Shown piece after piece: positions 1 to 64,000 of a stretch of 64,000 bases of DNA. This DNA is from a sulfur-oxidizing endosymbiont of Gigantopelta aegis (GTDB lineage: Bacteria; Pseudomonadota; Gammaproteobacteria; GRL18): the NCBI RefSeq assembly GCF_016097415.1, contig NZ_JAEHGE010000001.1, positions 1,425,015 to 1,489,014 on the forward strand. The letters are read 5' to 3'. The notes under the pieces were generated by a model, which saw nothing but the letters and a program-made list of their open reading frames with translations, did not search any database and was not told the DNA's origin. Positions within the stretch are counted from its first letter, which is position 1, and each line of letters opens with the position of its first letter. The translations under genes and the position numbers were made by a program.

Positions 1-35
1 CGAACGAAATAAAAAATCTGATAGATAGTTTCAGT

Positions 36-794
36 TTAGCTAAAAAATAAGAGTTTAATAATAAAACCAGTCAGGGCAACATAGAGGACAATTTTAATCC
101 ACTTCTCGCCCTTGTTTATGGTGGTGTGCGCACCATACCAACCGCCGATTGAATTACCCAAGGCGAGTCCCAATCCTGTCCACCAGAGTAGTTGTAATTG
201 TGAGGCATAGATAAATAAGGCCACGATGGTGTAGTTGAGGATGATGAAGACCTTGTACATATTCACCCGGACTAAATCAAAGCCCATGACGCGATGTAGA
301 ATCGGCATGAAAATAAAGCCTACACCAATTTGAATAAAGCCACCCCAGAAACCCGCCAGTATCATTAAGAAATGCCCAAGGGCTAAATTTTTTACTTTTA
401 ACGGGGTATTATTATCGGTTTGCTCAAGAGGCTTCTTTTTCTCAGTGGCCATGACGATCATGACTAAAATCATGACCATAGCCAACATACGATCAAACCA
501 GACACCATCCAGACTTACACCAAACCAGGCGCCCCCGACAGCGCCTATGGAGGCAAAGGCTGATAGACTGAGGCTGAGTTTTATGTCAGAAAATCCCTTG
601 CGAAAAAAGGTGTAAACAGCAGTGATATTTTGTGCCAGAATGGCAATACGATTAGTACCATTGGCAACGGGGGCAGGAATGTCCATTAAGAGCATGGTTG
701 GAATGGTGAGTAATGAACCACCGCCAGCCATAACATTGAGCCAGCCAGCAAAAAGGCCGACGAAAAAAAGAATTAAAATTTGCCAGATTTCCAT
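36..794 (-). CDS. TSUP-family (TauE/SafE) permease
   Basis: A 252-aa, very hydrophobic protein with about eight membrane segments in two halves. The N-terminus has the family's glycine-rich signature (AGWLNVMAGGGSLLTIP, residues 16-32), and a second glycine-rich stretch (GFWGGFIQIGVGFIFMPIL, from about residue 148) marks the second half. The family exports or imports sulfite, sulfonates or related anions across the inner membrane; the substrate cannot be read from sequence. Length is normal for the family. The ATG start at 792-794 is the first in frame after the divergent intergenic region. No operon partner is visible in the window. Confidence 0.85.
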   Translation of the reverse strand: MEIWQILILFFVGLFAGWLNVMAGGGSLLTIPTMLLMDIPAPVANGTNRIAILAQNITAVYTFFRKGFSDIKLSLSLSAFASIGAVGGAWFGVSLDGVWFDRMLAMVMILVMIVMATEKKKPLEQTDNNTPLKVKNLALGHFLMILAGFWGGFIQIGVGFIFMPILHRVMGFDLVRVNMYKVFIILNYTIVALFIYASQLQLLWWTGLGLALGNSIGGWYGAHTTINKGEKWIKIVLYVALTGFIIKLLFFS

Positions 795-975
795 TAGACG
801 ATAGGTGCTCTATTCATTTAACTGATTATTTAAGGTTTTAAGTCATCGATTGAAATATTAATTGAATTGTGACTTGAATCATAACATTAAAATGAAATAT
901 TTCTTTGCTAAGCTTCACCGCATCACTATAATATTGTCATGTTTTTAAACCTTCCCCGGTAGAGGATGTTTTCAC

Positions 976-1923
976 TTGATTGAGAGTAATTGGAAAAACA
1001 GTATTAGCAAACAACGGAAATTGCTAGCAAAATCACTGTCTATACCCTTGCATGCTATTGCTGAAAAATGTGCTGCAATAGAATTTGAACGTGATAAAAT
1101 TAATGCTGTGCTGAGCTCTGAGTTTGCACAGATACCCAACTGTACTTACCTTTATCTAACGGATCTCAATGGTGTCCAGTTGAGTGACAACATGAGTAAG
1201 CAGGGCTTAATCACTAAGCATTTTGGCCGTGATCGTTCTGATCGTCCGTATATGAAAGAAGTCGTTCCTTCGGAAGGTTTTTTGTTGTCCGATGCCTATA
1301 TTAGTATAAATCTCACGCGCCCCTCATTAACTGCTCTGCAAGTGATCAAAAAGAATAATGAAGCCGTCGGTTTTTTAGGTGCTGATTTCGATTTGCGGGA
1401 TCTACCGGTGACGACAAAATTGTATCAGGAATCCAATGACTGGCGACAAATCAAAGGTGATCCGTCTATTCGTAGTTTGGTGTTTCAACAAAGTCGTGTA
1501 GAAAGTGTACTGGATCAAAATATTGATCAGATCTTTGCGATTCTGGAGGAGTTATTGACCCAGAGGGGCATGTTTCAGGGCGTCTTTCACTTTTCCAGCA
1601 GTCGAGCCACGGTTTGGGTCATGGATGATCCCTATCGCTATCGTATTTTAGATCAGGAAGCCTTGTTGGATACGGATATTTGTATGGCCTATCCAAAACG
1701 ACCTTACCCTGAAGATGCATTAATACCCATGGATAAGATTAAGCCCATTTTTTCCACTATGAAAAATTTGCGTATTGCGGATGACACGATTTATTTGCGC
1801 TCAGCGTCGATTAATATTTTTAATGGTTTGATCAGTTTGACTTTTTCCTGTGATGGCAGTCATTATATGCCTTACCATGAATTTCTGGAAAAAAATGCTG
1901 CTTTTTGGGGCGCGGATGAATAG
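976..1923 (+). CDS. Stand-alone Cache (PDC sensor) domain protein
   Basis: A 315-aa protein. Residues about 50-150 resemble a PDC/Cache ligand-sensing fold: a predicted strand pattern around YLYLTDLNGVQLSD, then GRDRSDRPYMKEV and a closing strand NNEAVGFLGADFDLRDLP. Cache domains normally sit in the periplasmic part of chemoreceptors and histidine kinases. Here there is no membrane segment, signal peptide or output domain, so it is probably cytoplasmic. The remaining 160 residues match nothing I recognise. The start is TTG at 976, supported by AGAGGA at 961-966; no ATG lies nearby in frame. The gene for a small membrane protein follows 43 bases later, also with a TTG start. Confidence 0.7.
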   Translation: MIESNWKNSISKQRKLLAKSLSIPLHAIAEKCAAIEFERDKINAVLSSEFAQIPNCTYLYLTDLNGVQLSDNMSKQGLITKHFGRDRSDRPYMKEVVPSEGFLLSDAYISINLTRPSLTALQVIKKNNEAVGFLGADFDLRDLPVTTKLYQESNDWRQIKGDPSIRSLVFQQSRVESVLDQNIDQIFAILEELLTQRGMFQGVFHFSSSRATVWVMDDPYRYRILDQEALLDTDICMAYPKRPYPEDALIPMDKIKPIFSTMKNLRIADDTIYLRSASINIFNGLISLTFSCDGSHYMPYHEFLEKNAAFWGADE

Positions 1924-1966
1924 CTATTTAGCCTGTCATTGAAATTTTTATTAGGAAAGCTACCTT

Positions 1967-2305
1967 TTGAATTTGAATACCTTTACCAACCAAGATAATA
2001 AAACTATCGCTTATGTTGTGTATGCCTTACAGGCATTGGCAGTTTTTACTGCCTTGCCTTTGTTTGCAGCCATCATTCTTAACTATCTTAAAAAAGACAG
2101 TGTGCAGGGGACTTTAGCCGAATCTCATTTTCGCTGGCAAATTAGAACCTTTTGGTTCAGCCTATTGTGGGGAATTGTCGGCAGTGTTTTTGCTTTTTTA
2201 ATTTTTGGCTATGGCATCTTGCTTATAAATTATCTTTGGTTTATTTACCGCATTCTTAAAGGTTGGCTCAGACTTAATGATGGCATGACCATGTATTCTG
2301 ATTAA
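1967..2305 (+). CDS. Small membrane protein, DUF4870/Tic20-like
   Basis: A 112-aa protein with three predicted membrane helices (about residues 15-40, 58-75 and 76-98). The pattern of helix, short polar loop with ESHFRWQIRTFW, then two helices and a short C-tail ending in GMTMYSD resembles the DUF4870 group. The start is TTG at 1967 with AGGAAAG at 1953-1959. It probably forms a transcription unit with the upstream Cache protein. Function unknown. Confidence 0.65.
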   Translation: MNLNTFTNQDNKTIAYVVYALQALAVFTALPLFAAIILNYLKKDSVQGTLAESHFRWQIRTFWFSLLWGIVGSVFAFLIFGYGILLINYLWFIYRILKGWLRLNDGMTMYSD

Positions 2306-2325
2306 GTCTCTGCCAATTAAAGCTT

Positions 2326-2415
2326 AGTTAATTAAACATCTGATAATTAAACATCTGATAATTAAACATCTGATAATTAAACATCTGATAATTAAACATC
2401 TGATAATTAAATCTC
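2326..2415. repeat. 15-bp tandem repeat, four perfect units plus edges
   Basis: The unit TGATAATTAAACATC is repeated exactly at 2341-2355, 2356-2370, 2371-2385 and 2386-2400. Degenerate copies flank it at 2326-2340 and 2401-2415. The right-hand copy runs into the last codons of hipA, so the array lies between the convergent ends of the 112-aa gene and hipA. With stops in several frames it is non-coding; copy number is likely variable. Confidence 0.9.
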
Positions 2416-3789
2416 TGCCAACTGATTTCTAATCTGTGTATGGATTTGAATTAAATTCGTTTTGTTTTCTGCGGGCAAGCGTTCAAGCGCTGTCACGCGC
2501 GCGCTGAAATCTTCTGTTATTGCTAATAGTTCTGCAATGAGTTTTACTAATGAATCCTGATCGAATCCCAGCGCCTGATTTAAACGTTTGACAGCGCTAG
2601 TGAAGTTGATTGCTTGTTCATGACCGTCAACAATGTCAACAACGTCACCATAATCACCAAAGGGCATAACACTTAATAAGTTATGAATACGATAGGCCCG
2701 CATCGGCACGGGATCATAGACGGGTGAAAAATCACTGATCCCCTCTCGGATTTGAATGCTTAAGTTTTCCAGATGTAGATCACCATTGCCACTTAAAAAA
2801 GATAATAGCAGACGTTTTAATAGGTGCTGTTTGGCTGCTTTACGATCGGCAATAATAGTGACACGTGGGTTATCAAACATACGGCCAATTTGATCATAAG
2901 TGGCATCATAATGATTCTGTAAGCCTTTATTACCTGAGGCAAGGATAGAAAATAAGCTTTCCTGAAATACGGGAATACACCGCTGGTCACGATCAAAGCG
3001 TTCGATGGCAATGGCATGGATACCATTAAATTGGCTCAGCCAATAACGCGGTGTTTCAAAACCGGCTTTTTTATGTAAATCCAAGCCGAGTGCTTCTAGT
3101 TCGGATATTCCCGGATAGGCAGTGTCTTTTTCCAGTTTTAAAATAATATCAGTAAACTGGGTATTGCCAAAACGTGTGGGCAAGCCGACCATGCCATTCC
3201 AGCCTGCTTTAGGGATGGATAATAATAGCTTGGGAATAGCACCGCCAACACTGGGTGTCGGCCCCATAAATTCCAGTAAATGACCACTTTCATCATCAAA
3301 CCAGGTAAGCATATTTTTTAATGAAAACCCCAAAGTGGATTCTTTGCCCAATGCGGCTATTTGTGGCAAAGCAGGTGATGAATACCAAGTGATGGCTTTT
3401 TCATCTGAACTGAAGGTATCCAAATGGCCGATACCACCATGACCGCTCAGGGTTAGAATGTTCCAGTCATTGTCAAAGGCATTGCCCCTTTTTATGCCGG
3501 ATGTTTCCAGATAGTTCATAATTAGATGGCGTTGAAAATTGTGTTCATCAGCGGGGGGAATTAAAGATTGTAGTGGCGGAGGAAAGTCAAAGCGCTCTGT
3601 TCGTGTCCATTTTATGGTGCTGTGAGAAAAAAACTCTGGTGATAAAATTATGCCCAAGCCCGGTAAGTTCATACTTAGGAAAGCATCATCATAAACAAAG
3701 CGGGATTCCAACTCAGTGGTATAGAGTTCGCCCATTTTAATTGGTACCCCTGAGAGTCTAGTCCAGACAACCGCATGACGATCTTTCAT
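2407..3789 (-). CDS. hipA: HipA-family Ser/Thr kinase toxin
   Basis: A 460-aa protein. HipA toxins are serine/threonine kinases; the E. coli enzyme phosphorylates glutamyl-tRNA synthetase and causes growth arrest. The N-terminal part (VVWTRLSGVPIKMGEL...FVYDDAFL) fits the HipA N-subdomain. The C-terminal kinase lobe has RYWLSQFN..IAIERFDRD, the catalytic-loop equivalent GNGDLHLENLSI (about residues 334-345) and the metal-binding SPVYDPVPMRAY. Length is close to that of E. coli HipA. Its ATG overlaps the hipB stop by 4 bases, which implies translational coupling. The last codons run into a tandem repeat, so the very C-terminus may vary. Confidence 0.88.
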   Translation of the reverse strand: MKDRHAVVWTRLSGVPIKMGELYTTELESRFVYDDAFLSMNLPGLGIILSPEFFSHSTIKWTRTERFDFPPPLQSLIPPADEHNFQRHLIMNYLETSGIKRGNAFDNDWNILTLSGHGGIGHLDTFSSDEKAITWYSSPALPQIAALGKESTLGFSLKNMLTWFDDESGHLLEFMGPTPSVGGAIPKLLLSIPKAGWNGMVGLPTRFGNTQFTDIILKLEKDTAYPGISELEALGLDLHKKAGFETPRYWLSQFNGIHAIAIERFDRDQRCIPVFQESLFSILASGNKGLQNHYDATYDQIGRMFDNPRVTIIADRKAAKQHLLKRLLLSFLSGNGDLHLENLSIQIREGISDFSPVYDPVPMRAYRIHNLLSVMPFGDYGDVVDIVDGHEQAINFTSAVKRLNQALGFDQDSLVKLIAELLAITEDFSARVTALERLPAENKTNLIQIHTQIRNQLAEI

Positions 3790-4031
3790 TGAAATAACTC
3801 ACCATCATTAATCAAGTTTGATAAGGGAATATCGGCAATCGTAGTGATTTTCAGACCAACACTTTGTAATAATTTATCCAGTGTGGAAAAGCGAATATCA
3901 CTTTGTTTACGTGCTCTTGATAGTGCAACTTCAGATACTCCGGCTTTTTGGCAAATTTGTTTTTGAGTATAGCCTAGGTGTTTACCTTCGGTAATAATGG
4001 CATCAAGGATTGATAGCAATGATTTACTCAT
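3786..4031 (-). CDS. hipB: HipB-type antitoxin, Xre-family HTH
   Basis: An 81-aa protein with a helix-turn-helix (TQKQICQKAGVSEVALSRARK, about residues 21-41) of the Cro/C1 type. The position upstream of hipA with a 4-base overlap is typical of the antitoxin and autorepressor that binds HipA. Upstream DNA (4098-4153) holds two inverted repeats of the same design that could be its operators. The C-terminal tail is short and acidic. Confidence 0.85.
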   Translation of the reverse strand: MSKSLLSILDAIITEGKHLGYTQKQICQKAGVSEVALSRARKQSDIRFSTLDKLLQSVGLKITTIADIPLSNLINDGELFQ

Positions 4032-4097
4032 AATTAGCCTTATTTGATAATTTAATTTATAATTGTGATTATAGTAGCAATTAGGGTTTAAATCAAT

Positions 4098-4153
4098 TTA
4101 TCGTAATTGATAATTTTATTTTTTAAATTGCCGATTGTTATCGAATTCGATAG
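4098..4153. promoter_or_regulatory. Candidate paired HipB operators
   Basis: Two inverted repeats of the form TTATC-N6-GATA(A/G): TTATCGTAATTGATAA at 4098-4113 and TTATCGAATTCGATAG at 4138-4153. Their centres are 40 bp apart, close to four helical turns. They lie 67-122 bp upstream of the hipB start codon. E. coli HipB binds a related design (TATCC-N8-GGATA), so autoregulation is a reasonable inference; binding is not shown. Confidence 0.5.
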
Positions 4154-4275
4154 CTTAATGTTATTTGTGCTAATAGTCAGTGATTAGTCTGTCTGATCTT
4201 TGATGCTATTCGCAGTTTATAGTCGTAAAAGCAGTTTAAAATGAATGAATTACTCGATTAAATAGGAATAAGTGG

Positions 4276-5447
4276 ATGCAAGGTTTGATAAAACGATTAA
4301 GTATTGCTTTGATTCTGAGTCAATGGTTTTTAATCCATCCTGTTTTTGCCCTGCAATCTCAATATGCCAGTAATGCCAATAAGATTATTATTTTGTCCAA
4401 ATCTGCTATGTCGTCAGCTGTGCCAGTTGATATTCCAGCCATTTTTAATACTCGCATAAGCCAAACGAGTGCGGAAGAGATTTTAACGATAACGGGGGAA
4501 GGCTTTAAGCAGGGGCCAACTGTTATCTTATATGATAATTTTTCTAATGGCAGTGACGGCGAGATTATTCCTTTGGACTCTCCGCATATAGGTCAATGGT
4601 CGTCTAATTTGGGTTCGACTCACTTTGAACAATATAATTCGAATGAAATGGGTTTGGCTGCCAATAATTTTAAAGATTGGAGTTCTCGGCCCACCCTTGT
4701 CACTATTTTTCCACAACGTACTGCAAATTTATTTTTATCCTATTCGGTTTATATGCCCCCGGGCGCTACTTTTTCCGGTGCATCGACACCGAATACTTTT
4801 CCCTCAATAAGCTCCTGGAAATTTACCTGGCTGACTGATGGTGAAAATGGTTATTATGATCGTGAGGGTAAAGCGGACTTATGTGTTCCCTCCCATGCTG
4901 GGAGAGGTTCTATGATTATTGGCGGTAATGATGGCACGCTAAGTTATGTTTCAGGAGGGCCTGTTTGGTGGGACTTTAAGCAGACCAACTTCATTTCGTT
5001 TTATACCAAAACGGATGCGGATGCACCGCAAACTGAAAATGGCACACTTTTTTTCAAGTGGCTAATGTAGATAAAGGCTTGTATCAGTTTCTAAAGACTG
5101 ATAGACCCGCCGCACTCGCACCGCCAAAGACTTATGAATATGATCGTCTTAGAATTCCAGGCTGGTGGGGAAATGGTGATAGTAAAAACTTTCAGGCAAT
5201 TTATGACAATGTGTATATGGCAATGGGTGATAATTATATTGCCCGCATAGAATTGACAGACAGCCAAGTTTATAGCGAATCAACTGAAATTTTTGTGATT
5301 CCGGCAGAGCAATGGCAAGATGACAAAATCACCATTAATTTACAAAAACTATCGTTGCCTGGCATTAAAAAGCGTTTTATTTATATTATTGATAGATTGG
5401 GTGTACGCAGTAAAAAAGGCTATGCTGTTTGTGAAAATTGCTTGTAA
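4276..5447 (+). pseudogene. Secreted protein of unknown function, frame broken at a T7 run
   Basis: Two overlapping frames (4276-5070 and, in another frame, to 5447) read as one protein of about 390 aa if the frame moves back one base at the T7 run 5048-5054: ...NGTLFF joins QVANVDKGLYQF. The N-terminus is a clear signal peptide (hydrophobic ALILSQWFLIHPVFA, cleavage near residue 25). Residues about 65-90 (EEILTITGEGFKQGPTVILYD) look like the opening strands of an IPT/TIG-like sheet; the rest is aromatic-rich and beta-like, as in extracellular binding domains. No catalytic motif is recognised. The break may be a sequencing error, a true mutation or slippage (T TTT TTC fits the -1 slippery pattern). 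Confidence 0.6.
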
Positions 5448-5464
5448 TTTATGCAATGATGACG

Positions 5465-5699
5465 TTAATCTTCGTGGTTTTTATCCAGTTTAAAAATAAC
5501 CGTTGTGACATTACTTTTTTTAATAGCGACGACTTTGTCCTTCATTACTAATACAAAATAATCACCGGGCACATCGAGGCCATAACCGTATACTGTTTTT
5601 ATTGAGCTGTCGGCTTCTTTGTATTGAACCTTTAGTTTAGGCACTTCAAAATCTTCAACTGCTTTGTTTTTATAAATCAAAGCAATATCATTCATTTCT
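5465..5699 (-). pseudogene. C-terminal part of IS66-split membrane protein gene
   Basis: Encodes the last 76 residues (MNDIALIYKNKAVEDFEV to KLDKNHED) of a gene whose first part lies at 7612-7979. The 8-bp sequence TCATTTCT ends this fragment (5692-5699) and recurs at 7604-7611 beyond the IS. Joining the fragments with one copy gives a continuous frame (...GMAKEEM-NDIALIYKN...). The ATG visible here is therefore an internal methionine, not a native start. The fragment is soluble and probably forms a small beta domain after the membrane part. Confidence 0.75.
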
Positions 5700-7603
5700 G
5701 TAACTTCTCAATAAGTCTGTGCAAAACTTGAAATAAAAACAAAAAAAGTCTTGACAGCATTTTAGAGGACAAAAATTGCATTTTCACTGCCCCATGTAAT
5801 TTATCCCTATAAATGATCCTGTCGATCTGTCTCAGATCGAAATAGAATATTTTTGAATATTATCTTAACTGAGAGGGAGTTTGATCAACACAGGGCAAAC
5901 TAAAGAGCCTTAAAAAGCCATGATACAATTGTTTTATTGAAAACAACCTGTATTGATTATAGTGAAAAAATTACCTCCAATTCCAGAGATACCTGAAGAA
6001 GAAAAGACACCGGTAGTCCGATTACTCCTTGCTTTCATGGAGCAACAACAGGAAATCATTCAAAACCAACAGGTTGAAATCGATGCCCTTAAAACAGAAG
6101 TTGCTAAGCTTAAAAGCTACCTCCAAAGCCTAAAATAAGAGCCAGTAAATTGCCAAAGGATGATGACAATGATAATCCGACAGGTCATTCAGGAAGCAAG
6201 AAAAACAACTCAGGAAATGGGACTAGTAAAAGTCGTAAACGAAAGAAGAAATTGGCTATTCATAAAACCACCGTTATCAAACCAGATAACCTGCCAGAAC
6301 ATTCACGTTTTTTAGGGTATCAGGATTATTTTGTTCAGGAGCTGCTGATTAAGCCTTTCAATACTCGTTATCGATTGGCTCGCTATAAAACACCCGATGG
6401 TGATACCTGTATAGGAAAATTGAGCTTTGATACACATATAGGACATTTTGGCCATACATTACAGAGTTATATCGTTTATCAATATTATCACCAGAGAGTG
6501 ACTCAGCCATTGATAATACAACAATTAACAGAATTAGGTTTTGATATTTCAACGGGTCAGATCAATGAGATTTTAATCCATGACAAAGACCATTTTCATA
6601 CTGAAAAAATACATTGCTAACTGCCGGTATCAACAATAGTACTTATATCCATGTTGATGATACGGGTAGTCGTCATGATGGAAAGAATGGTTATTGTACT
6701 CACGTTGGCAATGAAACCTTTGCCTGGTTTTCAAGTACTCGATATAAGAGCCGGATTAATTTTCTACAATTGTTACGAGGTGCTGCTGTTGATTATACGC
6801 TCAACGATGCAGCACTTGATTATATGAGAGCAGAAAAATTACCTCACAAGCCATTGAGCGTTATTGAACAAAGTCATCAGACTTGCTTTGATAATGAAGA
6901 AGCCTGGAAATACTATCTGCAGAACAATAGTATCATAACACAACGGCATGTTCGCATTGCCACAGAAGGCGCTTTACTGGGGCATTAATTAACAGTGGCT
7001 TTCCAAGTGATTTGGTGATTGTGAGTGATGATGCAGGACAATTTGATATTTTGTTGCACGCATTATGTTGGATACATGCAGACAGAGTGTTTCAGCGGAT
7101 ACTACCACTCAATGAGCGACATGATAAAGAACTGAACTGGGTACATACTCAGATTTGGGAACTATTTTATGATCTCAAACAATATAAACTTGAGCCAGAT
7201 GATCCGTTGAAGTCAGCGATTGCTGAACATTTTGATGAATTGTGCCGGACTAAAACAAGCTTTGAAACGTTGAATCAGGCACTGAAACGATTGGCAAGAA
7301 ATAAAACAGAATTACTGCTGGTATTGGAACGGCCTGATATTCCTCTTCATAATAATTTGAGTGAAAATGATATTCGAGAATATGTTATTAAGCGTAAAAT
7401 TAGTGGTAGTACACGCTCAAAGGATGGGCAACTTTGCAGAGATACCTTTGTCAGTTTAAAGAAAACTTGTTTGAAACAAGGAATTTCATTCTGGGATTTT
7501 ATTAATGACCGGATCAGCAAGAGAAATTTGATCCCATATCTGCCTGAGTTGCTGAAAGGTAAAGTTTGTGCTGTTTAAATGCACAGACTTATTGAGAAGT
7601 TAC
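5700..7603 (+). mobile_element. IS66-family insertion sequence, complete ends
   Basis: The 1904-bp element is bounded by perfect 24-bp terminal inverted repeats at 5700-5723 and 7580-7603 that begin GTAACTTCTC. It is flanked by an 8-bp direct repeat (TCATTTCT, 5692-5699 and 7604-7611). GTAA ends and 8-bp duplications are characteristic of IS66. Only a tnpC-type transposase is present, without tnpA/tnpB, as in the ISBst12-like subgroup. The 250 bp before the transposase hold no other gene. Confidence 0.93.
5953..7578 (+). pseudogene. IS66-family transposase (TnpC-like), three frameshifts
   Basis: Four consecutive ORF pieces (5953-6138, about 6139-6608, 6608-6982, 6982-7578) form one transposase of roughly 540 aa. 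It has an N-terminal leucine-zipper-like helix (QQQEIIQNQQVEIDALKTEV), a basic linker, the catalytic regions HVDDTGSRH and IVSDDAGQF, and the C-terminal LSENDIRE..KRKISGSTRS block. Each join needs one extra base in or next to a short homopolymer: A4 near 6132-6135, A6 at 6604-6609 and G4 near 6979-6982. As written it cannot make full-length transposase. TTG at 5953 is the likely start. Confidence 0.88.
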
Positions 7604-7611
7604 TCATTTCT

Positions 7612-7979
7612 TCTTTGGCCATTCCCTCTCCAGTGTCATAACTAGCACCTACCTGAAAACGAAAGAAAAACAGCATACCCGCAGAGATAACAATGGCGGG
7701 CACGTCGGAGGAATATTTTTTTAAAATCAGCGGGAGTAGTCCTAGCAACGAAAATAACCAAATTTGGGTGCTATAAAAAGGGGTGATCATTAATGCCAAA
7801 AAACCATAGAGGATGGCATCTCTAAACTCAACTTTAACAAAGTCATTACTTAAGCCATAGCCCGTCATGTTGGCCTCAATAAAAATGAGGCCAAAGAAAT
7901 ATAATAGGGCAGAGATCAGGGCAAAAAGTGAAGCCAGATCGAAAAAAATTCTCTCTGCAATTGTTTTTGATGGGAGCAA
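7612..7979 (-). pseudogene. N-terminal part of IS66-split membrane protein gene
   Basis: Encodes about 123 native residues with three to four predicted membrane helices (LASLFALISALLYFFGLIF, AILYGFLALMITPF, IWLFSLLGLLPLIL, AIVISAGMLFFF). The frame runs on into the IS end and adds nine foreign residues (SNFSISLCI) before a stop near 7575. The rest of the gene is at 5465-5691; the restored protein is about 200 aa. It lies 80 bases downstream of the chemoreceptor gene on the same strand and may have been cotranscribed with it. Function unknown. Confidence 0.75.
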
Positions 7980-8059
7980 TATAGTGTCCTTTTTAATTGA
8001 GCAATTCCGTTGAAACGCACCATCTGCTGATAAAAACCTAATAGGTTTAGACTGAATCC

Positions 8060-10393
8060 TTATGAGACTTTAAACTTATCCACGAGGCTTTGCAATTGCT
8101 TGGCTAATTGCGATAATTGATTACTGGCAATAGCGGATTCGTTGGAACTATGGCTAATATCTTCTGAGACAGTATTGATATTAGTGATATTATTATTAAT
8201 GTCATTGGCAACAGTGGATTGTTGCTCAACAGAAGATGCGATATTGGATGCCATGGTATCGATTTCTGCAATCGCAGTTGATAAACTGGATAAGGTTTGA
8301 CCGATATTTTCAATATGGGTCACGGTTTGATCCATATTCTCTTTGCTTTTGAGCATCACATTGGATGCTTTTGAGGCATTGCCCTGTAGTTCTTCAATGA
8401 TATTCTGAATTTCCAGTGTGGATTCCTGGGTTTTTTGTGCCAGCATACGTACTTCATCTGCAACTACGGCAAAGCCACGACCTTGCTCGCCTGCCCGAGC
8501 GGCTTCAATGGCGGCATTGAGTGCCAATAGATTCGTTTGTTCTGCAATCCCTTTGATGACATCTAATACGGTACCAATGATTTGGCTATTGGACTCCAGA
8601 GACAGGATGACCTTTTCTGTATTTCCCACATCGCTTGAAAGATGCTCAATGGATGTGGTGGCTGTATTGACGTGGCTGACACATTCCTTCGCTTGTTGAT
8701 CAGCATTCCGCGCAGCCTGGGCTGCAATTTTAGCACTCTCAGAAACGTCGAGTGCTTCTTGACTCATGTTATGCATGGAGTCTGCTGCTTGTGAAGTATT
8801 ATTTTTTTGTTCTTCCAGTGCGAGTTTTGATTGTTCTGTTGAAGATGATAATTCTTCGGCTGATTTAGCTAATTTTAAGGAGCCATTGGAAATATTTTTT
8901 ATCACGGTTTCAATTTTAATCACAAATAAATTAAAGCCAATTGCCAATCGTCCTAGTTCATCTTTACGTGTTTCATCAAGGCGTTGAGTTAAGTCGCCGT
9001 CGCCTTTAGCAATGTTTTCCATGGAGTCAGCAATTTTGTTGATAGGTGCTGTAATAGTGATGGAAAATAAGTAGCCGATGATAATGACACAAATAATGAT
9101 AATCAGTGCGATGATCAGTGTTGAGCTTAGAATTTTTTTGACCAGTTGAGTGACTGGTCTAAAGGCTTCTTCCTTATCTATTTCACTCATAATCGCCCAT
9201 TTTAAGCCAAGGATATTAATGGGGGCATAGGCAGATAAGACGGAAATGTCACGATAGTCTGGGAAAATTTTAAAATCGGTATTGCCTGCTAGGGCATCGT
9301 TAACACCCAATGTTTGCACTGGTTGTAGACCAATGGTGGTGTTTTTTGAAGCGATGGATTTTATTGTTTCAGAATCAAGATCTCCAGATTTAATGGCCGC
9401 CAGATAACCCTCTCTGTCATCAACCAAAAAACGCCCGACACTGCGCATTGTTTGATCGGCACCCACCAGATAGGTTTCACCCGATTCACCTAGTCCCACC
9501 TCTGCCCATTTTTTATCATGCGTCATGACGCCATTAATTGCATCAATGGGCATTTGAAAAATTAAAATACCTATTTTTTTACCCTGGTCAAAAATGGGTG
9601 TGGCAATAAAGGATGCTGGATCCTGATAAGATGGAAAATAAGGCGCAAAATCAGTTAATTTAGCGGTGTTAGGTGTGGTGATTTTATTGGCTTGGGCAAA
9701 AGCAATACCGATGCCTGTTTTCGCATAGGGGCCATCAATCAAAGAGGTAGAATAATCAAGCTCTTTAAACACAGAATAAACAATATCGCCGGTTTCATGA
9801 TTGACTAAAAAAATATCATAGTAGCCAAATTCTTGTAAATAATGACGAATATGTGGGTGATATTTTTTGTGTAGCTTATCGTATTGCGAATTATCATCAA
9901 TACTAATGAGCGTATCCTTACTACCTAAAGGATGCTTATTGGTCATAATAAACTTGTTTTGCAGGATTAAAGAATCATCATCCAATGATGAAATAATTGC
10001 TGAAATATCAGGTAATTGATTGGCATTACGTTTTTTGTATTCAGCTGAAAAAGGTTTTTGATAATAGCTAGCGACATTTGTCTTTATTTCTGCGGTGACC
10101 TGAGCGCCGGTTTCTTCACGATAATCGTGAAAGGCGGTGTTAAATAATCCCATAGCATCAATGATCATTTGATCATCTGAAAAAGTAATGACTTGCTTAT
10201 TAATAATATCAAAATAATGTTCAATTTGACTTTTTTTGGTATCACGTATACTGGTCAGCTGGTTTTGAATTTGTTGCTTCAATGCCGTTTGACTGGAATC
10301 AACGCTCAGCCAGCCGACAACAGAACCGACTAATACGACAGGAATAATGGCTAGGGTAATGGCACCGATGAGCAGTTTATTTTTAATCAACAT
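8060..10393 (-). CDS. Methyl-accepting chemotaxis protein with double Cache sensor
   Basis: A 777-aa transmembrane chemoreceptor. A first membrane helix lies at about residues 7-28. A large periplasmic region (about 30-420) follows; it contains dCache features, including a second lobe with [21 protein letters not shown] and a [13 protein letters not shown] membrane-proximal strand. A second helix at about 424-448 precedes a HAMP domain ([26 protein letters not shown]) and the signalling coiled coil with its conserved hairpin tip ([20 protein letters not shown]). Such receptors signal to CheA/CheW and bias flagellar or twitching motility. The ligand is unknown. No C-terminal CheR-docking pentapeptide is present (it ends LVDKFKVS). 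Confidence 0.93.
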
Positions 10394-10591
10394 TATGAAA
10401 GTTCCTGATTTTTACAACAAGCTTGTCAATATAAACGACATGAAATCTGAGTATAGTACAGTTTCCGTTATTTTAACTATAGGCAAGAAATAACAAGACT
10501 TGAGGAATAAATAGCATGGATTAAAGTTGCCAATCTGTTTTCAGTAACATAAAATCTTAGTCTGTCTGCCGTTATTATTCGCCCTGAATTT

Positions 10592-10608
10592 TAGGAGTTG
10601 TTACCATT
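10592..10608 (+). promoter_or_regulatory. Shine-Dalgarno and AUU start of mutL
   Basis: TAGGAG (10592-10597) stands 8 bases before an ATT codon at 10606. That ATT is where homology to the MutL N-terminus begins, and no ATG, GTG or TTG is in frame until the TTG at 10639. Starting at the TTG would remove residues that belong to the conserved N-terminus of the ATPase domain. Confidence 0.6.
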
Positions 10609-12510
10609 AGCTCTCGTATTAAATCCCTTAGCCTACAATTGGCAAATCAAATCGCAGCAGGTGAGGTTGTTGAACGACCAGCCTCAGTGGTCAAAGAATT
10701 GTTAGAGAATGCCATTGATGCCCATAGTCAACAAATCCATGTCGAGATTGAGCGTGGAGGAAGCGCCTTAGTGCGTGTCACTGATGATGGTTCCGGCATT
10801 AATAAAGATGATCTGTCGTTGGCTGTCACGCGTCATGCCACCAGTAAAATACACAGCCTTAAAGAATTAGAGCAGATTGTAAGCCTAGGCTTTCGTGGTG
10901 AAGCATTGGCGAGTATCAGTGCGGTGTCAAAATTAGTCATTAAAAGCAAACAAGCTGAGCAACAGGCATGGCAGATCGATACCGGCACTGATAGTGACTT
11001 TGCTAACTATAATGCTGAGCCTGAGCCTGTTGCACAGCCACAGGGTACGACAATTGAAGTTCGGGATTTATTTTTTAATACCCCAGCACGGCGCAAATTC
11101 ATGCGCACCATCAAGACTGAATTTAAGCATATTGATGATATCGTAAAGCGTATTGCACTGAGCCAGTTTGATATTGCCTTTAAATTGACGCATAACAAAA
11201 AATTAGTGAGAAATTTGCCCGTTGCAGTCACTGAAAAAGCCATCATTCAACGCATTGGCAAATTATTCTCCCCTGACTTTATAGAACATGCCAATAAAGT
11301 GGACTTTAGTGCCGATCATTTTAGCAATATGGGCTCGCTACGTCTTTGGGGCTGGGTGAGTGCGCCACAATGGCATAAAAAACAGGCGGATTGGCAGTAT
11401 TTTTATGTCAATGGTCGTTATATTAAAGATAAGCTGGTTAATCATGCCTTACGGCAGGCGTATCAGGAATTATTACCAGAAGATACTTTTTCCGCCTATA
11501 TTCTCTATCTTGAAATTGATCCGCAACAGGTCGATGTTAATGTGCATCCCACTAAGCACGAAGTGCGTTTCAGGCAGTCACGATTAGTTCATGATTTTAT
11601 TTATAGTGCTCTAAAACAGGCACTTTTTCCAGAACCGCTCAATCCACAAGCACAAACTGATCTGCTTATTACTAAATCACAGTCGGATACTGCACTTAAA
11701 AGCGTGCCTAGTAAAGATGTGAGCAGTGAATATGAACACGCTAAAGCGTATGTCAATCCTTATAGTCAGGGCGGCCAATACCAACAAAAACAATACCCAG
11801 CCAAGCAGTACCAGCCAAGTACTCAGTCGTCAATAAATGAACATCAAGTCGCTGAGCAATTAAGTGGTTTACAGCAATTATATCAACAGAATGATGTGGC
11901 GAATACTGGAAATAAAACACCACTGGACAGAGCAAAAAAAGCGAATTGCTTGGGTACTTCTTTGGGAGCCTTGATTGAAAATTACCTCTTGAGTCAGCAT
12001 ATAAACTCTGCCGGACAGGCAGAAATTTATATTGTGCATATTGGCAGAGCACAGCAGTATTTATGGCAACAATTGTTTACTGCAGAACAAGCTACACCCT
12101 TATTAATTCCTGAAACAATTACCCTAAAAAATACTGCTATAGAGGTATTGTTAGCACATCAAAAAGCACTGAAATACCTTGGCATTGAGCTTGGTCAATT
12201 GGCTGATGACACGCTGATGATCAGAAGCTTACCCGCTCTTTATGGGATTCCAGGCTGTCAGATCAATCTTGAATTATTGTTTCAAGCGTTACTGAAAGAA
12301 ATTAAAAACAGCTCTAATAATGATGAAGAAAAATATCAAGACTGTCTGATTCAATCTTTAGAAGTGCAAGCATTGAGTCTGAATGAGCAGAATGACTTGT
12401 TGAAATTGCTTGCAGAGTACAGCAGTAAAAACGACGCTGAAAGAATATTGTTTAAGCAGCAAGCTATCTGGACAACATTGGATCAAACTAAACTGAAACA
12501 CTTATTTTGA
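10606..12510 (+). CDS. mutL: DNA mismatch repair protein MutL
   Basis: About 634 aa if translation starts at ATT 10606 ([21 protein letters not shown]). The GHKL ATPase domain is clear: LLENAIDAH (motif I), DDGSGI (II), [11 protein letters not shown] (III). It is followed by the S5-like domain with [10 protein letters not shown] and [13 protein letters not shown], a Gln-rich linker (about residues 370-430) and the C-terminal dimerisation domain. MutL couples MutS mismatch recognition to strand incision. The C-terminal part lacks the DQHAxxE endonuclease motif, suggesting a MutH-dependent type; I did not see mutH. The stop is 20 bases before the probable miaA start, so the two form an operon. 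Confidence 0.95.
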
Positions 12511-12530
12511 GATCCTCAACTGAGATTAAA

Positions 12531-13466
12531 ATGACACAACGACCTGCTGCAGTATTTATTATGGGCCCAACAGCCTCTGGAAAAACTGACCTCGCTATCG
12601 AGTTGGTAAAAAAATACCCTTTTGAAATTATCAGTGTGGATTCAGCCTTAATTTATAAGGGCATGAACATTGGAACGGCGAAACCAACAGCAGAAGAGCT
12701 AGTCCTTGCTCCCCATCATCTCATTGACTTTTTAGATCCAGCGCAATCCTATTCAACGGCTAATTTTAGAAATGATGCTTTGGCGCTTATGTCTGACATT
12801 CATGCCCGGGATAAAATTCCCTTGTTGGTCGGTGGGACAATGCTCTATCATCGCAGTTTGTTGTATGGCCTGTCTGAATTGCCCCCAGCAAATGAGACTA
12901 TTCGACAACAATTAGATGCTGAAACCGCACTCAAGGGGGGCGCGTTTATGCATGAAAAATTAGCAGCAATTGACCCCGTTGCGGCAAAGCGAATTCATCC
13001 CAATGATCCACAAAGAGTACAACGTGCTTTGGAAGTGTATGAGATTTCAGGCAAGTCAATGACTCAATTACAGCAGGAAAACCAGGCACAGGCATTGGAT
13101 TGTGAGGCCTATAAAATAATCGTCGCACCAAAATCCAGAGAGCTCTTAAGAGAACGAATCGCTATTCGTTTTAATAAGATGCTTGAACAGGGCTTTATTG
13201 AAGAAGTGCAGCAACTTTATGCGCGGGATGATCTGGACTTGTCTTTGCCATCTATGAGAGCGGTAGGTTATCGACAGGTATGGGAGTATCTGGAAGGCAA
13301 AATGGACAAACAACAAATGATAGAGCGGGGGATAACCATTACTCGGCAATTTGCCAAACGTCAGATGACCTGGTTACGCCGCGAAGAAGATGCGCTATGG
13401 CTTGAGATAGAGAATAACAATAAGTTTGCTCAGGCTGTTCAAAACCTGGAAGCTATTTTAACTTGA
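12531..13466 (+). CDS. miaA: tRNA dimethylallyltransferase MiaA
   Basis: 311 aa from ATG 12531 ([22 protein letters not shown]); an earlier in-frame TTG at 12507 overlaps mutL and is less likely. The protein has a P-loop [25 protein letters not shown], the [22 protein letters not shown] segment and the tRNA-binding [14 protein letters not shown] and [14 protein letters not shown] blocks. It transfers a dimethylallyl group to A37 of tRNAs reading UNN codons. Order mutL-miaA-hfq-hflXKC is standard in gammaproteobacteria. Confidence 0.97.
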
Positions 13467-13941
13467 TCAATGAACGCTCACAGTATTTATTGTTTTCTGT
13501 ATATATTAATATAGTTATATGTTAAAGTTTGGTAGAACCCTTAGTATTAGTTGGAAAGTTTTATGGAAAACCCTAGGGTTTTCCATTATAAAGTCGCATT
13601 ATAAGTCTATGTTATTTTGTTATAAATCAATATAGAATATTTTTAATTACCTTTATTTTATGATTTTTTTTCATAGTGTTGCGATTTGTTAGGGGTATAA
13701 ATTGCCTTTTTTATGGACTGACTTTACACTTTTTCAGTATCCAGGGTGATTTTAGGAGGAGAATGCTAGCCTTTGCCTTTCTATTGGAATTTACTTATAT
13801 ATTTAATATAACGATTACTATAGAATATTATTTTTGCAAAACTTAGGCTGTTGCAAAACTTAAGCTGCTGCAAAGAAATGATGCTTGAGGGGTGGTTGGC
13901 ATGAAAATAAATACTAAAAATTATAATTAGGAGAAGTTAAA
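13467..13941 (+). other. miaA-hfq intergenic region with palindrome, repeats and tiny ORF
   Basis: 475 AT-rich bases without a full gene. A perfect 24-bp palindrome (ATGGAAAACC..GGTTTTCCAT) lies at 13563-13586; it has no following T-run, so it is not a classical terminator. A 27-codon ORF, 13763-13846, starts with ATG three bases after AGGAGG (13754-13759). Two near-identical copies of TGCAAAACTTAGGCTG lie at about 13833-13866. hfq promoters are expected here. Confidence 0.55.
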
Positions 13942-14190
13942 ATGAGTAAAGGGCAAGCACTACAAGACCCTTATTTGAACGTTTTGAGAAAAGAGCGGGT
14001 TCCCGTCTCAATTTATCTCGTTAATGGTATCAAACTTCAGGGACAGGTTGAATCTTTTGACCAATTTGTAATTTTGTTAAAAAATGCTGTCAGCCAAATG
14101 GTTTACAAGCATGCTATTTCTACGATTGTGCCGTCAAGAAACATTAAATTAGTGACTGACGAAACACCATCCTCAGGTAATAACTCATAA
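13942..14190 (+). CDS. hfq: RNA chaperone Hfq
   Basis: An 82-aa protein with the complete Sm1 ([25 protein letters not shown]-type) and Sm2 ([11 protein letters not shown]) motifs. Hfq forms a hexameric ring that pairs small RNAs with mRNAs. The unstructured tail is short compared with the 102-aa E. coli protein. AGGAGA at 13930-13935 is a good ribosome site. The hflX gene follows 163 bases later. Confidence 0.98.
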
Positions 14191-14353
14191 GTAACTCTCT
14201 ATCCGATCTAGACCTTTGCATGGCAAATGGCATTAGCTGTTTGCCAGCTAAATCCTTTGTTATCAATTGCTCGAAAAATCAATTTATGTTGCCTTTAGAA
14301 GAGTCTCTTTTAAAGAAGCTATTGTGTAATGTGTATTAAAAGGAATCCCGTCA

Positions 14354-15688
14354 TTGTTTGATCGCCCTGTTGGAACTGGAGAACGTGCTTTACTGGTTCA
14401 TATCGATTTTCCTACTGTTATGAATCACTATTCAGAAACGATGAATAGCGAAACCAGTCTACAAAAATCAGCAAGTTTGCGTGAAGAAGCGCAAAGTGAA
14501 TTCTATGATCTGGCCTTGTCGGCTGGTGCTGAACCACTCGCCTTCATCAAAGGCAAACGGGTTAAACCGGAGCCTAAATATTTTATTGGTACCGGCAAGG
14601 CTCAGGAAGTCAAAGATGCAGTTGATTTACATCAGGCCGATCTGGTACTGGTCAATCATCAATTATCACCCGCTCAAGAACGTAACCTAGAAATTATGCT
14701 GCAATGCCGTGTTTTAGATAGAACCGGCCTAATTCTTGATATTTTTGCTCAAAGAGCACGCTCTCATGAAGGCAAATTGCAGGTAGAACTGGCTCAATTG
14801 AGCCACATGACGACGCGCCTTGTTCGAGGTTGGACGCATTTGGAACGCCAAAAAGGCGGTATCGGTTTACGTGGGCCAGGGGAAACTCAGCTAGAAACTG
14901 ACCGTCGCTTATTGGGTATGCGCATCAAACAACTCAATAAGCGTCTAGGAAAAGTCCGTAAGCAACGGGAACAAAGCCGTCGCTCTCGTCAACGTGCTGA
15001 ATTGCCGACGGTCTCCTTAGTGGGCTATACCAATGCTGGCAAGTCCTCGTTGTTTAATCAACTGACTGAATCCAGTGTTTATGTTGAAAACAAGCTCTTT
15101 GCGACCCTCGATCCTACCTTGCGAAGAGTGGAGTTACCAAAAAATTTATCCATGGTTTTGGCTGATACGGTTGGTTTTATCAGTAATCTCCCCCATGATC
15201 TAGTAGATGCCTTTCATGCAACCTTGTTAGAAACCCGTGAAGCCGATTTGTTATTGCATGTAATCGATGCTCATACGGACAATCGTGACATGCACATTGC
15301 TGAGGTTAACTCAGTTTTGAAGCAGGTGGGAGCGGAAAATACGCCACAAATATTAGTTTATAACAAAGTGGATTTGCTCAGTGAGCAACAAGCGCGTATT
15401 GAACGTGATAATTCCGGTAATGTATTACGGGTTTGGCTGTCTGCGGTGGAAAACACCGGCATGGATTTGTTACTGGAAAGTGTTGCTGAGTTTTTCAGTA
15501 AAGAAAGGGTGCAAAAACAACTGAAAGTGCCTGCTAAAGCAGGTCAGTGGCGCGCTATTTTGTATTCTTATGTGGATATTCTTGATGAGCAATACAATGA
15601 GCAGGGTGACTGGTTGGTGACAATTGAAACCACCTCAAGAGATTTTGATAATTTATTGAAAAAAGAAGGTTTCAGTGAGCTATTATAG
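14354..15688 (+). CDS. hflX: Ribosome-associated GTPase HflX
   Basis: A 444-aa protein. The N-terminal HflX domain (KYFIGTGKAQEV, LVNHQLSPAQERNLE, RTGLILDIFAQRARSHEGKLQVELAQL) precedes the glycine-rich linker GGIGLRGPGETQLE and the GTPase domain: G1 GYTNAGKSS, G3 DTVGF, G4 NKVD. HflX splits stalled ribosomes under stress. The start is TTG at 14354, chosen because the MFDRP..GERALLVHIDF N-terminus matches the family and no ATG precedes it. AGGAAT lies at 14341-14346. Confidence 0.96.
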   Translation: MFDRPVGTGERALLVHIDFPTVMNHYSETMNSETSLQKSASLREEAQSEFYDLALSAGAEPLAFIKGKRVKPEPKYFIGTGKAQEVKDAVDLHQADLVLVNHQLSPAQERNLEIMLQCRVLDRTGLILDIFAQRARSHEGKLQVELAQLSHMTTRLVRGWTHLERQKGGIGLRGPGETQLETDRRLLGMRIKQLNKRLGKVRKQREQSRRSRQRAELPTVSLVGYTNAGKSSLFNQLTESSVYVENKLFATLDPTLRRVELPKNLSMVLADTVGFISNLPHDLVDAFHATLLETREADLLLHVIDAHTDNRDMHIAEVNSVLKQVGAENTPQILVYNKVDLLSEQQARIERDNSGNVLRVWLSAVENTGMDLLLESVAEFFSKERVQKQLKVPAKAGQWRAILYSYVDILDEQYNEQGDWLVTIETTSRDFDNLLKKEGFSELL

Positions 15689-15726
15689 TGAACGAAAAAT
15701 GTACTACATAGTCTTATCTACCTGTA

Positions 15727-15775
15727 GTTAAACTTCATTGATGTCTGACACACTATAGATACAATGAAGTTTAAC
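15727..15775 (+). terminator. Hairpin after hflX
   Basis: A perfect 14-bp inverted repeat (GTTAAACTTCATTG at 15727-15740; complement at 15762-15775) with a 21-base loop, 38 bases after the hflX stop. There is no T-run, so it may be a processing or attenuation hairpin rather than an intrinsic terminator. Confidence 0.4.
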
Positions 15776-15967
15776 CATAGATAGTATTTATAATAAACTA
15801 TAGACTCTTTGGAGCGGGTTAGATAAGATTCGAGTTTATTTCGCGTAAGACATCATTAGCTATTTTTTAAATATTTTTAAAAACAGTCGGCTAATGAGAT
15901 CAAGTCTTGCAAAATATCAATAATGTTTATCCTGCTAGCAGGACTTTGAACGAAATTGGAGTATTAA

Positions 15968-17209
15968 ATGGCCTGGAATGAACCTGGCGGCGGTCCTAAT
16001 AATAATGATCCGTGGGGCAATAAAAAGAATAATGATCAGGGGCCACCTGATCTCGATGAAGTGATCAAAAACCTCAATGATAAAATCGGCAAGCTATTTG
16101 GCGGTAAGAAGGGGGGTAGTGGTTCAGGTGGGAATGGCTCTGGCAGTTCAGGTGAAAACCGCTTTGGCAACACCCCTCCGCCAACGTATCTCTTTGTCAT
16201 CGTAGCAGTCATTGCTATCGGCGTTTGGGCTTTATCGGGTATTTATACTATCGATCAAGGTAAAAAGGCTGTCGTATTGCAATTCGGTGAAGCCTATAAA
16301 ACCGTTGATGCAGGTATTCAATGGTATGCACCAGGCATACAGGATTACCAGCTTGTCGATGTCAGTGCTTCACGAAGCCTGAACATTGGTAGCAACCAAC
16401 ATGAAGCACACATGCTGACCAAAGATGAAAACATTGTTGAAGTCAAAGTAGCGGTGCAATACAAGGTGAGCGATGCAGAAGAGTTTCTCTTCAATGTCCG
16501 TGACCCGGGTTTGGTGTTGAGACAGGTTTCCGAAAGCTCGGTACGTGAAATTGTCGGTAAAAACGACATGGACTTCATTCTAACTGAAGGTCGTAGCCAA
16601 ATTGCTTCTAGAATTGGTGTTCTCGCTCAGGAAATTCTTGATCGTTATAAAGCCGGTGTTATTATTACTCGATTTACTCTACAGAGTGCGAAAGCACCGG
16701 CACAAGTGCAGGATGCTTTTGAAGATGTCAACGCGGCACGTGAAGATAGAGAACGTTATATCAATGAAGCTCAGGCTTATAGTAATGACGTGATTCCAAA
16801 GGCACGTGGTAGTGCTGCCCGTCAAGTGGCTGGTGCACAAGCCTATAATGGTCGTGTGATTGCAGAAGCAGAGGGTGAAACCGCTCGTTTCTTAAGTGTC
16901 CTGGGTGAATATGAAAAAGCACCTGAAGTCACCCGTGACAGACTTTATCTGGATGCCATGGAAAAAGTCTATAGTAAAACCAGCAAGGTGATGATTGATA
17001 CCAAGGGTAGCAACAATCTACTGTACTTACCCTTAGATAAAATGATGCGAGGCACAAATATGTCATCAGGCAGTAATGCGACGAGTTTAGTCGGCGAAGA
17101 TGGTAATTACCAAAAAGGTAATCAACAGTCTGACTATCGTTCTTCCAAGTTCCGTAATACTAATAGTGATAATTCACGGGCTCGACCATCTATCAGGGAG
17201 AAACGTTAA
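15968..17209 (+). CDS. hflK: HflK, FtsH protease regulator subunit
   Basis: A 413-aa protein. A Gly/Asn-rich N-terminal stretch (MAWNEPGGGPNNNDPWG) is followed by a single membrane helix at about 75-95 (YLFVIVAVIAIGVWALSGIY) and an SPFH/band-7 domain (GKKAVVLQFGEAYKTVDAGIQW onward). HflK and HflC form a membrane cage around FtsH. An extended polar tail ends in SIREKR. Its stop overlaps the hflC start by one base (TAATG). Confidence 0.97.
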   Translation: MAWNEPGGGPNNNDPWGNKKNNDQGPPDLDEVIKNLNDKIGKLFGGKKGGSGSGGNGSGSSGENRFGNTPPPTYLFVIVAVIAIGVWALSGIYTIDQGKKAVVLQFGEAYKTVDAGIQWYAPGIQDYQLVDVSASRSLNIGSNQHEAHMLTKDENIVEVKVAVQYKVSDAEEFLFNVRDPGLVLRQVSESSVREIVGKNDMDFILTEGRSQIASRIGVLAQEILDRYKAGVIITRFTLQSAKAPAQVQDAFEDVNAAREDRERYINEAQAYSNDVIPKARGSAARQVAGAQAYNGRVIAEAEGETARFLSVLGEYEKAPEVTRDRLYLDAMEKVYSKTSKVMIDTKGSNNLLYLPLDKMMRGTNMSSGSNATSLVGEDGNYQKGNQQSDYRSSKFRNTNSDNSRARPSIREKR

Positions 17210-18072
17210 TGAAATTATTAGTTGCGATAGCAGTATTGATACTGGGTATCATTGGTTCAGCATCCATGTTTACCGTGCAGGAAACCGAAGCGGCCATCTT
17301 ATTCAAATGGGGTAAAATTGAGCGCTCGGATTATCAGCCTGGCCTACATTTTAAATTGCCTTTTGTGAATAATGTGCGTAAGTTCGATAAACGTATTCAG
17401 ACCTTTGATGCCAAACCTGAAGATTACTTGACCGAGGAAAAGAAAATTCTGGTGGTTGATTCCTTTATTCAGTGGCAAATCAATGATGTGAAAAAGTTCT
17501 ATGTTTCCATGCGTGGTGATATGGATATTGCACAAGAACGGATTGCGACCATCGTAAAAGAAGGTTTGCGTAATGAATTCGGTCGTCGAAATATGTACGA
17601 AGTCATTTCCGGTGAGCGTCATGTGATTATGGATGACATTAATAAGTCAGCCAATAAAGATGTGACCGCTTTTGGTGTAAGAATTGTGGATGTACGTATT
17701 AAGCGTATTGAATTCCCGCCTAAGGTCAGTAATAAAATTTTCCGTCGTATGGAAACTGAACGTACGCGTATTGCTAAAGAGCTTAGGGCTCAGGGTAATG
17801 AAAGTGCGGCTAAAATTACTGCAGAAGCTGATCGTCAAGTGACTATTTTAAAAGCGGATGCCTTTAAAGAAGCCGAACAGGTACGTGGTAAAGGTGATGC
17901 GAAAGCTTCTGAGATTTACGCGACAGCCTATGGTAAAAATAAGGAATTCTTTACTTTTTATCGTAGTTTGAATGCCTATCAGAACACTTTTGGCAGCGCC
18001 TCTGATGTGATGGTAATGGAGCCTGATTCAGACTTCTTTAACTATTTTAAGAATAATAAGGGTAAGCAGTAA
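17209..18072 (+). CDS. hflC: HflC, FtsH protease regulator subunit
   Basis: A 287-aa protein with one N-terminal membrane anchor (residues 3-22) and a band-7 domain (ETEAAILFKWGKIERSDYQPGLHFKLPF). The AELRAQG-type segment RIAKELRAQGNESAAKITAEADRQ and the conserved FFTFYRSLNAYQNTF close the domain. It is coupled to hflK by a one-base overlap. The complex faces the periplasm and modulates FtsH. Confidence 0.97.
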   Translation: MKLLVAIAVLILGIIGSASMFTVQETEAAILFKWGKIERSDYQPGLHFKLPFVNNVRKFDKRIQTFDAKPEDYLTEEKKILVVDSFIQWQINDVKKFYVSMRGDMDIAQERIATIVKEGLRNEFGRRNMYEVISGERHVIMDDINKSANKDVTAFGVRIVDVRIKRIEFPPKVSNKIFRRMETERTRIAKELRAQGNESAAKITAEADRQVTILKADAFKEAEQVRGKGDAKASEIYATAYGKNKEFFTFYRSLNAYQNTFGSASDVMVMEPDSDFFNYFKNNKGKQ

Positions 18073-18127
18073 TCGCTTATCCCCTGATTTACTCATAAAA
18101 TAGTACAATCTACAGGTAAAATAGTAT

Positions 18128-18162
18128 AAAATCCGGATTTGGTAAAAATCCGGATTTTTTTC
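18128..18162 (+). terminator. Intrinsic terminator after hflC
   Basis: AAAATCCGGATT pairs with AATCCGGATTTT across a short loop and is followed by a T-run, 56 bases after the hflC stop. The DUF2065 gene starts at 18167, immediately after it. Confidence 0.75.
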
Positions 18163-18166
18163 GTTT

Positions 18167-18355
18167 ATGTGGCATGAAATTCTCATTGCAGGTGCGTTGA
18201 TGTTGGTATTGGAAGGTTTATTGCCAATATTGAACCCTAAAATGTTTAAACAAATGATGCTCAGTGCTGCGCAAATGAGTGATCAACAGCTACGTTGGAG
18301 TGGGATCATCAGTATGGTGATCGGTGCAGCGGCGATTTATCTGCTCAAGCATTAA
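18167..18355 (+). CDS. DUF2065 (YjeT-like) membrane protein
   Basis: A 62-aa protein with two membrane helices. Its pattern (MLVLEGLLPILNPKMFKQMM...DQQLRWSGIISMVIGAAAIYLL) is that of the YjeT/DUF2065 family, whose gene usually lies between hflC and hisZ or purA. Its function is unknown. The start overlaps the end of the upstream terminator's T-run, so a promoter between the two is unlikely; read-through is a possibility. Confidence 0.9.
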   Translation: MWHEILIAGALMLVLEGLLPILNPKMFKQMMLSAAQMSDQQLRWSGIISMVIGAAAIYLLKH

Positions 18356-18437
18356 TCTGTATTTATTATTACCCAAACACTATTTTTTTACACAGCTCTT
18401 ATATCCTTAGAGTTGAAATGAGATACAACAGTATAAT

Positions 18438-19631
18438 ATGTTAACTAAAGATCGTTGGTTATTACCTGAAGGTATTCAGGAAGTTTTATCACCACAAGCC
18501 CTAACAATTGAATCACAACGTCGTAGCCTGCTCGATTTATATCAAACATGGGGTTATGACTTAGTCGAGCCCCCCATGATTGATTTTCTGGACTCTTTAT
18601 TGACTGGGACTGGACATGACTTACAGTTAATGACGTTTACTTTGACGGATCAAATTTCCGGCAAACTACTGGGTGTACGTGCCGATATGACACCACAGAT
18701 AGCACGAATTGATGCGCATCATATAAAAACTGATCAGCCATCACGCTTCTGTTATATCGGTCAGGTATTAAAAACTCGCCTTGAAGGATTTAATCAATCG
18801 CGTAGTCCGCTACAGGTTGGCATTGAACTCTATGGACATAGTGGTCCGCAGAGTGATATTGAAGTTTTGCTACTCATGGTGGAAACCCTAAAATCAGTGG
18901 GCTTAGATGGCTTTCATATTGATTTAGGTCATGTCGGTATTTTTCGTAGTTTGGCGAAACAAGCCAAATTGAGTAAAATAGAAGAAGATACTTTGTTTGA
19001 TGCCTTACAGCGTAAAGCTGTGACGGAATTGACTGAATATTGTGCTGGCTTGCCTATTCGCGAAGAGTATAAGGCGCAATTTTTAGCATTAGTTGACTTG
19101 AATGGTGATATTTCCGTCATAGAAAAAGCACGGCAACTATTAACGGGCGATGAAGTCCATACTGAACTGGATAATCTTGAAGCCATTGCCAAGGGTTTAC
19201 TTGCGAGGATTCCAGAACAGAAACTGTATTTTGATTTAGCTGAATTACGCGGTTATAACTATCATACTGGCGTGGTTTTTGCCGCTTATTTACCGGGATA
19301 TGGTCAGGATATTGCTCAGGGTGGTCGTTATGACGGCATCGGTGAAACCTTTGGTCGTTCCAGAGCCGCCACTGGGTTTAGCTCAGATTTAACGCACTTA
19401 GTTTCGATTCGTGAAGAAGTATCTGTCAGTCAAGTGGATGAAGTGATTTTTGCACCAGCAAGCACTGATCCAGAATTAATGACTAGGGTGGCTGAACTAC
19501 GCGAACAAGGTAAACGGGTTATTTGTGAGTTGGTTGATGCCAGCGATGCTTCAAATGCCAATGCACAAACAATGGGCTGTACTCATTGTTTGAGTCAAGA
19601 TTCAGGCACATGGCAATTAGTTGCCATTTAA
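18438..19631 (+). CDS. hisZ: ATP phosphoribosyltransferase regulatory subunit HisZ
   Basis: A 397-aa class-II aminoacyl-tRNA-synthetase-like protein. Motif 2-like (RFCYIGQVLKTR) and motif 3-like (GGRYDGIGETFGRSRAATGFS) regions are present. HisZ lacks charging activity and activates short-form HisG in the first step of histidine synthesis, so a short hisG is expected elsewhere. Placement next to purA is typical. Confidence 0.95.
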   Translation: MLTKDRWLLPEGIQEVLSPQALTIESQRRSLLDLYQTWGYDLVEPPMIDFLDSLLTGTGHDLQLMTFTLTDQISGKLLGVRADMTPQIARIDAHHIKTDQPSRFCYIGQVLKTRLEGFNQSRSPLQVGIELYGHSGPQSDIEVLLLMVETLKSVGLDGFHIDLGHVGIFRSLAKQAKLSKIEEDTLFDALQRKAVTELTEYCAGLPIREEYKAQFLALVDLNGDISVIEKARQLLTGDEVHTELDNLEAIAKGLLARIPEQKLYFDLAELRGYNYHTGVVFAAYLPGYGQDIAQGGRYDGIGETFGRSRAATGFSSDLTHLVSIREEVSVSQVDEVIFAPASTDPELMTRVAELREQGKRVICELVDASDASNANAQTMGCTHCLSQDSGTWQLVAI

Positions 19632-19725
19632 TTATAACGATTCAGCATATTACAAAGTAACTGCATGTAATTGTATGTAACTACAGCGCATCAGCTTGAT
19701 ACGCAAATATGACTGAATTGATTAG

Positions 19726-21066
<1,341 letters not shown>

Positions 21067-21070
21067 ATGG

Positions 21071-21106
21071 TTTGGTGCTAATAAGCTGATAGCGATTAGC
21101 ACCAAA
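21071..21106 (+). other. Hairpin between purA and rnr
   Basis: A 12-bp perfect inverted repeat (TTTGGTGCTAAT at 21071-21082; complement at 21095-21106) in the 54-base gap between purA and rnr. Without a T-run it more likely sets relative mRNA levels than ends transcription. Confidence 0.5.
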
Positions 21107-21120
21107 ATGCAAGGACAAAT

Positions 21121-23631
21121 ATGAGTCAAAACTCTAGCAATAACCGCAATAAAAATACCCGTAAAAAGAGCGGAAAACCAAATCAGGTTTCCGATCCCTA
21201 CGCTAAACGCGAAGCAAAGAATTACGATAATCCTATCCCGAGTCGAGAATTTATTCTTGATCTGCTGACTGAACAGCCGGAACCGATTAATCGTTTTCAA
21301 GTCGAAAAACTGCTGAAATTAGATGATCCCGATCAAAAAGAAGGCTTACGCCGTCGTCTGCGTGCAATGGAACGAGATGGTCAGGTATTTTTTAATCGCC
21401 GTAAATGCTATGAGTTAATTTCTGAATCCGAAGTATTAGAAGGTATTGTCTCCGCACATCCCGATGGTTTTGGTTTTGTGCTTGCCGAAGATGGTGGCGG
21501 TGATCTGTTTATGGGTATGCGTGATATGCGCATCTTGTTTCATGGTGATCGCGTACAGGTACGTGTTTCTGGTACGGATAGAAAAGGGCGCCGTGAAGGT
21601 GCTTTAGTTAAAATCCTGGAACATAATACTAATACCGTTGTTGGTCAGTTGGAAAATCGTGATGGTATTTTGATGGTTGTACCTGATCACAAACGTATCA
21701 ATCATGACGTTATCATTGCAGAAGAACATACCTATGGCGCAGAAGTCGGTCAGATGGTGATGGTCGAAATTCAACAATTTCCTACCCGCTTTCAACGCGC
21801 CAAGGGGCGTGTGATTCAAAATCTAGGCGGCCACATGGAGCCGGGGCAGGAAATTGACGTAGCGATTCGTAGCTACAAAATCCCTCATGAATGGCCTATT
21901 ATGCTCGAAGCAGAAATTGCTGATTTAGAAGCATTCGTGCCAGAGTCCAGTAAAGTGGGTCGGGAAGATTTCCGTAATCATTTATTGCTCACCATCGATG
22001 GTGCAGATGCCAAAGATTTTGATGATGCAGTTTGTTGCGAACGCATTACATCAGGTAAAAACAAAGACGGTTGGCGTCTTTGGGTGGCTATTGCTGACGT
22101 GTCATCTTATGTTGAACGTGGCACAGCCTTAGATGCCGAAGCAAAACGCCGTGGTACTTCAGTATACTTCCCCGGTCGTGTGGTACCCATGTTGCCGGAA
22201 ATTTTATCCAACGGCCTTTGTTCATTGAATCCTGATGTGGATCGTTTGAGCATGGTCTGTGAGATGGAAATCTCTGCCTCGGGTGAAGTGGTTAGTCATC
22301 GTTTCAGTGAAGGACTTATGCGTTCTCATGCACGTCTGACTTATAACCAAGTGGCAGCGATGGTCATAGATGGTGATGTTGAACTATGTGAGCAATATGC
22401 TAATTTATTGCCGCATTTACATGAATTGTATCAATTGTATAAAGTATTGGCTGAAAAGCGTTCGCAACGAGGTGCCATTGATTTTGAAACCGTTGAGACA
22501 CAAATTGTTTTCGGTGAAGACAGAAAAATTGAAAAACTCGCGCCTATTACCCGCAATGATGCTCATCGTGTGATTGAAGAATGTATGTTAGCGGCCAATG
22601 TCAGTGCTGCTAATTTTTTATTGAAAAACAAAATAGCGGCTTTGTACCGCAATCACAAAGGGCCAACTGACGAAAAACTCAAAGGCTTAAAAGAATTTAT
22701 TTCACCCTTAGGTTTAAGTTTAGGCGGTGGTGATGAACCCACAGCCAAAGATTATTCTAAGCTATTGAATGAAATTAAAGAACGTCCAGATTTTGAAGTC
22801 TTGCAGATAGTGATGTTACGCAGTTTGTCTCAGGCCGTCTATGAAGCAGAAAATGTTGGTCACTTTGGCCTGTCATTTGAAGCCTATGCTCACTTTACCT
22901 CACCGATTCGACGTTATCCTGATTTATTGGTGCATCGTGCAATTAAACACATTGTTCGTGGCAACAAAGCCAGCACTTATAACTATACCCTAGAGCAAAT
23001 GAATGAACTGGGTCAGCATTGTTCTATCACAGAACGTCGTGCTGATGATGCCACCCGTGATGCAACGGACTGGCTGAAATGTGAGTATATGCTGGATAAA
23101 GTTGGTGAAGAATTTGAAGGTCGTATCAGCACCGTGACAGGTTTTGGTTTGTTTGTGGTGTTGGATGAAATTCATGTTGAAGGTCTGATTCATATTACTG
23201 CGCTTAAAGATGATTATTATCATTTTGATAAAATGAGTCATAAGATGAAAGGCGAACATACGGGTAAAGTGTTCCAGTTAGGCGATAAGATCAGGATCAA
23301 AGTCGCTGCAGTGAACCTAGACGAACGTAAAATTGATTTTGTGGCTCTGAATGCGGGGCCTGATTTAAAGCGTAAAAAAGATCGTCCTGGCTTTAAGAAG
23401 AAAAAGAAGTTTAATAAAGGGGGCAAATCATCTGCACCTCAACATACTTCTCAAGAGAATGCTCCACAAGAGAATGTTCCACAGGATAAGGCTCCACAAA
23501 ACAGTGCTTCACAAGAGAATGCGCCACAAGCTAAGCCTTCAGAAGCTAAGGCTCAGCCGCAAGATAGTCAAAATGAAACATCTGCCAAACCAAAAAAGAA
23601 GCGCAATAGAAGACGTCGATGGATGAACTGA
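21121..23631 (+). CDS. rnr: Ribonuclease R
   Basis: An 836-aa 3'-5' exoribonuclease. Its domains are an N-terminal winged helix (about 45-105), cold-shock domains, the RNB catalytic centre (TIDGADAKDFDDAVCCER with the metal-binding Asp cluster), an S1 domain (GEEFEGRISTVTGFGLFVVLDEIHVEGLIHI-type, about 660-735) and a basic tail. The tail contains a degenerate SQENAPQ-like repeat (about 778-820), unusual in its regularity. The last 13 bases overlap rlmB. Confidence 0.97.
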   Translation: MSQNSSNNRNKNTRKKSGKPNQVSDPYAKREAKNYDNPIPSREFILDLLTEQPEPINRFQVEKLLKLDDPDQKEGLRRRLRAMERDGQVFFNRRKCYELISESEVLEGIVSAHPDGFGFVLAEDGGGDLFMGMRDMRILFHGDRVQVRVSGTDRKGRREGALVKILEHNTNTVVGQLENRDGILMVVPDHKRINHDVIIAEEHTYGAEVGQMVMVEIQQFPTRFQRAKGRVIQNLGGHMEPGQEIDVAIRSYKIPHEWPIMLEAEIADLEAFVPESSKVGREDFRNHLLLTIDGADAKDFDDAVCCERITSGKNKDGWRLWVAIADVSSYVERGTALDAEAKRRGTSVYFPGRVVPMLPEILSNGLCSLNPDVDRLSMVCEMEISASGEVVSHRFSEGLMRSHARLTYNQVAAMVIDGDVELCEQYANLLPHLHELYQLYKVLAEKRSQRGAIDFETVETQIVFGEDRKIEKLAPITRNDAHRVIEECMLAANVSAANFLLKNKIAALYRNHKGPTDEKLKGLKEFISPLGLSLGGGDEPTAKDYSKLLNEIKERPDFEVLQIVMLRSLSQAVYEAENVGHFGLSFEAYAHFTSPIRRYPDLLVHRAIKHIVRGNKASTYNYTLEQMNELGQHCSITERRADDATRDATDWLKCEYMLDKVGEEFEGRISTVTGFGLFVVLDEIHVEGLIHITALKDDYYHFDKMSHKMKGEHTGKVFQLGDKIRIKVAAVNLDERKIDFVALNAGPDLKRKKDRPGFKKKKKFNKGGKSSAPQHTSQENAPQENVPQDKAPQNSASQENAPQAKPSEAKAQPQDSQNETSAKPKKKRNRRRRWMN

Positions 23632-24401
23632 TTTTTGGCATTCATGCCGTCAAATCAGCATTGAACTATTGTCATGATGGCAAGGGTCATGATGGCAATG
23701 GTGATGACACAAAAGAGCTGGCTTCTGAGCAGATAACGGCTTTATATGTTGATCGTGGTCGTAAAGACAACCGCATTAGTGCCATTGTTGAACTGGCGAA
23801 GAAAAAATCGGTTAAGGTCACCTTAGTACAGCGAAAAAAACTGGACGAGCTTACTTCCGGCAACCATCAAGGCGTTGTCGCACAAAGCAAGGCGCCCAAA
23901 GTAAAATCCGAGAGTTTTTTAGATGATTTATTACAAACCCTGGATGTGCCGCCGTTCTTATTAATTCTCGATGGTGTGCAAGATCCCCATAATTTAGGTG
24001 CTTGTCTGCGTACTGCTGATGCTGCAGGTGTGCACGCAATCATTGTTCCCAAAGATCGTTCAGTCTCCCTAACCCCTACAGTACGAAAAGTTGCCTGTGG
24101 TGCCGATCAAAGTGTGCCTCTCATTCAAGTGACAAATTTAGCGCGTACGCTAAAACTACTAAAAAGCTATCAAATTTGGATTGTTGGCACTGCCGATGAA
24201 ACTAATGATACAATCTATAGCAGTGATCTGACCGGACCTTTGGCTTTAGTCATGGGTACTGAAGGCAAGGGCATGCGTCGTTTAACACGTGAGAATTGTG
24301 ATGCTCTGGTTAAAATTCCCATGCTGGGTCAGGTTGAAAGCCTCAATGTCTCCGTTGCTACGGGTATTGGATTGTTTGAAGCCCTGCGACAACGTAGCTA
24401 A
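23619..24401 (+). CDS. rlmB: 23S rRNA Gm2251 methyltransferase RlmB
   Basis: A 260-aa SpoU-class enzyme. The L30e-like N-terminal substrate-binding domain (LIFGIHAVKSAL) precedes the knotted SAM-binding domain with motif 1 LDGVQDPHNLGACLRTADAAG, motif 2 LVMGTEGKGMRRL and motif 3 IPMLGQVESLNVSVATGI. It 2'-O-methylates the ribosomal P-loop G2251. An insert in the first 40 residues (HDGKGHDGNGDDTK) is not usual. It overlaps rnr, so they are coupled. Confidence 0.97.
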   Translation: MDELIFGIHAVKSALNYCHDGKGHDGNGDDTKELASEQITALYVDRGRKDNRISAIVELAKKKSVKVTLVQRKKLDELTSGNHQGVVAQSKAPKVKSESFLDDLLQTLDVPPFLLILDGVQDPHNLGACLRTADAAGVHAIIVPKDRSVSLTPTVRKVACGADQSVPLIQVTNLARTLKLLKSYQIWIVGTADETNDTIYSSDLTGPLALVMGTEGKGMRRLTRENCDALVKIPMLGQVESLNVSVATGIGLFEALRQRS

Positions 24402-24459
24402 ACAACGTAGCTAATTGTAAGCTCATTGATTTGCCAAACTCTCACAATAGGAAAGGCTC

Positions 24460-24789
24460 ATGCTGAAAATACGAATAGCCGGAACAGAAAGTGAATTACG
24501 TCAAATTGCTCATAAAGCGGGCAGTACTAAGATCCGACGTTTTAAACGTGATAATGGTAAAACAACATTTGCTATTGACGTGCAGATTTCAGTGAATGAC
24601 TTTCTGGAGAATCTTGATTTAAACTCTGACTCTAAAAATCAGGGTGACACTCATATTGAAAACAAGATTGAAACTCAGAGCGAAAATCAGCAATTTAATA
24701 TTGCTGACATAGATAAAAACAATAATTGCGACCCGCGCATTATTCAGGCTGAGTTAGAAGAACTATTAGATGAGATCTCAGATAAATAA
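24460..24789 (+). CDS. Small acidic protein of unknown function
   Basis: A 109-aa protein preceded by AGGAAAGG (24450-24457). The first 50 residues (MLKIRIAGTESELRQIAHKAGSTKIRRFKRDNGKTTFAIDV) mix strand and helix and are basic; the second half is Asn/Asp/Glu-rich and probably disordered, with a final acidic helix. I do not recognise a family. It sits between rlmB and rpsF on the same strand, so a translation- or RNA-related role is only a guess. Confidence 0.6.
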   Translation: MLKIRIAGTESELRQIAHKAGSTKIRRFKRDNGKTTFAIDVQISVNDFLENLDLNSDSKNQGDTHIENKIETQSENQQFNIADIDKNNNCDPRIIQAELEELLDEISDK

Positions 24790-24832
24790 TTGTATTGAAC
24801 TCTCACTGGAAAAATCATATAATACCGCACTT

Positions 24833-24853
24833 TGACGAACCATGGGTTCGTCA
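24833..24853 (+). terminator. Perfect palindrome upstream of rpsF
   Basis: TGACGAAC and its complement GTTCGTCA face each other around a 5-base centre, 44 bases after the preceding stop and 105 bases before rpsF. A short T-rich tract (CTTTTT) follows from about 24861. It may end the upstream transcript or be part of the rpsF leader. Confidence 0.4.
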
Positions 24854-24925
24854 TTCCTTGCTTTTTGTGAGTAATTTCTCGTATAACGATATGAAATTTA
24901 TCCATAGGAAGCTGATTAACCACTC

Positions 24926-24950
24926 TTAAAGGCTAATTACCCGTAAGGAT
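24926..24950 (+). promoter_or_regulatory. Possible S6:S18 autoregulatory motif in the rpsF leader
   Basis: Just before rpsF, CTTA and TAAG can pair around an inner GG/CC pairing, leaving unpaired CG or CCG bases beside the stem. The known S6:S18 leader motif has two stems with an unpaired CCG, located next to rpsF. The match is by eye and short. Confidence 0.3.
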
Positions 24951-24957
24951 TGTCTAA

Positions 24958-25365
24958 ATGAGACATTATGAAATAATATTTCTTGTCCACCCAGATCAGA
25001 GTGAACAAGTACCTGCAATGATCGAACGCTATCGCGCTACTATTGAATCTAATAGTGGCAGTATCCATCGTCTGGAAGATTGGGGGCGCCGTCAGTTGGC
25101 TTATCCAATTAACAAAATCCACAAAGCACATTATGTGTTAATGAATGTTGAGTGTGAGCCAGCAATCATTGATGAATTAACGCATGCTTTCCGATTCAAC
25201 GATGCCGTTATTCGTAACCTGATTATCTCTATGAAAGGTCCGTATACTGATGCTTCTCCTCTAGTAAAAGAGAAAGAAGAACCAGCATCCGAAAAACCTG
25301 CGAGTGCACCAGAAAAAACTGAGACTGCACCTGTTGCTGAAGCTAAAACTGAAGCCGCTGAATAA
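24958..25365 (+). CDS. rpsF: Small ribosomal subunit protein bS6
   Basis: A 135-aa protein. Residues 1-95 are a full S6 fold ([46 protein letters not shown]). The tail (about 100-135) is rich in Glu, Pro, Lys and Ala and longer than the glutamate tail of the E. coli protein. It forms an operon with rpsR and rplI. Confidence 0.98.
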
Positions 25366-25466
25366 GGCAATAGTTTAAGCTTAAACATTCGATCAAAGCC
25401 GATTAAAATAAATTAAGCGGATTTGATGTATCCAATAGAGATTTAATAAAGAAAAGGTGAAGAAAA

Positions 25467-25694
25467 ATGTCACGCTATTTCCGTCGTAGAAAATACTGTC
25501 GTTTTACTGCTGAGGGTATTACTGAGATCGATTATAAAGATCTTGCTACTCTTAAGAACTATGTCATGGAAAACGGTAAAATCGTACCAAGCCGTATCAC
25601 TGGTACCAGTGCTAAGTATCAGCGTCAATTGTCAACAGCAATTAAACGCGCTCGTTACCTGGCTTTACTTCCATATACTGATAGCCACGATTAA
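25467..25694 (+). CDS. rpsR: Small ribosomal subunit protein bS18
   Basis: A 75-aa protein with the conserved [21 protein letters not shown] and [37 protein letters not shown] at 25453-25460 is the ribosome site. No priB lies between rpsF and rpsR, unlike E. coli. Confidence 0.98.
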
Positions 25695-25730
25695 TAGTCA
25701 CGATTAACAGTAAATTTAGAGAGAGTTCAC

Positions 25731-26177
25731 ATGAACATTATTCTATTAGAAAAAATCAATAAGCTGGGTCAACTAGGCGATCAGGTTTCTGTTAAGTCAG
25801 GTTTCGGTCGTAATTATTTGATTCCACAGGGTAAAGCATTACCTGCCACTGAAACAAACGTGAAAATGTTTGAAGGACGTCGCGCCGAGCTTGAAGCGGC
25901 TGCTGCTGAGTCTTTAGGCGCTGCTACTGCACGTGCTGAAACACTTAACGACAAAGAAGTGGTTATCGTTCGTAAAGCCGGTGATGAAGGCCGTATGTTC
26001 GGTTCTGTTTCCAATGGTGATATTGCAGAAGCATTAGTTGCTGCTGGCGCTGACGTTGAAAAACGTGAAGTACGTATGCCAGAAGGTGCAATTCGTGAGT
26101 TAGGTGAATATGAAATTGATATTCATTTACATAGCGATGTAAATGCCACAGTGAAGATTATTGTTGAAGCTGAATAA
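25731..26177 (+). CDS. rplI: Large ribosomal subunit protein bL9
   Basis: A 148-aa protein. The N-terminal domain has [36 protein letters not shown], then the connecting helix and the C-terminal domain ending in VEAE. It binds 23S rRNA near the L1 stalk. It is the last gene of the ribosomal operon, closed by a terminator. Confidence 0.98.
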
Positions 26178-26204
26178 GTTTTAATATTTCCAAGCTATAT
26201 CAAG

Positions 26205-26244
26205 AAAAAAGCGTTTTCCTGTCATTAGGAAAGCGCTTTTTTTT
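26205..26244 (+). terminator. Intrinsic terminator of the rpsF-rpsR-rplI operon
   Basis: AAAGCGTTTTCCT pairs with AGGAAAGCGCTTT around a six-base loop and is followed by eight T residues, about 30 bases after rplI. Confidence 0.9.
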
Positions 26245-26325
26245 GTCCATTGATATGAGTTGTAAAGCATTTTTTTCAGTGGATACTCACTGTCAATTTG
26301 ATATTAATAATTTCTAATGCCATTT

Positions 26326-26423
26326 GGCTTCGCACCCTTCCAATAATTAATAGCGGTGCGCTTCGTTCCTCAGCAGCACCCTACGATTATTTATATAAAA
26401 AACCTATTTACGGATGAGCACTA
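26326..26423. repeat. Intergenic palindromic repeat remnants (two families)
   Basis: The segment 26355-26384 (GGTGCGCTTCGTTCCTCAGC then AGCACCCTAC) is one arm of the same family as the hairpins at 33367-33449 and 47446-47515, with a degenerate opposite arm around 26326-26341. At 26405-26423 lies TATTTACGGATGAGCACTA, the complement of the TAGTG..CATCCGTTTATT element seen after norD and after the gene ending at 62962. Confidence 0.55.
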
Positions 26424-26474
26424 ACTAAACAATACCGCTAATTATTATCCAGAACTCAGCTTAACTTAACTTAA

Positions 26475-26558
26475 CTATACTTTAAACATATTAATAATTT
26501 GTTGCAGGTTATGAGCTGTTTTATCCAGTTCCTTACTCGATGCTTCGGTATGATCTAA
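26475..26558 (-). pseudogene. C-terminal remnant of a chemoreceptor gene
   Basis: Reading leftward from the IS end, the minus strand encodes LDHTEASSKELDKTAHNLQQ followed by IINMFKV and a stop at 26475-26477. This is the typical end of a methyl-accepting chemotaxis protein signalling domain. The rest of that gene is missing: the IS3 element starts at 26559 and the DNA beyond it belongs to a different gene. Confidence 0.7.
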
Positions 26559-28068
26559 TGTGGCTATACTTAACCGGACACACAACTTAAAATAACTAAA
26601 AGATAAAAAGTGTGACCTAAAATGAATGATCAAACAAAAAAACCGAATAAAAGCTATACATCAGAATTTAAAGAATCAGCTGTCAAATTAGCTAATGAGA
26701 CGGATCAACCCGTTTCTCAGACTGCCAGGGAGCTAGGTGTTAATGTAAATACTCTACATACCTGGATCAGTAAATATTCCAAACCGGTGAAGACGGTAGC
26801 CAATAGAAGTGATGAACACATTTATGATGAAGTAAAACGTCTGAAAAAGAATTGGCAAAAGTGATTCAGGAGCGTGATTTATTAAAAGGCCACAGCGTAC
26901 TTTGCAAGGGAAACTTTGTGAAGTACGCATGGATAACTGATCAGGCTAAAGATTACCCGGTAACGATTCTGTGCCGTTTTATGGATGTTTCCCGTAGTTG
27001 CTATTATGATTGGGTTAGCTCTCCTAAAACGGATAGAGAGAAAGAAAATGAAGCGCTTACTGAGCAGCTAAAAAACTGTTTGAAGACAGTCGCAAGACTT
27101 ATGGAACCCGTCGTCTTAAAAGAAAACTGGCTGAAAAAGGCGTTCATATAAGCCGCCGGAGAATTGGTCGATTAATGAAAAAAGCCGGTTTGTTTTGTAA
27201 AACGAAGAGACGCTTTAAAGCGACGACTAATTCCAAGCATAATAAGCGTATATCTCCAAATTTACTGGAAAGAGAGTTTACTGTCTCTCAACCTGATCGC
27301 TACTATGTGGGTGATATTACCTATATTGCCACCAAGGAAGGCTGGTTATATTTAGCGGTTGTCATTGACTTATTCTCTAGGCAAATTGTTGGCTGGTCGA
27401 TGGATGAGCGAATGAAAGCCAAGCTAGTCAATGATGCTTTACTGATGGCCATATGGAAGCGTAAACCAATGGATGGATTGCTTTGGCATACTGACCGAGG
27501 TAGCCAATATGCCTCTGATAGTCATAGAAAAATATTGTCGGATCATAACATAATTCAGTCTATGAGCCGCAAAGGAAATTGCTGGGACAATGCTGTATCA
27601 GAGAGCTTCTTTCATAGTTTGAAAACTGAATTGACGCACCATTGTCGATTCAAAACCAGAGTAGAAGCAAAGCAGGCAACATTTGAATATATTGAGGTAT
27701 TTTATAATCGGGAGCGACTTCATTCGGCTAATGATTATTTGTCACCAGTCGATTATGAAATACAGCAGGAAATAGCTTAAATCGATTGATTGAAGAGGGG
27801 TAAAAGGCGACATAAATGCCGCCCATTACCGTTGACGGCCATCGGCTCCTCAGCCTGTGCCGTGAAGATATTGTAACAGGATCATTACCGTTGTGAAAAT
27901 ACCTTGGGTGAATGGAACGGCTCTATCGTTCCAGAGGGCAAAGCCCTTTCTCTTCATCTGTTTAAAGTTAACATGAGAAACTAAAATGATAGGAAATACA
28001 AAATGACAAAAATCACTTGAAACAGCCAAAAAAATATTTAGAAAACTGTCCGGAAAAGTGTTGACACA
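26559..28068 (+). mobile_element. IS3-family insertion sequence, first copy
   Basis: The 1510-bp element has imperfect terminal inverted repeats: left TGTGGCTATACTTAACCGGA from 26559; right end, read inward on the minus strand, TGTGTCAACACTTTTCCGGA from 28068. It carries IS3-type orfA and orfB. No matching 3-4 bp duplication is visible at its edges. The two flanks carry pieces of different genes, so a rearrangement probably followed insertion. Confidence 0.88.
26622..27780 (+). pseudogene. IS3-family transposase OrfA/OrfB, frames broken
   Basis: OrfA starts at 26622 (MNDQTKKPNKSYTSEFKESA) with a helix-turn-helix (QTARELGVNVNTLHTWISKY). OrfB has the rve catalytic core: D in [21 protein letters not shown] in [11 protein letters not shown] in [11 protein letters not shown]. 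Ordinary IS3 elements use one -1 shift between orfA and orfB. Here extra breaks occur at A5 26844-26848, A4 26884-26887 (two bases short) and A6 27070-27075. Restoring the A residues gives RLKKELAKVIQERDLL and [20 protein letters not shown]. As written it is inactive. Confidence 0.88.
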
Positions 28069-29519
28069 TCAGGATTTTTTCCTGATGCCTTCATATAAAA
28101 TAATAGTGCTTGGGCGGCATTCATATTAATTGATATGCGTTCGGGTAGATTATCTGCGGCATCCTGGAATATTTCTAAGGACTCAAGTAGACGATTTTTA
28201 TTATAAAGACGCATGCCTTTGCCATTTTGTAATAAATAATGGTACTTCTGTGTCATTGCTTCAATGGTTGATGAATTGGCATCAAAGACACTATTAATAT
28301 CATCTTGTAGTGCTTCTGCTAATTCTGTTTCACCTAAATCTTCAGTGGTTTTGATGAGGTCGGATTTGAGTGCTTCAGGCAGTTCAGAGAGAGGGCCAGA
28401 TAAGTTCTCAATGGCTTTTTGAAATAATTCCCTGGCATTGTCTTCGTTGCCCAATTTTTTTTGAGTCATGCTTTCAACAATTTGCGTATGTAAAATAGCC
28501 TGTTTATCTTTACGGTAAATTTTTTGCGCGGATGTTATGGTTTGCACGGCTTGTTTAGCTTTACCATTATCAACATAGAGTTTGGCGAGATTCATATTAT
28601 CGCCCACACTGCCAAAACAGGAGTTTTTACCTTGTGATACGGCGGTCTTTAATGATTTTTCTGCGGTATCAAAGTCGTCATTTTTTATGGCTACTTGAGC
28701 AAGATGTTGTTGTCTGGCAATGGCATAGGGTGATATTTTAGTAGCATTGCTTAAGATGTTTTGTACTTCTTCTGGCTTGTCTTGCTCTTCAAGAACTTGA
28801 GCGAGCAGATCATAGGCTTCGATATAATTTTTGTTTTCCTTAATCACTTCTTCCAATAGGGGTTGGGCTTGCTGAAACTCATTGCGAGCCATGAATGTCT
28901 TTGCCTTGCCCACTTTTGCCCATTGAAAATCTCTAACGGAGAGGGCTTTATCATACACTGCCTGAGCAATGTCCAGTTCATTGGCGGCCAGGGCAATTTC
29001 CCCCTTTAGCTTGCCGATTTCTAATGCCTGTTTACTATGTACTGCCATTTTTTTATCAGCAATCTTAAGTGCTTGGCTATAGTCTTTTTTATTGTAGGCA
29101 ACATAAATGTCTTTCATGATGGCTTTTTTTTCCATCAATATTTCAAGACGTTTGAGTAAGAGATCTTTAGGAAAGGGTTTGTTGAGGTAGCCATCAGGAC
29201 GGTATTCGACGGCGGCCATGACCATGCTTTGGGTGTTTTCAGCGGTGATCATAATGTAGATGGTGCCATAAGGGATTAAATGGCGGTGCATGATTTCTTC
29301 AAGTAATTGTTGGCCGTTTTGACCTTCACCCAGATTATAGTCACATAAAATCACATCAAATTTATTATAAGTAACTTTTTTCAGAGCTTCTTTGGCATCC
29401 TTAGCATCCTGTATTTCTTTGGCACCGCAACTGACTAGAATTGAGCGTAGCATAGAGCGGTAATTGCCGAAATCATCGACAATCAAAAAACGTATTTTTT
29501 CAAGATCTAAACGAGCCAT
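28038..29519 (-). pseudogene. TPR response regulator, C-terminus truncated by IS3
   Basis: A CheY-like receiver (residues 1-130; acidic VDDFGNYR, phospho-acceptor Asp60 in VILCDYNLGEG, Lys in YLNKPF) is followed by a long helical region of TPR-type repeats (about 135-480). The native frame stops matching at about 28069; the last nine residues VSTLFRTVF are read from the IS3 terminal repeat. The family has no DNA-binding domain and probably acts by protein contact. How many residues are lost is unknown. It may still fold. The start is ATG at 29517-29519. Confidence 0.8.
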
Positions 29520-29625
29520 AGATAACTTAGAATGTGATTAAAGACCTCTTAAGAATAGCAAATAATGGCTCAATAACAAGTTCCGATGGATGTTTCTAGT
29601 TTTTAGTCCTGTTTGGGATAAATGC

Positions 29626-30057
29626 CTAATGCAGGTCATCTTCTGTGCCATTGACATCTACTTGTCCTGACATGCGGCGACGAATATGCGACCAGGACAT
29701 GCCGATGGCCAGTACCATGGAAAGTAAGGTCAGGATAATATAAGTAATGGTTTGGATATTATCAGCAGGAACTATTTCCCAATCGATCACCATCCATAAG
29801 AGCGTGCCGAAGAACGCAAAGGCTAAAATCAGGCCGATTAAACCCAATGAACTAATAGTGGCGCGAATATAAACCACCCAGCCAATGATAAGGATGATTC
29901 CAGCAAATGCCATCAGTGGTTCAAAACCGGACTCCAGGCCAGTGAGCGCCCAGTCAAAAAAGGAATAGCCACTGGGGTTATAGGTCGCAAAAACTAAAAT
30001 AAGAGCAAAAAACAGTCGAACTAAAAAACTTTCCAGACTAAATCCGTGACGAGCCAT
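29626..30057 (-). CDS. Membrane protein, probably DUF6524
   Basis: A 143-aa protein with four membrane helices (about residues 10-27, 45-65, 70-90, 104-125) and a short acidic C-tail after the arginine cluster HIRRRMSG. It resembles a conserved small membrane family of unknown function (DUF6524 from memory). It is the gene after the PP2C/kinase fusion on the same strand, 40 bases downstream. Confidence 0.6.
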   Translation of the reverse strand: MARHGFSLESFLVRLFFALILVFATYNPSGYSFFDWALTGLESGFEPLMAFAGIILIIGWVVYIRATISSLGLIGLILAFAFFGTLLWMVIDWEIVPADNIQTITYIILTLLSMVLAIGMSWSHIRRRMSGQVDVNGTEDDLH

Positions 30058-30097
30058 AGGGTGAACCTTTTATTATATAGGGTATGAACAGAGCCGC

Positions 30098-31837
30098 TTA
30101 TTTTACTAAAAAATACACCAGAATCAAATTTATCAGCAATGATGCAATACTGATGCTGCGCCAGACTAGAAGCGGATTACGCTCAATCAAAGGAACTGCG
30201 GTGTTATTAAGAAAATGCGGATTGGGATGTTGTAAGTCATGCAAAAATTCAAATACATCCTCATGACGCATTTTAATATCTAAGGATAAGGCTTTTTTTA
30301 TCGCCCCGTCCATCCAATTAGGTACCATGGTATTGGCATGGATACTATCGACATACTGTAGTTGCGAGAGTTGTCGGTAATTTGCTTTCTCAGGCATGTC
30401 TTTGCCGAAGGGAAGTTTATTGTTTAATAATTCGTAGGTGATGACTGCCAACGAATAAAGATCGCTACGCTCTCCCCCAGAATGCCCCAAGTAAAATTCT
30501 GGGGCGCTATAATTAATTGTACCGAGCAAAACATCCTCGTCAGAATTTTTTTTCATTTCATTAATACCGGCAATTTTGATCGAGCCAAAATCAATTATTT
30601 TAACTTTTCCTTCAGGGCTGATAATGATGTTTTCCGGTTTTAAATCCTGATGCAGCATTTCCAAACGATGAAAGGCACGTAAACCACGGGCAATTTGTTC
30701 AACTATGGGCAATACCAGTTCAATCGAAGGCAGTGGGTTTTGTTTCATCCATTCTCGTAGGCTGACACCTTCGAGATATTCGGTGACATAGTAGAGTGCA
30801 CGTGCCTTTTGTTTGGGACTAATAACCTCTAAAACATAGGGTGACTTTATCCGTTTGCCAGCCCATTCTTCATGTAAAAACTGTTCGATAAAATGCTCGT
30901 CATCTTCATAATTAATAGACGGTGCTTTAAGAATAACGTGGCTATCTGTTTTTACATGTAAGGCAGTGTAAACATGAGTTCGCTTGCTAGCATGGATTTC
31001 TTTGAGGATCTTGTAGCCATCGAATATCATGCCCTTCTCCAATGGCGGAGGGAAGGGCAGTTCATGGGCTTTTTGCAACATTTCCTCTTCTTCAGGAAGC
31101 GGTAAATTGGTGATTTTCAGTAATTGTAAACTGAGATTGTCATCACATTGATTGTCACTGGCTAATTGGGCAATTTCAGCGCATTTTTGTTGTAATAAAT
31201 CATTGTCATAGCTGCTATTATCGGAACTTGTGAGGATTTCCCGTAACTTTTTTGTGGTAATAAAGTCATGGATGCCATCAGTGGAAAGCAGAAATATATC
31301 GTCTTTTTCCAAGGGCACTTTGCGGTAATCAATATCCAAATGCAGATCTATACCCATCGCCCGATTAAGATAATTTTTTTCGTCGGACACCCACACCCGA
31401 TGATCGCGGGTTAATTGTTCCAATTCACCATCACGCAGGCGGTAAACGCGCGAGTCACCGATATGAAAAATATGTGCGGTGGCAGACTTTAAAATCACAA
31501 TCGTCAGAGTCGTGACCATACCCTTAGTGCTTTGATAATCAGTATGACCACGACTATAAAGCCAGTTATTCAATGCGGAGATAATTTTTTGCGAGGAATT
31601 TTGTACAGTCCAGGAATCGGGGGTACTATAATAATCGGTAATAAAACCATTCACACAAGCATGGCTCGCTTCTTTGCCTGCCTCACTGGAGCTCATGCCA
31701 TCAGCAATGGCAATGACTATACCTTTGTTTTTTAATGCGTGGCCTTCAGGCACCAGAGAAGAAAGACAATCATCATTATCGGCCTTGACTCCTTTATCAC
31801 TAAAAGAACCAATATTAATTTCAAGTTTAGGGGTCAT
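30098..31837 (-). CDS. PP2C phosphatase-Ser/Thr kinase fusion, membrane-anchored
   Basis: A 579-aa protein. Residues 1-245 are a PP2C phosphatase (ADNDDC, AIADGMSSSEAG, HIGDSRVYRLRDG, LLSTDGIHDF, QCDDNLSL). Residues about 270-530 are a protein kinase: HVILKAP holds the ATP lysine, HQDLKPENIII the catalytic loop, IIDFGS the DFG motif, GTINYSAPEF the activation segment. The glycine loop is degenerate (ILKEIHASKRTHVYTA). A C-terminal membrane helix (ISIASLLINLILVYFLV) anchors it. In other gammaproteobacteria such fusions often lie beside nitrate assimilation genes; here the nitrate genes are 11 kb away, separated by an IS and the efflux operon. Confidence 0.9.
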   Translation of the reverse strand: MTPKLEINIGSFSDKGVKADNDDCLSSLVPEGHALKNKGIVIAIADGMSSSEAGKEASHACVNGFITDYYSTPDSWTVQNSSQKIISALNNWLYSRGHTDYQSTKGMVTTLTIVILKSATAHIFHIGDSRVYRLRDGELEQLTRDHRVWVSDEKNYLNRAMGIDLHLDIDYRKVPLEKDDIFLLSTDGIHDFITTKKLREILTSSDNSSYDNDLLQQKCAEIAQLASDNQCDDNLSLQLLKITNLPLPEEEEMLQKAHELPFPPPLEKGMIFDGYKILKEIHASKRTHVYTALHVKTDSHVILKAPSINYEDDEHFIEQFLHEEWAGKRIKSPYVLEVISPKQKARALYYVTEYLEGVSLREWMKQNPLPSIELVLPIVEQIARGLRAFHRLEMLHQDLKPENIIISPEGKVKIIDFGSIKIAGINEMKKNSDEDVLLGTINYSAPEFYLGHSGGERSDLYSLAVITYELLNNKLPFGKDMPEKANYRQLSQLQYVDSIHANTMVPNWMDGAIKKALSLDIKMRHEDVFEFLHDLQHPNPHFLNNTAVPLIERNPLLVWRSISIASLLINLILVYFLVK

Positions 31838-31994
31838 AAATAGCTGCCGGATAATGGTTTTGAGGAACTTTGGAAGATCACAGTTTACAGGAAAATAGTG
31901 AACTAAAAAAGAGGGTGCATACAGTGGACCCCATTGTCAAGACAGCTTTCTCAAATATTAAGATATAATTCTGTTGGTTATTTATAGTATTAGT

Positions 31995-32086
31995 CTTATC
32001 CACATATCCACAGGTCTGCCAGTAGTCCAGAGACGCTTGCGATATATCTCAGGGCTACTGGCTTGGCCTGTGGATATGTGGACAAG
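31995..32086. repeat. 92-bp hairpin inside the second IS3 element
   Basis: Between the orfB stop and the IS end, CTTATCCACATATCCACAGG (31995-32014) pairs with CCTGTGGATATGTGGACAAG (32067-32086), and the pairing continues into GCCAGTAG/CTACTGGC. The outermost bases of the left arm are TTATCCACA, the DnaA-box consensus. It looks like a short palindromic element nested in the IS, or a structural feature of this IS type. Confidence 0.65.
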
Positions 32087-32117
32087 GCGGTTGCCAGTAA
32101 AGTTGATTATCCTCTCA

Positions 32118-33272
32118 TCATGCTGCCCGTTTTAAGTCTGGAACAACTTCTTTCATCACGCCATAGATCTCTGCAGGCGTTTTTCCACCGTGTGTACTGT
32201 GTGGTCGTTCATGGTTGTAAAACTCAAAATATTCCTTTAATGAGCTCTTTAGCTCATCAATACTTTGGTAATCCTTGAGGTAAATTTCCTCATATTTTAC
32301 ACTTCGCCAGAGTCGTTCAATCATAATGTTATCCATTGCTCTGCCTTTGCCGTCCATGCTGATTTTTATATCATTGGCCTTTAGAACACCTGTAAATGCT
32401 CTGCTAGTATATTGAGCACCTTGATCCGTATTGAAGATTTCTGGCTTTCCATATCGTCGCAGTGCTGTTTCCAGACTACTGATACAAAAGCTTTCTTCCA
32501 TGCTGGTTGACACTTCCCAGGACAGCACAAAACGGCTACTCCAGTCCATAACAGCACTTAGGTAGACAAATCCATGTGGCATCCGTAAATACGTGATATC
32601 TGTGCACCAAACCTGGTTATTCCTATTAATATCAATTCCTTTGAGCAAATATGGATAGAGGTTATTTACTTTGCAAGGCTTGCTGGTATTGGGTTTTGGT
32701 GCCACTGAAACCAATCCCATGATCCGCATAAGCCGTTGAACTTTTTACGATTAATTTTATAACATTTCAATCTTAATGCATTACGAATTTGACGACTGCC
32801 ATAGAATGGATGTTTTATGTACAACTCATCAATCAAATTCATTAATGTTAAATCTTTATTTTGCAGAGGCTTTTTAGGTTGATAGTAATAGCTTGAACGG
32901 TTCAGGCCGATAAGCTCACATTGTTTTTTGATGCTCAACTGAGGGTGCTCTTTTCTATGCAACACCGCTTTTCTGCTCTACTCAGTTGAACATCTTCAAC
33001 TTTTTTTGACAGCCAGTCAGCCTCTACTTTTAGTTGACCTATTTGGCTGTACAGGTGTTCTTTTCCTTTTCATGTTCAGCATCTTTATTCTCTAATTTTT
33101 TTGAAAAAGTATCGGCTGCACCATCAAGCATCTGCTTTTTCCAGCTATTGACCTGGGTGGTGTGCACTTCAAATTCTGACGCAATTTCTGCGACTGTTTT
33201 TTGACCTTTCAAAGCCTCAATGGCTACTTTTGCTTTAAATTTGTTGTTGAATGTTTTTCTTTTTGTGCTCAT
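32118..33272 (-). pseudogene. IS3-family transposase OrfA/OrfB, frames broken
   Basis: OrfA begins at 33272 (MSTKRKTFNNKFKAKVAIEA, HTH TVAEIASEFEVHTTQVNSWK). It continues in a shifted frame (EHLYSQIGQLKVEADWLSKK) if the T4 run 33061-33064 had one more T. OrfB spans 32965 to 32118, with a break at T5 32742-32746; repair reads INRKKVQRLMRIMGLVSV. The rve core is present: CTDITYLRMPHGFVYLSAVMD, FNTDQGAQYTS, NIMIERLWRSVKYEE. Inactive as written. Confidence 0.88.
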
Positions 33273-33336
33273 TTTTTTGTTCCCCGTTAGGTTAGCTCTT
33301 ATATCTTAACCTATTGTCCAGTTTTCGGGGTCCACT

Positions 33337-33982
33337 ATAGCAATCAACCTGCTTTGCACTTCAAATGTAGGATGTGGTGAGGAACGAACCGCATCAAAGG
33401 CTTTAAACAAACGTTTTTGATGCGGTTCGCTGTACTCCCCACATCCTACAAGTGTAATGATAAATGGGCTGTTTTATCTGCTCCAAAAAAGATAATGCTT
33501 GGCCAAGCTGTAAAGTCAAACAGTCTTGAATTCAGGCGCTACTTCTTGCTTCATTGATATAGAAATAACTTTTTTTTCTTAATAAAATTATTTCCAACAT
33601 TAAAAAATTTTAATGTTGGTGTAAGGCTACTGAAACATTGCTAGGCGTATAGTAATTCCCAAAGCTTTAGAGATTCACTGACATGATTTCTTGGTTGAGT
33701 TAATAAACTCCTTATAAATTAACTTTTGTAAGGAGTTATTGATCCCTAATACAAAAAAAATGATTAAGATAAGCCTTTTGTCAGATGTTCTGACTTAATT
33801 CTGCCACGCCTAATTTTATTGCTTCCTGAATTCAGCCTTGCTGTCCTAAATTGAATTTGATAATAACACGGTGATAAACGTTCTGTTTTTCTTTTGAAAA
33901 TGCTTTTCTCCAAAATGTAATTTTATCCAAAACGAGACTTGAATCTAAAAAATAATTTGAATCACACCTAAAAGGTATACGC
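33337..33982. other. Intergenic region upstream of the efflux operon
   Basis: About 650 bases without a gene. It holds a palindromic repeat (33367-33449), a near-perfect 26-bp inverted repeat (CCAACATTAAAA / TTTTAATGTTGG, 33594-33619) and a hairpin with arms AACTCCTTA/TAAGGAGTT at about 33708-33740. Any of these could bind a metal-responsive regulator or end transcription; I recognise no CueR- or CusR-type box with confidence. Confidence 0.5.
33367..33449. repeat. 83-bp palindromic intergenic repeat
   Basis: GTAGGATGTGGTGAGGAACG at 33367-33386, with AACCGCATCAAA after it, mirrors the right arm that ends ..CCCCACATCCTAC at 33449. It is the clearest member of a dispersed family also seen near 26326-26384 and at 47446-47515. 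Confidence 0.75.
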
Positions 33983-35350
33983 ATGAAGGCTATTATTCCA
34001 AGTAACAGGATGCCCCGTTGTGAATTATTGTTTGTTCGCACCAGTATGGTCATTAGCGATAGTAAAAGATTACTGCTCTATCTATTATTGACCAGCCTAC
34101 TCAGTGTCAATATAGCGATTGCAAGTCCTAAGGTTCTCAGCTTGGAAATGTCAGTATCACAGGCTATTCGTGACAACCCCAGTTTAGCAGAAATAACGGC
34201 TCGTTATGAAGCTCTCTCAGCCATTCCATCTCAGGTTGGCAGCTTGCCAGACCCGACACTTAGTTTTAATGCGCTTAACCTACCTACAGATACCTTTAAT
34301 CTTGATCAGGAACCGATGACGCAATTGCAAGTTGGTTTAACCCAGGTGATCCCATTCCCCGGTAAACTTGCGCTGAATGAAGAAATCAGTCAATTTGAAG
34401 CAGATGCTGCCAAGGATAATATTGCTGAGGCACAATTACGTTTGGTTAGCCAAGTCAAAATAAGCTGGTGGAGTTTGTTTTATATGGATCGAGCGTTGGA
34501 AATTGTAAGTAATAATCAACGTCTATTACGTCAATTTGTAAAAATTGCTGAAACCAAATATGAAGTAGGCAATGGACTGCAACAAGATGTTTTATTGGCT
34601 CAACTCGAATTGTCAAAACTACTGGATCAAAAAATAAAGCTAGAAGGACGCAGACGCAGTCAGGCAGCCTTACTCAATAAACTATTAGATGACCCCGCAA
34701 ATACCCCCATATTATTGCCTAAGAATGAGAGCCTTACGCAGAAGCTACCAGAAATAATCCCAGAAACAGCGCTTTATCAACAAGCCGAAAATAAACGCCC
34801 AATACTCATGCAATACTCTAAAGGTGTCCAGGCCGCTCAGTCTCGAGTTGCACGTGCCGAAAAAGATTATTATCCGGATTTTATGCTGGGTGGATTTTAT
34901 GGTGCGCGTCAAGGCGATAACCCAGCCAATATCGGTGGCAGACGTAGTGATCTTGTCAGCATTAAACTTTCCATGAGCTTACCAATATTTACTGAACGTA
35001 AACAAGCAAAAGCGGTTGATCAACGTAATAGCGAACTGCTCAAACAACGTTATTCATTGCAGGACATGAACAATCATGTGCAAACACAAATCTCACAAGC
35101 AACTGCTGACTTTCAACAGGCAAAGCAACAGGTGGTGTTATTTAATACTGGCATTATTCCACAGGCGAGCCAGACGGTGGCATCAATGTTAGCAGGTTAT
35201 CAAGTCAGTGAAGTTGATTTTCTTAATCTTGTTCGCAGTCAAATTACTTTGTTTAACTATGAAACACGCTATTGGAAAGCATTCACTGAGGCCAATCAGG
35301 CCTTGGCAAAATTAATCGCAGCGGTTGGAGAGGACAATATTTATGAATAA
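33983..35350 (+). CDS. Outer-membrane efflux protein (TolC/CusC-like)
   Basis: A 455-aa protein of the outer-membrane efflux family, probable outer channel of the tripartite metal pump encoded downstream. After a signal-like segment (LLLYLLLTSLLSVNIAIAS, ending near residue 48) come two long alpha-helical repeats typical of TolC folds (SQVGSLPDPTLSFNA; FPGKLALNEEISQFE; ARAEKDYYPDFMLGG-like second repeat). ATG at 34046 is an alternative start that gives a more normal signal peptide. It ends inside the start region of the adaptor gene. Confidence 0.88.
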   Translation: MKAIIPSNRMPRCELLFVRTSMVISDSKRLLLYLLLTSLLSVNIAIASPKVLSLEMSVSQAIRDNPSLAEITARYEALSAIPSQVGSLPDPTLSFNALNLPTDTFNLDQEPMTQLQVGLTQVIPFPGKLALNEEISQFEADAAKDNIAEAQLRLVSQVKISWWSLFYMDRALEIVSNNQRLLRQFVKIAETKYEVGNGLQQDVLLAQLELSKLLDQKIKLEGRRRSQAALLNKLLDDPANTPILLPKNESLTQKLPEIIPETALYQQAENKRPILMQYSKGVQAAQSRVARAEKDYYPDFMLGGFYGARQGDNPANIGGRRSDLVSIKLSMSLPIFTERKQAKAVDQRNSELLKQRYSLQDMNNHVQTQISQATADFQQAKQQVVLFNTGIIPQASQTVASMLAGYQVSEVDFLNLVRSQITLFNYETRYWKAFTEANQALAKLIAAVGEDNIYE

Positions 35351-36698
35351 GCAAATAATTTTAACAGCATTAATCATGTCGGGCATTGGTGTTGGTGTTG
35401 GTTATTGGTTTGCGCCATCACAATCAGTAGCAGTGACAAGTGGCAATACTCAAGCTCAGCCAGAAAAGCGTAAACCCTTATTTTATCGTAATGCGATGAA
35501 CCCTAGCGTGACCTCACCCATTCCCTCTAAAGATGCCATGGGCATGGATTACGTTCCTGTCTATGCTGATAGTGCTGCCGACAGCAAAGTCCCCGGACTG
35601 GTTAAAATTGATCCGGTTATTGTACAAAACATGGGGGTTCGCACCAGCATTGCAAAATTGAGCACCCTCAGTCATACCATTCGAACCGTAGGTCGAGTTG
35701 ATTATGATGAACAGCGTATGGCACGCTTGCATCCTAAAACAGAAGGTTGGATTGAAGAATTATACATTGATACTACCGGGGAACGTGTTGAGAAAGGCAG
35801 TATTTTATTAAGTGTTTATTCGCCTAAGTTGGTCTCTACGGAACAAGAATATTTACTCGCATTAAGCAGTTATCATACCCTTAAAAACAGTCCCATCGAT
35901 GATATCAGGCGCGGAGCAAAAAGTTTATTAAAAAGCTCTCGAGAGCGTTTAACTTTATTGGATGTACCCGATCATCAAATTCGTGAACTGGAGAAAACAC
36001 GTAAGATAAAACGCAATCTGCATATCCATACTAGCGTTTCTGGTACGGTGATAAAAATTGGTGCCCGTAAGGGGCAGTATGTTACCCCCCAAACTGAACT
36101 TTATATGATTGCTGATTTAGAAAAAGTATGGGTTTATGCCAATATTTATGAATATGAATTACCCTGGGTAAAAGAAGGTGATGAGGTCTCAATGACGTTG
36201 ACTGGCATTCCCGGCAAAACCTTTCGCGGTAAGGTCAGTTATATTTATCCTTATGCTGAAGCAAAAACTCGAACCATTCAAGTAAGAGCGCAGTTTGATA
36301 ATTCTGAGCGTTTATTAAAACCTGAAATGTATGCCGATATTACCATTAAATCAAGTCAATCGGTTGAAGCTATTATTGTGCCATCTGAAGCCATTATCCG
36401 TTCAGGTAATAATGCTCAAGTGTTTGTTGTCCATGGTTCAGGCAAGTTTGAACCGCATAATGTTACTTTGGGCATCGAATCAAATGGACAAGTTGCCATA
36501 CTTGATGGTATTAAAGCCAATGATCGCGTTGTTACCTCAGGACAATTTTTAATAGACTCCGAATCAAAATTACGTGAAGCCACCGCTAAGATGATCAGCG
36601 CGTCCAAAACTAAGCCCATGGATATGGAGATGCCCAAAAAGTCAGCTCCCAGCAAAGCAAATAATACTGAAGTGAACAAGGGGATGAATCGTGATTAA
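35343..36698 (+). CDS. cusB: Periplasmic adaptor of heavy-metal RND pump (CusB-like)
   Basis: 451 aa from ATG 35343, preceded by GGAGAGG (35327-35333) and overlapping the previous gene by 8 bases. A membrane anchor (residues 4-24) is followed by a heavy-metal-binding domain ([20 protein letters not shown], about 45-70) and the barrel-sandwich, alpha-hairpin and beta-barrel domains of membrane-fusion proteins ([45 protein letters not shown]). The met/pro-rich N-terminal domain points to copper or silver. The C-terminus is Lys/Met-rich. The stop overlaps the pump start by 8 bases. Confidence 0.92.
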
Positions 36699-37428
36699 TT
36701 CGATTATTGCCAGCTCATTACGGGATCGTTTTATGGTTTTAATGGTAACAGTCATTATTACTGTTGTGGGTGTTTGGGCCTATAAAACAATTCCCCTAGA
36801 TGCCATTCCAGACTTGTCAGATGTACAAGTTATTATTTTTACCAAATACCCCGGTCAGGCGCCCCAAGTTGTTGAAGATCAAGTCACCTATCCACTGACC
36901 ACCGCTATGCTAGCGGTACCCAACACAAAAGTAGTTCGAGGCTATTCTTTTTTTGGCCTATCCTTTGTTTACATTATATTTGAAGACCATACAGATATGT
37001 ATTGGGCGCGCTCCAGAGTGTTGGAATCACTCAATTACGTGAGTGGTCGTTTGCCTCAGGGGATTTCTCCCACGCTAGGCCCGGATGCCACTGGTGTTGG
37101 TTGGGTGTATGAATATGCCCTGGTGGATAGAACCGGCAAACATGATCTCGCCCAATTACGTTCTATTCAAGACTGGTATTTACGTTATCCGTTACAAACA
37201 GTAGAAGGCGTATCGGAGGTGGCTTCGGTGGGTGGTTTTGTTAAACAATATCAGATTGAAGTCGATCCCAATGCGCTGATTAACTATAACATTCCATTAA
37301 GTAAGGTCAAACATGCGATACAACGTTCCAATAGTGATGTCGGCGGCCGTTTAATCGAATTGGCTGAAACCGAATATATGGTGCGTGGCCTAGGCTATAT
37401 CCGTTCTCTGGATGACCTCAATAAAATT

Positions 37429-39082
37429 GGGTGCAGATCTTCTAAAACGATGAAAATAAACAATAAATTCAATAGTTAATGCTTGAAAAATGAAAAGAGA
37501 AAGATCAAAATATTGTTTTATAAGCTTCTTAGTTTCATAACCCAATAAAAAGACCTCTCTCATGAACATAGCATACCTAAATTCAAACGATTATTCATTC
37601 TTTTTTGGTGCTCAGGATCAACTTGAACAGTTGATTAAACAATTACAAACAGATAAACATAAAAATTGTGAACATGGTGACATAGAAGATTTTATTAACA
37701 AGGAAGGTCAGGAAATTTTAAGACGACTACTGCAGGGCTGGCTAGATTTAAAAGCCGCCAACGAGGAAAAAAGAAGCTGTGTTAACACCGTTTCAGGAGA
37801 CAAGCTGAATTATGTCCGTACAAACACCCATCGTTCGCTGAATAGTTTGTTTGGTCAGGTCACTGCCACCAGAAATGGTTATAGTCAAAGAAATAAAGAC
37901 AGTTTATTTCCTATTGATGCTGAACTGAATTTATCAACTAACAGTTACAGTGATGGTATTTATTTCAGAGTGTCTAAAGAAGCCATTCGAGGTTCATTCG
38001 ATGATGTCGTTGAAAGTATTGATAGTACAACTGCTGGTCATGTGCCCAAAAGACAGTGCCTCAATATAGTGAGAGATGTTGCTCAGGATTTTGAAGGTTT
38101 TTATAAGAAAAACGATTTATTGAACCCGAAAAACATCAGATTTTCTGGTCTTAACCTTTGATGGAAAAGGGATAGTTATGCGACCTGAAGGTTTAAGAGA
38201 ATGCACAAAGAAAAATGCCCAGAAGAATAAGAAGCTCAAAAGTCGTCTGAGTCAGGGAGAGAAAAAAGACCGAAAACGTATGGCACAAGTGGCTGCCGTT
38301 TATACCGTACAATCTCATATTCGTGCTGCTGAATCTATTATGAAAGTAGCAGAAGATGATAATGTCGTTCCTTTTCGAACCCCCATTAGAAATAAGCGGG
38401 TTTGGGCGAGTGTTGAGCGAGAGGCAGAAACTGTTATTGAGGAAGCATTTCAGGAAGCACTACAAAGAGATCCAAAACAAAAGAGGGAATGGGTTATTTT
38501 AATTGATGGTTTACCTCACCAGATCAAACTCATCAAAAAGTGATGAAGAAACTGAGCATCAAAGCAACTATTGTAATGGACTTTATCCATGTCTTGGAAT
38601 ATCTCTGAAAGCAGCTTGGTGCTTCTTTGATAAAGGTGACGAAGCGGTTGAGGAATGGATAGCTGAAAGAGCAGTCAAAATACTTAATGGCCATTGTTCA
38701 CAAGTAGCCAAAGGGATCAGACTCAGTGCCACAAGACGGAAAATAGAAAGTAGAGAAAATATTGATAAATGTGCTGATTATTTACTAAAAAATAAAGAGC
38801 AGTTGCAGTATGGCATCGCATTAAAAGCGGGTTATCCTATTGCCAGTGGCGTTATTGAAGGTGCATGCCGTCACCTCATTAATGACCGACTTGATATAAC
38901 CGGTGCTCGTTGGAGTCTGCAGGGAGCAGAAGCAGTATTGAAATTACGCTCACTAAAATCCAGTGGTGACTTTGAAATGTATTGGAAGTTTTATAAGAAA
39001 ATGTCAAAAAAAAGAAATTATGATTTTTTAGAGGTTAACAACTTTGGGTAATGAATTTTGTCGTTTTAAAGGAACTACACCC
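37429..39082 (+). mobile_element. ISKra4-family-like insertion sequence in cusA
   Basis: The 1654-bp element has about 29-bp imperfect inverted ends starting GGGTGCAGATCTTCTAAAAC on the left, with GGGTGTAGTTCCTTTAAAAC read inward from the right. It is flanked by the 9-bp direct repeat AATAAAATT (37420-37428 and 39083-39091). The encoded transposase belongs to the ISKra4 type. Confidence 0.9.
37562..39051 (+). pseudogene. ISKra4-family transposase, frames broken
   Basis: Three overlapping pieces (37562-38161, 38178-38543, 38503-39051) form one transposase. Recognisable blocks are VLTFDGKGIVMRPEGLRE, WVILIDGLPHQIKLIKK, then MDFIHVLEYL and ASGVIEGACRHLINDRLDIT near the C-terminus. Frame joins need an extra A in A5 38535-38539, an extra G at 38607, and a change near 38135 whose sign I cannot settle. 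As written no full-length transposase is made. Confidence 0.85.
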
Positions 39083-41520
39083 AATAAAATTGCTATTGGC
39101 GTGGATGATAAAGGAACGCCAATTCGTTTACAAGATGTTGCACAGGTTCACTATGGCCCAGAGTTACGCCGTGGCGTTGTTGATCTAAATGGTCAAGAAG
39201 AAGTGGCGGGAGGCATTATCATCATGCGCTTTGGTGAAAATGCTTTAAAAACCATACAAGGTGTAAGAGCCAAACTGGAAGAGCTGAAACAAGGCTTGCC
39301 TGAAGGCGTAGAAATTGTTCCCGTTTATGATCGGGGCGATTTGATTGAGCGGGCTGTGAAAAGTTTAAATGACTCATTAATACAGGAAATTATTCTGGTC
39401 AGTATTGTGGTGGTGTTGTTTTTGTTGCATTTACGTTCCGCACTCGTCGTTATTATCACCTTGCCTTTGGGTATTTTAATTGCCTTTATCATTATGAAGT
39501 GGCAGGGTTTAAATGCCAACATTATGTCTCTAGGAGGCATTGCAATTACTATTGGTACCATGGTTGATGGCGCTATTGTCATGGTCGAAAATACCCATAA
39601 ACGTCTCGCTCTGGCGAATAAGGAGAAAGGGGATAAATTAAATACGGCAGAACATTGGGAGGTTGTTGGTAAGAGTGCCAAGGAAGTAGGCCCTGCATTA
39701 TTTTTCTCACTATTAGTTATTACGGTTTCGTTTTTACCTATTTTTACCATGCAGGCACAAGAAGGACGATTATTTAGTCCGTTAGCTTTGACGGCTGCTT
39801 ATGCTATGGCTGCTTCGGCTATCTTAGCTATTACTCTAGTTCCAGTCATGATGGGCTTTTTAATTCGCGGGAAAATCATTGACGAAGATAAAAATCCCTT
39901 TAATCGTATATTGCATGGCTTACATTCACCGGCTTTAAATTTTGCCATGCGCTGGCGTACACTAACGGTTATTGTCGCACTGCTGATATTAGCGGTAACC
40001 TATTATCCTTTTTCTAAACTCGGTAGTGAATTTATGCCTCCCTTAGATGAAGGTGACATTTTATATATGCCAACCACTTTTCCAGGAATTTCCATCACTA
40101 AAGCCAAAGAACTATTACAGCAAACAGACAAAATACTGGCTACTTTCCCGGAAGTACATCATGTGTTTGGTAAAATCGGTAGGGCAGAATCAGCAACAGA
40201 TGCTGCCGCTCTGTCAATGATGGAAACCACTATACGTTTGAAACCTAAATCAGAATGGCCTGATCCGGATAAGACTACCAAGGAACTGACCAATGAAATG
40301 GACAAGGCGATCCAGTTCCCTGGTGTTGCTAATGCTTGGACCATGCCAATTAAAACGCGTATAGACATGCTTTCAACGGGTATTAAAACCCCTATTGGCA
40401 TCAAAATATCAGGTCCTAATTTGGTCAAGTTGCAAGAGCTTTCTGAAGCGGTAGAGCAAGCGATGAAAACGCTACCAGAAACATTATCCGCTTTTGGTGA
40501 TCGCACTGTGGGTGGCTATTTTATGGATTTTGATATCGATCGAGAAAAAATTGCCCGTTATGGTCTAACCATCGGTGATGTTCAGGATGTTATTCAAAGT
40601 GCTATTGGAGGTATGAATATTGGTGAAACCGTTGAAGGCTTAGAACGTTATCCCATTAACTTACGTTACCCTCGTGAATTACGTGATAATGTAGAAAGCA
40701 TGAAAAGAGTACTCATTCCAACACCAACGGGCGCTCAAATCCCTTTGACAGAGCTGGCAGAGTTTACTTATCGACGTGGCCCACCGGTCATTAAAAGTGA
40801 AGATGCCCGACCAAATGCTTGGATTTACGTTGATATTACAAGCTCTGATATTGGTGGCTTCGTTGCTAAAGCCAAAGAAGTGTTGGCTAGCCAAGTGACT
40901 ATTCCTGCTGGGTATACTGTGACCTGGTCAGGGCAGTTTGAATACATGGAACGTGCAGCCAAAAGACTGCAAGTTATCGTGCCGATTACATTATTGATTA
41001 TTTTTATCTTGCTTTACGTCAGTTTTCGCAATATTACTGAGCCGGTTATCGTCATGCTATCCATTCCTTTTGGGCTTATTGGCGGCATTTGGACCGTTTA
41101 TGCGCTTGATTATAATATGTCTGTCGCAGTCGCCGTTGGTTTTATTGCGCTGGCGGGAATGGCTGCTGAAATTGGTGTTTTAGTGTTAAGCTTTATTGAT
41201 GCGGAAATAGCCAAACTTCGAGTCGGACGGACAGAACCCTTATCAGCAAAAGAGATCCGTCTGGCGGCTCAATCAGCCACCGCAATGCGAGTACGGCCTG
41301 TCGCTATGACGGCTATTTCAACCATGGTTGGTCTAGTACCCATCATGTTGAGCACGAGTACAGGTTCTGATGTCACACATCGTATCGCCTCTCCCATGTT
41401 AGGTGGTATGTTAACAGTCATGATTCTTAACTTACTGGTATTGCCTGTTATCTACAGCCTTGTGCTTCAAATGCAGGAGAAAAAACGCTCGCAGTAGGCG
41501 TTATTTGTAGCTGTTATTAA

Positions 41521-41560
41521 TGGCTGTTAATGACTGTTAATGACTGTTAATGACTATTGT
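41521..41560. repeat. 10-bp tandem repeat after cusA
   Basis: Four units close to TGACTGTTAA run from 41521 to 41560 between the convergent ends of cusA and the amino acid permease gene. The last unit abuts the permease stop codon. Confidence 0.75.
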
Positions 41561-42855
41561 TAATAGGGGCGGGAAAAAATATGTTTGCGAATGATCTTTC
41601 CATAGCTTAGCTCAAATAAAAAGGAGATAGCAATAAAAGATAAAAAGATAACAATTGCTCGTGGTGTATTTGAATAAGTATGAATAAGCAATGTCATTAA
41701 AGCCATAAAACTGACCAAGCTTGCCAGCACTGTTATTTTTTTACTGGCATTGATTGCTTTGTGGAGTTTATAAGCAGCTACATTGACGATAAAAAAGATC
41801 AATAAAAAGCTGGCGCTGCCAATAATGGCTATTTCGCTTAGGTCAATTGAATTGGCCATGATCAAGCTTAGAGCGGCAGTCAGAATAACGCCTAAAGTGG
41901 GTATGTTACGTTTTTCATTAGCCAGCGACTCAGGTAGTTCGCCTTCTTTTGCCAGCATATAACTCAGGCGAGCATTGCCATAGATCGTGGCATTTATCGC
42001 TGAAAATGTTGCCAATAGAGCGGCAACCGCAACAATAGTGAAACCCACTTGACCAAGAGCCGGTTTTGCCGCGACCGCTAAGGCATAATCTTTTGCCATC
42101 ACGAGTTGGCTTTCGGGTACGGTGCCAACGGTAATGATGGCAATGAGAACATAAAGTAAAATAACCAGCAAGACTGAACCATAAAAAGCCCTGGGTAAAT
42201 TCGTGTCGGGATTTTTAATGTCTTCTGCTGCATTGGAAATCAATTCAAAGCCTTCATAGGCAACAAAAATTATCATGCCTGAAACGACGATAGAAAAAGA
42301 GCTTCCCCATTTCATGGGTGATAGTCGTTCAATATCAACATAGGATGCACTGGCGGCAATAATAAATACCAACAAGATAATCTTAATGATCACAATCAGT
42401 GTTTCAGATTTGCTGACAAAAGATGCGCTGATTAAATTAATTGCAACAGGCAGTAAAATAGCCAGGCTAATTAATAAATGTTTTAACCAAGCTGTTTCAT
42501 TATTGGGAAAGAAGGTTTGTCCATAGGAGGCAAAGGCCACAGCATACAATGAAATGGTGACTAAATAACTTAGCCAAAGCATTAGATTGACGCTACCGGC
42601 TAATAAGTTGTGATTAAATGCTTTATCAATGAATAAAACCGTTCCTCCCCGACTTTTGTAAGTGACGGAAAGTTTGGCATAAGAATAAGAGGTGAGTAAT
42701 GCGACAATTCCGGCAACAAGAAAGGCAATTGCAGTCGCACCATGAGCCAGTGAAACGGCCTCACCGAGTACCGCAAAAATGCCCCCTCCAACCATACCGC
42801 CTATGCCAATTGAAATAGCCCCCAATAATCCAATCGTGCCGTTTTTTTTATTCAT
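41560..42855 (-). CDS. APC-superfamily amino acid permease
   Basis: A 431-aa protein with about twelve membrane helices and the conserved first-helix signature GAISIGIGGMVGGGIFAVLG. The region MIIFVAYEGFELISNAAEDIKNP is the family's helix 6 substrate-site segment. It imports or exchanges an amino acid or polyamine; substrate unknown. It is the last gene on this strand after the nitrate transporter, 42 bases downstream, and may be cotranscribed with it. Confidence 0.88.
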   Translation of the reverse strand: MNKKNGTIGLLGAISIGIGGMVGGGIFAVLGEAVSLAHGATAIAFLVAGIVALLTSYSYAKLSVTYKSRGGTVLFIDKAFNHNLLAGSVNLMLWLSYLVTISLYAVAFASYGQTFFPNNETAWLKHLLISLAILLPVAINLISASFVSKSETLIVIIKIILLVFIIAASASYVDIERLSPMKWGSSFSIVVSGMIIFVAYEGFELISNAAEDIKNPDTNLPRAFYGSVLLVILLYVLIAIITVGTVPESQLVMAKDYALAVAAKPALGQVGFTIVAVAALLATFSAINATIYGNARLSYMLAKEGELPESLANEKRNIPTLGVILTAALSLIMANSIDLSEIAIIGSASFLLIFFIVNVAAYKLHKAINASKKITVLASLVSFMALMTLLIHTYSNTPRAIVIFLSFIAISFLFELSYGKIIRKHIFSRPY

Positions 42856-42897
42856 ATACCCTTATTCATTACAAGTCTCAATATACCCATGATACTA

Positions 42898-44376
42898 CTA
42901 GTCTACCTCAATCATTTCCACAGTACCATCAGGTAGTACTTCAGCCATGTGGCCTTTGGGTTCTTCAATAAATTGAATCGCCACTAGCACAAAGAGGGCA
43001 GAACCAGCGATGGTTAAGAAAAATATCTGTGGTGAGACGAAAGATAATACAGTCAGGAATAATACTGCACCTACATTACCATAAGCACCGACCATTCCAG
43101 CTATTTGTCCAGTCATGCGACGTTTAATTAAGGGGACCATAGCAAACACTGCACCTTCACCGGCTTGTACAAAGAATGAACATAACATCGTCACAGCAAC
43201 GGCTAGGAATAATGACCAACTGGATTCAATTTGACTCATAATATAATAACCGATGACCAAACCGATTAAGAAAATGGTCAGGGATTTTTTACGGCCATAT
43301 TTATCACTAATAAGACCACCACCGGGACGTGCAATTAAATTCATAAAAGCAAAACCTGCAGCTAACATACCAGCCATAATGGCAGTGATGCCATGACTTT
43401 CATGAAAGGTTTCATAAAAGAATAGGGGAAGCATAGAAACAACCGCTAGTTCAGAGCCAAACGTCACCATGTAAGCCAAATCAAGGATGGCCACTTGTTT
43501 AAATTTGTAGCGATGAATCTTAGGAATTTCTTCTTTTAAATGCTCATTGTTGATGTGAAATATTTTATAAATATTGTAGGCAAATAACGCAGTAATGCCG
43601 AAGTAAATTATTGTGGCAGTATTGGCTTCAAGTAAGCTAACGCCTGAGGGTGATAACTTCCAGGTAAGCAGTGCTAAAGTGGCATACATCGGAATTGACA
43701 TTAAGATGTAAAAATACAAATCACCTTTTGATGTGACTTCCATTGCACCCATGCGCTTGGGCTTGAAATAAGTAGAACCCTTGGGCGTATCGCTGACACT
43801 GAAAAAATAGATTACTGCATAAACAAGTGCAATGACACCAGTGAGTGCTACAGCATAACGCCAGCCTTCATCACCACCGAATAATAAAGCAATCGTCGGT
43901 AAACTCATCGCCGCTGCCGCAGAACCAAAGTTACCCCAACCGCCATAAATACCTTCAGCAACGCCAACTTGTTTGGCTGGGAACCATTCGCCCATCATGC
44001 GAATGCCAATCACAAAACCGGCGCCAACAAAGCCCAGTAAAAAACGAGATAAGGCAAGTTGTTCGAAGGTGTCTGCAAAGGCAAACATAAAACAAGGAAT
44101 ACTACCGATAGATAAGAGGGTGGCAAAGGTGCGTTTAGGGCCAAATCGATCAACCAGCATACCAATGATGATGCGTGCAGGAATGGTCAAGGCGACATTG
44201 AGAATGAGCAGGGTTTTAATTTGCTCACTTGTGAGTTCCATGGTTTCTTTGATGACAATTAATAAAGGTGCATGGTTGAACCAGACCATGAAGCTGATAA
44301 AAAAGGCTAACCAGGTTAAATGAAGAATTTTGGTTTTTCCAGTAAAGGAAAATAAATTCAGTCTACTATCACTCAT
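42898..44376 (-). CDS. NNP-family nitrate/nitrite transporter (NarK/NasA type)
   Basis: A 492-aa major-facilitator protein with about twelve helices. Both nitrate signature motifs are present: [13 protein letters not shown] (helix 5) and [14 protein letters not shown] (helix 11), plus the MFS loop [16 protein letters not shown]. It is divergent from the assimilatory nitrate reductase gene at 44652, so nitrate uptake for assimilation is the likely role; nitrite export cannot be excluded. The start is ATG at 44374-44376. Confidence 0.92.
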
Positions 44377-44651
44377 AAGATTGCTCTCTAAATTAATTAA
44401 ATAATTCTATTCTGATAATCTATGAAAGCATTTGTTAGGCCAACAAATATAAGTGTTTGTTAATTAATTAAAAAACAACTGTTTTCGTCATTATGAAAAA
44501 TTCACTATGCACCATTTTGGAGCAGTGTTCTAAGGATGTTTTTTGTTCAATAGTAATAATTGGTGCAATTAACAAGCTAATGTTACTTTGCTCACAGAGC
44601 TAGCAAAAAAATTGCTATAATCTTGAGGTCAATTTTTTATTCGGAATCCTT
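44377..44651. promoter_or_regulatory. Divergent promoter region between nitrate transporter and nasA
   Basis: 275 bases of AT-rich DNA carrying the promoters of both genes. TATAAT at 44616-44621 sits about 30 bases before the nasA start and is a plausible -10 box. I see no convincing FNR or NarL site. Confidence 0.35.
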
Positions 44652-47405
44652 ATGGCCAGTTCACAGTCGAAAGTACAATTAAATATTACTCCAGAATACA
44701 ATGCCCAATATAATAGGCTGTCGAATAAAGACGGCTTGCAAAAAACTACTTGCCCTTATTGTGGCGTGGGCTGTGGGGTTATTACACAGGTTGACCAAAA
44801 TGGTGTGGTGACCGTCAAGGGTGATCCGGATCATCCTGCTAATCAAGGGCGCTTATGTTCTAAGGGGATTGCCTTGGGTGAAACCGTGGCTTTAAATGAA
44901 CGCCTCTTATACCCTGAAGTAGAAGGTGAACAGGTCAGTTGGGAACATGCCTTGCCCATGGCGGCAGGACTGTTTAAAGACACAATTGAAGAATTTGGTG
45001 CAGATTCGGTGGCATTTTATGTCTCAGGGCAATTGTTAACCGAAGATTATTATGTGGCCAATAAGCTCATGAAGGGCTTTATTGGCTCGGCTAATATTGA
45101 TACCAATTCCCGCCTTTGTATGTCATCAGCAGTGGCGGCTTATAAACGAGCCTTTGGTGAAGACATTGTTCCCTGCAGTTATGAAGATTTGGAACGTGCT
45201 AAATTAATTGTTTTGACTGGGAGTAATACTGCCTGGTGTCACCCTGTTATTTACCAGCGTATTGCTAAAGCTAAACAGCTTAATCCCGATTTACAGGTGA
45301 TCAATATTGATCCCCGTATGACACAAACTTCCAGTATTGCCGATTTACATCTGGCATTAAAGCCCGGTAGCGATAGTGTTTTATTCAATGGTTTATTGGT
45401 TTGGTTGGAGCAAAGTGGTGAAAGCAATCCATTATATCTGGATAACTTCACTTCTGGTTTTGCTGCCGCCTTAGCTTCAGCAAAGGCCAGTGCGCCAACG
45501 CTTGAGTCAGTTGCCGAACAATGTGAGTTGCCCATTGCTGATGTTGAGCGTTTTTACCGCCTATTTGCGCGTACGGAGCGTACCATTACGGCATTTTCTC
45601 AGGGTATTAATCAGTCCAGTAGTGGCACAGATAAGGGTAATGCTATTATCAATTGTCACTTATTAACGGGCAGAATTGGTCGCCCGGGCATGGGACCTTT
45701 TTCACTGACGGGGCAGCCTAATGCGATGGGGGGACGTGAAGTCGGGGGACTCGCCAATCAATTAGCGACCCACATGGATATTGCTTCAGCAGAACATCGC
45801 CAAATTGTACAAGAGTTCTGGCACAGTCCAGTGATTGCTGATAGTGAAGGTCTTAAGGCGGTTGATCTATTTGATGCCGTCCATGATGGCAAAATAAAAG
45901 CCATCTGGATCATGGCAACCAATCCGGTGGTGAGTCTGCCCAATGCGGATAAGGTGAAACAGGCATTAATGAACTGTCCTTTGGTGATTGTTTCTGACTG
46001 TGTTGAACAAACGGATACCAGTAAGCTAGCACATATTAATTTTCCGGCACTTACTTGGGGTGAGCGTGATGGCACTGTTACCAACTCAGAGCGGTGTATT
46101 TCCCGGCAGCGACCTTTTTTACAAACACCGGGACTTGCAAAACCGGATTGGTGGATTATTACTGAATTTGCCAAACAAATGGGCTTTGAAAAGGCCTTTA
46201 ATTATCATTGTCCGGCTGATATTTTTCGCGAACACGCAGGTTTATCAGGGCATAAGAATAATAATGAACGCTTGTTTAATATTTCCGCCTTGGCAAATAT
46301 CACTAATCAAGAATACGATGACTTGTCACCTATGCAATGGCCCATCGTCACTCAAAGAGAAGAGAGTGCGATAAGAGTACTGGAAAATGGACAGTTTTAT
46401 ACAGCCGATAAAAAAGCACACTTTATTGCCATTACACCGGCAGCACCCAAACATTCAGTCAATACAGCTTATCCCTTTGTACTGAATACCGGACGAGTGC
46501 GCGATCATTGGCATACGATGACTCGTACCGGAATGTCACCACGTTTGTCATCTCATACCATTGAATCCTATGTTGAAATCCATCCACAAGATGCGATGAA
46601 TGTTGGTGTATCGGATGCTGAACTTGTGAAAGTGAATAGCCCTGATCCCAATGATGCACAATTACCCGACAAAGAAATCATGGTACGGGTGCGGATCAGT
46701 GATAAGCAGCGACAGGGTAGCCTATTTGTACCCATGCATTGGAACGGACAATTCAGTAGTCAGTCACGTGTAGGGACATTGCTTGCGCCCGTGGTCGATC
46801 CCATTTCAGGCCAACCAGAATCAAAACAGGGCATCGCCAACATTAAAACCTGTCAGGCGAATTGGTATGCGTTTATGATCACTCGCAGAACACCGGAGTT
46901 ACAATTTTCTAATTATTGGTCACGCTCCCGTGGCAAAGGTTATTGGCGTTATGAACTAGCAGGCTTACAGGCTCCCAAAGACTGGTCAGAACATGCGCAT
47001 AATCTATTAGGACATAATGTTGATAATGAAAACTGGCTGGAGTTCTATGATAAAACTCGCAATCATTATCGTGCAGTGAAAATGTCAGGCAAGCGTTTAG
47101 ATAGCTGTTTATTTATCTATCCTGATATTAATTTGCCACCAAGAGACTGGCTGATTAGCTTATTTCACAAAGATGAAATCACCCAGGAAGAACGTAATAA
47201 CTTGTTACGCGGTGAAGCACTCAATGCCCATGAAGATACGGGCAAGATAATTTGTGCTTGTTTTAATGTCGGGGAGAAAACCATTAATGACTGTATCAAG
47301 AAGCAAGGCTTAAAGACTGTTGATGCCATTGGTGAACAATTAAAAGCGGGTACTAATTGTGGATCGTGTAAGCCGGAATTAGCCGAGTTGTTGAAAAACG
47401 CTTAA
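44652..47405 (+). CDS. nasA: Assimilatory nitrate reductase, catalytic subunit (NasA-like)
   Basis: A 917-aa soluble molybdoenzyme reducing nitrate to nitrite for nitrogen assimilation. The N-terminal 4Fe-4S site is CPYCGVGC (Cys34, 37, 41) with the fourth Cys in GRLCSKG. Bis-MGD domains include NTNSRLCMSSAVAAYKRAFG, GSNTAWCHPVIYQR and GRVRDHWHTMTRTGMSPRL. The C-terminal extension carries a BFD-like [2Fe-2S] site (ICACFNVGEKTI...GTNCGSCKPEL), typical of NasA. No signal peptide. No nirBD is seen nearby, so nitrite reduction must be encoded elsewhere. Confidence 0.95.
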   Translation: MASSQSKVQLNITPEYNAQYNRLSNKDGLQKTTCPYCGVGCGVITQVDQNGVVTVKGDPDHPANQGRLCSKGIALGETVALNERLLYPEVEGEQVSWEHALPMAAGLFKDTIEEFGADSVAFYVSGQLLTEDYYVANKLMKGFIGSANIDTNSRLCMSSAVAAYKRAFGEDIVPCSYEDLERAKLIVLTGSNTAWCHPVIYQRIAKAKQLNPDLQVINIDPRMTQTSSIADLHLALKPGSDSVLFNGLLVWLEQSGESNPLYLDNFTSGFAAALASAKASAPTLESVAEQCELPIADVERFYRLFARTERTITAFSQGINQSSSGTDKGNAIINCHLLTGRIGRPGMGPFSLTGQPNAMGGREVGGLANQLATHMDIASAEHRQIVQEFWHSPVIADSEGLKAVDLFDAVHDGKIKAIWIMATNPVVSLPNADKVKQALMNCPLVIVSDCVEQTDTSKLAHINFPALTWGERDGTVTNSERCISRQRPFLQTPGLAKPDWWIITEFAKQMGFEKAFNYHCPADIFREHAGLSGHKNNNERLFNISALANITNQEYDDLSPMQWPIVTQREESAIRVLENGQFYTADKKAHFIAITPAAPKHSVNTAYPFVLNTGRVRDHWHTMTRTGMSPRLSSHTIESYVEIHPQDAMNVGVSDAELVKVNSPDPNDAQLPDKEIMVRVRISDKQRQGSLFVPMHWNGQFSSQSRVGTLLAPVVDPISGQPESKQGIANIKTCQANWYAFMITRRTPELQFSNYWSRSRGKGYWRYELAGLQAPKDWSEHAHNLLGHNVDNENWLEFYDKTRNHYRAVKMSGKRLDSCLFIYPDINLPPRDWLISLFHKDEITQEERNNLLRGEALNAHEDTGKIICACFNVGEKTINDCIKKQGLKTVDAIGEQLKAGTNCGSCKPELAELLKNA

Positions 47406-47445
47406 GCTGCTGTTAATAGCTTAAGGTAATAGCAAGCTTAATATT

Positions 47446-47515
47446 GATGCGTTTCTTGCCTTAGCAACACCCTATCAGAACAGTAGGATGCTGCTGCTGA
47501 GGTACGAAGCGCATC
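47446..47515. repeat. 70-bp palindromic intergenic repeat
   Basis: GATGCGTTTCTTGCCTTAGC (47446-47465) mirrors the arm ending GAGGTACGAAGCGCATC at 47515, with AACACCCTAT facing GTAGGATGC in the centre. It lies between the convergent ends of nasA and the 1160-aa gene and belongs to the family at 33367-33449. Confidence 0.7.
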
Positions 47516-47570
47516 ATCAAGCGTATGAACTGAATAATAACGTTAATTATTAATCAGAACTCAGATTATT

Positions 47571-50500
47571 TTACATTGGATCTGCACCCAACGTTCCCAC
47601 TAACTCATCTAAGTAAGCCTGACTGGAAACCTGAGTCAGTTTATCTTGAGCTTTACTGAGTTGTTTGGATATTTTCAAACGACTGGCTTCTTCAGCATGG
47701 CTATCACGTTCCAGGAAGTTGCTTAAGTAATCGATATGACGCTGCCATAAAGCAATGTCACGTTCTTGCTTCACTTCTAAACGGCGTTTATACCAATCAG
47801 AAGACAGAAGGGCTTCTTTAGTGAACATGGCGCGAATTTCAGGGTGATGGGCATCCTTACCTTCGTATTCACCATGCGCCATAATATAAATTAAGGCTTT
47901 TAGTGGTGGACAGGCCTGTTCGATTGAACCATCATCAATATATTCCAGTGCCACTTTTTGCTGTGCTTCAACGATATTATTAATGCCATCGACAAAATCA
48001 TCCATACTCTGGGTTTCAGGGCAAAGAATCTTTTCATCAAATACCGCAGAGGGATTATCAAAGATCTTGCCGAAAAATCCATGCACAAATAGATTGGTGA
48101 TGCGATAGCCTAAACGACTAGCCAATACTTTCTTACCATTATGTTCAAAATCTTCCAGTTTTTCTAATTGTCCCTTGTTGATCAGGTAATCAGGCCGTCT
48201 CTTTTCGGGTTTTAATAGCGCCCAAATTTCCGGGATAATTAAACTGATGTCATGATTGACCTTTGTATGTGGGCCGACATAGCCAGCAGCACTACTAAAG
48301 CCTGAATAATCAGTCAGAATATAAGATACCAGGGCATTGTTTACATCGGCAGTAGGCAAGAGTGCATTAAATGGCCCCTTGGTTAATGCGCCTTCAGAGC
48401 CTGCTCCGGTTGTTGAAGGTGATTTACCGGTAAGACTGCAAATGAAGTCCATAAACAGTTCAGGTAATTCCTGATAATGAATAGGATTGTAAACAGCCAA
48501 AGAACGAATGCCGGCTGCTGGCTCAGGCGGGTTGTTGCGACGTCCGGTTAGGACTGCATCTACAGGAAAGCAAATGGCTTCTTCTAATGAAGCGCGACGA
48601 TGAAAACGAGCACTCATTTTCGCTAAGTATAATTTAATGGGATGAGCAATATCAGAACGCAGTTGTAAATAGCGTGGGTTTTTACTCGGTGCACCATTTA
48701 CCATCAAAGGGTGTGCTGAAGAAACGGCCATTTTACCTTGTGCAAGGCTATCTAATAACAAATCACGCATGGGGGCTGTATACTGATCAAATTCAACCTG
48801 ATCTTCACTGAGTTCTTTTAACATATCAGGTGTTAAAGGTTGATAGTTGGCAACGAAGTTGCCTTTCATTGCCATTTCTAATTCAGTTTGTTTATCAAAA
48901 CCTTTGATAATCGCATCATCAGGACGTTGGAATAAACGATACTCACAGTTCTTAACCAGTTTGACACATTCATGGTTATTTTTTTCTGGCATATTGATTA
49001 GACGTTTTGCTGGGACAACAACAGAAGCACTGATGTCATCCTCCATTTGCAATTTATCAGCAACAATATAATCCTGACGCATTTTATAGATACGCCATGC
49101 ACCATCTTGATCGAAGCCCACACGTAAATAGGACATGATTAACTGACGGCATTGGTATTTTAGCTCGTGGCCTTGCACACCGTCGATAAGATCAACTGTA
49201 AAGTGTTTCTTCCAGTTGTCACCCCATTCTTCACGATAAAAACGCTTAATAATAAAGGCCAGTGCTTTGCTTGACTCAGGAATTTTTTCTAACCAGGCAT
49301 TATATTCAGGGGTGAATTTTCTTTCTGATTGAGTCAGCATTTTAATCATTGAACCCAAACTACGTTCCATACTTAAGGGTGAACGTGGTGGGTGATCATT
49401 ATAATCAGGAGTGAACTCAGGCAAATAGCGTTTGGAATAATCGTAGTTGAAGATCTCATCCATACGTTCCATGGCTTCATCAAGCTTATTGACAAATAAA
49501 GGGCCATAAATTACGGCATCATCAATGGCCTTGGATATTTCTGATTTGCCACCACCAGAAACGGTGGAAGGTTTGTGACAGAAAGTGCCTTCCGCATCCG
49601 TACCGACAATGCGCCAGGAGGGTGCTTTAGGGTGCTTTTCCATGGCAATTTTATAGCCACTGGGATGCATATAAATTAGCCCGGGCTTGAGCTTGATAGT
49701 CTGGGTTTTGCCATTGCTAGTCCAGGAAACCGTTTGCTGATTGAGATCCATTTGTAAATTGGTTTCAGGTACATATAAAATTTGTGGGAATTGCTTATCA
49801 ATGGCATAACCTTCTTCCTGAAGATCCATAATGTCGCCATATTTTTCCACAATATCAGAAAAATGATATTCAGTGTTTTTGGTACGGCAGTCCTTTCCAA
49901 ATTCTTCGCCATGGTTATAACGAGGAAAGGCTAAAGCACCACCGGAGTGTTCTTCTTCGGCTAAACCAAACAAGTTGGTAGAATAGCTGATTTGAGTTTT
50001 GACTTCTTTTTTACAATAGCCGAAATAATTGTCTGCTAAAATGGTGACAATGACACCGCGCTTATCACGGGCAGTAATTTTAAAGGGTTGGCCATTATTA
50101 TAAAGCTCGTCTTCACTGCTCCAGCACATACCATCTTTTATATGTCTTTCAGTGGCATCATCAATGTGTGGCAGGCCAAGGTCTTTTTTCTTCATGCGCA
50201 CGAGGTGTGGTGCAAGAATGACACAGCCGGTATGTCCTACCCAGTGTTCAATGTCTAAACCGGCATCATTTTCAGCCAAACTGGGATTGCCGGCATTACC
50301 AAAAATACTCTCAACAAAATCCAGATTGCTGGCTAATGTACCCGGTGCGAAAAAGCGAATTTCCATGCTTTTTTCAGCTTCTGACTGACTGGGATCATGT
50401 GTTGGAATTTCAGGACATACAATGGGGCGCAATAAAATAGAGAGAAAACTTTCTGCCTGCTCTTCCTGAGTTGAAGTAAAGGGTAGGGTCATTAACTCTT

Positions 50501-51053
50501 TGGGTGGATTTAATGCTTCATGTAATAGACTGGCATAAGCAATTTTAGGAACCGCTTTCTTATCACCGGGAACCGGCAAGCCGCCTTCGGCAATATGAAA
50601 TGAACCGGCAGTGGTGCGACGGTCGCGAGAGGTGTTATGTAATACCCCTTGGCTGACGCGGAAGCTTTTTACAAATTCTGATTCAAAATAATCGCCATCA
50701 GCGGGTAAGGATAATTCACGAGCCACGCCATGGCGGTCAAGAATTAACGTGTTAGAGGGTAATACTGTGCTTTTATCACAACCACTATCTTGTAGATAAT
50801 CATCCAAAAAGTCTTGAATACGCTGATCAGCAGGACAAAGATATTGTGATAACAAGCGTGATTTTTCACGATAACTTTCTAAGAGGTCGTCTGCAATAGA
50901 GAAAAAATCATTATCACAATCCTGAGCTTTGCAGGCGGGGAGTCCGGAAGAATGTAGCTTGAGATTAATATAAAGCTGAATACGTTTTTTTTCTTCGGCA
51001 GCTTCGAGAGTGTCGCTACAACTATTTACGCCTAATGATTTTGCTAAATCCAT
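47571..51053 (-). CDS. Very large protein, probable PPi-type PEP carboxykinase
   Basis: A 1160-aa protein without signal peptide or membrane helices. Its size, the central Gly-rich nucleotide-loop-like segment STVSGGGKSEISKAI (about residues 496-510), an upstream region DNYFGYCKKEVKTQISYS and EEEHSGGALAFPRY recall the pyrophosphate-dependent PEP carboxykinases, which are about 1100 aa and very divergent from ATP/GTP enzymes. These interconvert oxaloacetate plus PPi with PEP, CO2 and Pi. The gene is divergent from pyruvate kinase, which fits a role at the PEP node. The match is from memory of motif and size, so the name is provisional. ATG at 51051-51053 is the start. Confidence 0.55.
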   Translation of the reverse strand: MDLAKSLGVNSCSDTLEAAEEKKRIQLYINLKLHSSGLPACKAQDCDNDFFSIADDLLESYREKSRLLSQYLCPADQRIQDFLDDYLQDSGCDKSTVLPSNTLILDRHGVARELSLPADGDYFESEFVKSFRVSQGVLHNTSRDRRTTAGSFHIAEGGLPVPGDKKAVPKIAYASLLHEALNPPKELMTLPFTSTQEEQAESFLSILLRPIVCPEIPTHDPSQSEAEKSMEIRFFAPGTLASNLDFVESIFGNAGNPSLAENDAGLDIEHWVGHTGCVILAPHLVRMKKKDLGLPHIDDATERHIKDGMCWSSEDELYNNGQPFKITARDKRGVIVTILADNYFGYCKKEVKTQISYSTNLFGLAEEEHSGGALAFPRYNHGEEFGKDCRTKNTEYHFSDIVEKYGDIMDLQEEGYAIDKQFPQILYVPETNLQMDLNQQTVSWTSNGKTQTIKLKPGLIYMHPSGYKIAMEKHPKAPSWRIVGTDAEGTFCHKPSTVSGGGKSEISKAIDDAVIYGPLFVNKLDEAMERMDEIFNYDYSKRYLPEFTPDYNDHPPRSPLSMERSLGSMIKMLTQSERKFTPEYNAWLEKIPESSKALAFIIKRFYREEWGDNWKKHFTVDLIDGVQGHELKYQCRQLIMSYLRVGFDQDGAWRIYKMRQDYIVADKLQMEDDISASVVVPAKRLINMPEKNNHECVKLVKNCEYRLFQRPDDAIIKGFDKQTELEMAMKGNFVANYQPLTPDMLKELSEDQVEFDQYTAPMRDLLLDSLAQGKMAVSSAHPLMVNGAPSKNPRYLQLRSDIAHPIKLYLAKMSARFHRRASLEEAICFPVDAVLTGRRNNPPEPAAGIRSLAVYNPIHYQELPELFMDFICSLTGKSPSTTGAGSEGALTKGPFNALLPTADVNNALVSYILTDYSGFSSAAGYVGPHTKVNHDISLIIPEIWALLKPEKRRPDYLINKGQLEKLEDFEHNGKKVLASRLGYRITNLFVHGFFGKIFDNPSAVFDEKILCPETQSMDDFVDGINNIVEAQQKVALEYIDDGSIEQACPPLKALIYIMAHGEYEGKDAHHPEIRAMFTKEALLSSDWYKRRLEVKQERDIALWQRHIDYLSNFLERDSHAEEASRLKISKQLSKAQDKLTQVSSQAYLDELVGTLGADPM

Positions 51054-51435
51054 ATTATATAGTACCTTTTTACATCATTTGTACAATCAAGTAGTTTGGG
51101 GCATCGCAATTATGGGAATTGTTACTAAAGCTATCCCCATTCAGATATCCTTATCAGCTATTGCTTTTGCCTAGCTATCCACGGATGATGGAATCGTATC
51201 TCCAAGTGTCACGGATATACGAGCGGTAATTTAGCAGATTTGAGATTGTTTTTAAATGTATGGAAGAAAATAAGGATATTCTAAATCTTTGTTTTTCAAT
51301 GAAGATAATAAATATTTTTTAAGCTTTTCATACAGATAATAATATTATTTGCTAAAATGATTGAGTTAGATTTTTTTTACTCCCAATGTTTTCCTTCGTT
51401 TCATCGATACAAAAAGAGGTTTTTAAGGCAATTTT
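51054..51435. promoter_or_regulatory. Divergent promoter region of the PEP-node genes
   Basis: 382 AT-rich bases between the large carboxykinase-like gene and pyk. No coding frame of interest; no operator recognised. Promoters for both genes must lie here, so shared regulation is possible. Confidence 0.35.
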
Positions 51436-52848
51436 ATGAAATATCCAATCAACAAAACCAAAATTGTTTGTACTATTGGTCCTGCTACGGATTCCATAAT
51501 AAAGATGGAAGCATTATTACATGCTGGAATGAACGTCGCTCGTCTAAATTTTTCCCATGGTGATTTTACCAGTCATGGCGAAATAATTAAAAAGCTCAGA
51601 GAGGCATCGGCAAATACCGGTAAACGTCTGGCTATTATGGCTGATTTACCAGGGCCAAAAATGCGTATTGGCCAGCTTAAAGAAGAGCCCATTGAGTTAG
51701 AAAAAGGCGATGCTTTTATTCTGACCACAGAAGACATAATCGGCGATCGACAGCGTGTCTCTATCAGCTTTGAGGCTTTGCCAAAAATCGTTAAAGCGGG
51801 TGATACGTTGTACCTTAATGATGGTATTATTTCTCTGCTGGTCACTGAAATCATTGGTAATGATGTTTGTTGTGAAGTGCATGCCGGTGGTGAACTGCGT
51901 TCTAGAAAGGGCTTGAATCTACCGGGAATAGAATTGGGCTTTAGTGCCTTTACCCCACATGATAGAGATTGCCTGGAATTTGCTTTAGAGCAGGGGGTCG
52001 ATGCGGTGAGTCAATCCTTTGTTGCCAATAAAGATGATATTCTGGACTTAAGAAAAGCTGCGACAGACCTAGGCTTTAAGCCCTTTGTCATTGCCAAAAT
52101 TGAACGCTCAGGTGCTTTGGATAATCTGGATGAAATTTTAGCCGTAAGCGATGGCATTATGGTGGCACGGGGCGATTTAGGAGTAGAAATTCCCATTGCT
52201 TCAATTGCCATTACACAAAAACAAATTACGAAACTGGCCAGTCAATATTGCCGGCCAGTGATCACCGCCACCCAGATGTTAGAGTCCATGACTGAACATC
52301 GTCGTCCTACTCGTGCAGAAGCAACTGATGTGGCCAATGCCATTCTTGATGGCACTGATGCAGTGATGTTGTCGGGAGAATCTGCTATGGGACAGTATCC
52401 GATTGAAGCTACCGCGATGCTGGCAGAAATCGCCTGTGTTACCGAACCGCATCGAAAATTAGATAGGGGTCTGGAGCGCCTAGGTGAAAAGAAAAAAATG
52501 GAAGAATTGATCGCCCATAACCTACAATTATCTGTGAGAAATATGCAGCCTGCTGCAGTTATCACGCCTACTCGTTCAGGTAGTATGCCACGAAATGTCA
52601 CTCGTTATTGTTTACCGGTATGGATCACAGCCTTTAGTGCGGATGAAAAAACCTGTCAATCTTTGCAGTTTTCCTATGGTGTTTACCCCATTAAAGCCGA
52701 TGAGGATATGGCAGAATGGACGCCATTTTTACGTCGTTGGTATCAAGAACAGGGAATTTATGAGGGCATAGTCTTATTGGCTCAAGGGCCATCACCCGAA
52801 TACCCTTGCAGTAATCATCGCTTGGAATTTATTGACCTAGGCTTGTAA
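51436..52848 (+). CDS. pyk: Pyruvate kinase
   Basis: A 470-aa glycolytic enzyme converting PEP and ADP to pyruvate and ATP. It shows KTKIVCTIGPATDS, NVARLNFSHGD, the catalytic lysine region PFVIAKIERSGALDNLDEI, MVARGDLGVEIP and the TATQMLESM...PTRAEATDVANAILDGTDAVMLSGE signature. The C-terminal domain is present. Start at ATG 51436. No effector specificity can be read. Confidence 0.96.
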   Translation: MKYPINKTKIVCTIGPATDSIIKMEALLHAGMNVARLNFSHGDFTSHGEIIKKLREASANTGKRLAIMADLPGPKMRIGQLKEEPIELEKGDAFILTTEDIIGDRQRVSISFEALPKIVKAGDTLYLNDGIISLLVTEIIGNDVCCEVHAGGELRSRKGLNLPGIELGFSAFTPHDRDCLEFALEQGVDAVSQSFVANKDDILDLRKAATDLGFKPFVIAKIERSGALDNLDEILAVSDGIMVARGDLGVEIPIASIAITQKQITKLASQYCRPVITATQMLESMTEHRRPTRAEATDVANAILDGTDAVMLSGESAMGQYPIEATAMLAEIACVTEPHRKLDRGLERLGEKKKMEELIAHNLQLSVRNMQPAAVITPTRSGSMPRNVTRYCLPVWITAFSADEKTCQSLQFSYGVYPIKADEDMAEWTPFLRRWYQEQGIYEGIVLLAQGPSPEYPCSNHRLEFIDLGL

Positions 52849-52955
52849 TAGCAGGGCTATAGTAAGTGCAAATTCTATAGAATGTTCGATTCATGTCTAT
52901 AAAATGTGCTGAATGACAACAAAGTCGTGAACTAGTTCCATGAAAGCAGACCTAC

Positions 52956-52969
52956 TTGACATATATCAA
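52956..52969 (+). promoter_or_regulatory. FNR/DNR-type box upstream of norC
   Basis: TTGACATATATCAA differs from the Fnr/Dnr consensus TTGAT-N4-ATCAA at one position. It is centred 62 bases before the norC ATG, a suitable place for class II activation. NO-sensing Dnr/NnrR regulators commonly control nor operons. Confidence 0.7.
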
Positions 52970-53024
52970 TGAGACAATTAGAGCTTTAATGGATACTAAT
53001 CCAACATAAAAATAGGAGTTAGCC

Positions 53025-53456
53025 ATGAGTGAAGTGTTCACAAAAAACATGGCCAGAAATATCTTTTATGGAGGCAGTGTATTCTTCTTCCTACTACTTC
53101 TGGCCCTTACCTTCGACACGCAAGGCGTTCTCGCCGAGCGTGACCATCGAAAAATATCACCCCGGAAGTTGTTCTGGGTAAAAAGTCTGGGAAGACAACA
53201 ACTGTGTTGGTTGTCATACCATTTTAGGCGAAGGCGCTTACTTTGCACCGGAGCTGGGCAATGTTTACACCCGTTTTGGTAATAGTAAAGAAGCCATTAT
53301 TGGTTTCATTAAAAGCCGTCCTAAAAATGGTATTCCTGGTCGCCGCAGCATGCCTCAGTTTAACCTGAGTGATGAAGAGCTGAATGGCATCGCTGAGTTC
53401 CTTAAATGGACCTCAGAAGTCAATACGGCTAACTGGCCCCAAACATTCAAGGTTAA
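53025..53456 (+). pseudogene. norC: Nitric oxide reductase cytochrome c subunit NorC, frameshifted
   Basis: The N-terminus (MSEVFTKNMARNIFYGGSVF) carries the membrane anchor. After residue about 42 the frame is lost, but three single-base insertions restore NorC: in A5 53150-53154 (RKNITPEVVLGKK), A5 53180-53184 (KKVWEDNNCVGCHTILGEGAY, giving the CxxCH heme site) and C4 53437-53440 (TANWPPNIQG then stop at 53454-53456). NorC is the membrane-anchored c-type cytochrome that passes electrons to NorB. AGGAG lies at 53012-53016. As written the protein is truncated. Confidence 0.88.
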
Positions 53457-54847
<1,391 letters not shown>

Positions 54848-54878
54848 AAAGCCTTAAGTTCTAAGCGTTAAAAATAGA

Positions 54879-54907
54879 GGCGGGGCTTAATCACCCCGCC
54901 TTTTTTA
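54879..54907 (+). terminator. Intrinsic terminator after norB
   Basis: GGCGGGG pairs with CCCCGCC around a short loop and is followed by TTTTTT. It separates norCB from norEFQD, so the latter may have a weaker supply or its own promoter. Confidence 0.9.
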
Positions 54908-54960
54908 TGTGTGGTATTTAATTTTTTAAAGTTCTAATTTTTAAAATAATGGTATATATA

Positions 54961-55560
54961 ATGTCTATAGGTTCTATTAAAGCGGATAATAAAATTTTGC
55001 TAAAAAAAGATCCCTTACCGGGTGACTTAGCAATTTGGTTTTTTATTATGGCGGAATTACTTGTATTTGGACTGTTTTTTATGGTTTATGTCTATGTACG
55101 TAACAACAATGTGGAGTTGTTTAATACCTACCAACTAGAATTACATCGTATTGCAGGGGTGATCAATACGATTGCTCTGATCACCAGTAGTTATTTTGTT
55201 GCCCTGAGTGTGCATGCGATAAAACAAGATCAAGTTAAACGCAGTGGTCATTTAATCTTACTTGCTTTAGCAATGGGTGCTGTTTTTGTGGTGGTAAAAC
55301 TATGGGAATACTCCCATGTATTTGGTGCAGGTATCCATTTAAGTACCAATACCTTTTATACCTTTTATATTTCTCTGACCTTTTTTCATTTTATGCATGT
55401 CTTAATGGGCATGGTTATCCTTGGCGCTGTATATCGCTTTATCCGGCAGGGAAAATACTCAGCCAGTGAACACCTGGGCATAGAAACCGGTGCGTCCTAT
55501 TGGCACATGGTCGATTTAGTCTGGATTATTTTATTTCCTCTTGTTTATGTGATTAGGTAA
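54961..55560 (+). CDS. norE: NorE, cytochrome c oxidase subunit III-like
   Basis: 199 aa from ATG 54961 (an ATG at 54949 in the same frame is less likely). Five membrane helices with the subunit-III pattern (LAIWFFIMAELLVFGLFFM, WEYSHVFGAG, FHFMHVLMG, SYWHMVDLVWIILFPLVY). NorE supports NO reductase activity or assembly in denitrifiers. Its stop is 5 bases before the norF start. Confidence 0.88.
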   Translation: MSIGSIKADNKILLKKDPLPGDLAIWFFIMAELLVFGLFFMVYVYVRNNNVELFNTYQLELHRIAGVINTIALITSSYFVALSVHAIKQDQVKRSGHLILLALAMGAVFVVVKLWEYSHVFGAGIHLSTNTFYTFYISLTFFHFMHVLMGMVILGAVYRFIRQGKYSASEHLGIETGASYWHMVDLVWIILFPLVYVIR

Positions 55561-55565
55561 GCTTT

Positions 55566-55853
55566 ATGTCATCAACTAGATTTACATCAAGTACAAAATT
55601 AACCGTAATATGGATAATACTCATACTTCTGACGTTAAGTTCGTCCTTGGTTGCTTATTTTGAATTGTCAGGTCTTTATATTGTTGCTTTTGTATTACTA
55701 ACGGTAAGCATCAAAGGTCAATTAATTATTGATTACTATATGGGAATGAAGAATGTTCGAGGATTTTGGCGATTTGCCTTACTAGGATTTATTATCGTCA
55801 TACCGCTGGTTGCAATGACGGGCTATTACTTAAGCTTAATGACAGTAGATTGA
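55566..55853 (+). CDS. norF: NorF-like small membrane protein (COX4-like)
   Basis: A 95-aa protein with three hydrophobic segments, resembling prokaryotic cytochrome c oxidase subunit IV (KLTVIWIILILLTLSSSLVAYFE; KGQLIIDYYMGMKNVRGFWRF). It follows norE immediately, as in other nor clusters, where it aids NO reductase maturation. Assignment rests mainly on size, topology and position. Confidence 0.75.
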   Translation: MSSTRFTSSTKLTVIWIILILLTLSSSLVAYFELSGLYIVAFVLLTVSIKGQLIIDYYMGMKNVRGFWRFALLGFIIVIPLVAMTGYYLSLMTVD

Positions 55854-55914
55854 AAGAAAAAATTAACTGTAAATGAACTATAAATGAACTATAAAAGATG
55901 AGAAGCGAATAAAA

Positions 55915-56715
55915 ATGAGCACTGACACACAAGCCACTGATATCCCTTTTTATTCACCACAAGGGAATGAACAAGCCCTATTTGAACATGCCTATGGTAA
56001 TCAATTGCCGGTCTTGTTAAAAGGCCCAACGGGTAGCGGTAAAACCCGCTTTATTGCTCACATGGCAGCAAAACTCAATGTGCCTTTATACACTGTCTCA
56101 TGTCACGATGATTTAACGGCTTCTGATTTAGTAGGACGTTATTTAATCGGTGATAGTCAAACTATCTGGAATGACGGGCCACTGACCCGTGCTGTTCGTG
56201 AAGGTGGTATTTGCTATCTGGATGAAGTGGTAGAAGCACGAAAAGATACCACGGTGGTTATTCATCCGCTAACAGATGATCGTCGTATCCTGCCCATTGA
56301 CCGTACTGGCGAAACCTTGCATGCCCCGAATAATTTTATGTTAGTTGTATCTTATAACCCAGGTTATCAAAGTATGATGAAAGGCTTAAAACCGAGTACT
56401 CGACAGCGCTTTATTTCCATGAGTTTCAATTATCTTAAACCCGCTCAGGAACAGGCAGTGGTTGAAGCGGAAACGGGTATTGAAGCACACATGGCGAAAA
56501 AATTAGTGGCCATGGCCAATGCATTGAGACAACTAAAAGATCATGATTTAGAAGAAGGTGCAAGTACCCGTTTATTGGTTTATACGGCAAGATTAATCAA
56601 GTCTGGCTTTGATCCTGTGGAAGCTTGTCTGGCAGGTTTAATCGAACCCTTAAGTGATGAACAGGATGTGGTTGAAGCATTGATGGAAGTAGTTTATGCC
56701 TCATTTGGTAAGTAG
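55915..56715 (+). CDS. norQ: NorQ, MoxR-type AAA+ ATPase
   Basis: A 266-aa protein with Walker A GPTGSGKT, Walker B ICYLDEVVEA, and sensor and arginine-finger segments (VVSYNPGYQSMMKGLKPSTRQRF). NorQ works with NorD to insert the non-heme iron into NorB. It is also close to CbbQ, which with CbbO activates RuBisCO; adjacency to norE/F and norD favours the nor assignment. The gap to norD is 86 bases. Confidence 0.88.
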   Translation: MSTDTQATDIPFYSPQGNEQALFEHAYGNQLPVLLKGPTGSGKTRFIAHMAAKLNVPLYTVSCHDDLTASDLVGRYLIGDSQTIWNDGPLTRAVREGGICYLDEVVEARKDTTVVIHPLTDDRRILPIDRTGETLHAPNNFMLVVSYNPGYQSMMKGLKPSTRQRFISMSFNYLKPAQEQAVVEAETGIEAHMAKKLVAMANALRQLKDHDLEEGASTRLLVYTARLIKSGFDPVEACLAGLIEPLSDEQDVVEALMEVVYASFGK

Positions 56716-56801
56716 CTTTGCTTAAGTGACCTTTCTTAAATACCATTAGGACAGTCGTTTTATAAGTCACAATTAACGAACAAAAATAAAGAGCAAGAAT
56801 A

Positions 56802-58685
56802 GTGGAAGAACAAGTCGGTCAAATCTGGAATAACTTTGTTACTAACTTATCCGATAAGAGCTTTAAAGAATCAACGGTTAGTTTACAGACAGTAAGCAAG
56901 CCGCTAGGGATTTTTTTTCGTGCCTTGGGTGGTAACAATGCTTTGAGAATTGTTGAGTCTACAGCAACGCAACATTTTGCCAAACGTAATTGGAAACATC
57001 GTGTTGCGGGGACGGGAAAATATGTTGAACTGAGTTGGCAGGATGATGATACCCTACATTTACCCAAGCAAATTAATGTCTTTCCAAGCACAGAACTGAA
57101 TAAAGATTTGTATTATTGGCTTGCCGCAATCAATGCCCACACATTGGAAAATCCGTCAGCTAAAGCCAGAGGCTTGCAAGGCTGGTTTGTTTATAGTCAA
57201 ACCATTACGGTAGAGGTCATAGAACGTTTTCCTGGCTTACATTCACGTTATCTACGTTTGGTTGATGCCTATATACAATTACGTCATCTGGATGAGAAGT
57301 TCAATGAACAGGAACTCGCTCAGGAAGAAGCAATTGCTCGCGCTTTAATTGAACCGGGTTGTATGGATAAGATCCCTACCAGTCAATATGCTCCGAAGCC
57401 AGTATTACTTTGGCCTCACCCCAATCCACCGGAAGTAATCGATTTAAGTAGCCGACGTTCACAGCCTGATAAAGATGTTGAAGGTGAATCAAAACCTTCA
57501 AAGCCTGAGCAAACAAAAAAAGAAAATAAACGTCGTAATGCTGAACGGGTTGATATGCCTGATGGCAAAGATGGTTTTATTTTACATCACTTTGAAAGTA
57601 TTTTTGGTTTCAGTGAATTTTTGAATATAAACCGTAGCACCGACGACGACGATGAAGCCGATCAGGATAAGGCAGATAAAAATGCTGATGATATGGATTT
57701 TCTTTCCGTTGCCAGAGATAATAAAACCAAGGGCGGTAAGGTCAAATTCGACCTAGACTTACCGGCAGAATCAATGGATGAAGTGATCCTTGAAAGTGAT
57801 GTGCTGTTGCCTGAATGGGACTACAAAAAACAACTCATGCTAAAAGATTATTGTTCTGTCATAAACTATATGCACAATACGGGGGAAGCGGGTGAGTTAC
57901 CGGAAAACCTGCGTCGCACAGCAAAAAAACTGCGCCATCAGTTGGAAGCTTTAACCAGTAAACGCGTCTGGCATCGGCATCAAAGTGAAGGCAGTGAATT
58001 GGATTTGGATGCCTATATCAATTATGTCGGCGAACGTTTCAGCGGACATAAAGTGGAACAACCGGATTTATATCAGCAATTGCGCTCTTCAGAAAGAGAC
58101 TTATCGTGTTTATTATTAGCGGATCTTTCATTATCTACCGATACCTGGCTATCCAATGAAGCACGTATTATTGATGTGATCCGAGATTCCTTGTTTTTAT
58201 TCAGTGAAAGTTTGCGTAATACTGGCGATCAATTTTCTATCTATGGTTTTTCATCCAAAAATCATGGTCATATTCGTTTTAATACCCTGAAAACCTTTAA
58301 AGAAAAATACAATGGCATCGTGCGCTCGCGTATCCAGGCGATTAAACCCGGATTTTATACCCGCATGGGAGCCGCAATACGTTATGCTTCGGTGAAATTG
58401 GAACAACAAGATACCCAACAGCGCTTATTGCTTATCCTCACTGATGGCAAGCCTAACGATTTAGATCGTTATGAAGGACGCTATGGTGTCGAAGATACTC
58501 GCCGTGCTATCCATGAAGCCAAAGCAAAAGGTTTACAAACCTTCTGCATCACCATTGACGATCAGGGTGGGGAATACCTGCCGCACATCTTTGGCACAAA
58601 TGGTTATACGATTATTAGAAAACCAGAGCATTTACCGCAGAAATTACCGTTATTGTATGCGAATTTAACCACTAATCCCAGCTAG
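56802..58685 (+). CDS. norD: NorD, VWA-domain maturation protein
   Basis: A 627-aa protein with a C-terminal von Willebrand factor A domain (about residues 430-615) and MIDAS motif LLADLSLSTDTW and TDGKPND. The middle (about 225-310) is charged and low-complexity. It partners NorQ. The TAG stop at 58683-58685 is part of a repeated sequence (TAGTG..CATCCGTTTATT), so the C-terminus abuts an inserted element. Confidence 0.88.
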   Translation: MEEQVGQIWNNFVTNLSDKSFKESTVSLQTVSKPLGIFFRALGGNNALRIVESTATQHFAKRNWKHRVAGTGKYVELSWQDDDTLHLPKQINVFPSTELNKDLYYWLAAINAHTLENPSAKARGLQGWFVYSQTITVEVIERFPGLHSRYLRLVDAYIQLRHLDEKFNEQELAQEEAIARALIEPGCMDKIPTSQYAPKPVLLWPHPNPPEVIDLSSRRSQPDKDVEGESKPSKPEQTKKENKRRNAERVDMPDGKDGFILHHFESIFGFSEFLNINRSTDDDDEADQDKADKNADDMDFLSVARDNKTKGGKVKFDLDLPAESMDEVILESDVLLPEWDYKKQLMLKDYCSVINYMHNTGEAGELPENLRRTAKKLRHQLEALTSKRVWHRHQSEGSELDLDAYINYVGERFSGHKVEQPDLYQQLRSSERDLSCLLLADLSLSTDTWLSNEARIIDVIRDSLFLFSESLRNTGDQFSIYGFSSKNHGHIRFNTLKTFKEKYNGIVRSRIQAIKPGFYTRMGAAIRYASVKLEQQDTQQRLLLILTDGKPNDLDRYEGRYGVEDTRRAIHEAKAKGLQTFCITIDDQGGEYLPHIFGTNGYTIIRKPEHLPQKLPLLYANLTTNPS

Positions 58686-58759
58686 TGCCCATCCGTTTAT
58701 TGCATTCGATAGAGCTCCCCCTAAAGAAGGGGGGAAGCTAAAAGCGGAATAAACGGATG
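58683..58759. repeat. Palindromic element abutting the norD stop
   Basis: Arms CATCCGTTTATT (58690-58701) and AATAAACGGATG (58748-58759) enclose a second hairpin of AGCTCCCCC and GGGGGGAAGCT. The outer arm sequence occurs also at 62960-62978 and, inverted, at 26405-26423. The inner stem lacks a T-run, so it is not clearly a terminator. Confidence 0.7.
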
Positions 58760-58889
58760 AACACCAGCTAAGATGTCATTACTTTTTTAGCAATCATGCT
58801 AGAAGTAATGAATAATACTTGACTGTTATGGTCAAGTATTATTAAATGTCTCTAAAATTATTATGTTTGATAAAGTTTAGAGACATTTA

Positions 58890-59210
58890 ATGCAAGAAAT
58901 GAATCCCCAAGAAGTTCAAGAACACCTGAAAAATAGTAGTACCAAACCCTTATTGCTGGATGTACGTGAGCCATGGGAGTATGACGTTTGCCATATCGAA
59001 GGCGCACAGCTAGTCCCCATGAATAGTATTCCTGCTCAGATGAGCAAGCTGGATCCTGAACAAGAAATTATCATTATTTGCCATCATGGTGTCCGTAGTC
59101 GTATGGTTGGACGCTTTTTAGAAGCAGCAAAATTCAGCAATCTTATTAACCTGACCGGTGGTGTTGCAGCCTGGGCTCAGTCAGTCGATTCTGAAATGGC
59201 AACATATTAA
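58890..59210 (+). CDS. Single-domain rhodanese
   Basis: A 106-aa rhodanese-like protein with LLLDVREPWEYDVCHIEGAQLVPM and the active-site loop CHHGVRSR around the catalytic Cys (about residue 71). Such proteins, like GlpE, transfer sulfane sulfur. No other sulfur gene is adjacent in the window. Confidence 0.92.
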   Translation: MQEMNPQEVQEHLKNSSTKPLLLDVREPWEYDVCHIEGAQLVPMNSIPAQMSKLDPEQEIIIICHHGVRSRMVGRFLEAAKFSNLINLTGGVAAWAQSVDSEMATY

Positions 59211-59243
59211 GCTAAATAAATCAGTTTGAACCTACTGATTCAT

Positions 59244-60659
59244 TTAGGCTAATGCATGTTTCTTTATTTTGCGCCATAAAGAAACCCTGTCAATGCCTAA
59301 TATGGCTGCTGCTTTAGTCCGGTTGCCACCACATTTATCCAATACCCACTTAATGTATTCAATTTCTTGTTCATCTAATGTGGGAAGTTTATTTTTATTG
59401 AAACGCATCACTGAAATTGAATGTTCGGTCAGAGAAGTAGGAAGTTGACTTAGAGTGATTTTCTTTTCCGTTGACAGCACAATGGCGCGCTCAATGATAT
59501 TTTCTAGCTCTCGTATATTTCCCGGAAAACCATATTGGTTTAAAATATCCATAACTTGAGGATCAAAATCTTCGATTTTTTTATGCATATTTTGTGTATG
59601 CTTTTTTAAAAAATAATAGGCCAGTAGGGGGATGTCATCAATACGTTCCGATAAAGGAGTCAAATGAATTTGAATGACATTGAGGCGATAAAATAAATCC
59701 TGGCGGAAATGCCCCTCAGATACTTCGAGTTCTAAATCGCGGTTGGTTGCAGCCAAAAAGCGCACATTAATGGGATAAGTTTTTGTACCACCTAGGCGTT
59801 GAATTTCATTTTCCTGTAAGACTCTTAATAATTTAACCTGCATCCCCAAGGACATTTCGGCAATTTCATCAAGAAATAAAGTACCACCTTCTGCTGCTTC
59901 AACCAGGCCCTGCTGTGAACTATTTGCGCCGGTATAAGCACCTTTTTCATGACCAAATAATTCATTGGCTAATAACTCTTCTTGCAATGCGCCACAATTA
60001 ATTGCGACAAAGGGCTTATTGGAACGCTGGCTATGGGTATGAATAAATCGAGCCGCTAATTCTTTGCCAGTACCACTTTCACCGGAGATAATCACCGAAC
60101 AATCAGATGGTGCAATCTGTTTCATTGTATCGAGAAGACGTAATGTGGGCGGATCCTGAGTAATGATAGGGTGTGAATTATGGTCTTCGATGAGATTCGA
60201 TTTGAGCTTTTTATTTTCTCGTTTTAAGGTCACTAATTCTAAAGCGTGTTTAACTATTTCCCTGATTTCATCTAATTGATAGGGCTTGCTTAAATAATGA
60301 TAAGCCCCCATTTTCATGGCTTGTACAACCGAGTCATAAGAGCCATGACCTGTTAGCATGATAACGGGTAGGTCAGGATCAACTGCCTGGGCTTTTTTTA
60401 GAATTCCCATGCCATCTACTTTGTCCATTTTCAAATCTGTAATCACGACATCAAAATTTTTCTCTTCAAGCATTTTAAAACCACCCGTTCCGGTACTTCT
60501 GGCGGTGACTTGAAAACCCTGTTTGCTAAATAAATGGGTCAGATTTTTTACTGCAATAGGCTCGTCATCAATGATTAATAAATGGGGCATTAATTTATCT
60601 TCTTCTTTTGTTGATGTTGATAGGGTCGATGTTGTTGGTGAATTAACTTCTATCATCAT
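59244..60659 (-). CDS. Sigma-54-dependent response regulator (NtrC type)
   Basis: A 471-aa protein. Receiver domain about 25-140 (IIDDEP, Asp75 in VVITDLKMD, KPY); AAA+ domain with GESGTGKE, the sigma-54 contact loop GAYTGA (Tyr for the usual Phe, a known variant), GGTLFLDEI and RFLAATNRDL; Fis-type HTH at the C-terminus (GNRTKAAAILGIDRVSLWRKI). The start overlaps the kinase stop by 4 bases; an internal ATG at 60590 (MPHLLIIDDE) is an alternative. It probably acts on the divergent sigma-54 promoter at 62346. Confidence 0.93.
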   Translation of the reverse strand: MMIEVNSPTTSTLSTSTKEEDKLMPHLLIIDDEPIAVKNLTHLFSKQGFQVTARSTGTGGFKMLEEKNFDVVITDLKMDKVDGMGILKKAQAVDPDLPVIMLTGHGSYDSVVQAMKMGAYHYLSKPYQLDEIREIVKHALELVTLKRENKKLKSNLIEDHNSHPIITQDPPTLRLLDTMKQIAPSDCSVIISGESGTGKELAARFIHTHSQRSNKPFVAINCGALQEELLANELFGHEKGAYTGANSSQQGLVEAAEGGTLFLDEIAEMSLGMQVKLLRVLQENEIQRLGGTKTYPINVRFLAATNRDLELEVSEGHFRQDLFYRLNVIQIHLTPLSERIDDIPLLAYYFLKKHTQNMHKKIEDFDPQVMDILNQYGFPGNIRELENIIERAIVLSTEKKITLSQLPTSLTEHSISVMRFNKNKLPTLDEQEIEYIKWVLDKCGGNRTKAAAILGIDRVSLWRKIKKHALA

Positions 60660-62140
60660 GATTGTAATGCTTGGGTGCAGGGTAGGCGAATAATAAATTC
60701 TGCTCCCTTATCGGGCTGGCTGATGACGCCAATTTCTCCGGCATGTTCACGAATAATTTCTTGCACAATGTAGAGACCAATTCCCATGCCTTTGCCCGGT
60801 GCTTTGGTGGTGTAAAAGGGATCGAATATATGCACAATACTTTGTTCATCAATACCGACACCAGTATCCTTAATACTCAAACTGGTATAGGCCATGTCTG
60901 GAATGCTCGCTTGTAAAGGCTTTTTGACATCACCAATGATATAGGCATTATCCGGAAGGGCATTGGAATTGTCCCAGCAGAAACTGGCTTTAAGCTCAAT
61001 TTGGTTATGTGAATCACCGGCATCGGTAGCATTGTTAATTAGATTAATTAACACTTGCTGAAAACGTTGTCTATCGACATTGATAAATAATTTGTCGGGG
61101 ATATCCGTTAAAATAGGCGGTAGATGCTTTAATTCATTGGCGAGTAATAATAGTGTATTATCAACTAACTCGACTAATTGAACCGGCTCAATAATAAAAT
61201 CCCGGTGGCGACCAAAGTCTTTTAAAGCGTTGACAATTTTATGGGCACGCATGGTTTCGCTATCAATTTGTTCTAACCAGCTTATTAATAATTGACGATC
61301 AGTACTATCAATTTCTTCTTTTAACAATTGGCAGGAAGAGAGAATGTTTCCCAATGGGTTATTCAGCTCATGGGCTACTCCGGAGATTAAAACGCCTAAT
61401 GAGGCAAGTTTTTCCGTGTGTAATAATCTTTTTTTTCGTAAATCCAGCTCATAGAGCATTTTATTGAAAGCATTGGTAAAATTGATGATTTCCTGTTCAT
61501 CGCTGATGATTTCTAATTGTTCAAACTGACCCTGAGCAATAGGCTGTAAGCGATTTTCAAGTTCTCGCAGAGGCCTAACAACCAAGCGGCTCAGTCGGTA
61601 GCCGATAACTAAGGTGATTAATGCAGTAATAAATATGGCACTGACTAAGGTCCATTGTGTGGTGTTTAGAGATTGTAAGAGGGATTTTCTTTCTTGTGAG
61701 GCAAAATGATCGGCTATCGTTGAGAGTTGATGGCCTAAAGGACGAATTTTCCCCGATAAGTTTTCATTTTTTTGTTGCTCCCATTGAGACCAGTAGCGAG
61801 TTAGTAATACTTGGTATTCAGCTAATAAGGTTTGCAAATTATTCAGATCAATTTTTGACCATAGACTGGCATAACTAGCATGGTTTTGTTCGAGGTTATG
61901 GATGGCTTCGCGGGTAAAAACGAGGATGCTCTCCAGTTCCTCTTTATTATGATAGAGAAAAAGGTTTTTTTCATGGCGGCGCATTTCAAGAATATCATCT
62001 TTAAAATTGCCTATTACCACGCCTTCTCTCACCTGTTGTTGTAAATATAACAAATTAAAAAATGCGAATAGGCAAAGCAATACAATAAAAGTAGCCAATA
62101 GATAAAAGGCTCTGGATGTTTTGTGGCGTATGCTATTCAT
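60656..62140 (-). CDS. Membrane histidine kinase of the sigma-54 system
   Basis: About 494 aa from ATG 62138-62140 (MNSIRHKTSRAFYLL); an upstream in-frame ATG at 62221 is less likely because the extra residues lie before the first membrane helix and overlap possible operators. Helices at about 14-35 and 165-190 enclose a roughly 130-residue helical sensor region. A HAMP linker, H-box (SGVAHELNNPLGN), N-box (LINNATDAG) and G boxes (DTGVGID, GKGMGIGL) follow. There is no PAS domain. It pairs with the adjacent regulator. Confidence 0.93.
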   Translation of the reverse strand: MNSIRHKTSRAFYLLATFIVLLCLFAFFNLLYLQQQVREGVVIGNFKDDILEMRRHEKNLFLYHNKEELESILVFTREAIHNLEQNHASYASLWSKIDLNNLQTLLAEYQVLLTRYWSQWEQQKNENLSGKIRPLGHQLSTIADHFASQERKSLLQSLNTTQWTLVSAIFITALITLVIGYRLSRLVVRPLRELENRLQPIAQGQFEQLEIISDEQEIINFTNAFNKMLYELDLRKKRLLHTEKLASLGVLISGVAHELNNPLGNILSSCQLLKEEIDSTDRQLLISWLEQIDSETMRAHKIVNALKDFGRHRDFIIEPVQLVELVDNTLLLLANELKHLPPILTDIPDKLFINVDRQRFQQVLINLINNATDAGDSHNQIELKASFCWDNSNALPDNAYIIGDVKKPLQASIPDMAYTSLSIKDTGVGIDEQSIVHIFDPFYTTKAPGKGMGIGLYIVQEIIREHAGEIGVISQPDKGAEFIIRLPCTQALQS

Positions 62141-62198
62141 TGATTTATTCGAAAAAGGGTTTGGTGGTGTTTGATGCGTATTGTAACATAAATGAAAC

Positions 62199-62213
62199 AT
62201 TTGCGATGCAAAT
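62199..62213. promoter_or_regulatory. Palindromic candidate activator site
   Basis: ATTTGC-GAT-GCAAAT is a perfect inverted repeat about 150 bp upstream of the sigma-54 promoter at 62346. A second imperfect one (GTTGCAATATGTAAC) lies at about 62270-62284. The position is typical of enhancer sites for NtrC-type regulators. Confidence 0.45.
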
Positions 62214-62345
62214 TGCAACACTTTGTGAGGCTATGGTATTAGTAGTTTAGAATAAAATTCTATTTATGTGTTGCAATATGTAACGATAGCTATTATTTTG
62301 CATTTCTGCTTTCAATAAAATCAATGACTTAGTTGTTATTGTTGT

Positions 62346-62361
62346 TGGCCTAATTTTTGCT
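62346..62361 (+). promoter_or_regulatory. Sigma-54 promoter (-24/-12)
   Basis: TGGCCTAATTTTTGCT has GG and GC elements 12 bases apart and fits TGGC-N7-TTGCW. A start of transcription is expected near 62372, about 50 bases before the 179-aa gene. Confidence 0.7.
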
Positions 62362-62422
62362 AAAACAAGGGCAATACAATAATTTAGTTATATTCTATAT
62401 CGTTACATTAGGGTCATTTTAA

Positions 62423-62962
62423 ATGATAGAAAGCTTAAAAAAAGTAATGGATGGTTTGTCAGCACAATATGTGAATGACAACCTGTCAACTGTCAATAAA
62501 ATAGAAGTGTTGAATCATCGCAAGCCCAGAATCATTAAGCGTCCTGCTAAACTATCCGTTGATCTTAATCTTGAAAAGGATTTACAGCAAAGTCAGCCTA
62601 CTTTATGCACTAAGAGACATATCGCCTTATTATGTGATGATACGACAAATCATAACGTTTTGAGCTATGTTTTGGGTAATTCAAGTGACTGTAATGTTGA
62701 TATCCTATATCATGGTGCTCATAAGAATACACAAGCCGATTCTTTCTATAAGCAGGCACGTTTAAGTTTTCTGGAAAATAATGTGGATATCCGTTTAGTT
62801 AAACTCATTAATGACTCCATTGCTGAGGTTAAAGACTATTTGGTTCAGCAACGTTCTCTACAATACTTAGTCAGTGATTCCCATGATGCATTAATTAAAG
62901 ATTTTTTAAATAATAAATTATTTAAAAATCAAATTAATGTGCCTATCGTGTTAATTAACTAG
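62423..62962 (+). CDS. Unknown protein, target of the sigma-54 promoter
   Basis: A 179-aa protein without membrane segments. The first 65 residues are polar with a basic patch (RKPRIIKRPAK). Residues about 70-179 show alternating strands and helices (HIALLCDDTTNHNVLSYVL, VDILYHG, VDIRLVKLIND, VPIVLIN) like a flavodoxin-like or HUP/USP alpha/beta fold; this is inference from pattern only. It stands downstream of the sigma-54 promoter and upstream of an SLC13 transporter gene. The TAG stop is part of a repeated element. Confidence 0.7.
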   Translation: MIESLKKVMDGLSAQYVNDNLSTVNKIEVLNHRKPRIIKRPAKLSVDLNLEKDLQQSQPTLCTKRHIALLCDDTTNHNVLSYVLGNSSDCNVDILYHGAHKNTQADSFYKQARLSFLENNVDIRLVKLINDSIAEVKDYLVQQRSLQYLVSDSHDALIKDFLNNKLFKNQINVPIVLIN

Positions 62963-62978
62963 TGTTCATTCGTTTATT
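62960..62978 (+). repeat. TAGTG..CGTTTATT element
   Basis: TAGTGTTCATTCGTTTATT matches, with small differences, the element after norD (58683-58701) and the complement of 26405-26423. Its first three bases form the stop codon of the preceding gene. Confidence 0.6.
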
Positions 62979-63002
62979 CTAGAATTACTTGATAGTTGTG
63001 AC

Positions 63003-63095
63003 TGTAGGGTGGGCATGGCTTTATTTGCCCACGCTGAAAGTGTGCATAATAAACTCCTGAGTCAGCGTAGCAAATAAAGCCATGCTCACCCTACT
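63003..63095. repeat. Large inverted repeat before the SLC13 gene
   Basis: Arms of about 34 bp: TGTAGGGTGGGCATGGCTTT from 63003 with TATTTGCCCACGCTGA after it, mirrored by TCAGCGTAGCAAATAAAGCC ... CTACT at 63062-63095. A few mismatches and a 24-base loop. It resembles a miniature palindromic element and is unrelated to the GATGCG family. Confidence 0.85.
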
Positions 63096-63198
63096 ATTTT
63101 ATGCAGATAAAGAACTCTGACTCACGCTGGTAATGCCAAAGAGTTTAAAACAAAAAAATTTAAAATAAAAGTGGATTAAAAATTTAAAAGAGAGCTCT

Positions 63199-64000
63199 AT
63201 GAAAGATAAATTAAAACTACAAAAAAAGAAAATTATTGCCGGGATCATCTTCCTGATTGCGGCATTCTTTATGGCGACTATTGTACCGACGGTGCAAATG
63301 TCATGGGTTATGGGCTTGTTGTTACTGACCATATACTTGTTTGCTTTTGAGGTGTTAGAAGTCGATGTAACGGCGATTTCAATTATGGTACTGCTGGGCT
63401 TATCGACTTTATTTGCTCCCCTTATGGGTCTGGAAGCGGGGCTGGTTTCAACCGACAGACTCTTTGATGGTTTCTCCAGTAATGCGGTGATGTCAATTAT
63501 CGCTGTCATGATTATTGGTGCAGGTCTGGATAAAACCGGCATTATGTCAAAAGTAGCTTCTTTTATTCTGGATGTGGGTGGTACATCAGAAAAACGCATT
63601 ATTCCTATCGTTTCCAGTACTGTCGGCTTTATCTCTTCTTTTATGCAAAACGTTGGTGCAGCAGCCTTGTTTATTCCTGTCGTGAGTCGGATTTCTGCTC
63701 GTTCAGGTTTGCCGATGTCGCGCTTATTAATGCCTATGGGCTTTTGTGCGATTTTAGGTGGTACAGTCACCATGGTGGGTTCATCACCTTTGATTCTGTT
63801 AAATGACTTGATTCTGACTACCAACCATTCGTTGCCAGAAGCGCAACAGATGGAAACATGGGGCTTGTTCTCAGTGACGCCAGTGGGTATCGCATTAGTC
63901 TTAACGGGTATTCTTTACTTTGTAATAGCAGGGCGCTTTGTTTTGCCAAAAGGTACCGGCAAGATTGATGCAAATACTGCAACCAATACCATGGACTATT
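63199..64000 (+). CDS. SLC13/DASS-family transporter, N-terminal part
   Basis: An open frame from ATG 63199 (MKDKLKLQKKKIIAGIIFLI, with AGAG at 63191) to the window end, at least 267 codons. Many membrane helices are visible, together with the divalent-anion symporter signatures SSFMQNVGAAALFIPVV and ILGGTVTMVGSSPLILLN. Members move sulfate, dicarboxylates or similar anions with sodium; substrate cannot be told. It lies downstream of the sigma-54-controlled unknown gene. The C-terminal part is outside the window. Confidence 0.88.
   Translation, partial: MKDKLKLQKKKIIAGIIFLIAAFFMATIVPTVQMSWVMGLLLLTIYLFAFEVLEVDVTAISIMVLLGLSTLFAPLMGLEAGLVSTDRLFDGFSSNAVMSIIAVMIIGAGLDKTGIMSKVASFILDVGGTSEKRIIPIVSSTVGFISSFMQNVGAAALFIPVVSRISARSGLPMSRLLMPMGFCAILGGTVTMVGSSPLILLNDLILTTNHSLPEAQQMETWGLFSVTPVGIALVLTGILYFVIAGRFVLPKGTGKIDANTATNTMDY

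Follow-up and report, generated by a model that had tools for sequence, protein, structure and literature searches.

The locus

The window, by which we mean the whole analysed stretch of 64,000 nucleotides, contains a gene whose product unites a PP2C-type phosphatase and a Ser/Thr protein kinase in one polypeptide chain. The gene and its surroundings are compiled in Table 1. The genome (4.9 Mb in 11 contigs) holds a single copy of this fusion; several partial and weaker matches belong to other kinases and phosphatases.

Table 1. Features of the fusion locus, in window positions
Feature	Position	Strand	Basis
rve-type transposase; in relatives this place is taken by the response regulator 3' end and a HATPase_c gene (about 235-265 aa)	27175..27780	+	Pfam, relatives
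Response regulator and TPR protein, 493 aa versus 515-522 aa in relatives; its 3' end is missing next to the transposase	28038..29519	-	Pfam, relatives
DUF6524 protein, next gene downstream of the fusion, conserved in part of the family	29626..30057	-	Pfam, flanks of relatives
Fusion of PP2C phosphatase and Ser/Thr kinase, membrane-anchored at the C terminus, PpkB-type, 579 aa (ATG at 31837, stop at 30098)	30098..31837	-	ORF, Pfam, alignment
C-terminal transmembrane anchor, about residues 557-578	30104..30169	-	Hydropathy
Kinase domain, about residues 272-537	30227..31024	-	PF00069 match, StkP alignment (267-537)
Glycine-free nucleotide loop, residues 282-287 (HASKRT), conserved replacement of GxGxxG	30977..30994	-	StkP alignment, 116-row alignment
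PP2C-type phosphatase domain, about residues 1-245	31103..31837	-	PF13672 match, conserved Asp
Insertion sequence with rve transposase (ORF 32118-32729)	31920..33339	-	Pfam, sequence reading
CusC/B/A-type metal efflux operon with CusA broken at 37480-39043, apparently foreign to the locus	33983..41497	+	Pfam, closest CusB comparison
Amino-acid permease, part of the apparently foreign segment between narK and the fusion	41560..42855	-	Profile matches, search in relatives
Nitrate/nitrite transporter of the NarK family, ancestrally next to the fusion on its upstream side	42898..44376	-	TIGR00886 above cut-off
C-terminal tail of NarK (residues 475-492), which the fusion is proposed to target or dock on	42901..42954	-	Tail comparisons
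Assimilatory-type nitrate reductase nasA (molybdopterin and BFD domains), divergent from narK	44652..47405	+	Pfam, relatives

Downstream of the fusion, the closest relatives have the DUF6524 gene, the response regulator-TPR gene, the HATPase_c gene and then genes matching the window from 25731 onward; the gene order of the window is the same up to the transposase at 27175. The HATPase_c gene displaced there (27175-28040) has no close copy elsewhere in the genome (best 27%).

Upstream, narK lies about 11 kb away. A reading of this DNA from its sequence only had placed an insertion sequence (IS) and an efflux operon between the fusion and the nitrate genes; both are indeed there, with narK and nasA beyond them, but the amino-acid permease had been omitted. 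The intervening segment looks foreign, because no counterpart of the permease turns up at E ≤ 1e-100 in any of the family's 23 other genomes and the closest CusB elsewhere is only 41% identical. Base composition does not mark the insertion, G+C being 0.36-0.44 throughout. The efflux operon is broken: its CusA (36691-41497) is divided into parts of 262 aa and 817 aa by a stretch of about 1.5 kb. The ORFs of this stretch match nothing in Pfam at 1e-5 and, as we presume, resemble an ISKra4-type transposase. The IS next to the fusion is bordered by a target duplication of 3 bp (GCA, at 31917-31919 and 33340-33342) and contains an inverted repeat with 20-nt arms (31995-32086). Near-full-length, almost identical copies of it number 27 in the genome by hand count, the window's included, which is a sign of recent expansion. 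That the IS carried the efflux operon along is ruled out by its own target duplication: its flanks were contiguous before it landed, and it therefore entered already joined DNA as a separate insertion.

The stop of narK and the start of the fusion are both intact. A promoter scan upstream of the fusion yielded one weak match versus 0.9 expected, and in a dN/dS analysis of the fusion for decay since the insertion dS was saturated. On the other side of the locus, next to nasA, lies an ORF of 1160 aa (47571-51053, minus strand) with no Pfam match at E 1e-5.

Two active sites in one anchored chain

Pfam places the phosphatase domain (PP2C_2, PF13672, residues 35-203, E 1.1e-16) N-terminal to the kinase domain (Pkinase, PF00069, residues 286-524, E 3.7e-36). 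The chain ends in a hydrophobic segment with a hydropathy maximum of 2.56. Such a segment is found in 115 of 116 relatives, the exception (L056) running off the contig end, and the tryptophan ahead of it, Trp559, is invariant (116/116). An anchor at the C terminus would leave both enzyme domains on the cytoplasmic side, to which the termini of MFS transporters should also face. AlphaFold2, with the fusion and four relatives as input, reached a mean pLDDT of 43.8, too low a value for a comparison of folds.

Conservation of residues was judged from 116 non-redundant fusion rows, among them the window copy. The metal-binding aspartates of the PP2C domain are practically invariant: D46 and D128 in all rows, D233 in 115, D23 and D187 in 114 each. 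The same holds for the kinase, in which K304 and D416, the latter in a D-F-G motif, are found in 116/116, N403 in 115/116, and E323 and D398 in 114/116. The catalytic Asp398 belongs to an H396-Q397-D398 triplet; the Arg of the canonical HRD is replaced by Gln in 80 of the 116 rows. Membrane anchoring, a full set of phosphatase aspartates and a kinase retaining Lys, catalytic Asp and DFG had all been claimed for this chain before, and all three are confirmed.

The claim that the kinase lacks a GxGxxG loop is equally correct. In a gap-free alignment with StkP, the G-x-G-x-x-A positions are occupied by H282, S284 and T287, and not a single one of the 116 rows, window included, has the glycine motif. 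To call the loop degenerate, as had been done, is not justified, since its replacement is a family motif kept across these rows. In place of the three glycines they have H-A-S-x-R-[T/S], with His at position 282 in 76, Ser at 284 in 88 (Gly in 15), Arg at 286 in 90 and Ser or Thr at 287 in 110. Because this motif is conserved while Lys304 and the DFG Asp are invariant, the glycine-free loop is, to judge by the alignment, a maintained alternative and not damage. That it binds ATP we assume. The idea of a switch, with opposed activities in one chain, appears compatible with two intact active sites.

Among the fusions without a recognised partner there are a few that have lost active-site residues (D23S and D187Q in two, E323Q in two, a change of D398 in two). 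To judge by the per-row listing, they come from two loci, L109 (8643-10403 in G262) and L176 (6984-8699 in G337), where residues are apparently lost from both active sites. Both degenerate fusions are flanked by ORFs that resemble, with names given by eye, an inorganic pyrophosphatase and a pyrophosphate-dependent phosphofructokinase. They are possibly repurposed as non-enzymatic regulators.

Neighbours of the fusion in other genomes

In the family of the endosymbiont, the fusion is present in 20 of 24 genomes, its own included, with 21 matches in the relatives. In fourteen of these, narK is the next gene upstream, in the same orientation and at a gap of -13 to 216 bp. Of the remaining seven, three are cut by contig ends, the upstream side of one (G020) was not read, and three belong to an FNT-linked clade, in which FNT or cyanase adjoins the fusion (two fusions in G002, one in G006). 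Where the locus is of the NarK-linked type and the upstream flank could be read, narK is thus the direct neighbour in 14/14 cases, and in L039, L047, L048 and L049 nasA diverges from narK as it does in the window. The 11 kb between the two genes occur in the window alone. The suspicion that the fusion is linked with nitrate genes and that its original neighbourhood was broken up has thereby been substantiated, as has the prediction that narK would adjoin the fusion in relatives free of IS and efflux operon. The window may serve as a clean case of an operon split by mobile DNA.

The class was searched in 276 genomes with E ≤ 1e-60 for the fusion and E ≤ 1e-50 for NarK. The fusion was found in 101 genomes with 115 matches, all of which were classified by hand. 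NarK is directly upstream in 68 (66 by script plus G237:C79, added by hand because of a second NarK on the other side, and G285, with a NarK fragment at the contig end); an FNT adjoins in 21 (19 upstream, two divergent), and an MFS transporter of the NasA type is directly upstream in seven. In six more, nitrate genes are close by without a transporter immediately upstream; two of these six stand at contig ends. The rest comprises the window itself, two loci with EutB and an amino-acid permease, five contig-edge cases, four with nothing recognised and one that was not fetched. When the five edge cases, two further edge cases with nirB downstream and the unfetched locus are subtracted, 107 informative loci remain, the window included, and in 96 of them a NarK, FNT or NasA-type transporter lies directly beside the fusion. 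The linkage to nitrate genes accordingly holds for the majority of loci, but one clade pairs with FNT transporters, often together with cyanase; relatives without a single recognised nitrogen gene nearby do exist, as a minority of 4/107.

Co-occurrence tells a similar story. A NarK of the window's type is present in 80 of the 276 genomes, and 77 of these also have the fusion. The three others are G128, G210 and G296, the last two from one genus; G128 had to be discarded as an example of NarK without fusion, a piece of the fusion being found 72 bp downstream at the contig end.

Beyond the class, the fusion was detected in 93 of 299 genomes of the phylum; 20 loci taken from these gave ten with FNT, four with NarK, five with NasA-type MFS and one with nothing. 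Eleven named plasmid regions with the fusion were also read. FNT is upstream in seven of them (Azospirillum, Acinetobacter, Methylobacterium, Cupriavidus, Ideonella, Psychrobacter, Pseudoalteromonas; the last two records were found via FNT, not by the fusion search) and NarK in two (Catenovulum, Thioclava). On the Sulfitobacter plasmid, a circular record that begins with the fusion, cyanase lies downstream and an FNT match at the opposite end; the region from Shewanella aestuarii has neither transporter. The names FNT and cyanase rest on Pfam for L096 (PF01226, PF02560) and on similarity to those sequences for the others. Genes for nirB, nirD, nasA and ANTAR (NasT-like) proteins are also near the fusion in many loci; many loci of the FNT clade have no nir/nas match within 6 kb (e.g., L098, L100, L122, L124). 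FNTs of the same kind also occur without an adjoining fusion, often beside nirBD or cyanase, in eight plasmid regions (L228-L235) from Moraxella, Rhizobium, Paracoccus, Burkholderia and Leisingera.

A tree of the 116 fusion rows (IQ-TREE quick search, supported by SH-aLRT only) was labelled with the neighbour: NarK, FNT, MFS, other-nitrate, ethanolamine, none or unlabelled. The labels change 17 times along the tree versus 55.4 times when shuffled, and none of 200 shuffles came as low. All 33 FNT rows fall into one branch of 37 (SH-aLRT 100), in the company of two unlabelled rows, one without partner and one NarK row, and the NasA-type MFS rows form a separate branch of 18, which includes the two ethanolamine-linked rows. 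From the small number of changes and the grouping by clade it follows that the type of partner goes with the fusion's own lineage. The two ethanolamine-linked fusions (L116, about 8084 in G232:C34, and L118, about 8263 in G254) have as neighbours no nitrate genes but EutB and an amino-acid permease, which suggests a client linked to ethanolamine.

The C-terminal tail of NarK

Strong conservation marks the roughly 20 residues that follow the final membrane segment of NarK in 48 fusion-linked proteins (EP.G.M.E..PDGTV.MI.V); 47 of these carry Ser or Thr at position 485. The tail of NarK reads ...[18 protein letters not shown].

A natural contrast is provided by genomes with the same NarK and nasA, yet no fusion. 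In the order of G210, none of 12 genomes has a fusion match at E ≤ 1e-50, a search that had no positive control within the order itself, the same query having found the relatives in 101/276 genomes of the class. Five NarKs were found there. Among these five, identity is 0.92 over the body (residues 20-470) and 0.36 over the tail (475-492). Fusion-linked NarK pairs of matched body divergence have a tail identity of 0.96, with a minimum of 0.83 (43 pairs). A repeat with fixed ranges on 47 linked pairs from three lineages, 45 of them from the window's own family, gave mean tail identities of 0.96, 0.94 and 1.00. When the fusionless NarKs are scanned in windows of 18 residues, the lowest values all lie in the tail (down to 0.33); outside it no window falls below 0.70, a value reached at the N terminus. 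Loss of the role in assimilation does not explain this release, since in four of the five loci a nasA-type reductase still stands opposite NarK. The release is seen in one lineage and so counts as a single event. Two of the five fusionless NarKs still have Thr at position 485, which therefore is not singled out as the phosphosite.

The central cytoplasmic loop of NarK ([11 protein letters not shown]...) was considered as a target and dismissed: it stays conserved even without the fusion, which is why the tail is preferred. A distant class of NarK with different tails (46-49% identity, L191-L198) was left out as evidence, as it constitutes a separate subfamily. The same comparison for the termini of FNTs yielded no signal of this kind, as unlinked FNTs retain most terminal residues. 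The endosymbiont has a second NarK (L190, G000:C1:1651097-1652545), 61% identical and with an intact tail, beside which there is neither a fusion nor a recognised nitrate gene. Its tail is not explained by adjacency; it is compatible with an action of the fusion in trans.

Proposed role and alternatives

Taken together, the adjacency in 96 of 107 loci, the co-occurrence in 77 of 80 genomes, the co-evolution of the tail, the tree and the conservation of the catalytic residues point to the fusion as a controller of transporters. With fair but by no means full confidence, we regard it as a kinase/phosphatase of the PpkB type that is anchored by its tail, faces the cytoplasm and is dedicated to the adjoining nitrogen transporter. 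This transporter is probably under its control, NarK through its C-terminal tail. The kinase domain would phosphorylate the transporter or its membrane complex and the PP2C domain would dephosphorylate the same, the opposed phosphorylation states setting uptake according to nitrogen status. The cytoplasmic tail of NarK would then be the docking or phosphorylation site. In the window genome, narK and the fusion no longer form one operon; since neither reading frame is damaged and NarK has kept its tail, they may still act together in trans.

Of course, membership in the same operon could account for the adjacency of transporter and fusion, and the latter might control nitrogen assimilation at another target such as the NasA/NirB reductase, NasS-NasT antitermination, PII or NtrB. 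The genes for nirB, nirD, nasA and NasT-like proteins near many fusions would fit, and a PP2C phosphatase is known to act on PII in Synechocystis, to judge by the title of a work cited in PMC1262709. Yet the directly adjoining gene is a transporter in nearly all informative loci, its type (NarK, FNT or NasA-type MFS) tracks the fusion clade, many FNT-clade loci have no nir/nas match close by, and where the fusion is missing it is only the transporter tail that loses constraint, nasA still being there. We consider another target quite unlikely. The tail itself could have been released for reasons unrelated to the fusion, be it another lost tail partner or drift peculiar to the genus, which would leave the association of fusion and transporter a functional one only. 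That a single lineage is concerned, and that the second NarK of the endosymbiont keeps its tail without an adjoining fusion, speaks for this explanation; the release is, however, confined to the tail and coincides with the absence of just that gene which otherwise stands beside this NarK in nearly all genomes. Coincidence, therefore, appears rather improbable to us.

More directly aimed at the enzyme is the possibility that the kinase half is a pseudokinase, deficient in nucleotide binding, that senses or docks, and that the PP2C half acts on sites phosphorylated by another kinase. Candidates for the latter would be found among the several other kinase-like loci of the window genome, and the universal lack of the glycine loop as well as the frequent exchange of the HRD Arg for Gln are what one would expect. 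A pseudokinase should, however, show some loss of catalytic residues, as is seen at E323 and D398 in two rows of 116; instead, the VAIK Lys, the alpha-C Glu, the catalytic Asp, the Asn and the DFG Asp are near invariant, and the second loop position has retained Gly in 15 rows. A dead kinase is thus rather doubtful, and we return to the active, transporter-directed kinase/phosphatase as the preferred reading.

A wider generalization may be ventured, although we give it somewhat less than an even chance. PP2C-kinase chains could be a family of dedicated, tail-anchored transporter switches with one client per clade: NarK, NasA-type MFS, FNT with cyanase, possibly also ethanolamine or amino-acid permeases. 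NarK would be gated by phosphorylation of its tail via a kinase with a glycine-free loop, and nitrate uptake would be controlled post-translationally, comparable in logic to what has been proposed for the nitrate transporters of plants and yeast. Be that as it may, the pairing rule and the tail signal name a candidate client and a segment of 18 residues for a widespread kinase/phosphatase; if the proposal is true, bacterial nitrate uptake has a dedicated Ser/Thr switch.

Relation to known systems

The fusion is a known kind of protein, PpkB, and its linkage to nitrate genes is already in print; the assignment is based on the domain architecture, the neighbouring genes and the product names given by NCBI, PA1782 itself being outside our alignments. 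Passages in PMC1262709 report a PP2C-kinase fusion for the first time in 2005 and describe the PpkB architecture, with PP2C N-terminal to the Ser/Thr kinase in a single chain. As stated in part of PMC3596284, ppkB directly follows the nitrate transporter gene nasA; a brief remark there on Pseudomonas sp. UW4 also suggests, with reference to the analogous cases of Arabidopsis and Hansenula, that such a kinase phosphorylates the transporter. A table in PMC6954232 has PA1783-PA1781 in the order nasA, ppkB, nirB, with PA1782 as ppkB, and an excerpt of PMC8560001 names PA1782 among the Ser/Thr kinases of P. aeruginosa, of which there are at least three. Control of the nas genes by NtrC is the subject of PMC8443478, in the pertinent passages of which this kinase is not mentioned. 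A search of plasmids gave matches in 34 records, each of them covering 80% of the query or more. Among the 25 rows listed, 22 carry the product name "bifunctional protein-serine/threonine kinase/phosphatase", once with the words reordered, and three are without listed annotation; the named homologues there have an identity of 36-44% over 96-97% of the query. The literature searched offered no substrate of a PP2C-kinase fusion, nor any report of the FNT/cyanase pairing or of NarK tail co-evolution, subscription papers being mostly outside its coverage; in these searches, which were aimed at other subjects, the conserved glycine-free loop did not turn up either. The FNT-paired clade, often with cyanase, and the signal of tail co-evolution are thus what we add to the PpkB picture.

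With PpkB (PA1782) the window copy shares the order of PP2C and kinase in one chain and the origin of its gene beside a nitrate transporter. The nasA-ppkB-nirB arrangement of Pseudomonas resembles, however, the 18-row MFS clade, whereas the window copy sits in the NarK-linked clade and, unlike ppkB directly after nasA, is about 11 kb away from its transporter. The nearest solved kinase domains are those of the PASTA kinases (StkP/PknB/Stk1; StkP 9ruj, E 8.4e-30 over residues 267-537), which have the catalytic residues in common with the fusion. In contrast to them, the fusion has no PASTA domain match in Pfam and its glycine loop is replaced; it scores 160.4 bits with the PASTA kinase model NF033483 (Stk1 family), below the cut-off of 450. 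The Stp1/IreP phosphatases share the PP2C fold and the metal-binding aspartates, but the window copy differs by its fused kinase and reaches 125.4 bits with their model NF033484, again below the cut-off (230). Opposed activities encoded together or in pairs are familiar from Stk1-Stp1 and PrkC-PrpC, as a passage in PMC1262709 has it; what those systems distribute over two proteins is here united in one anchored chain.
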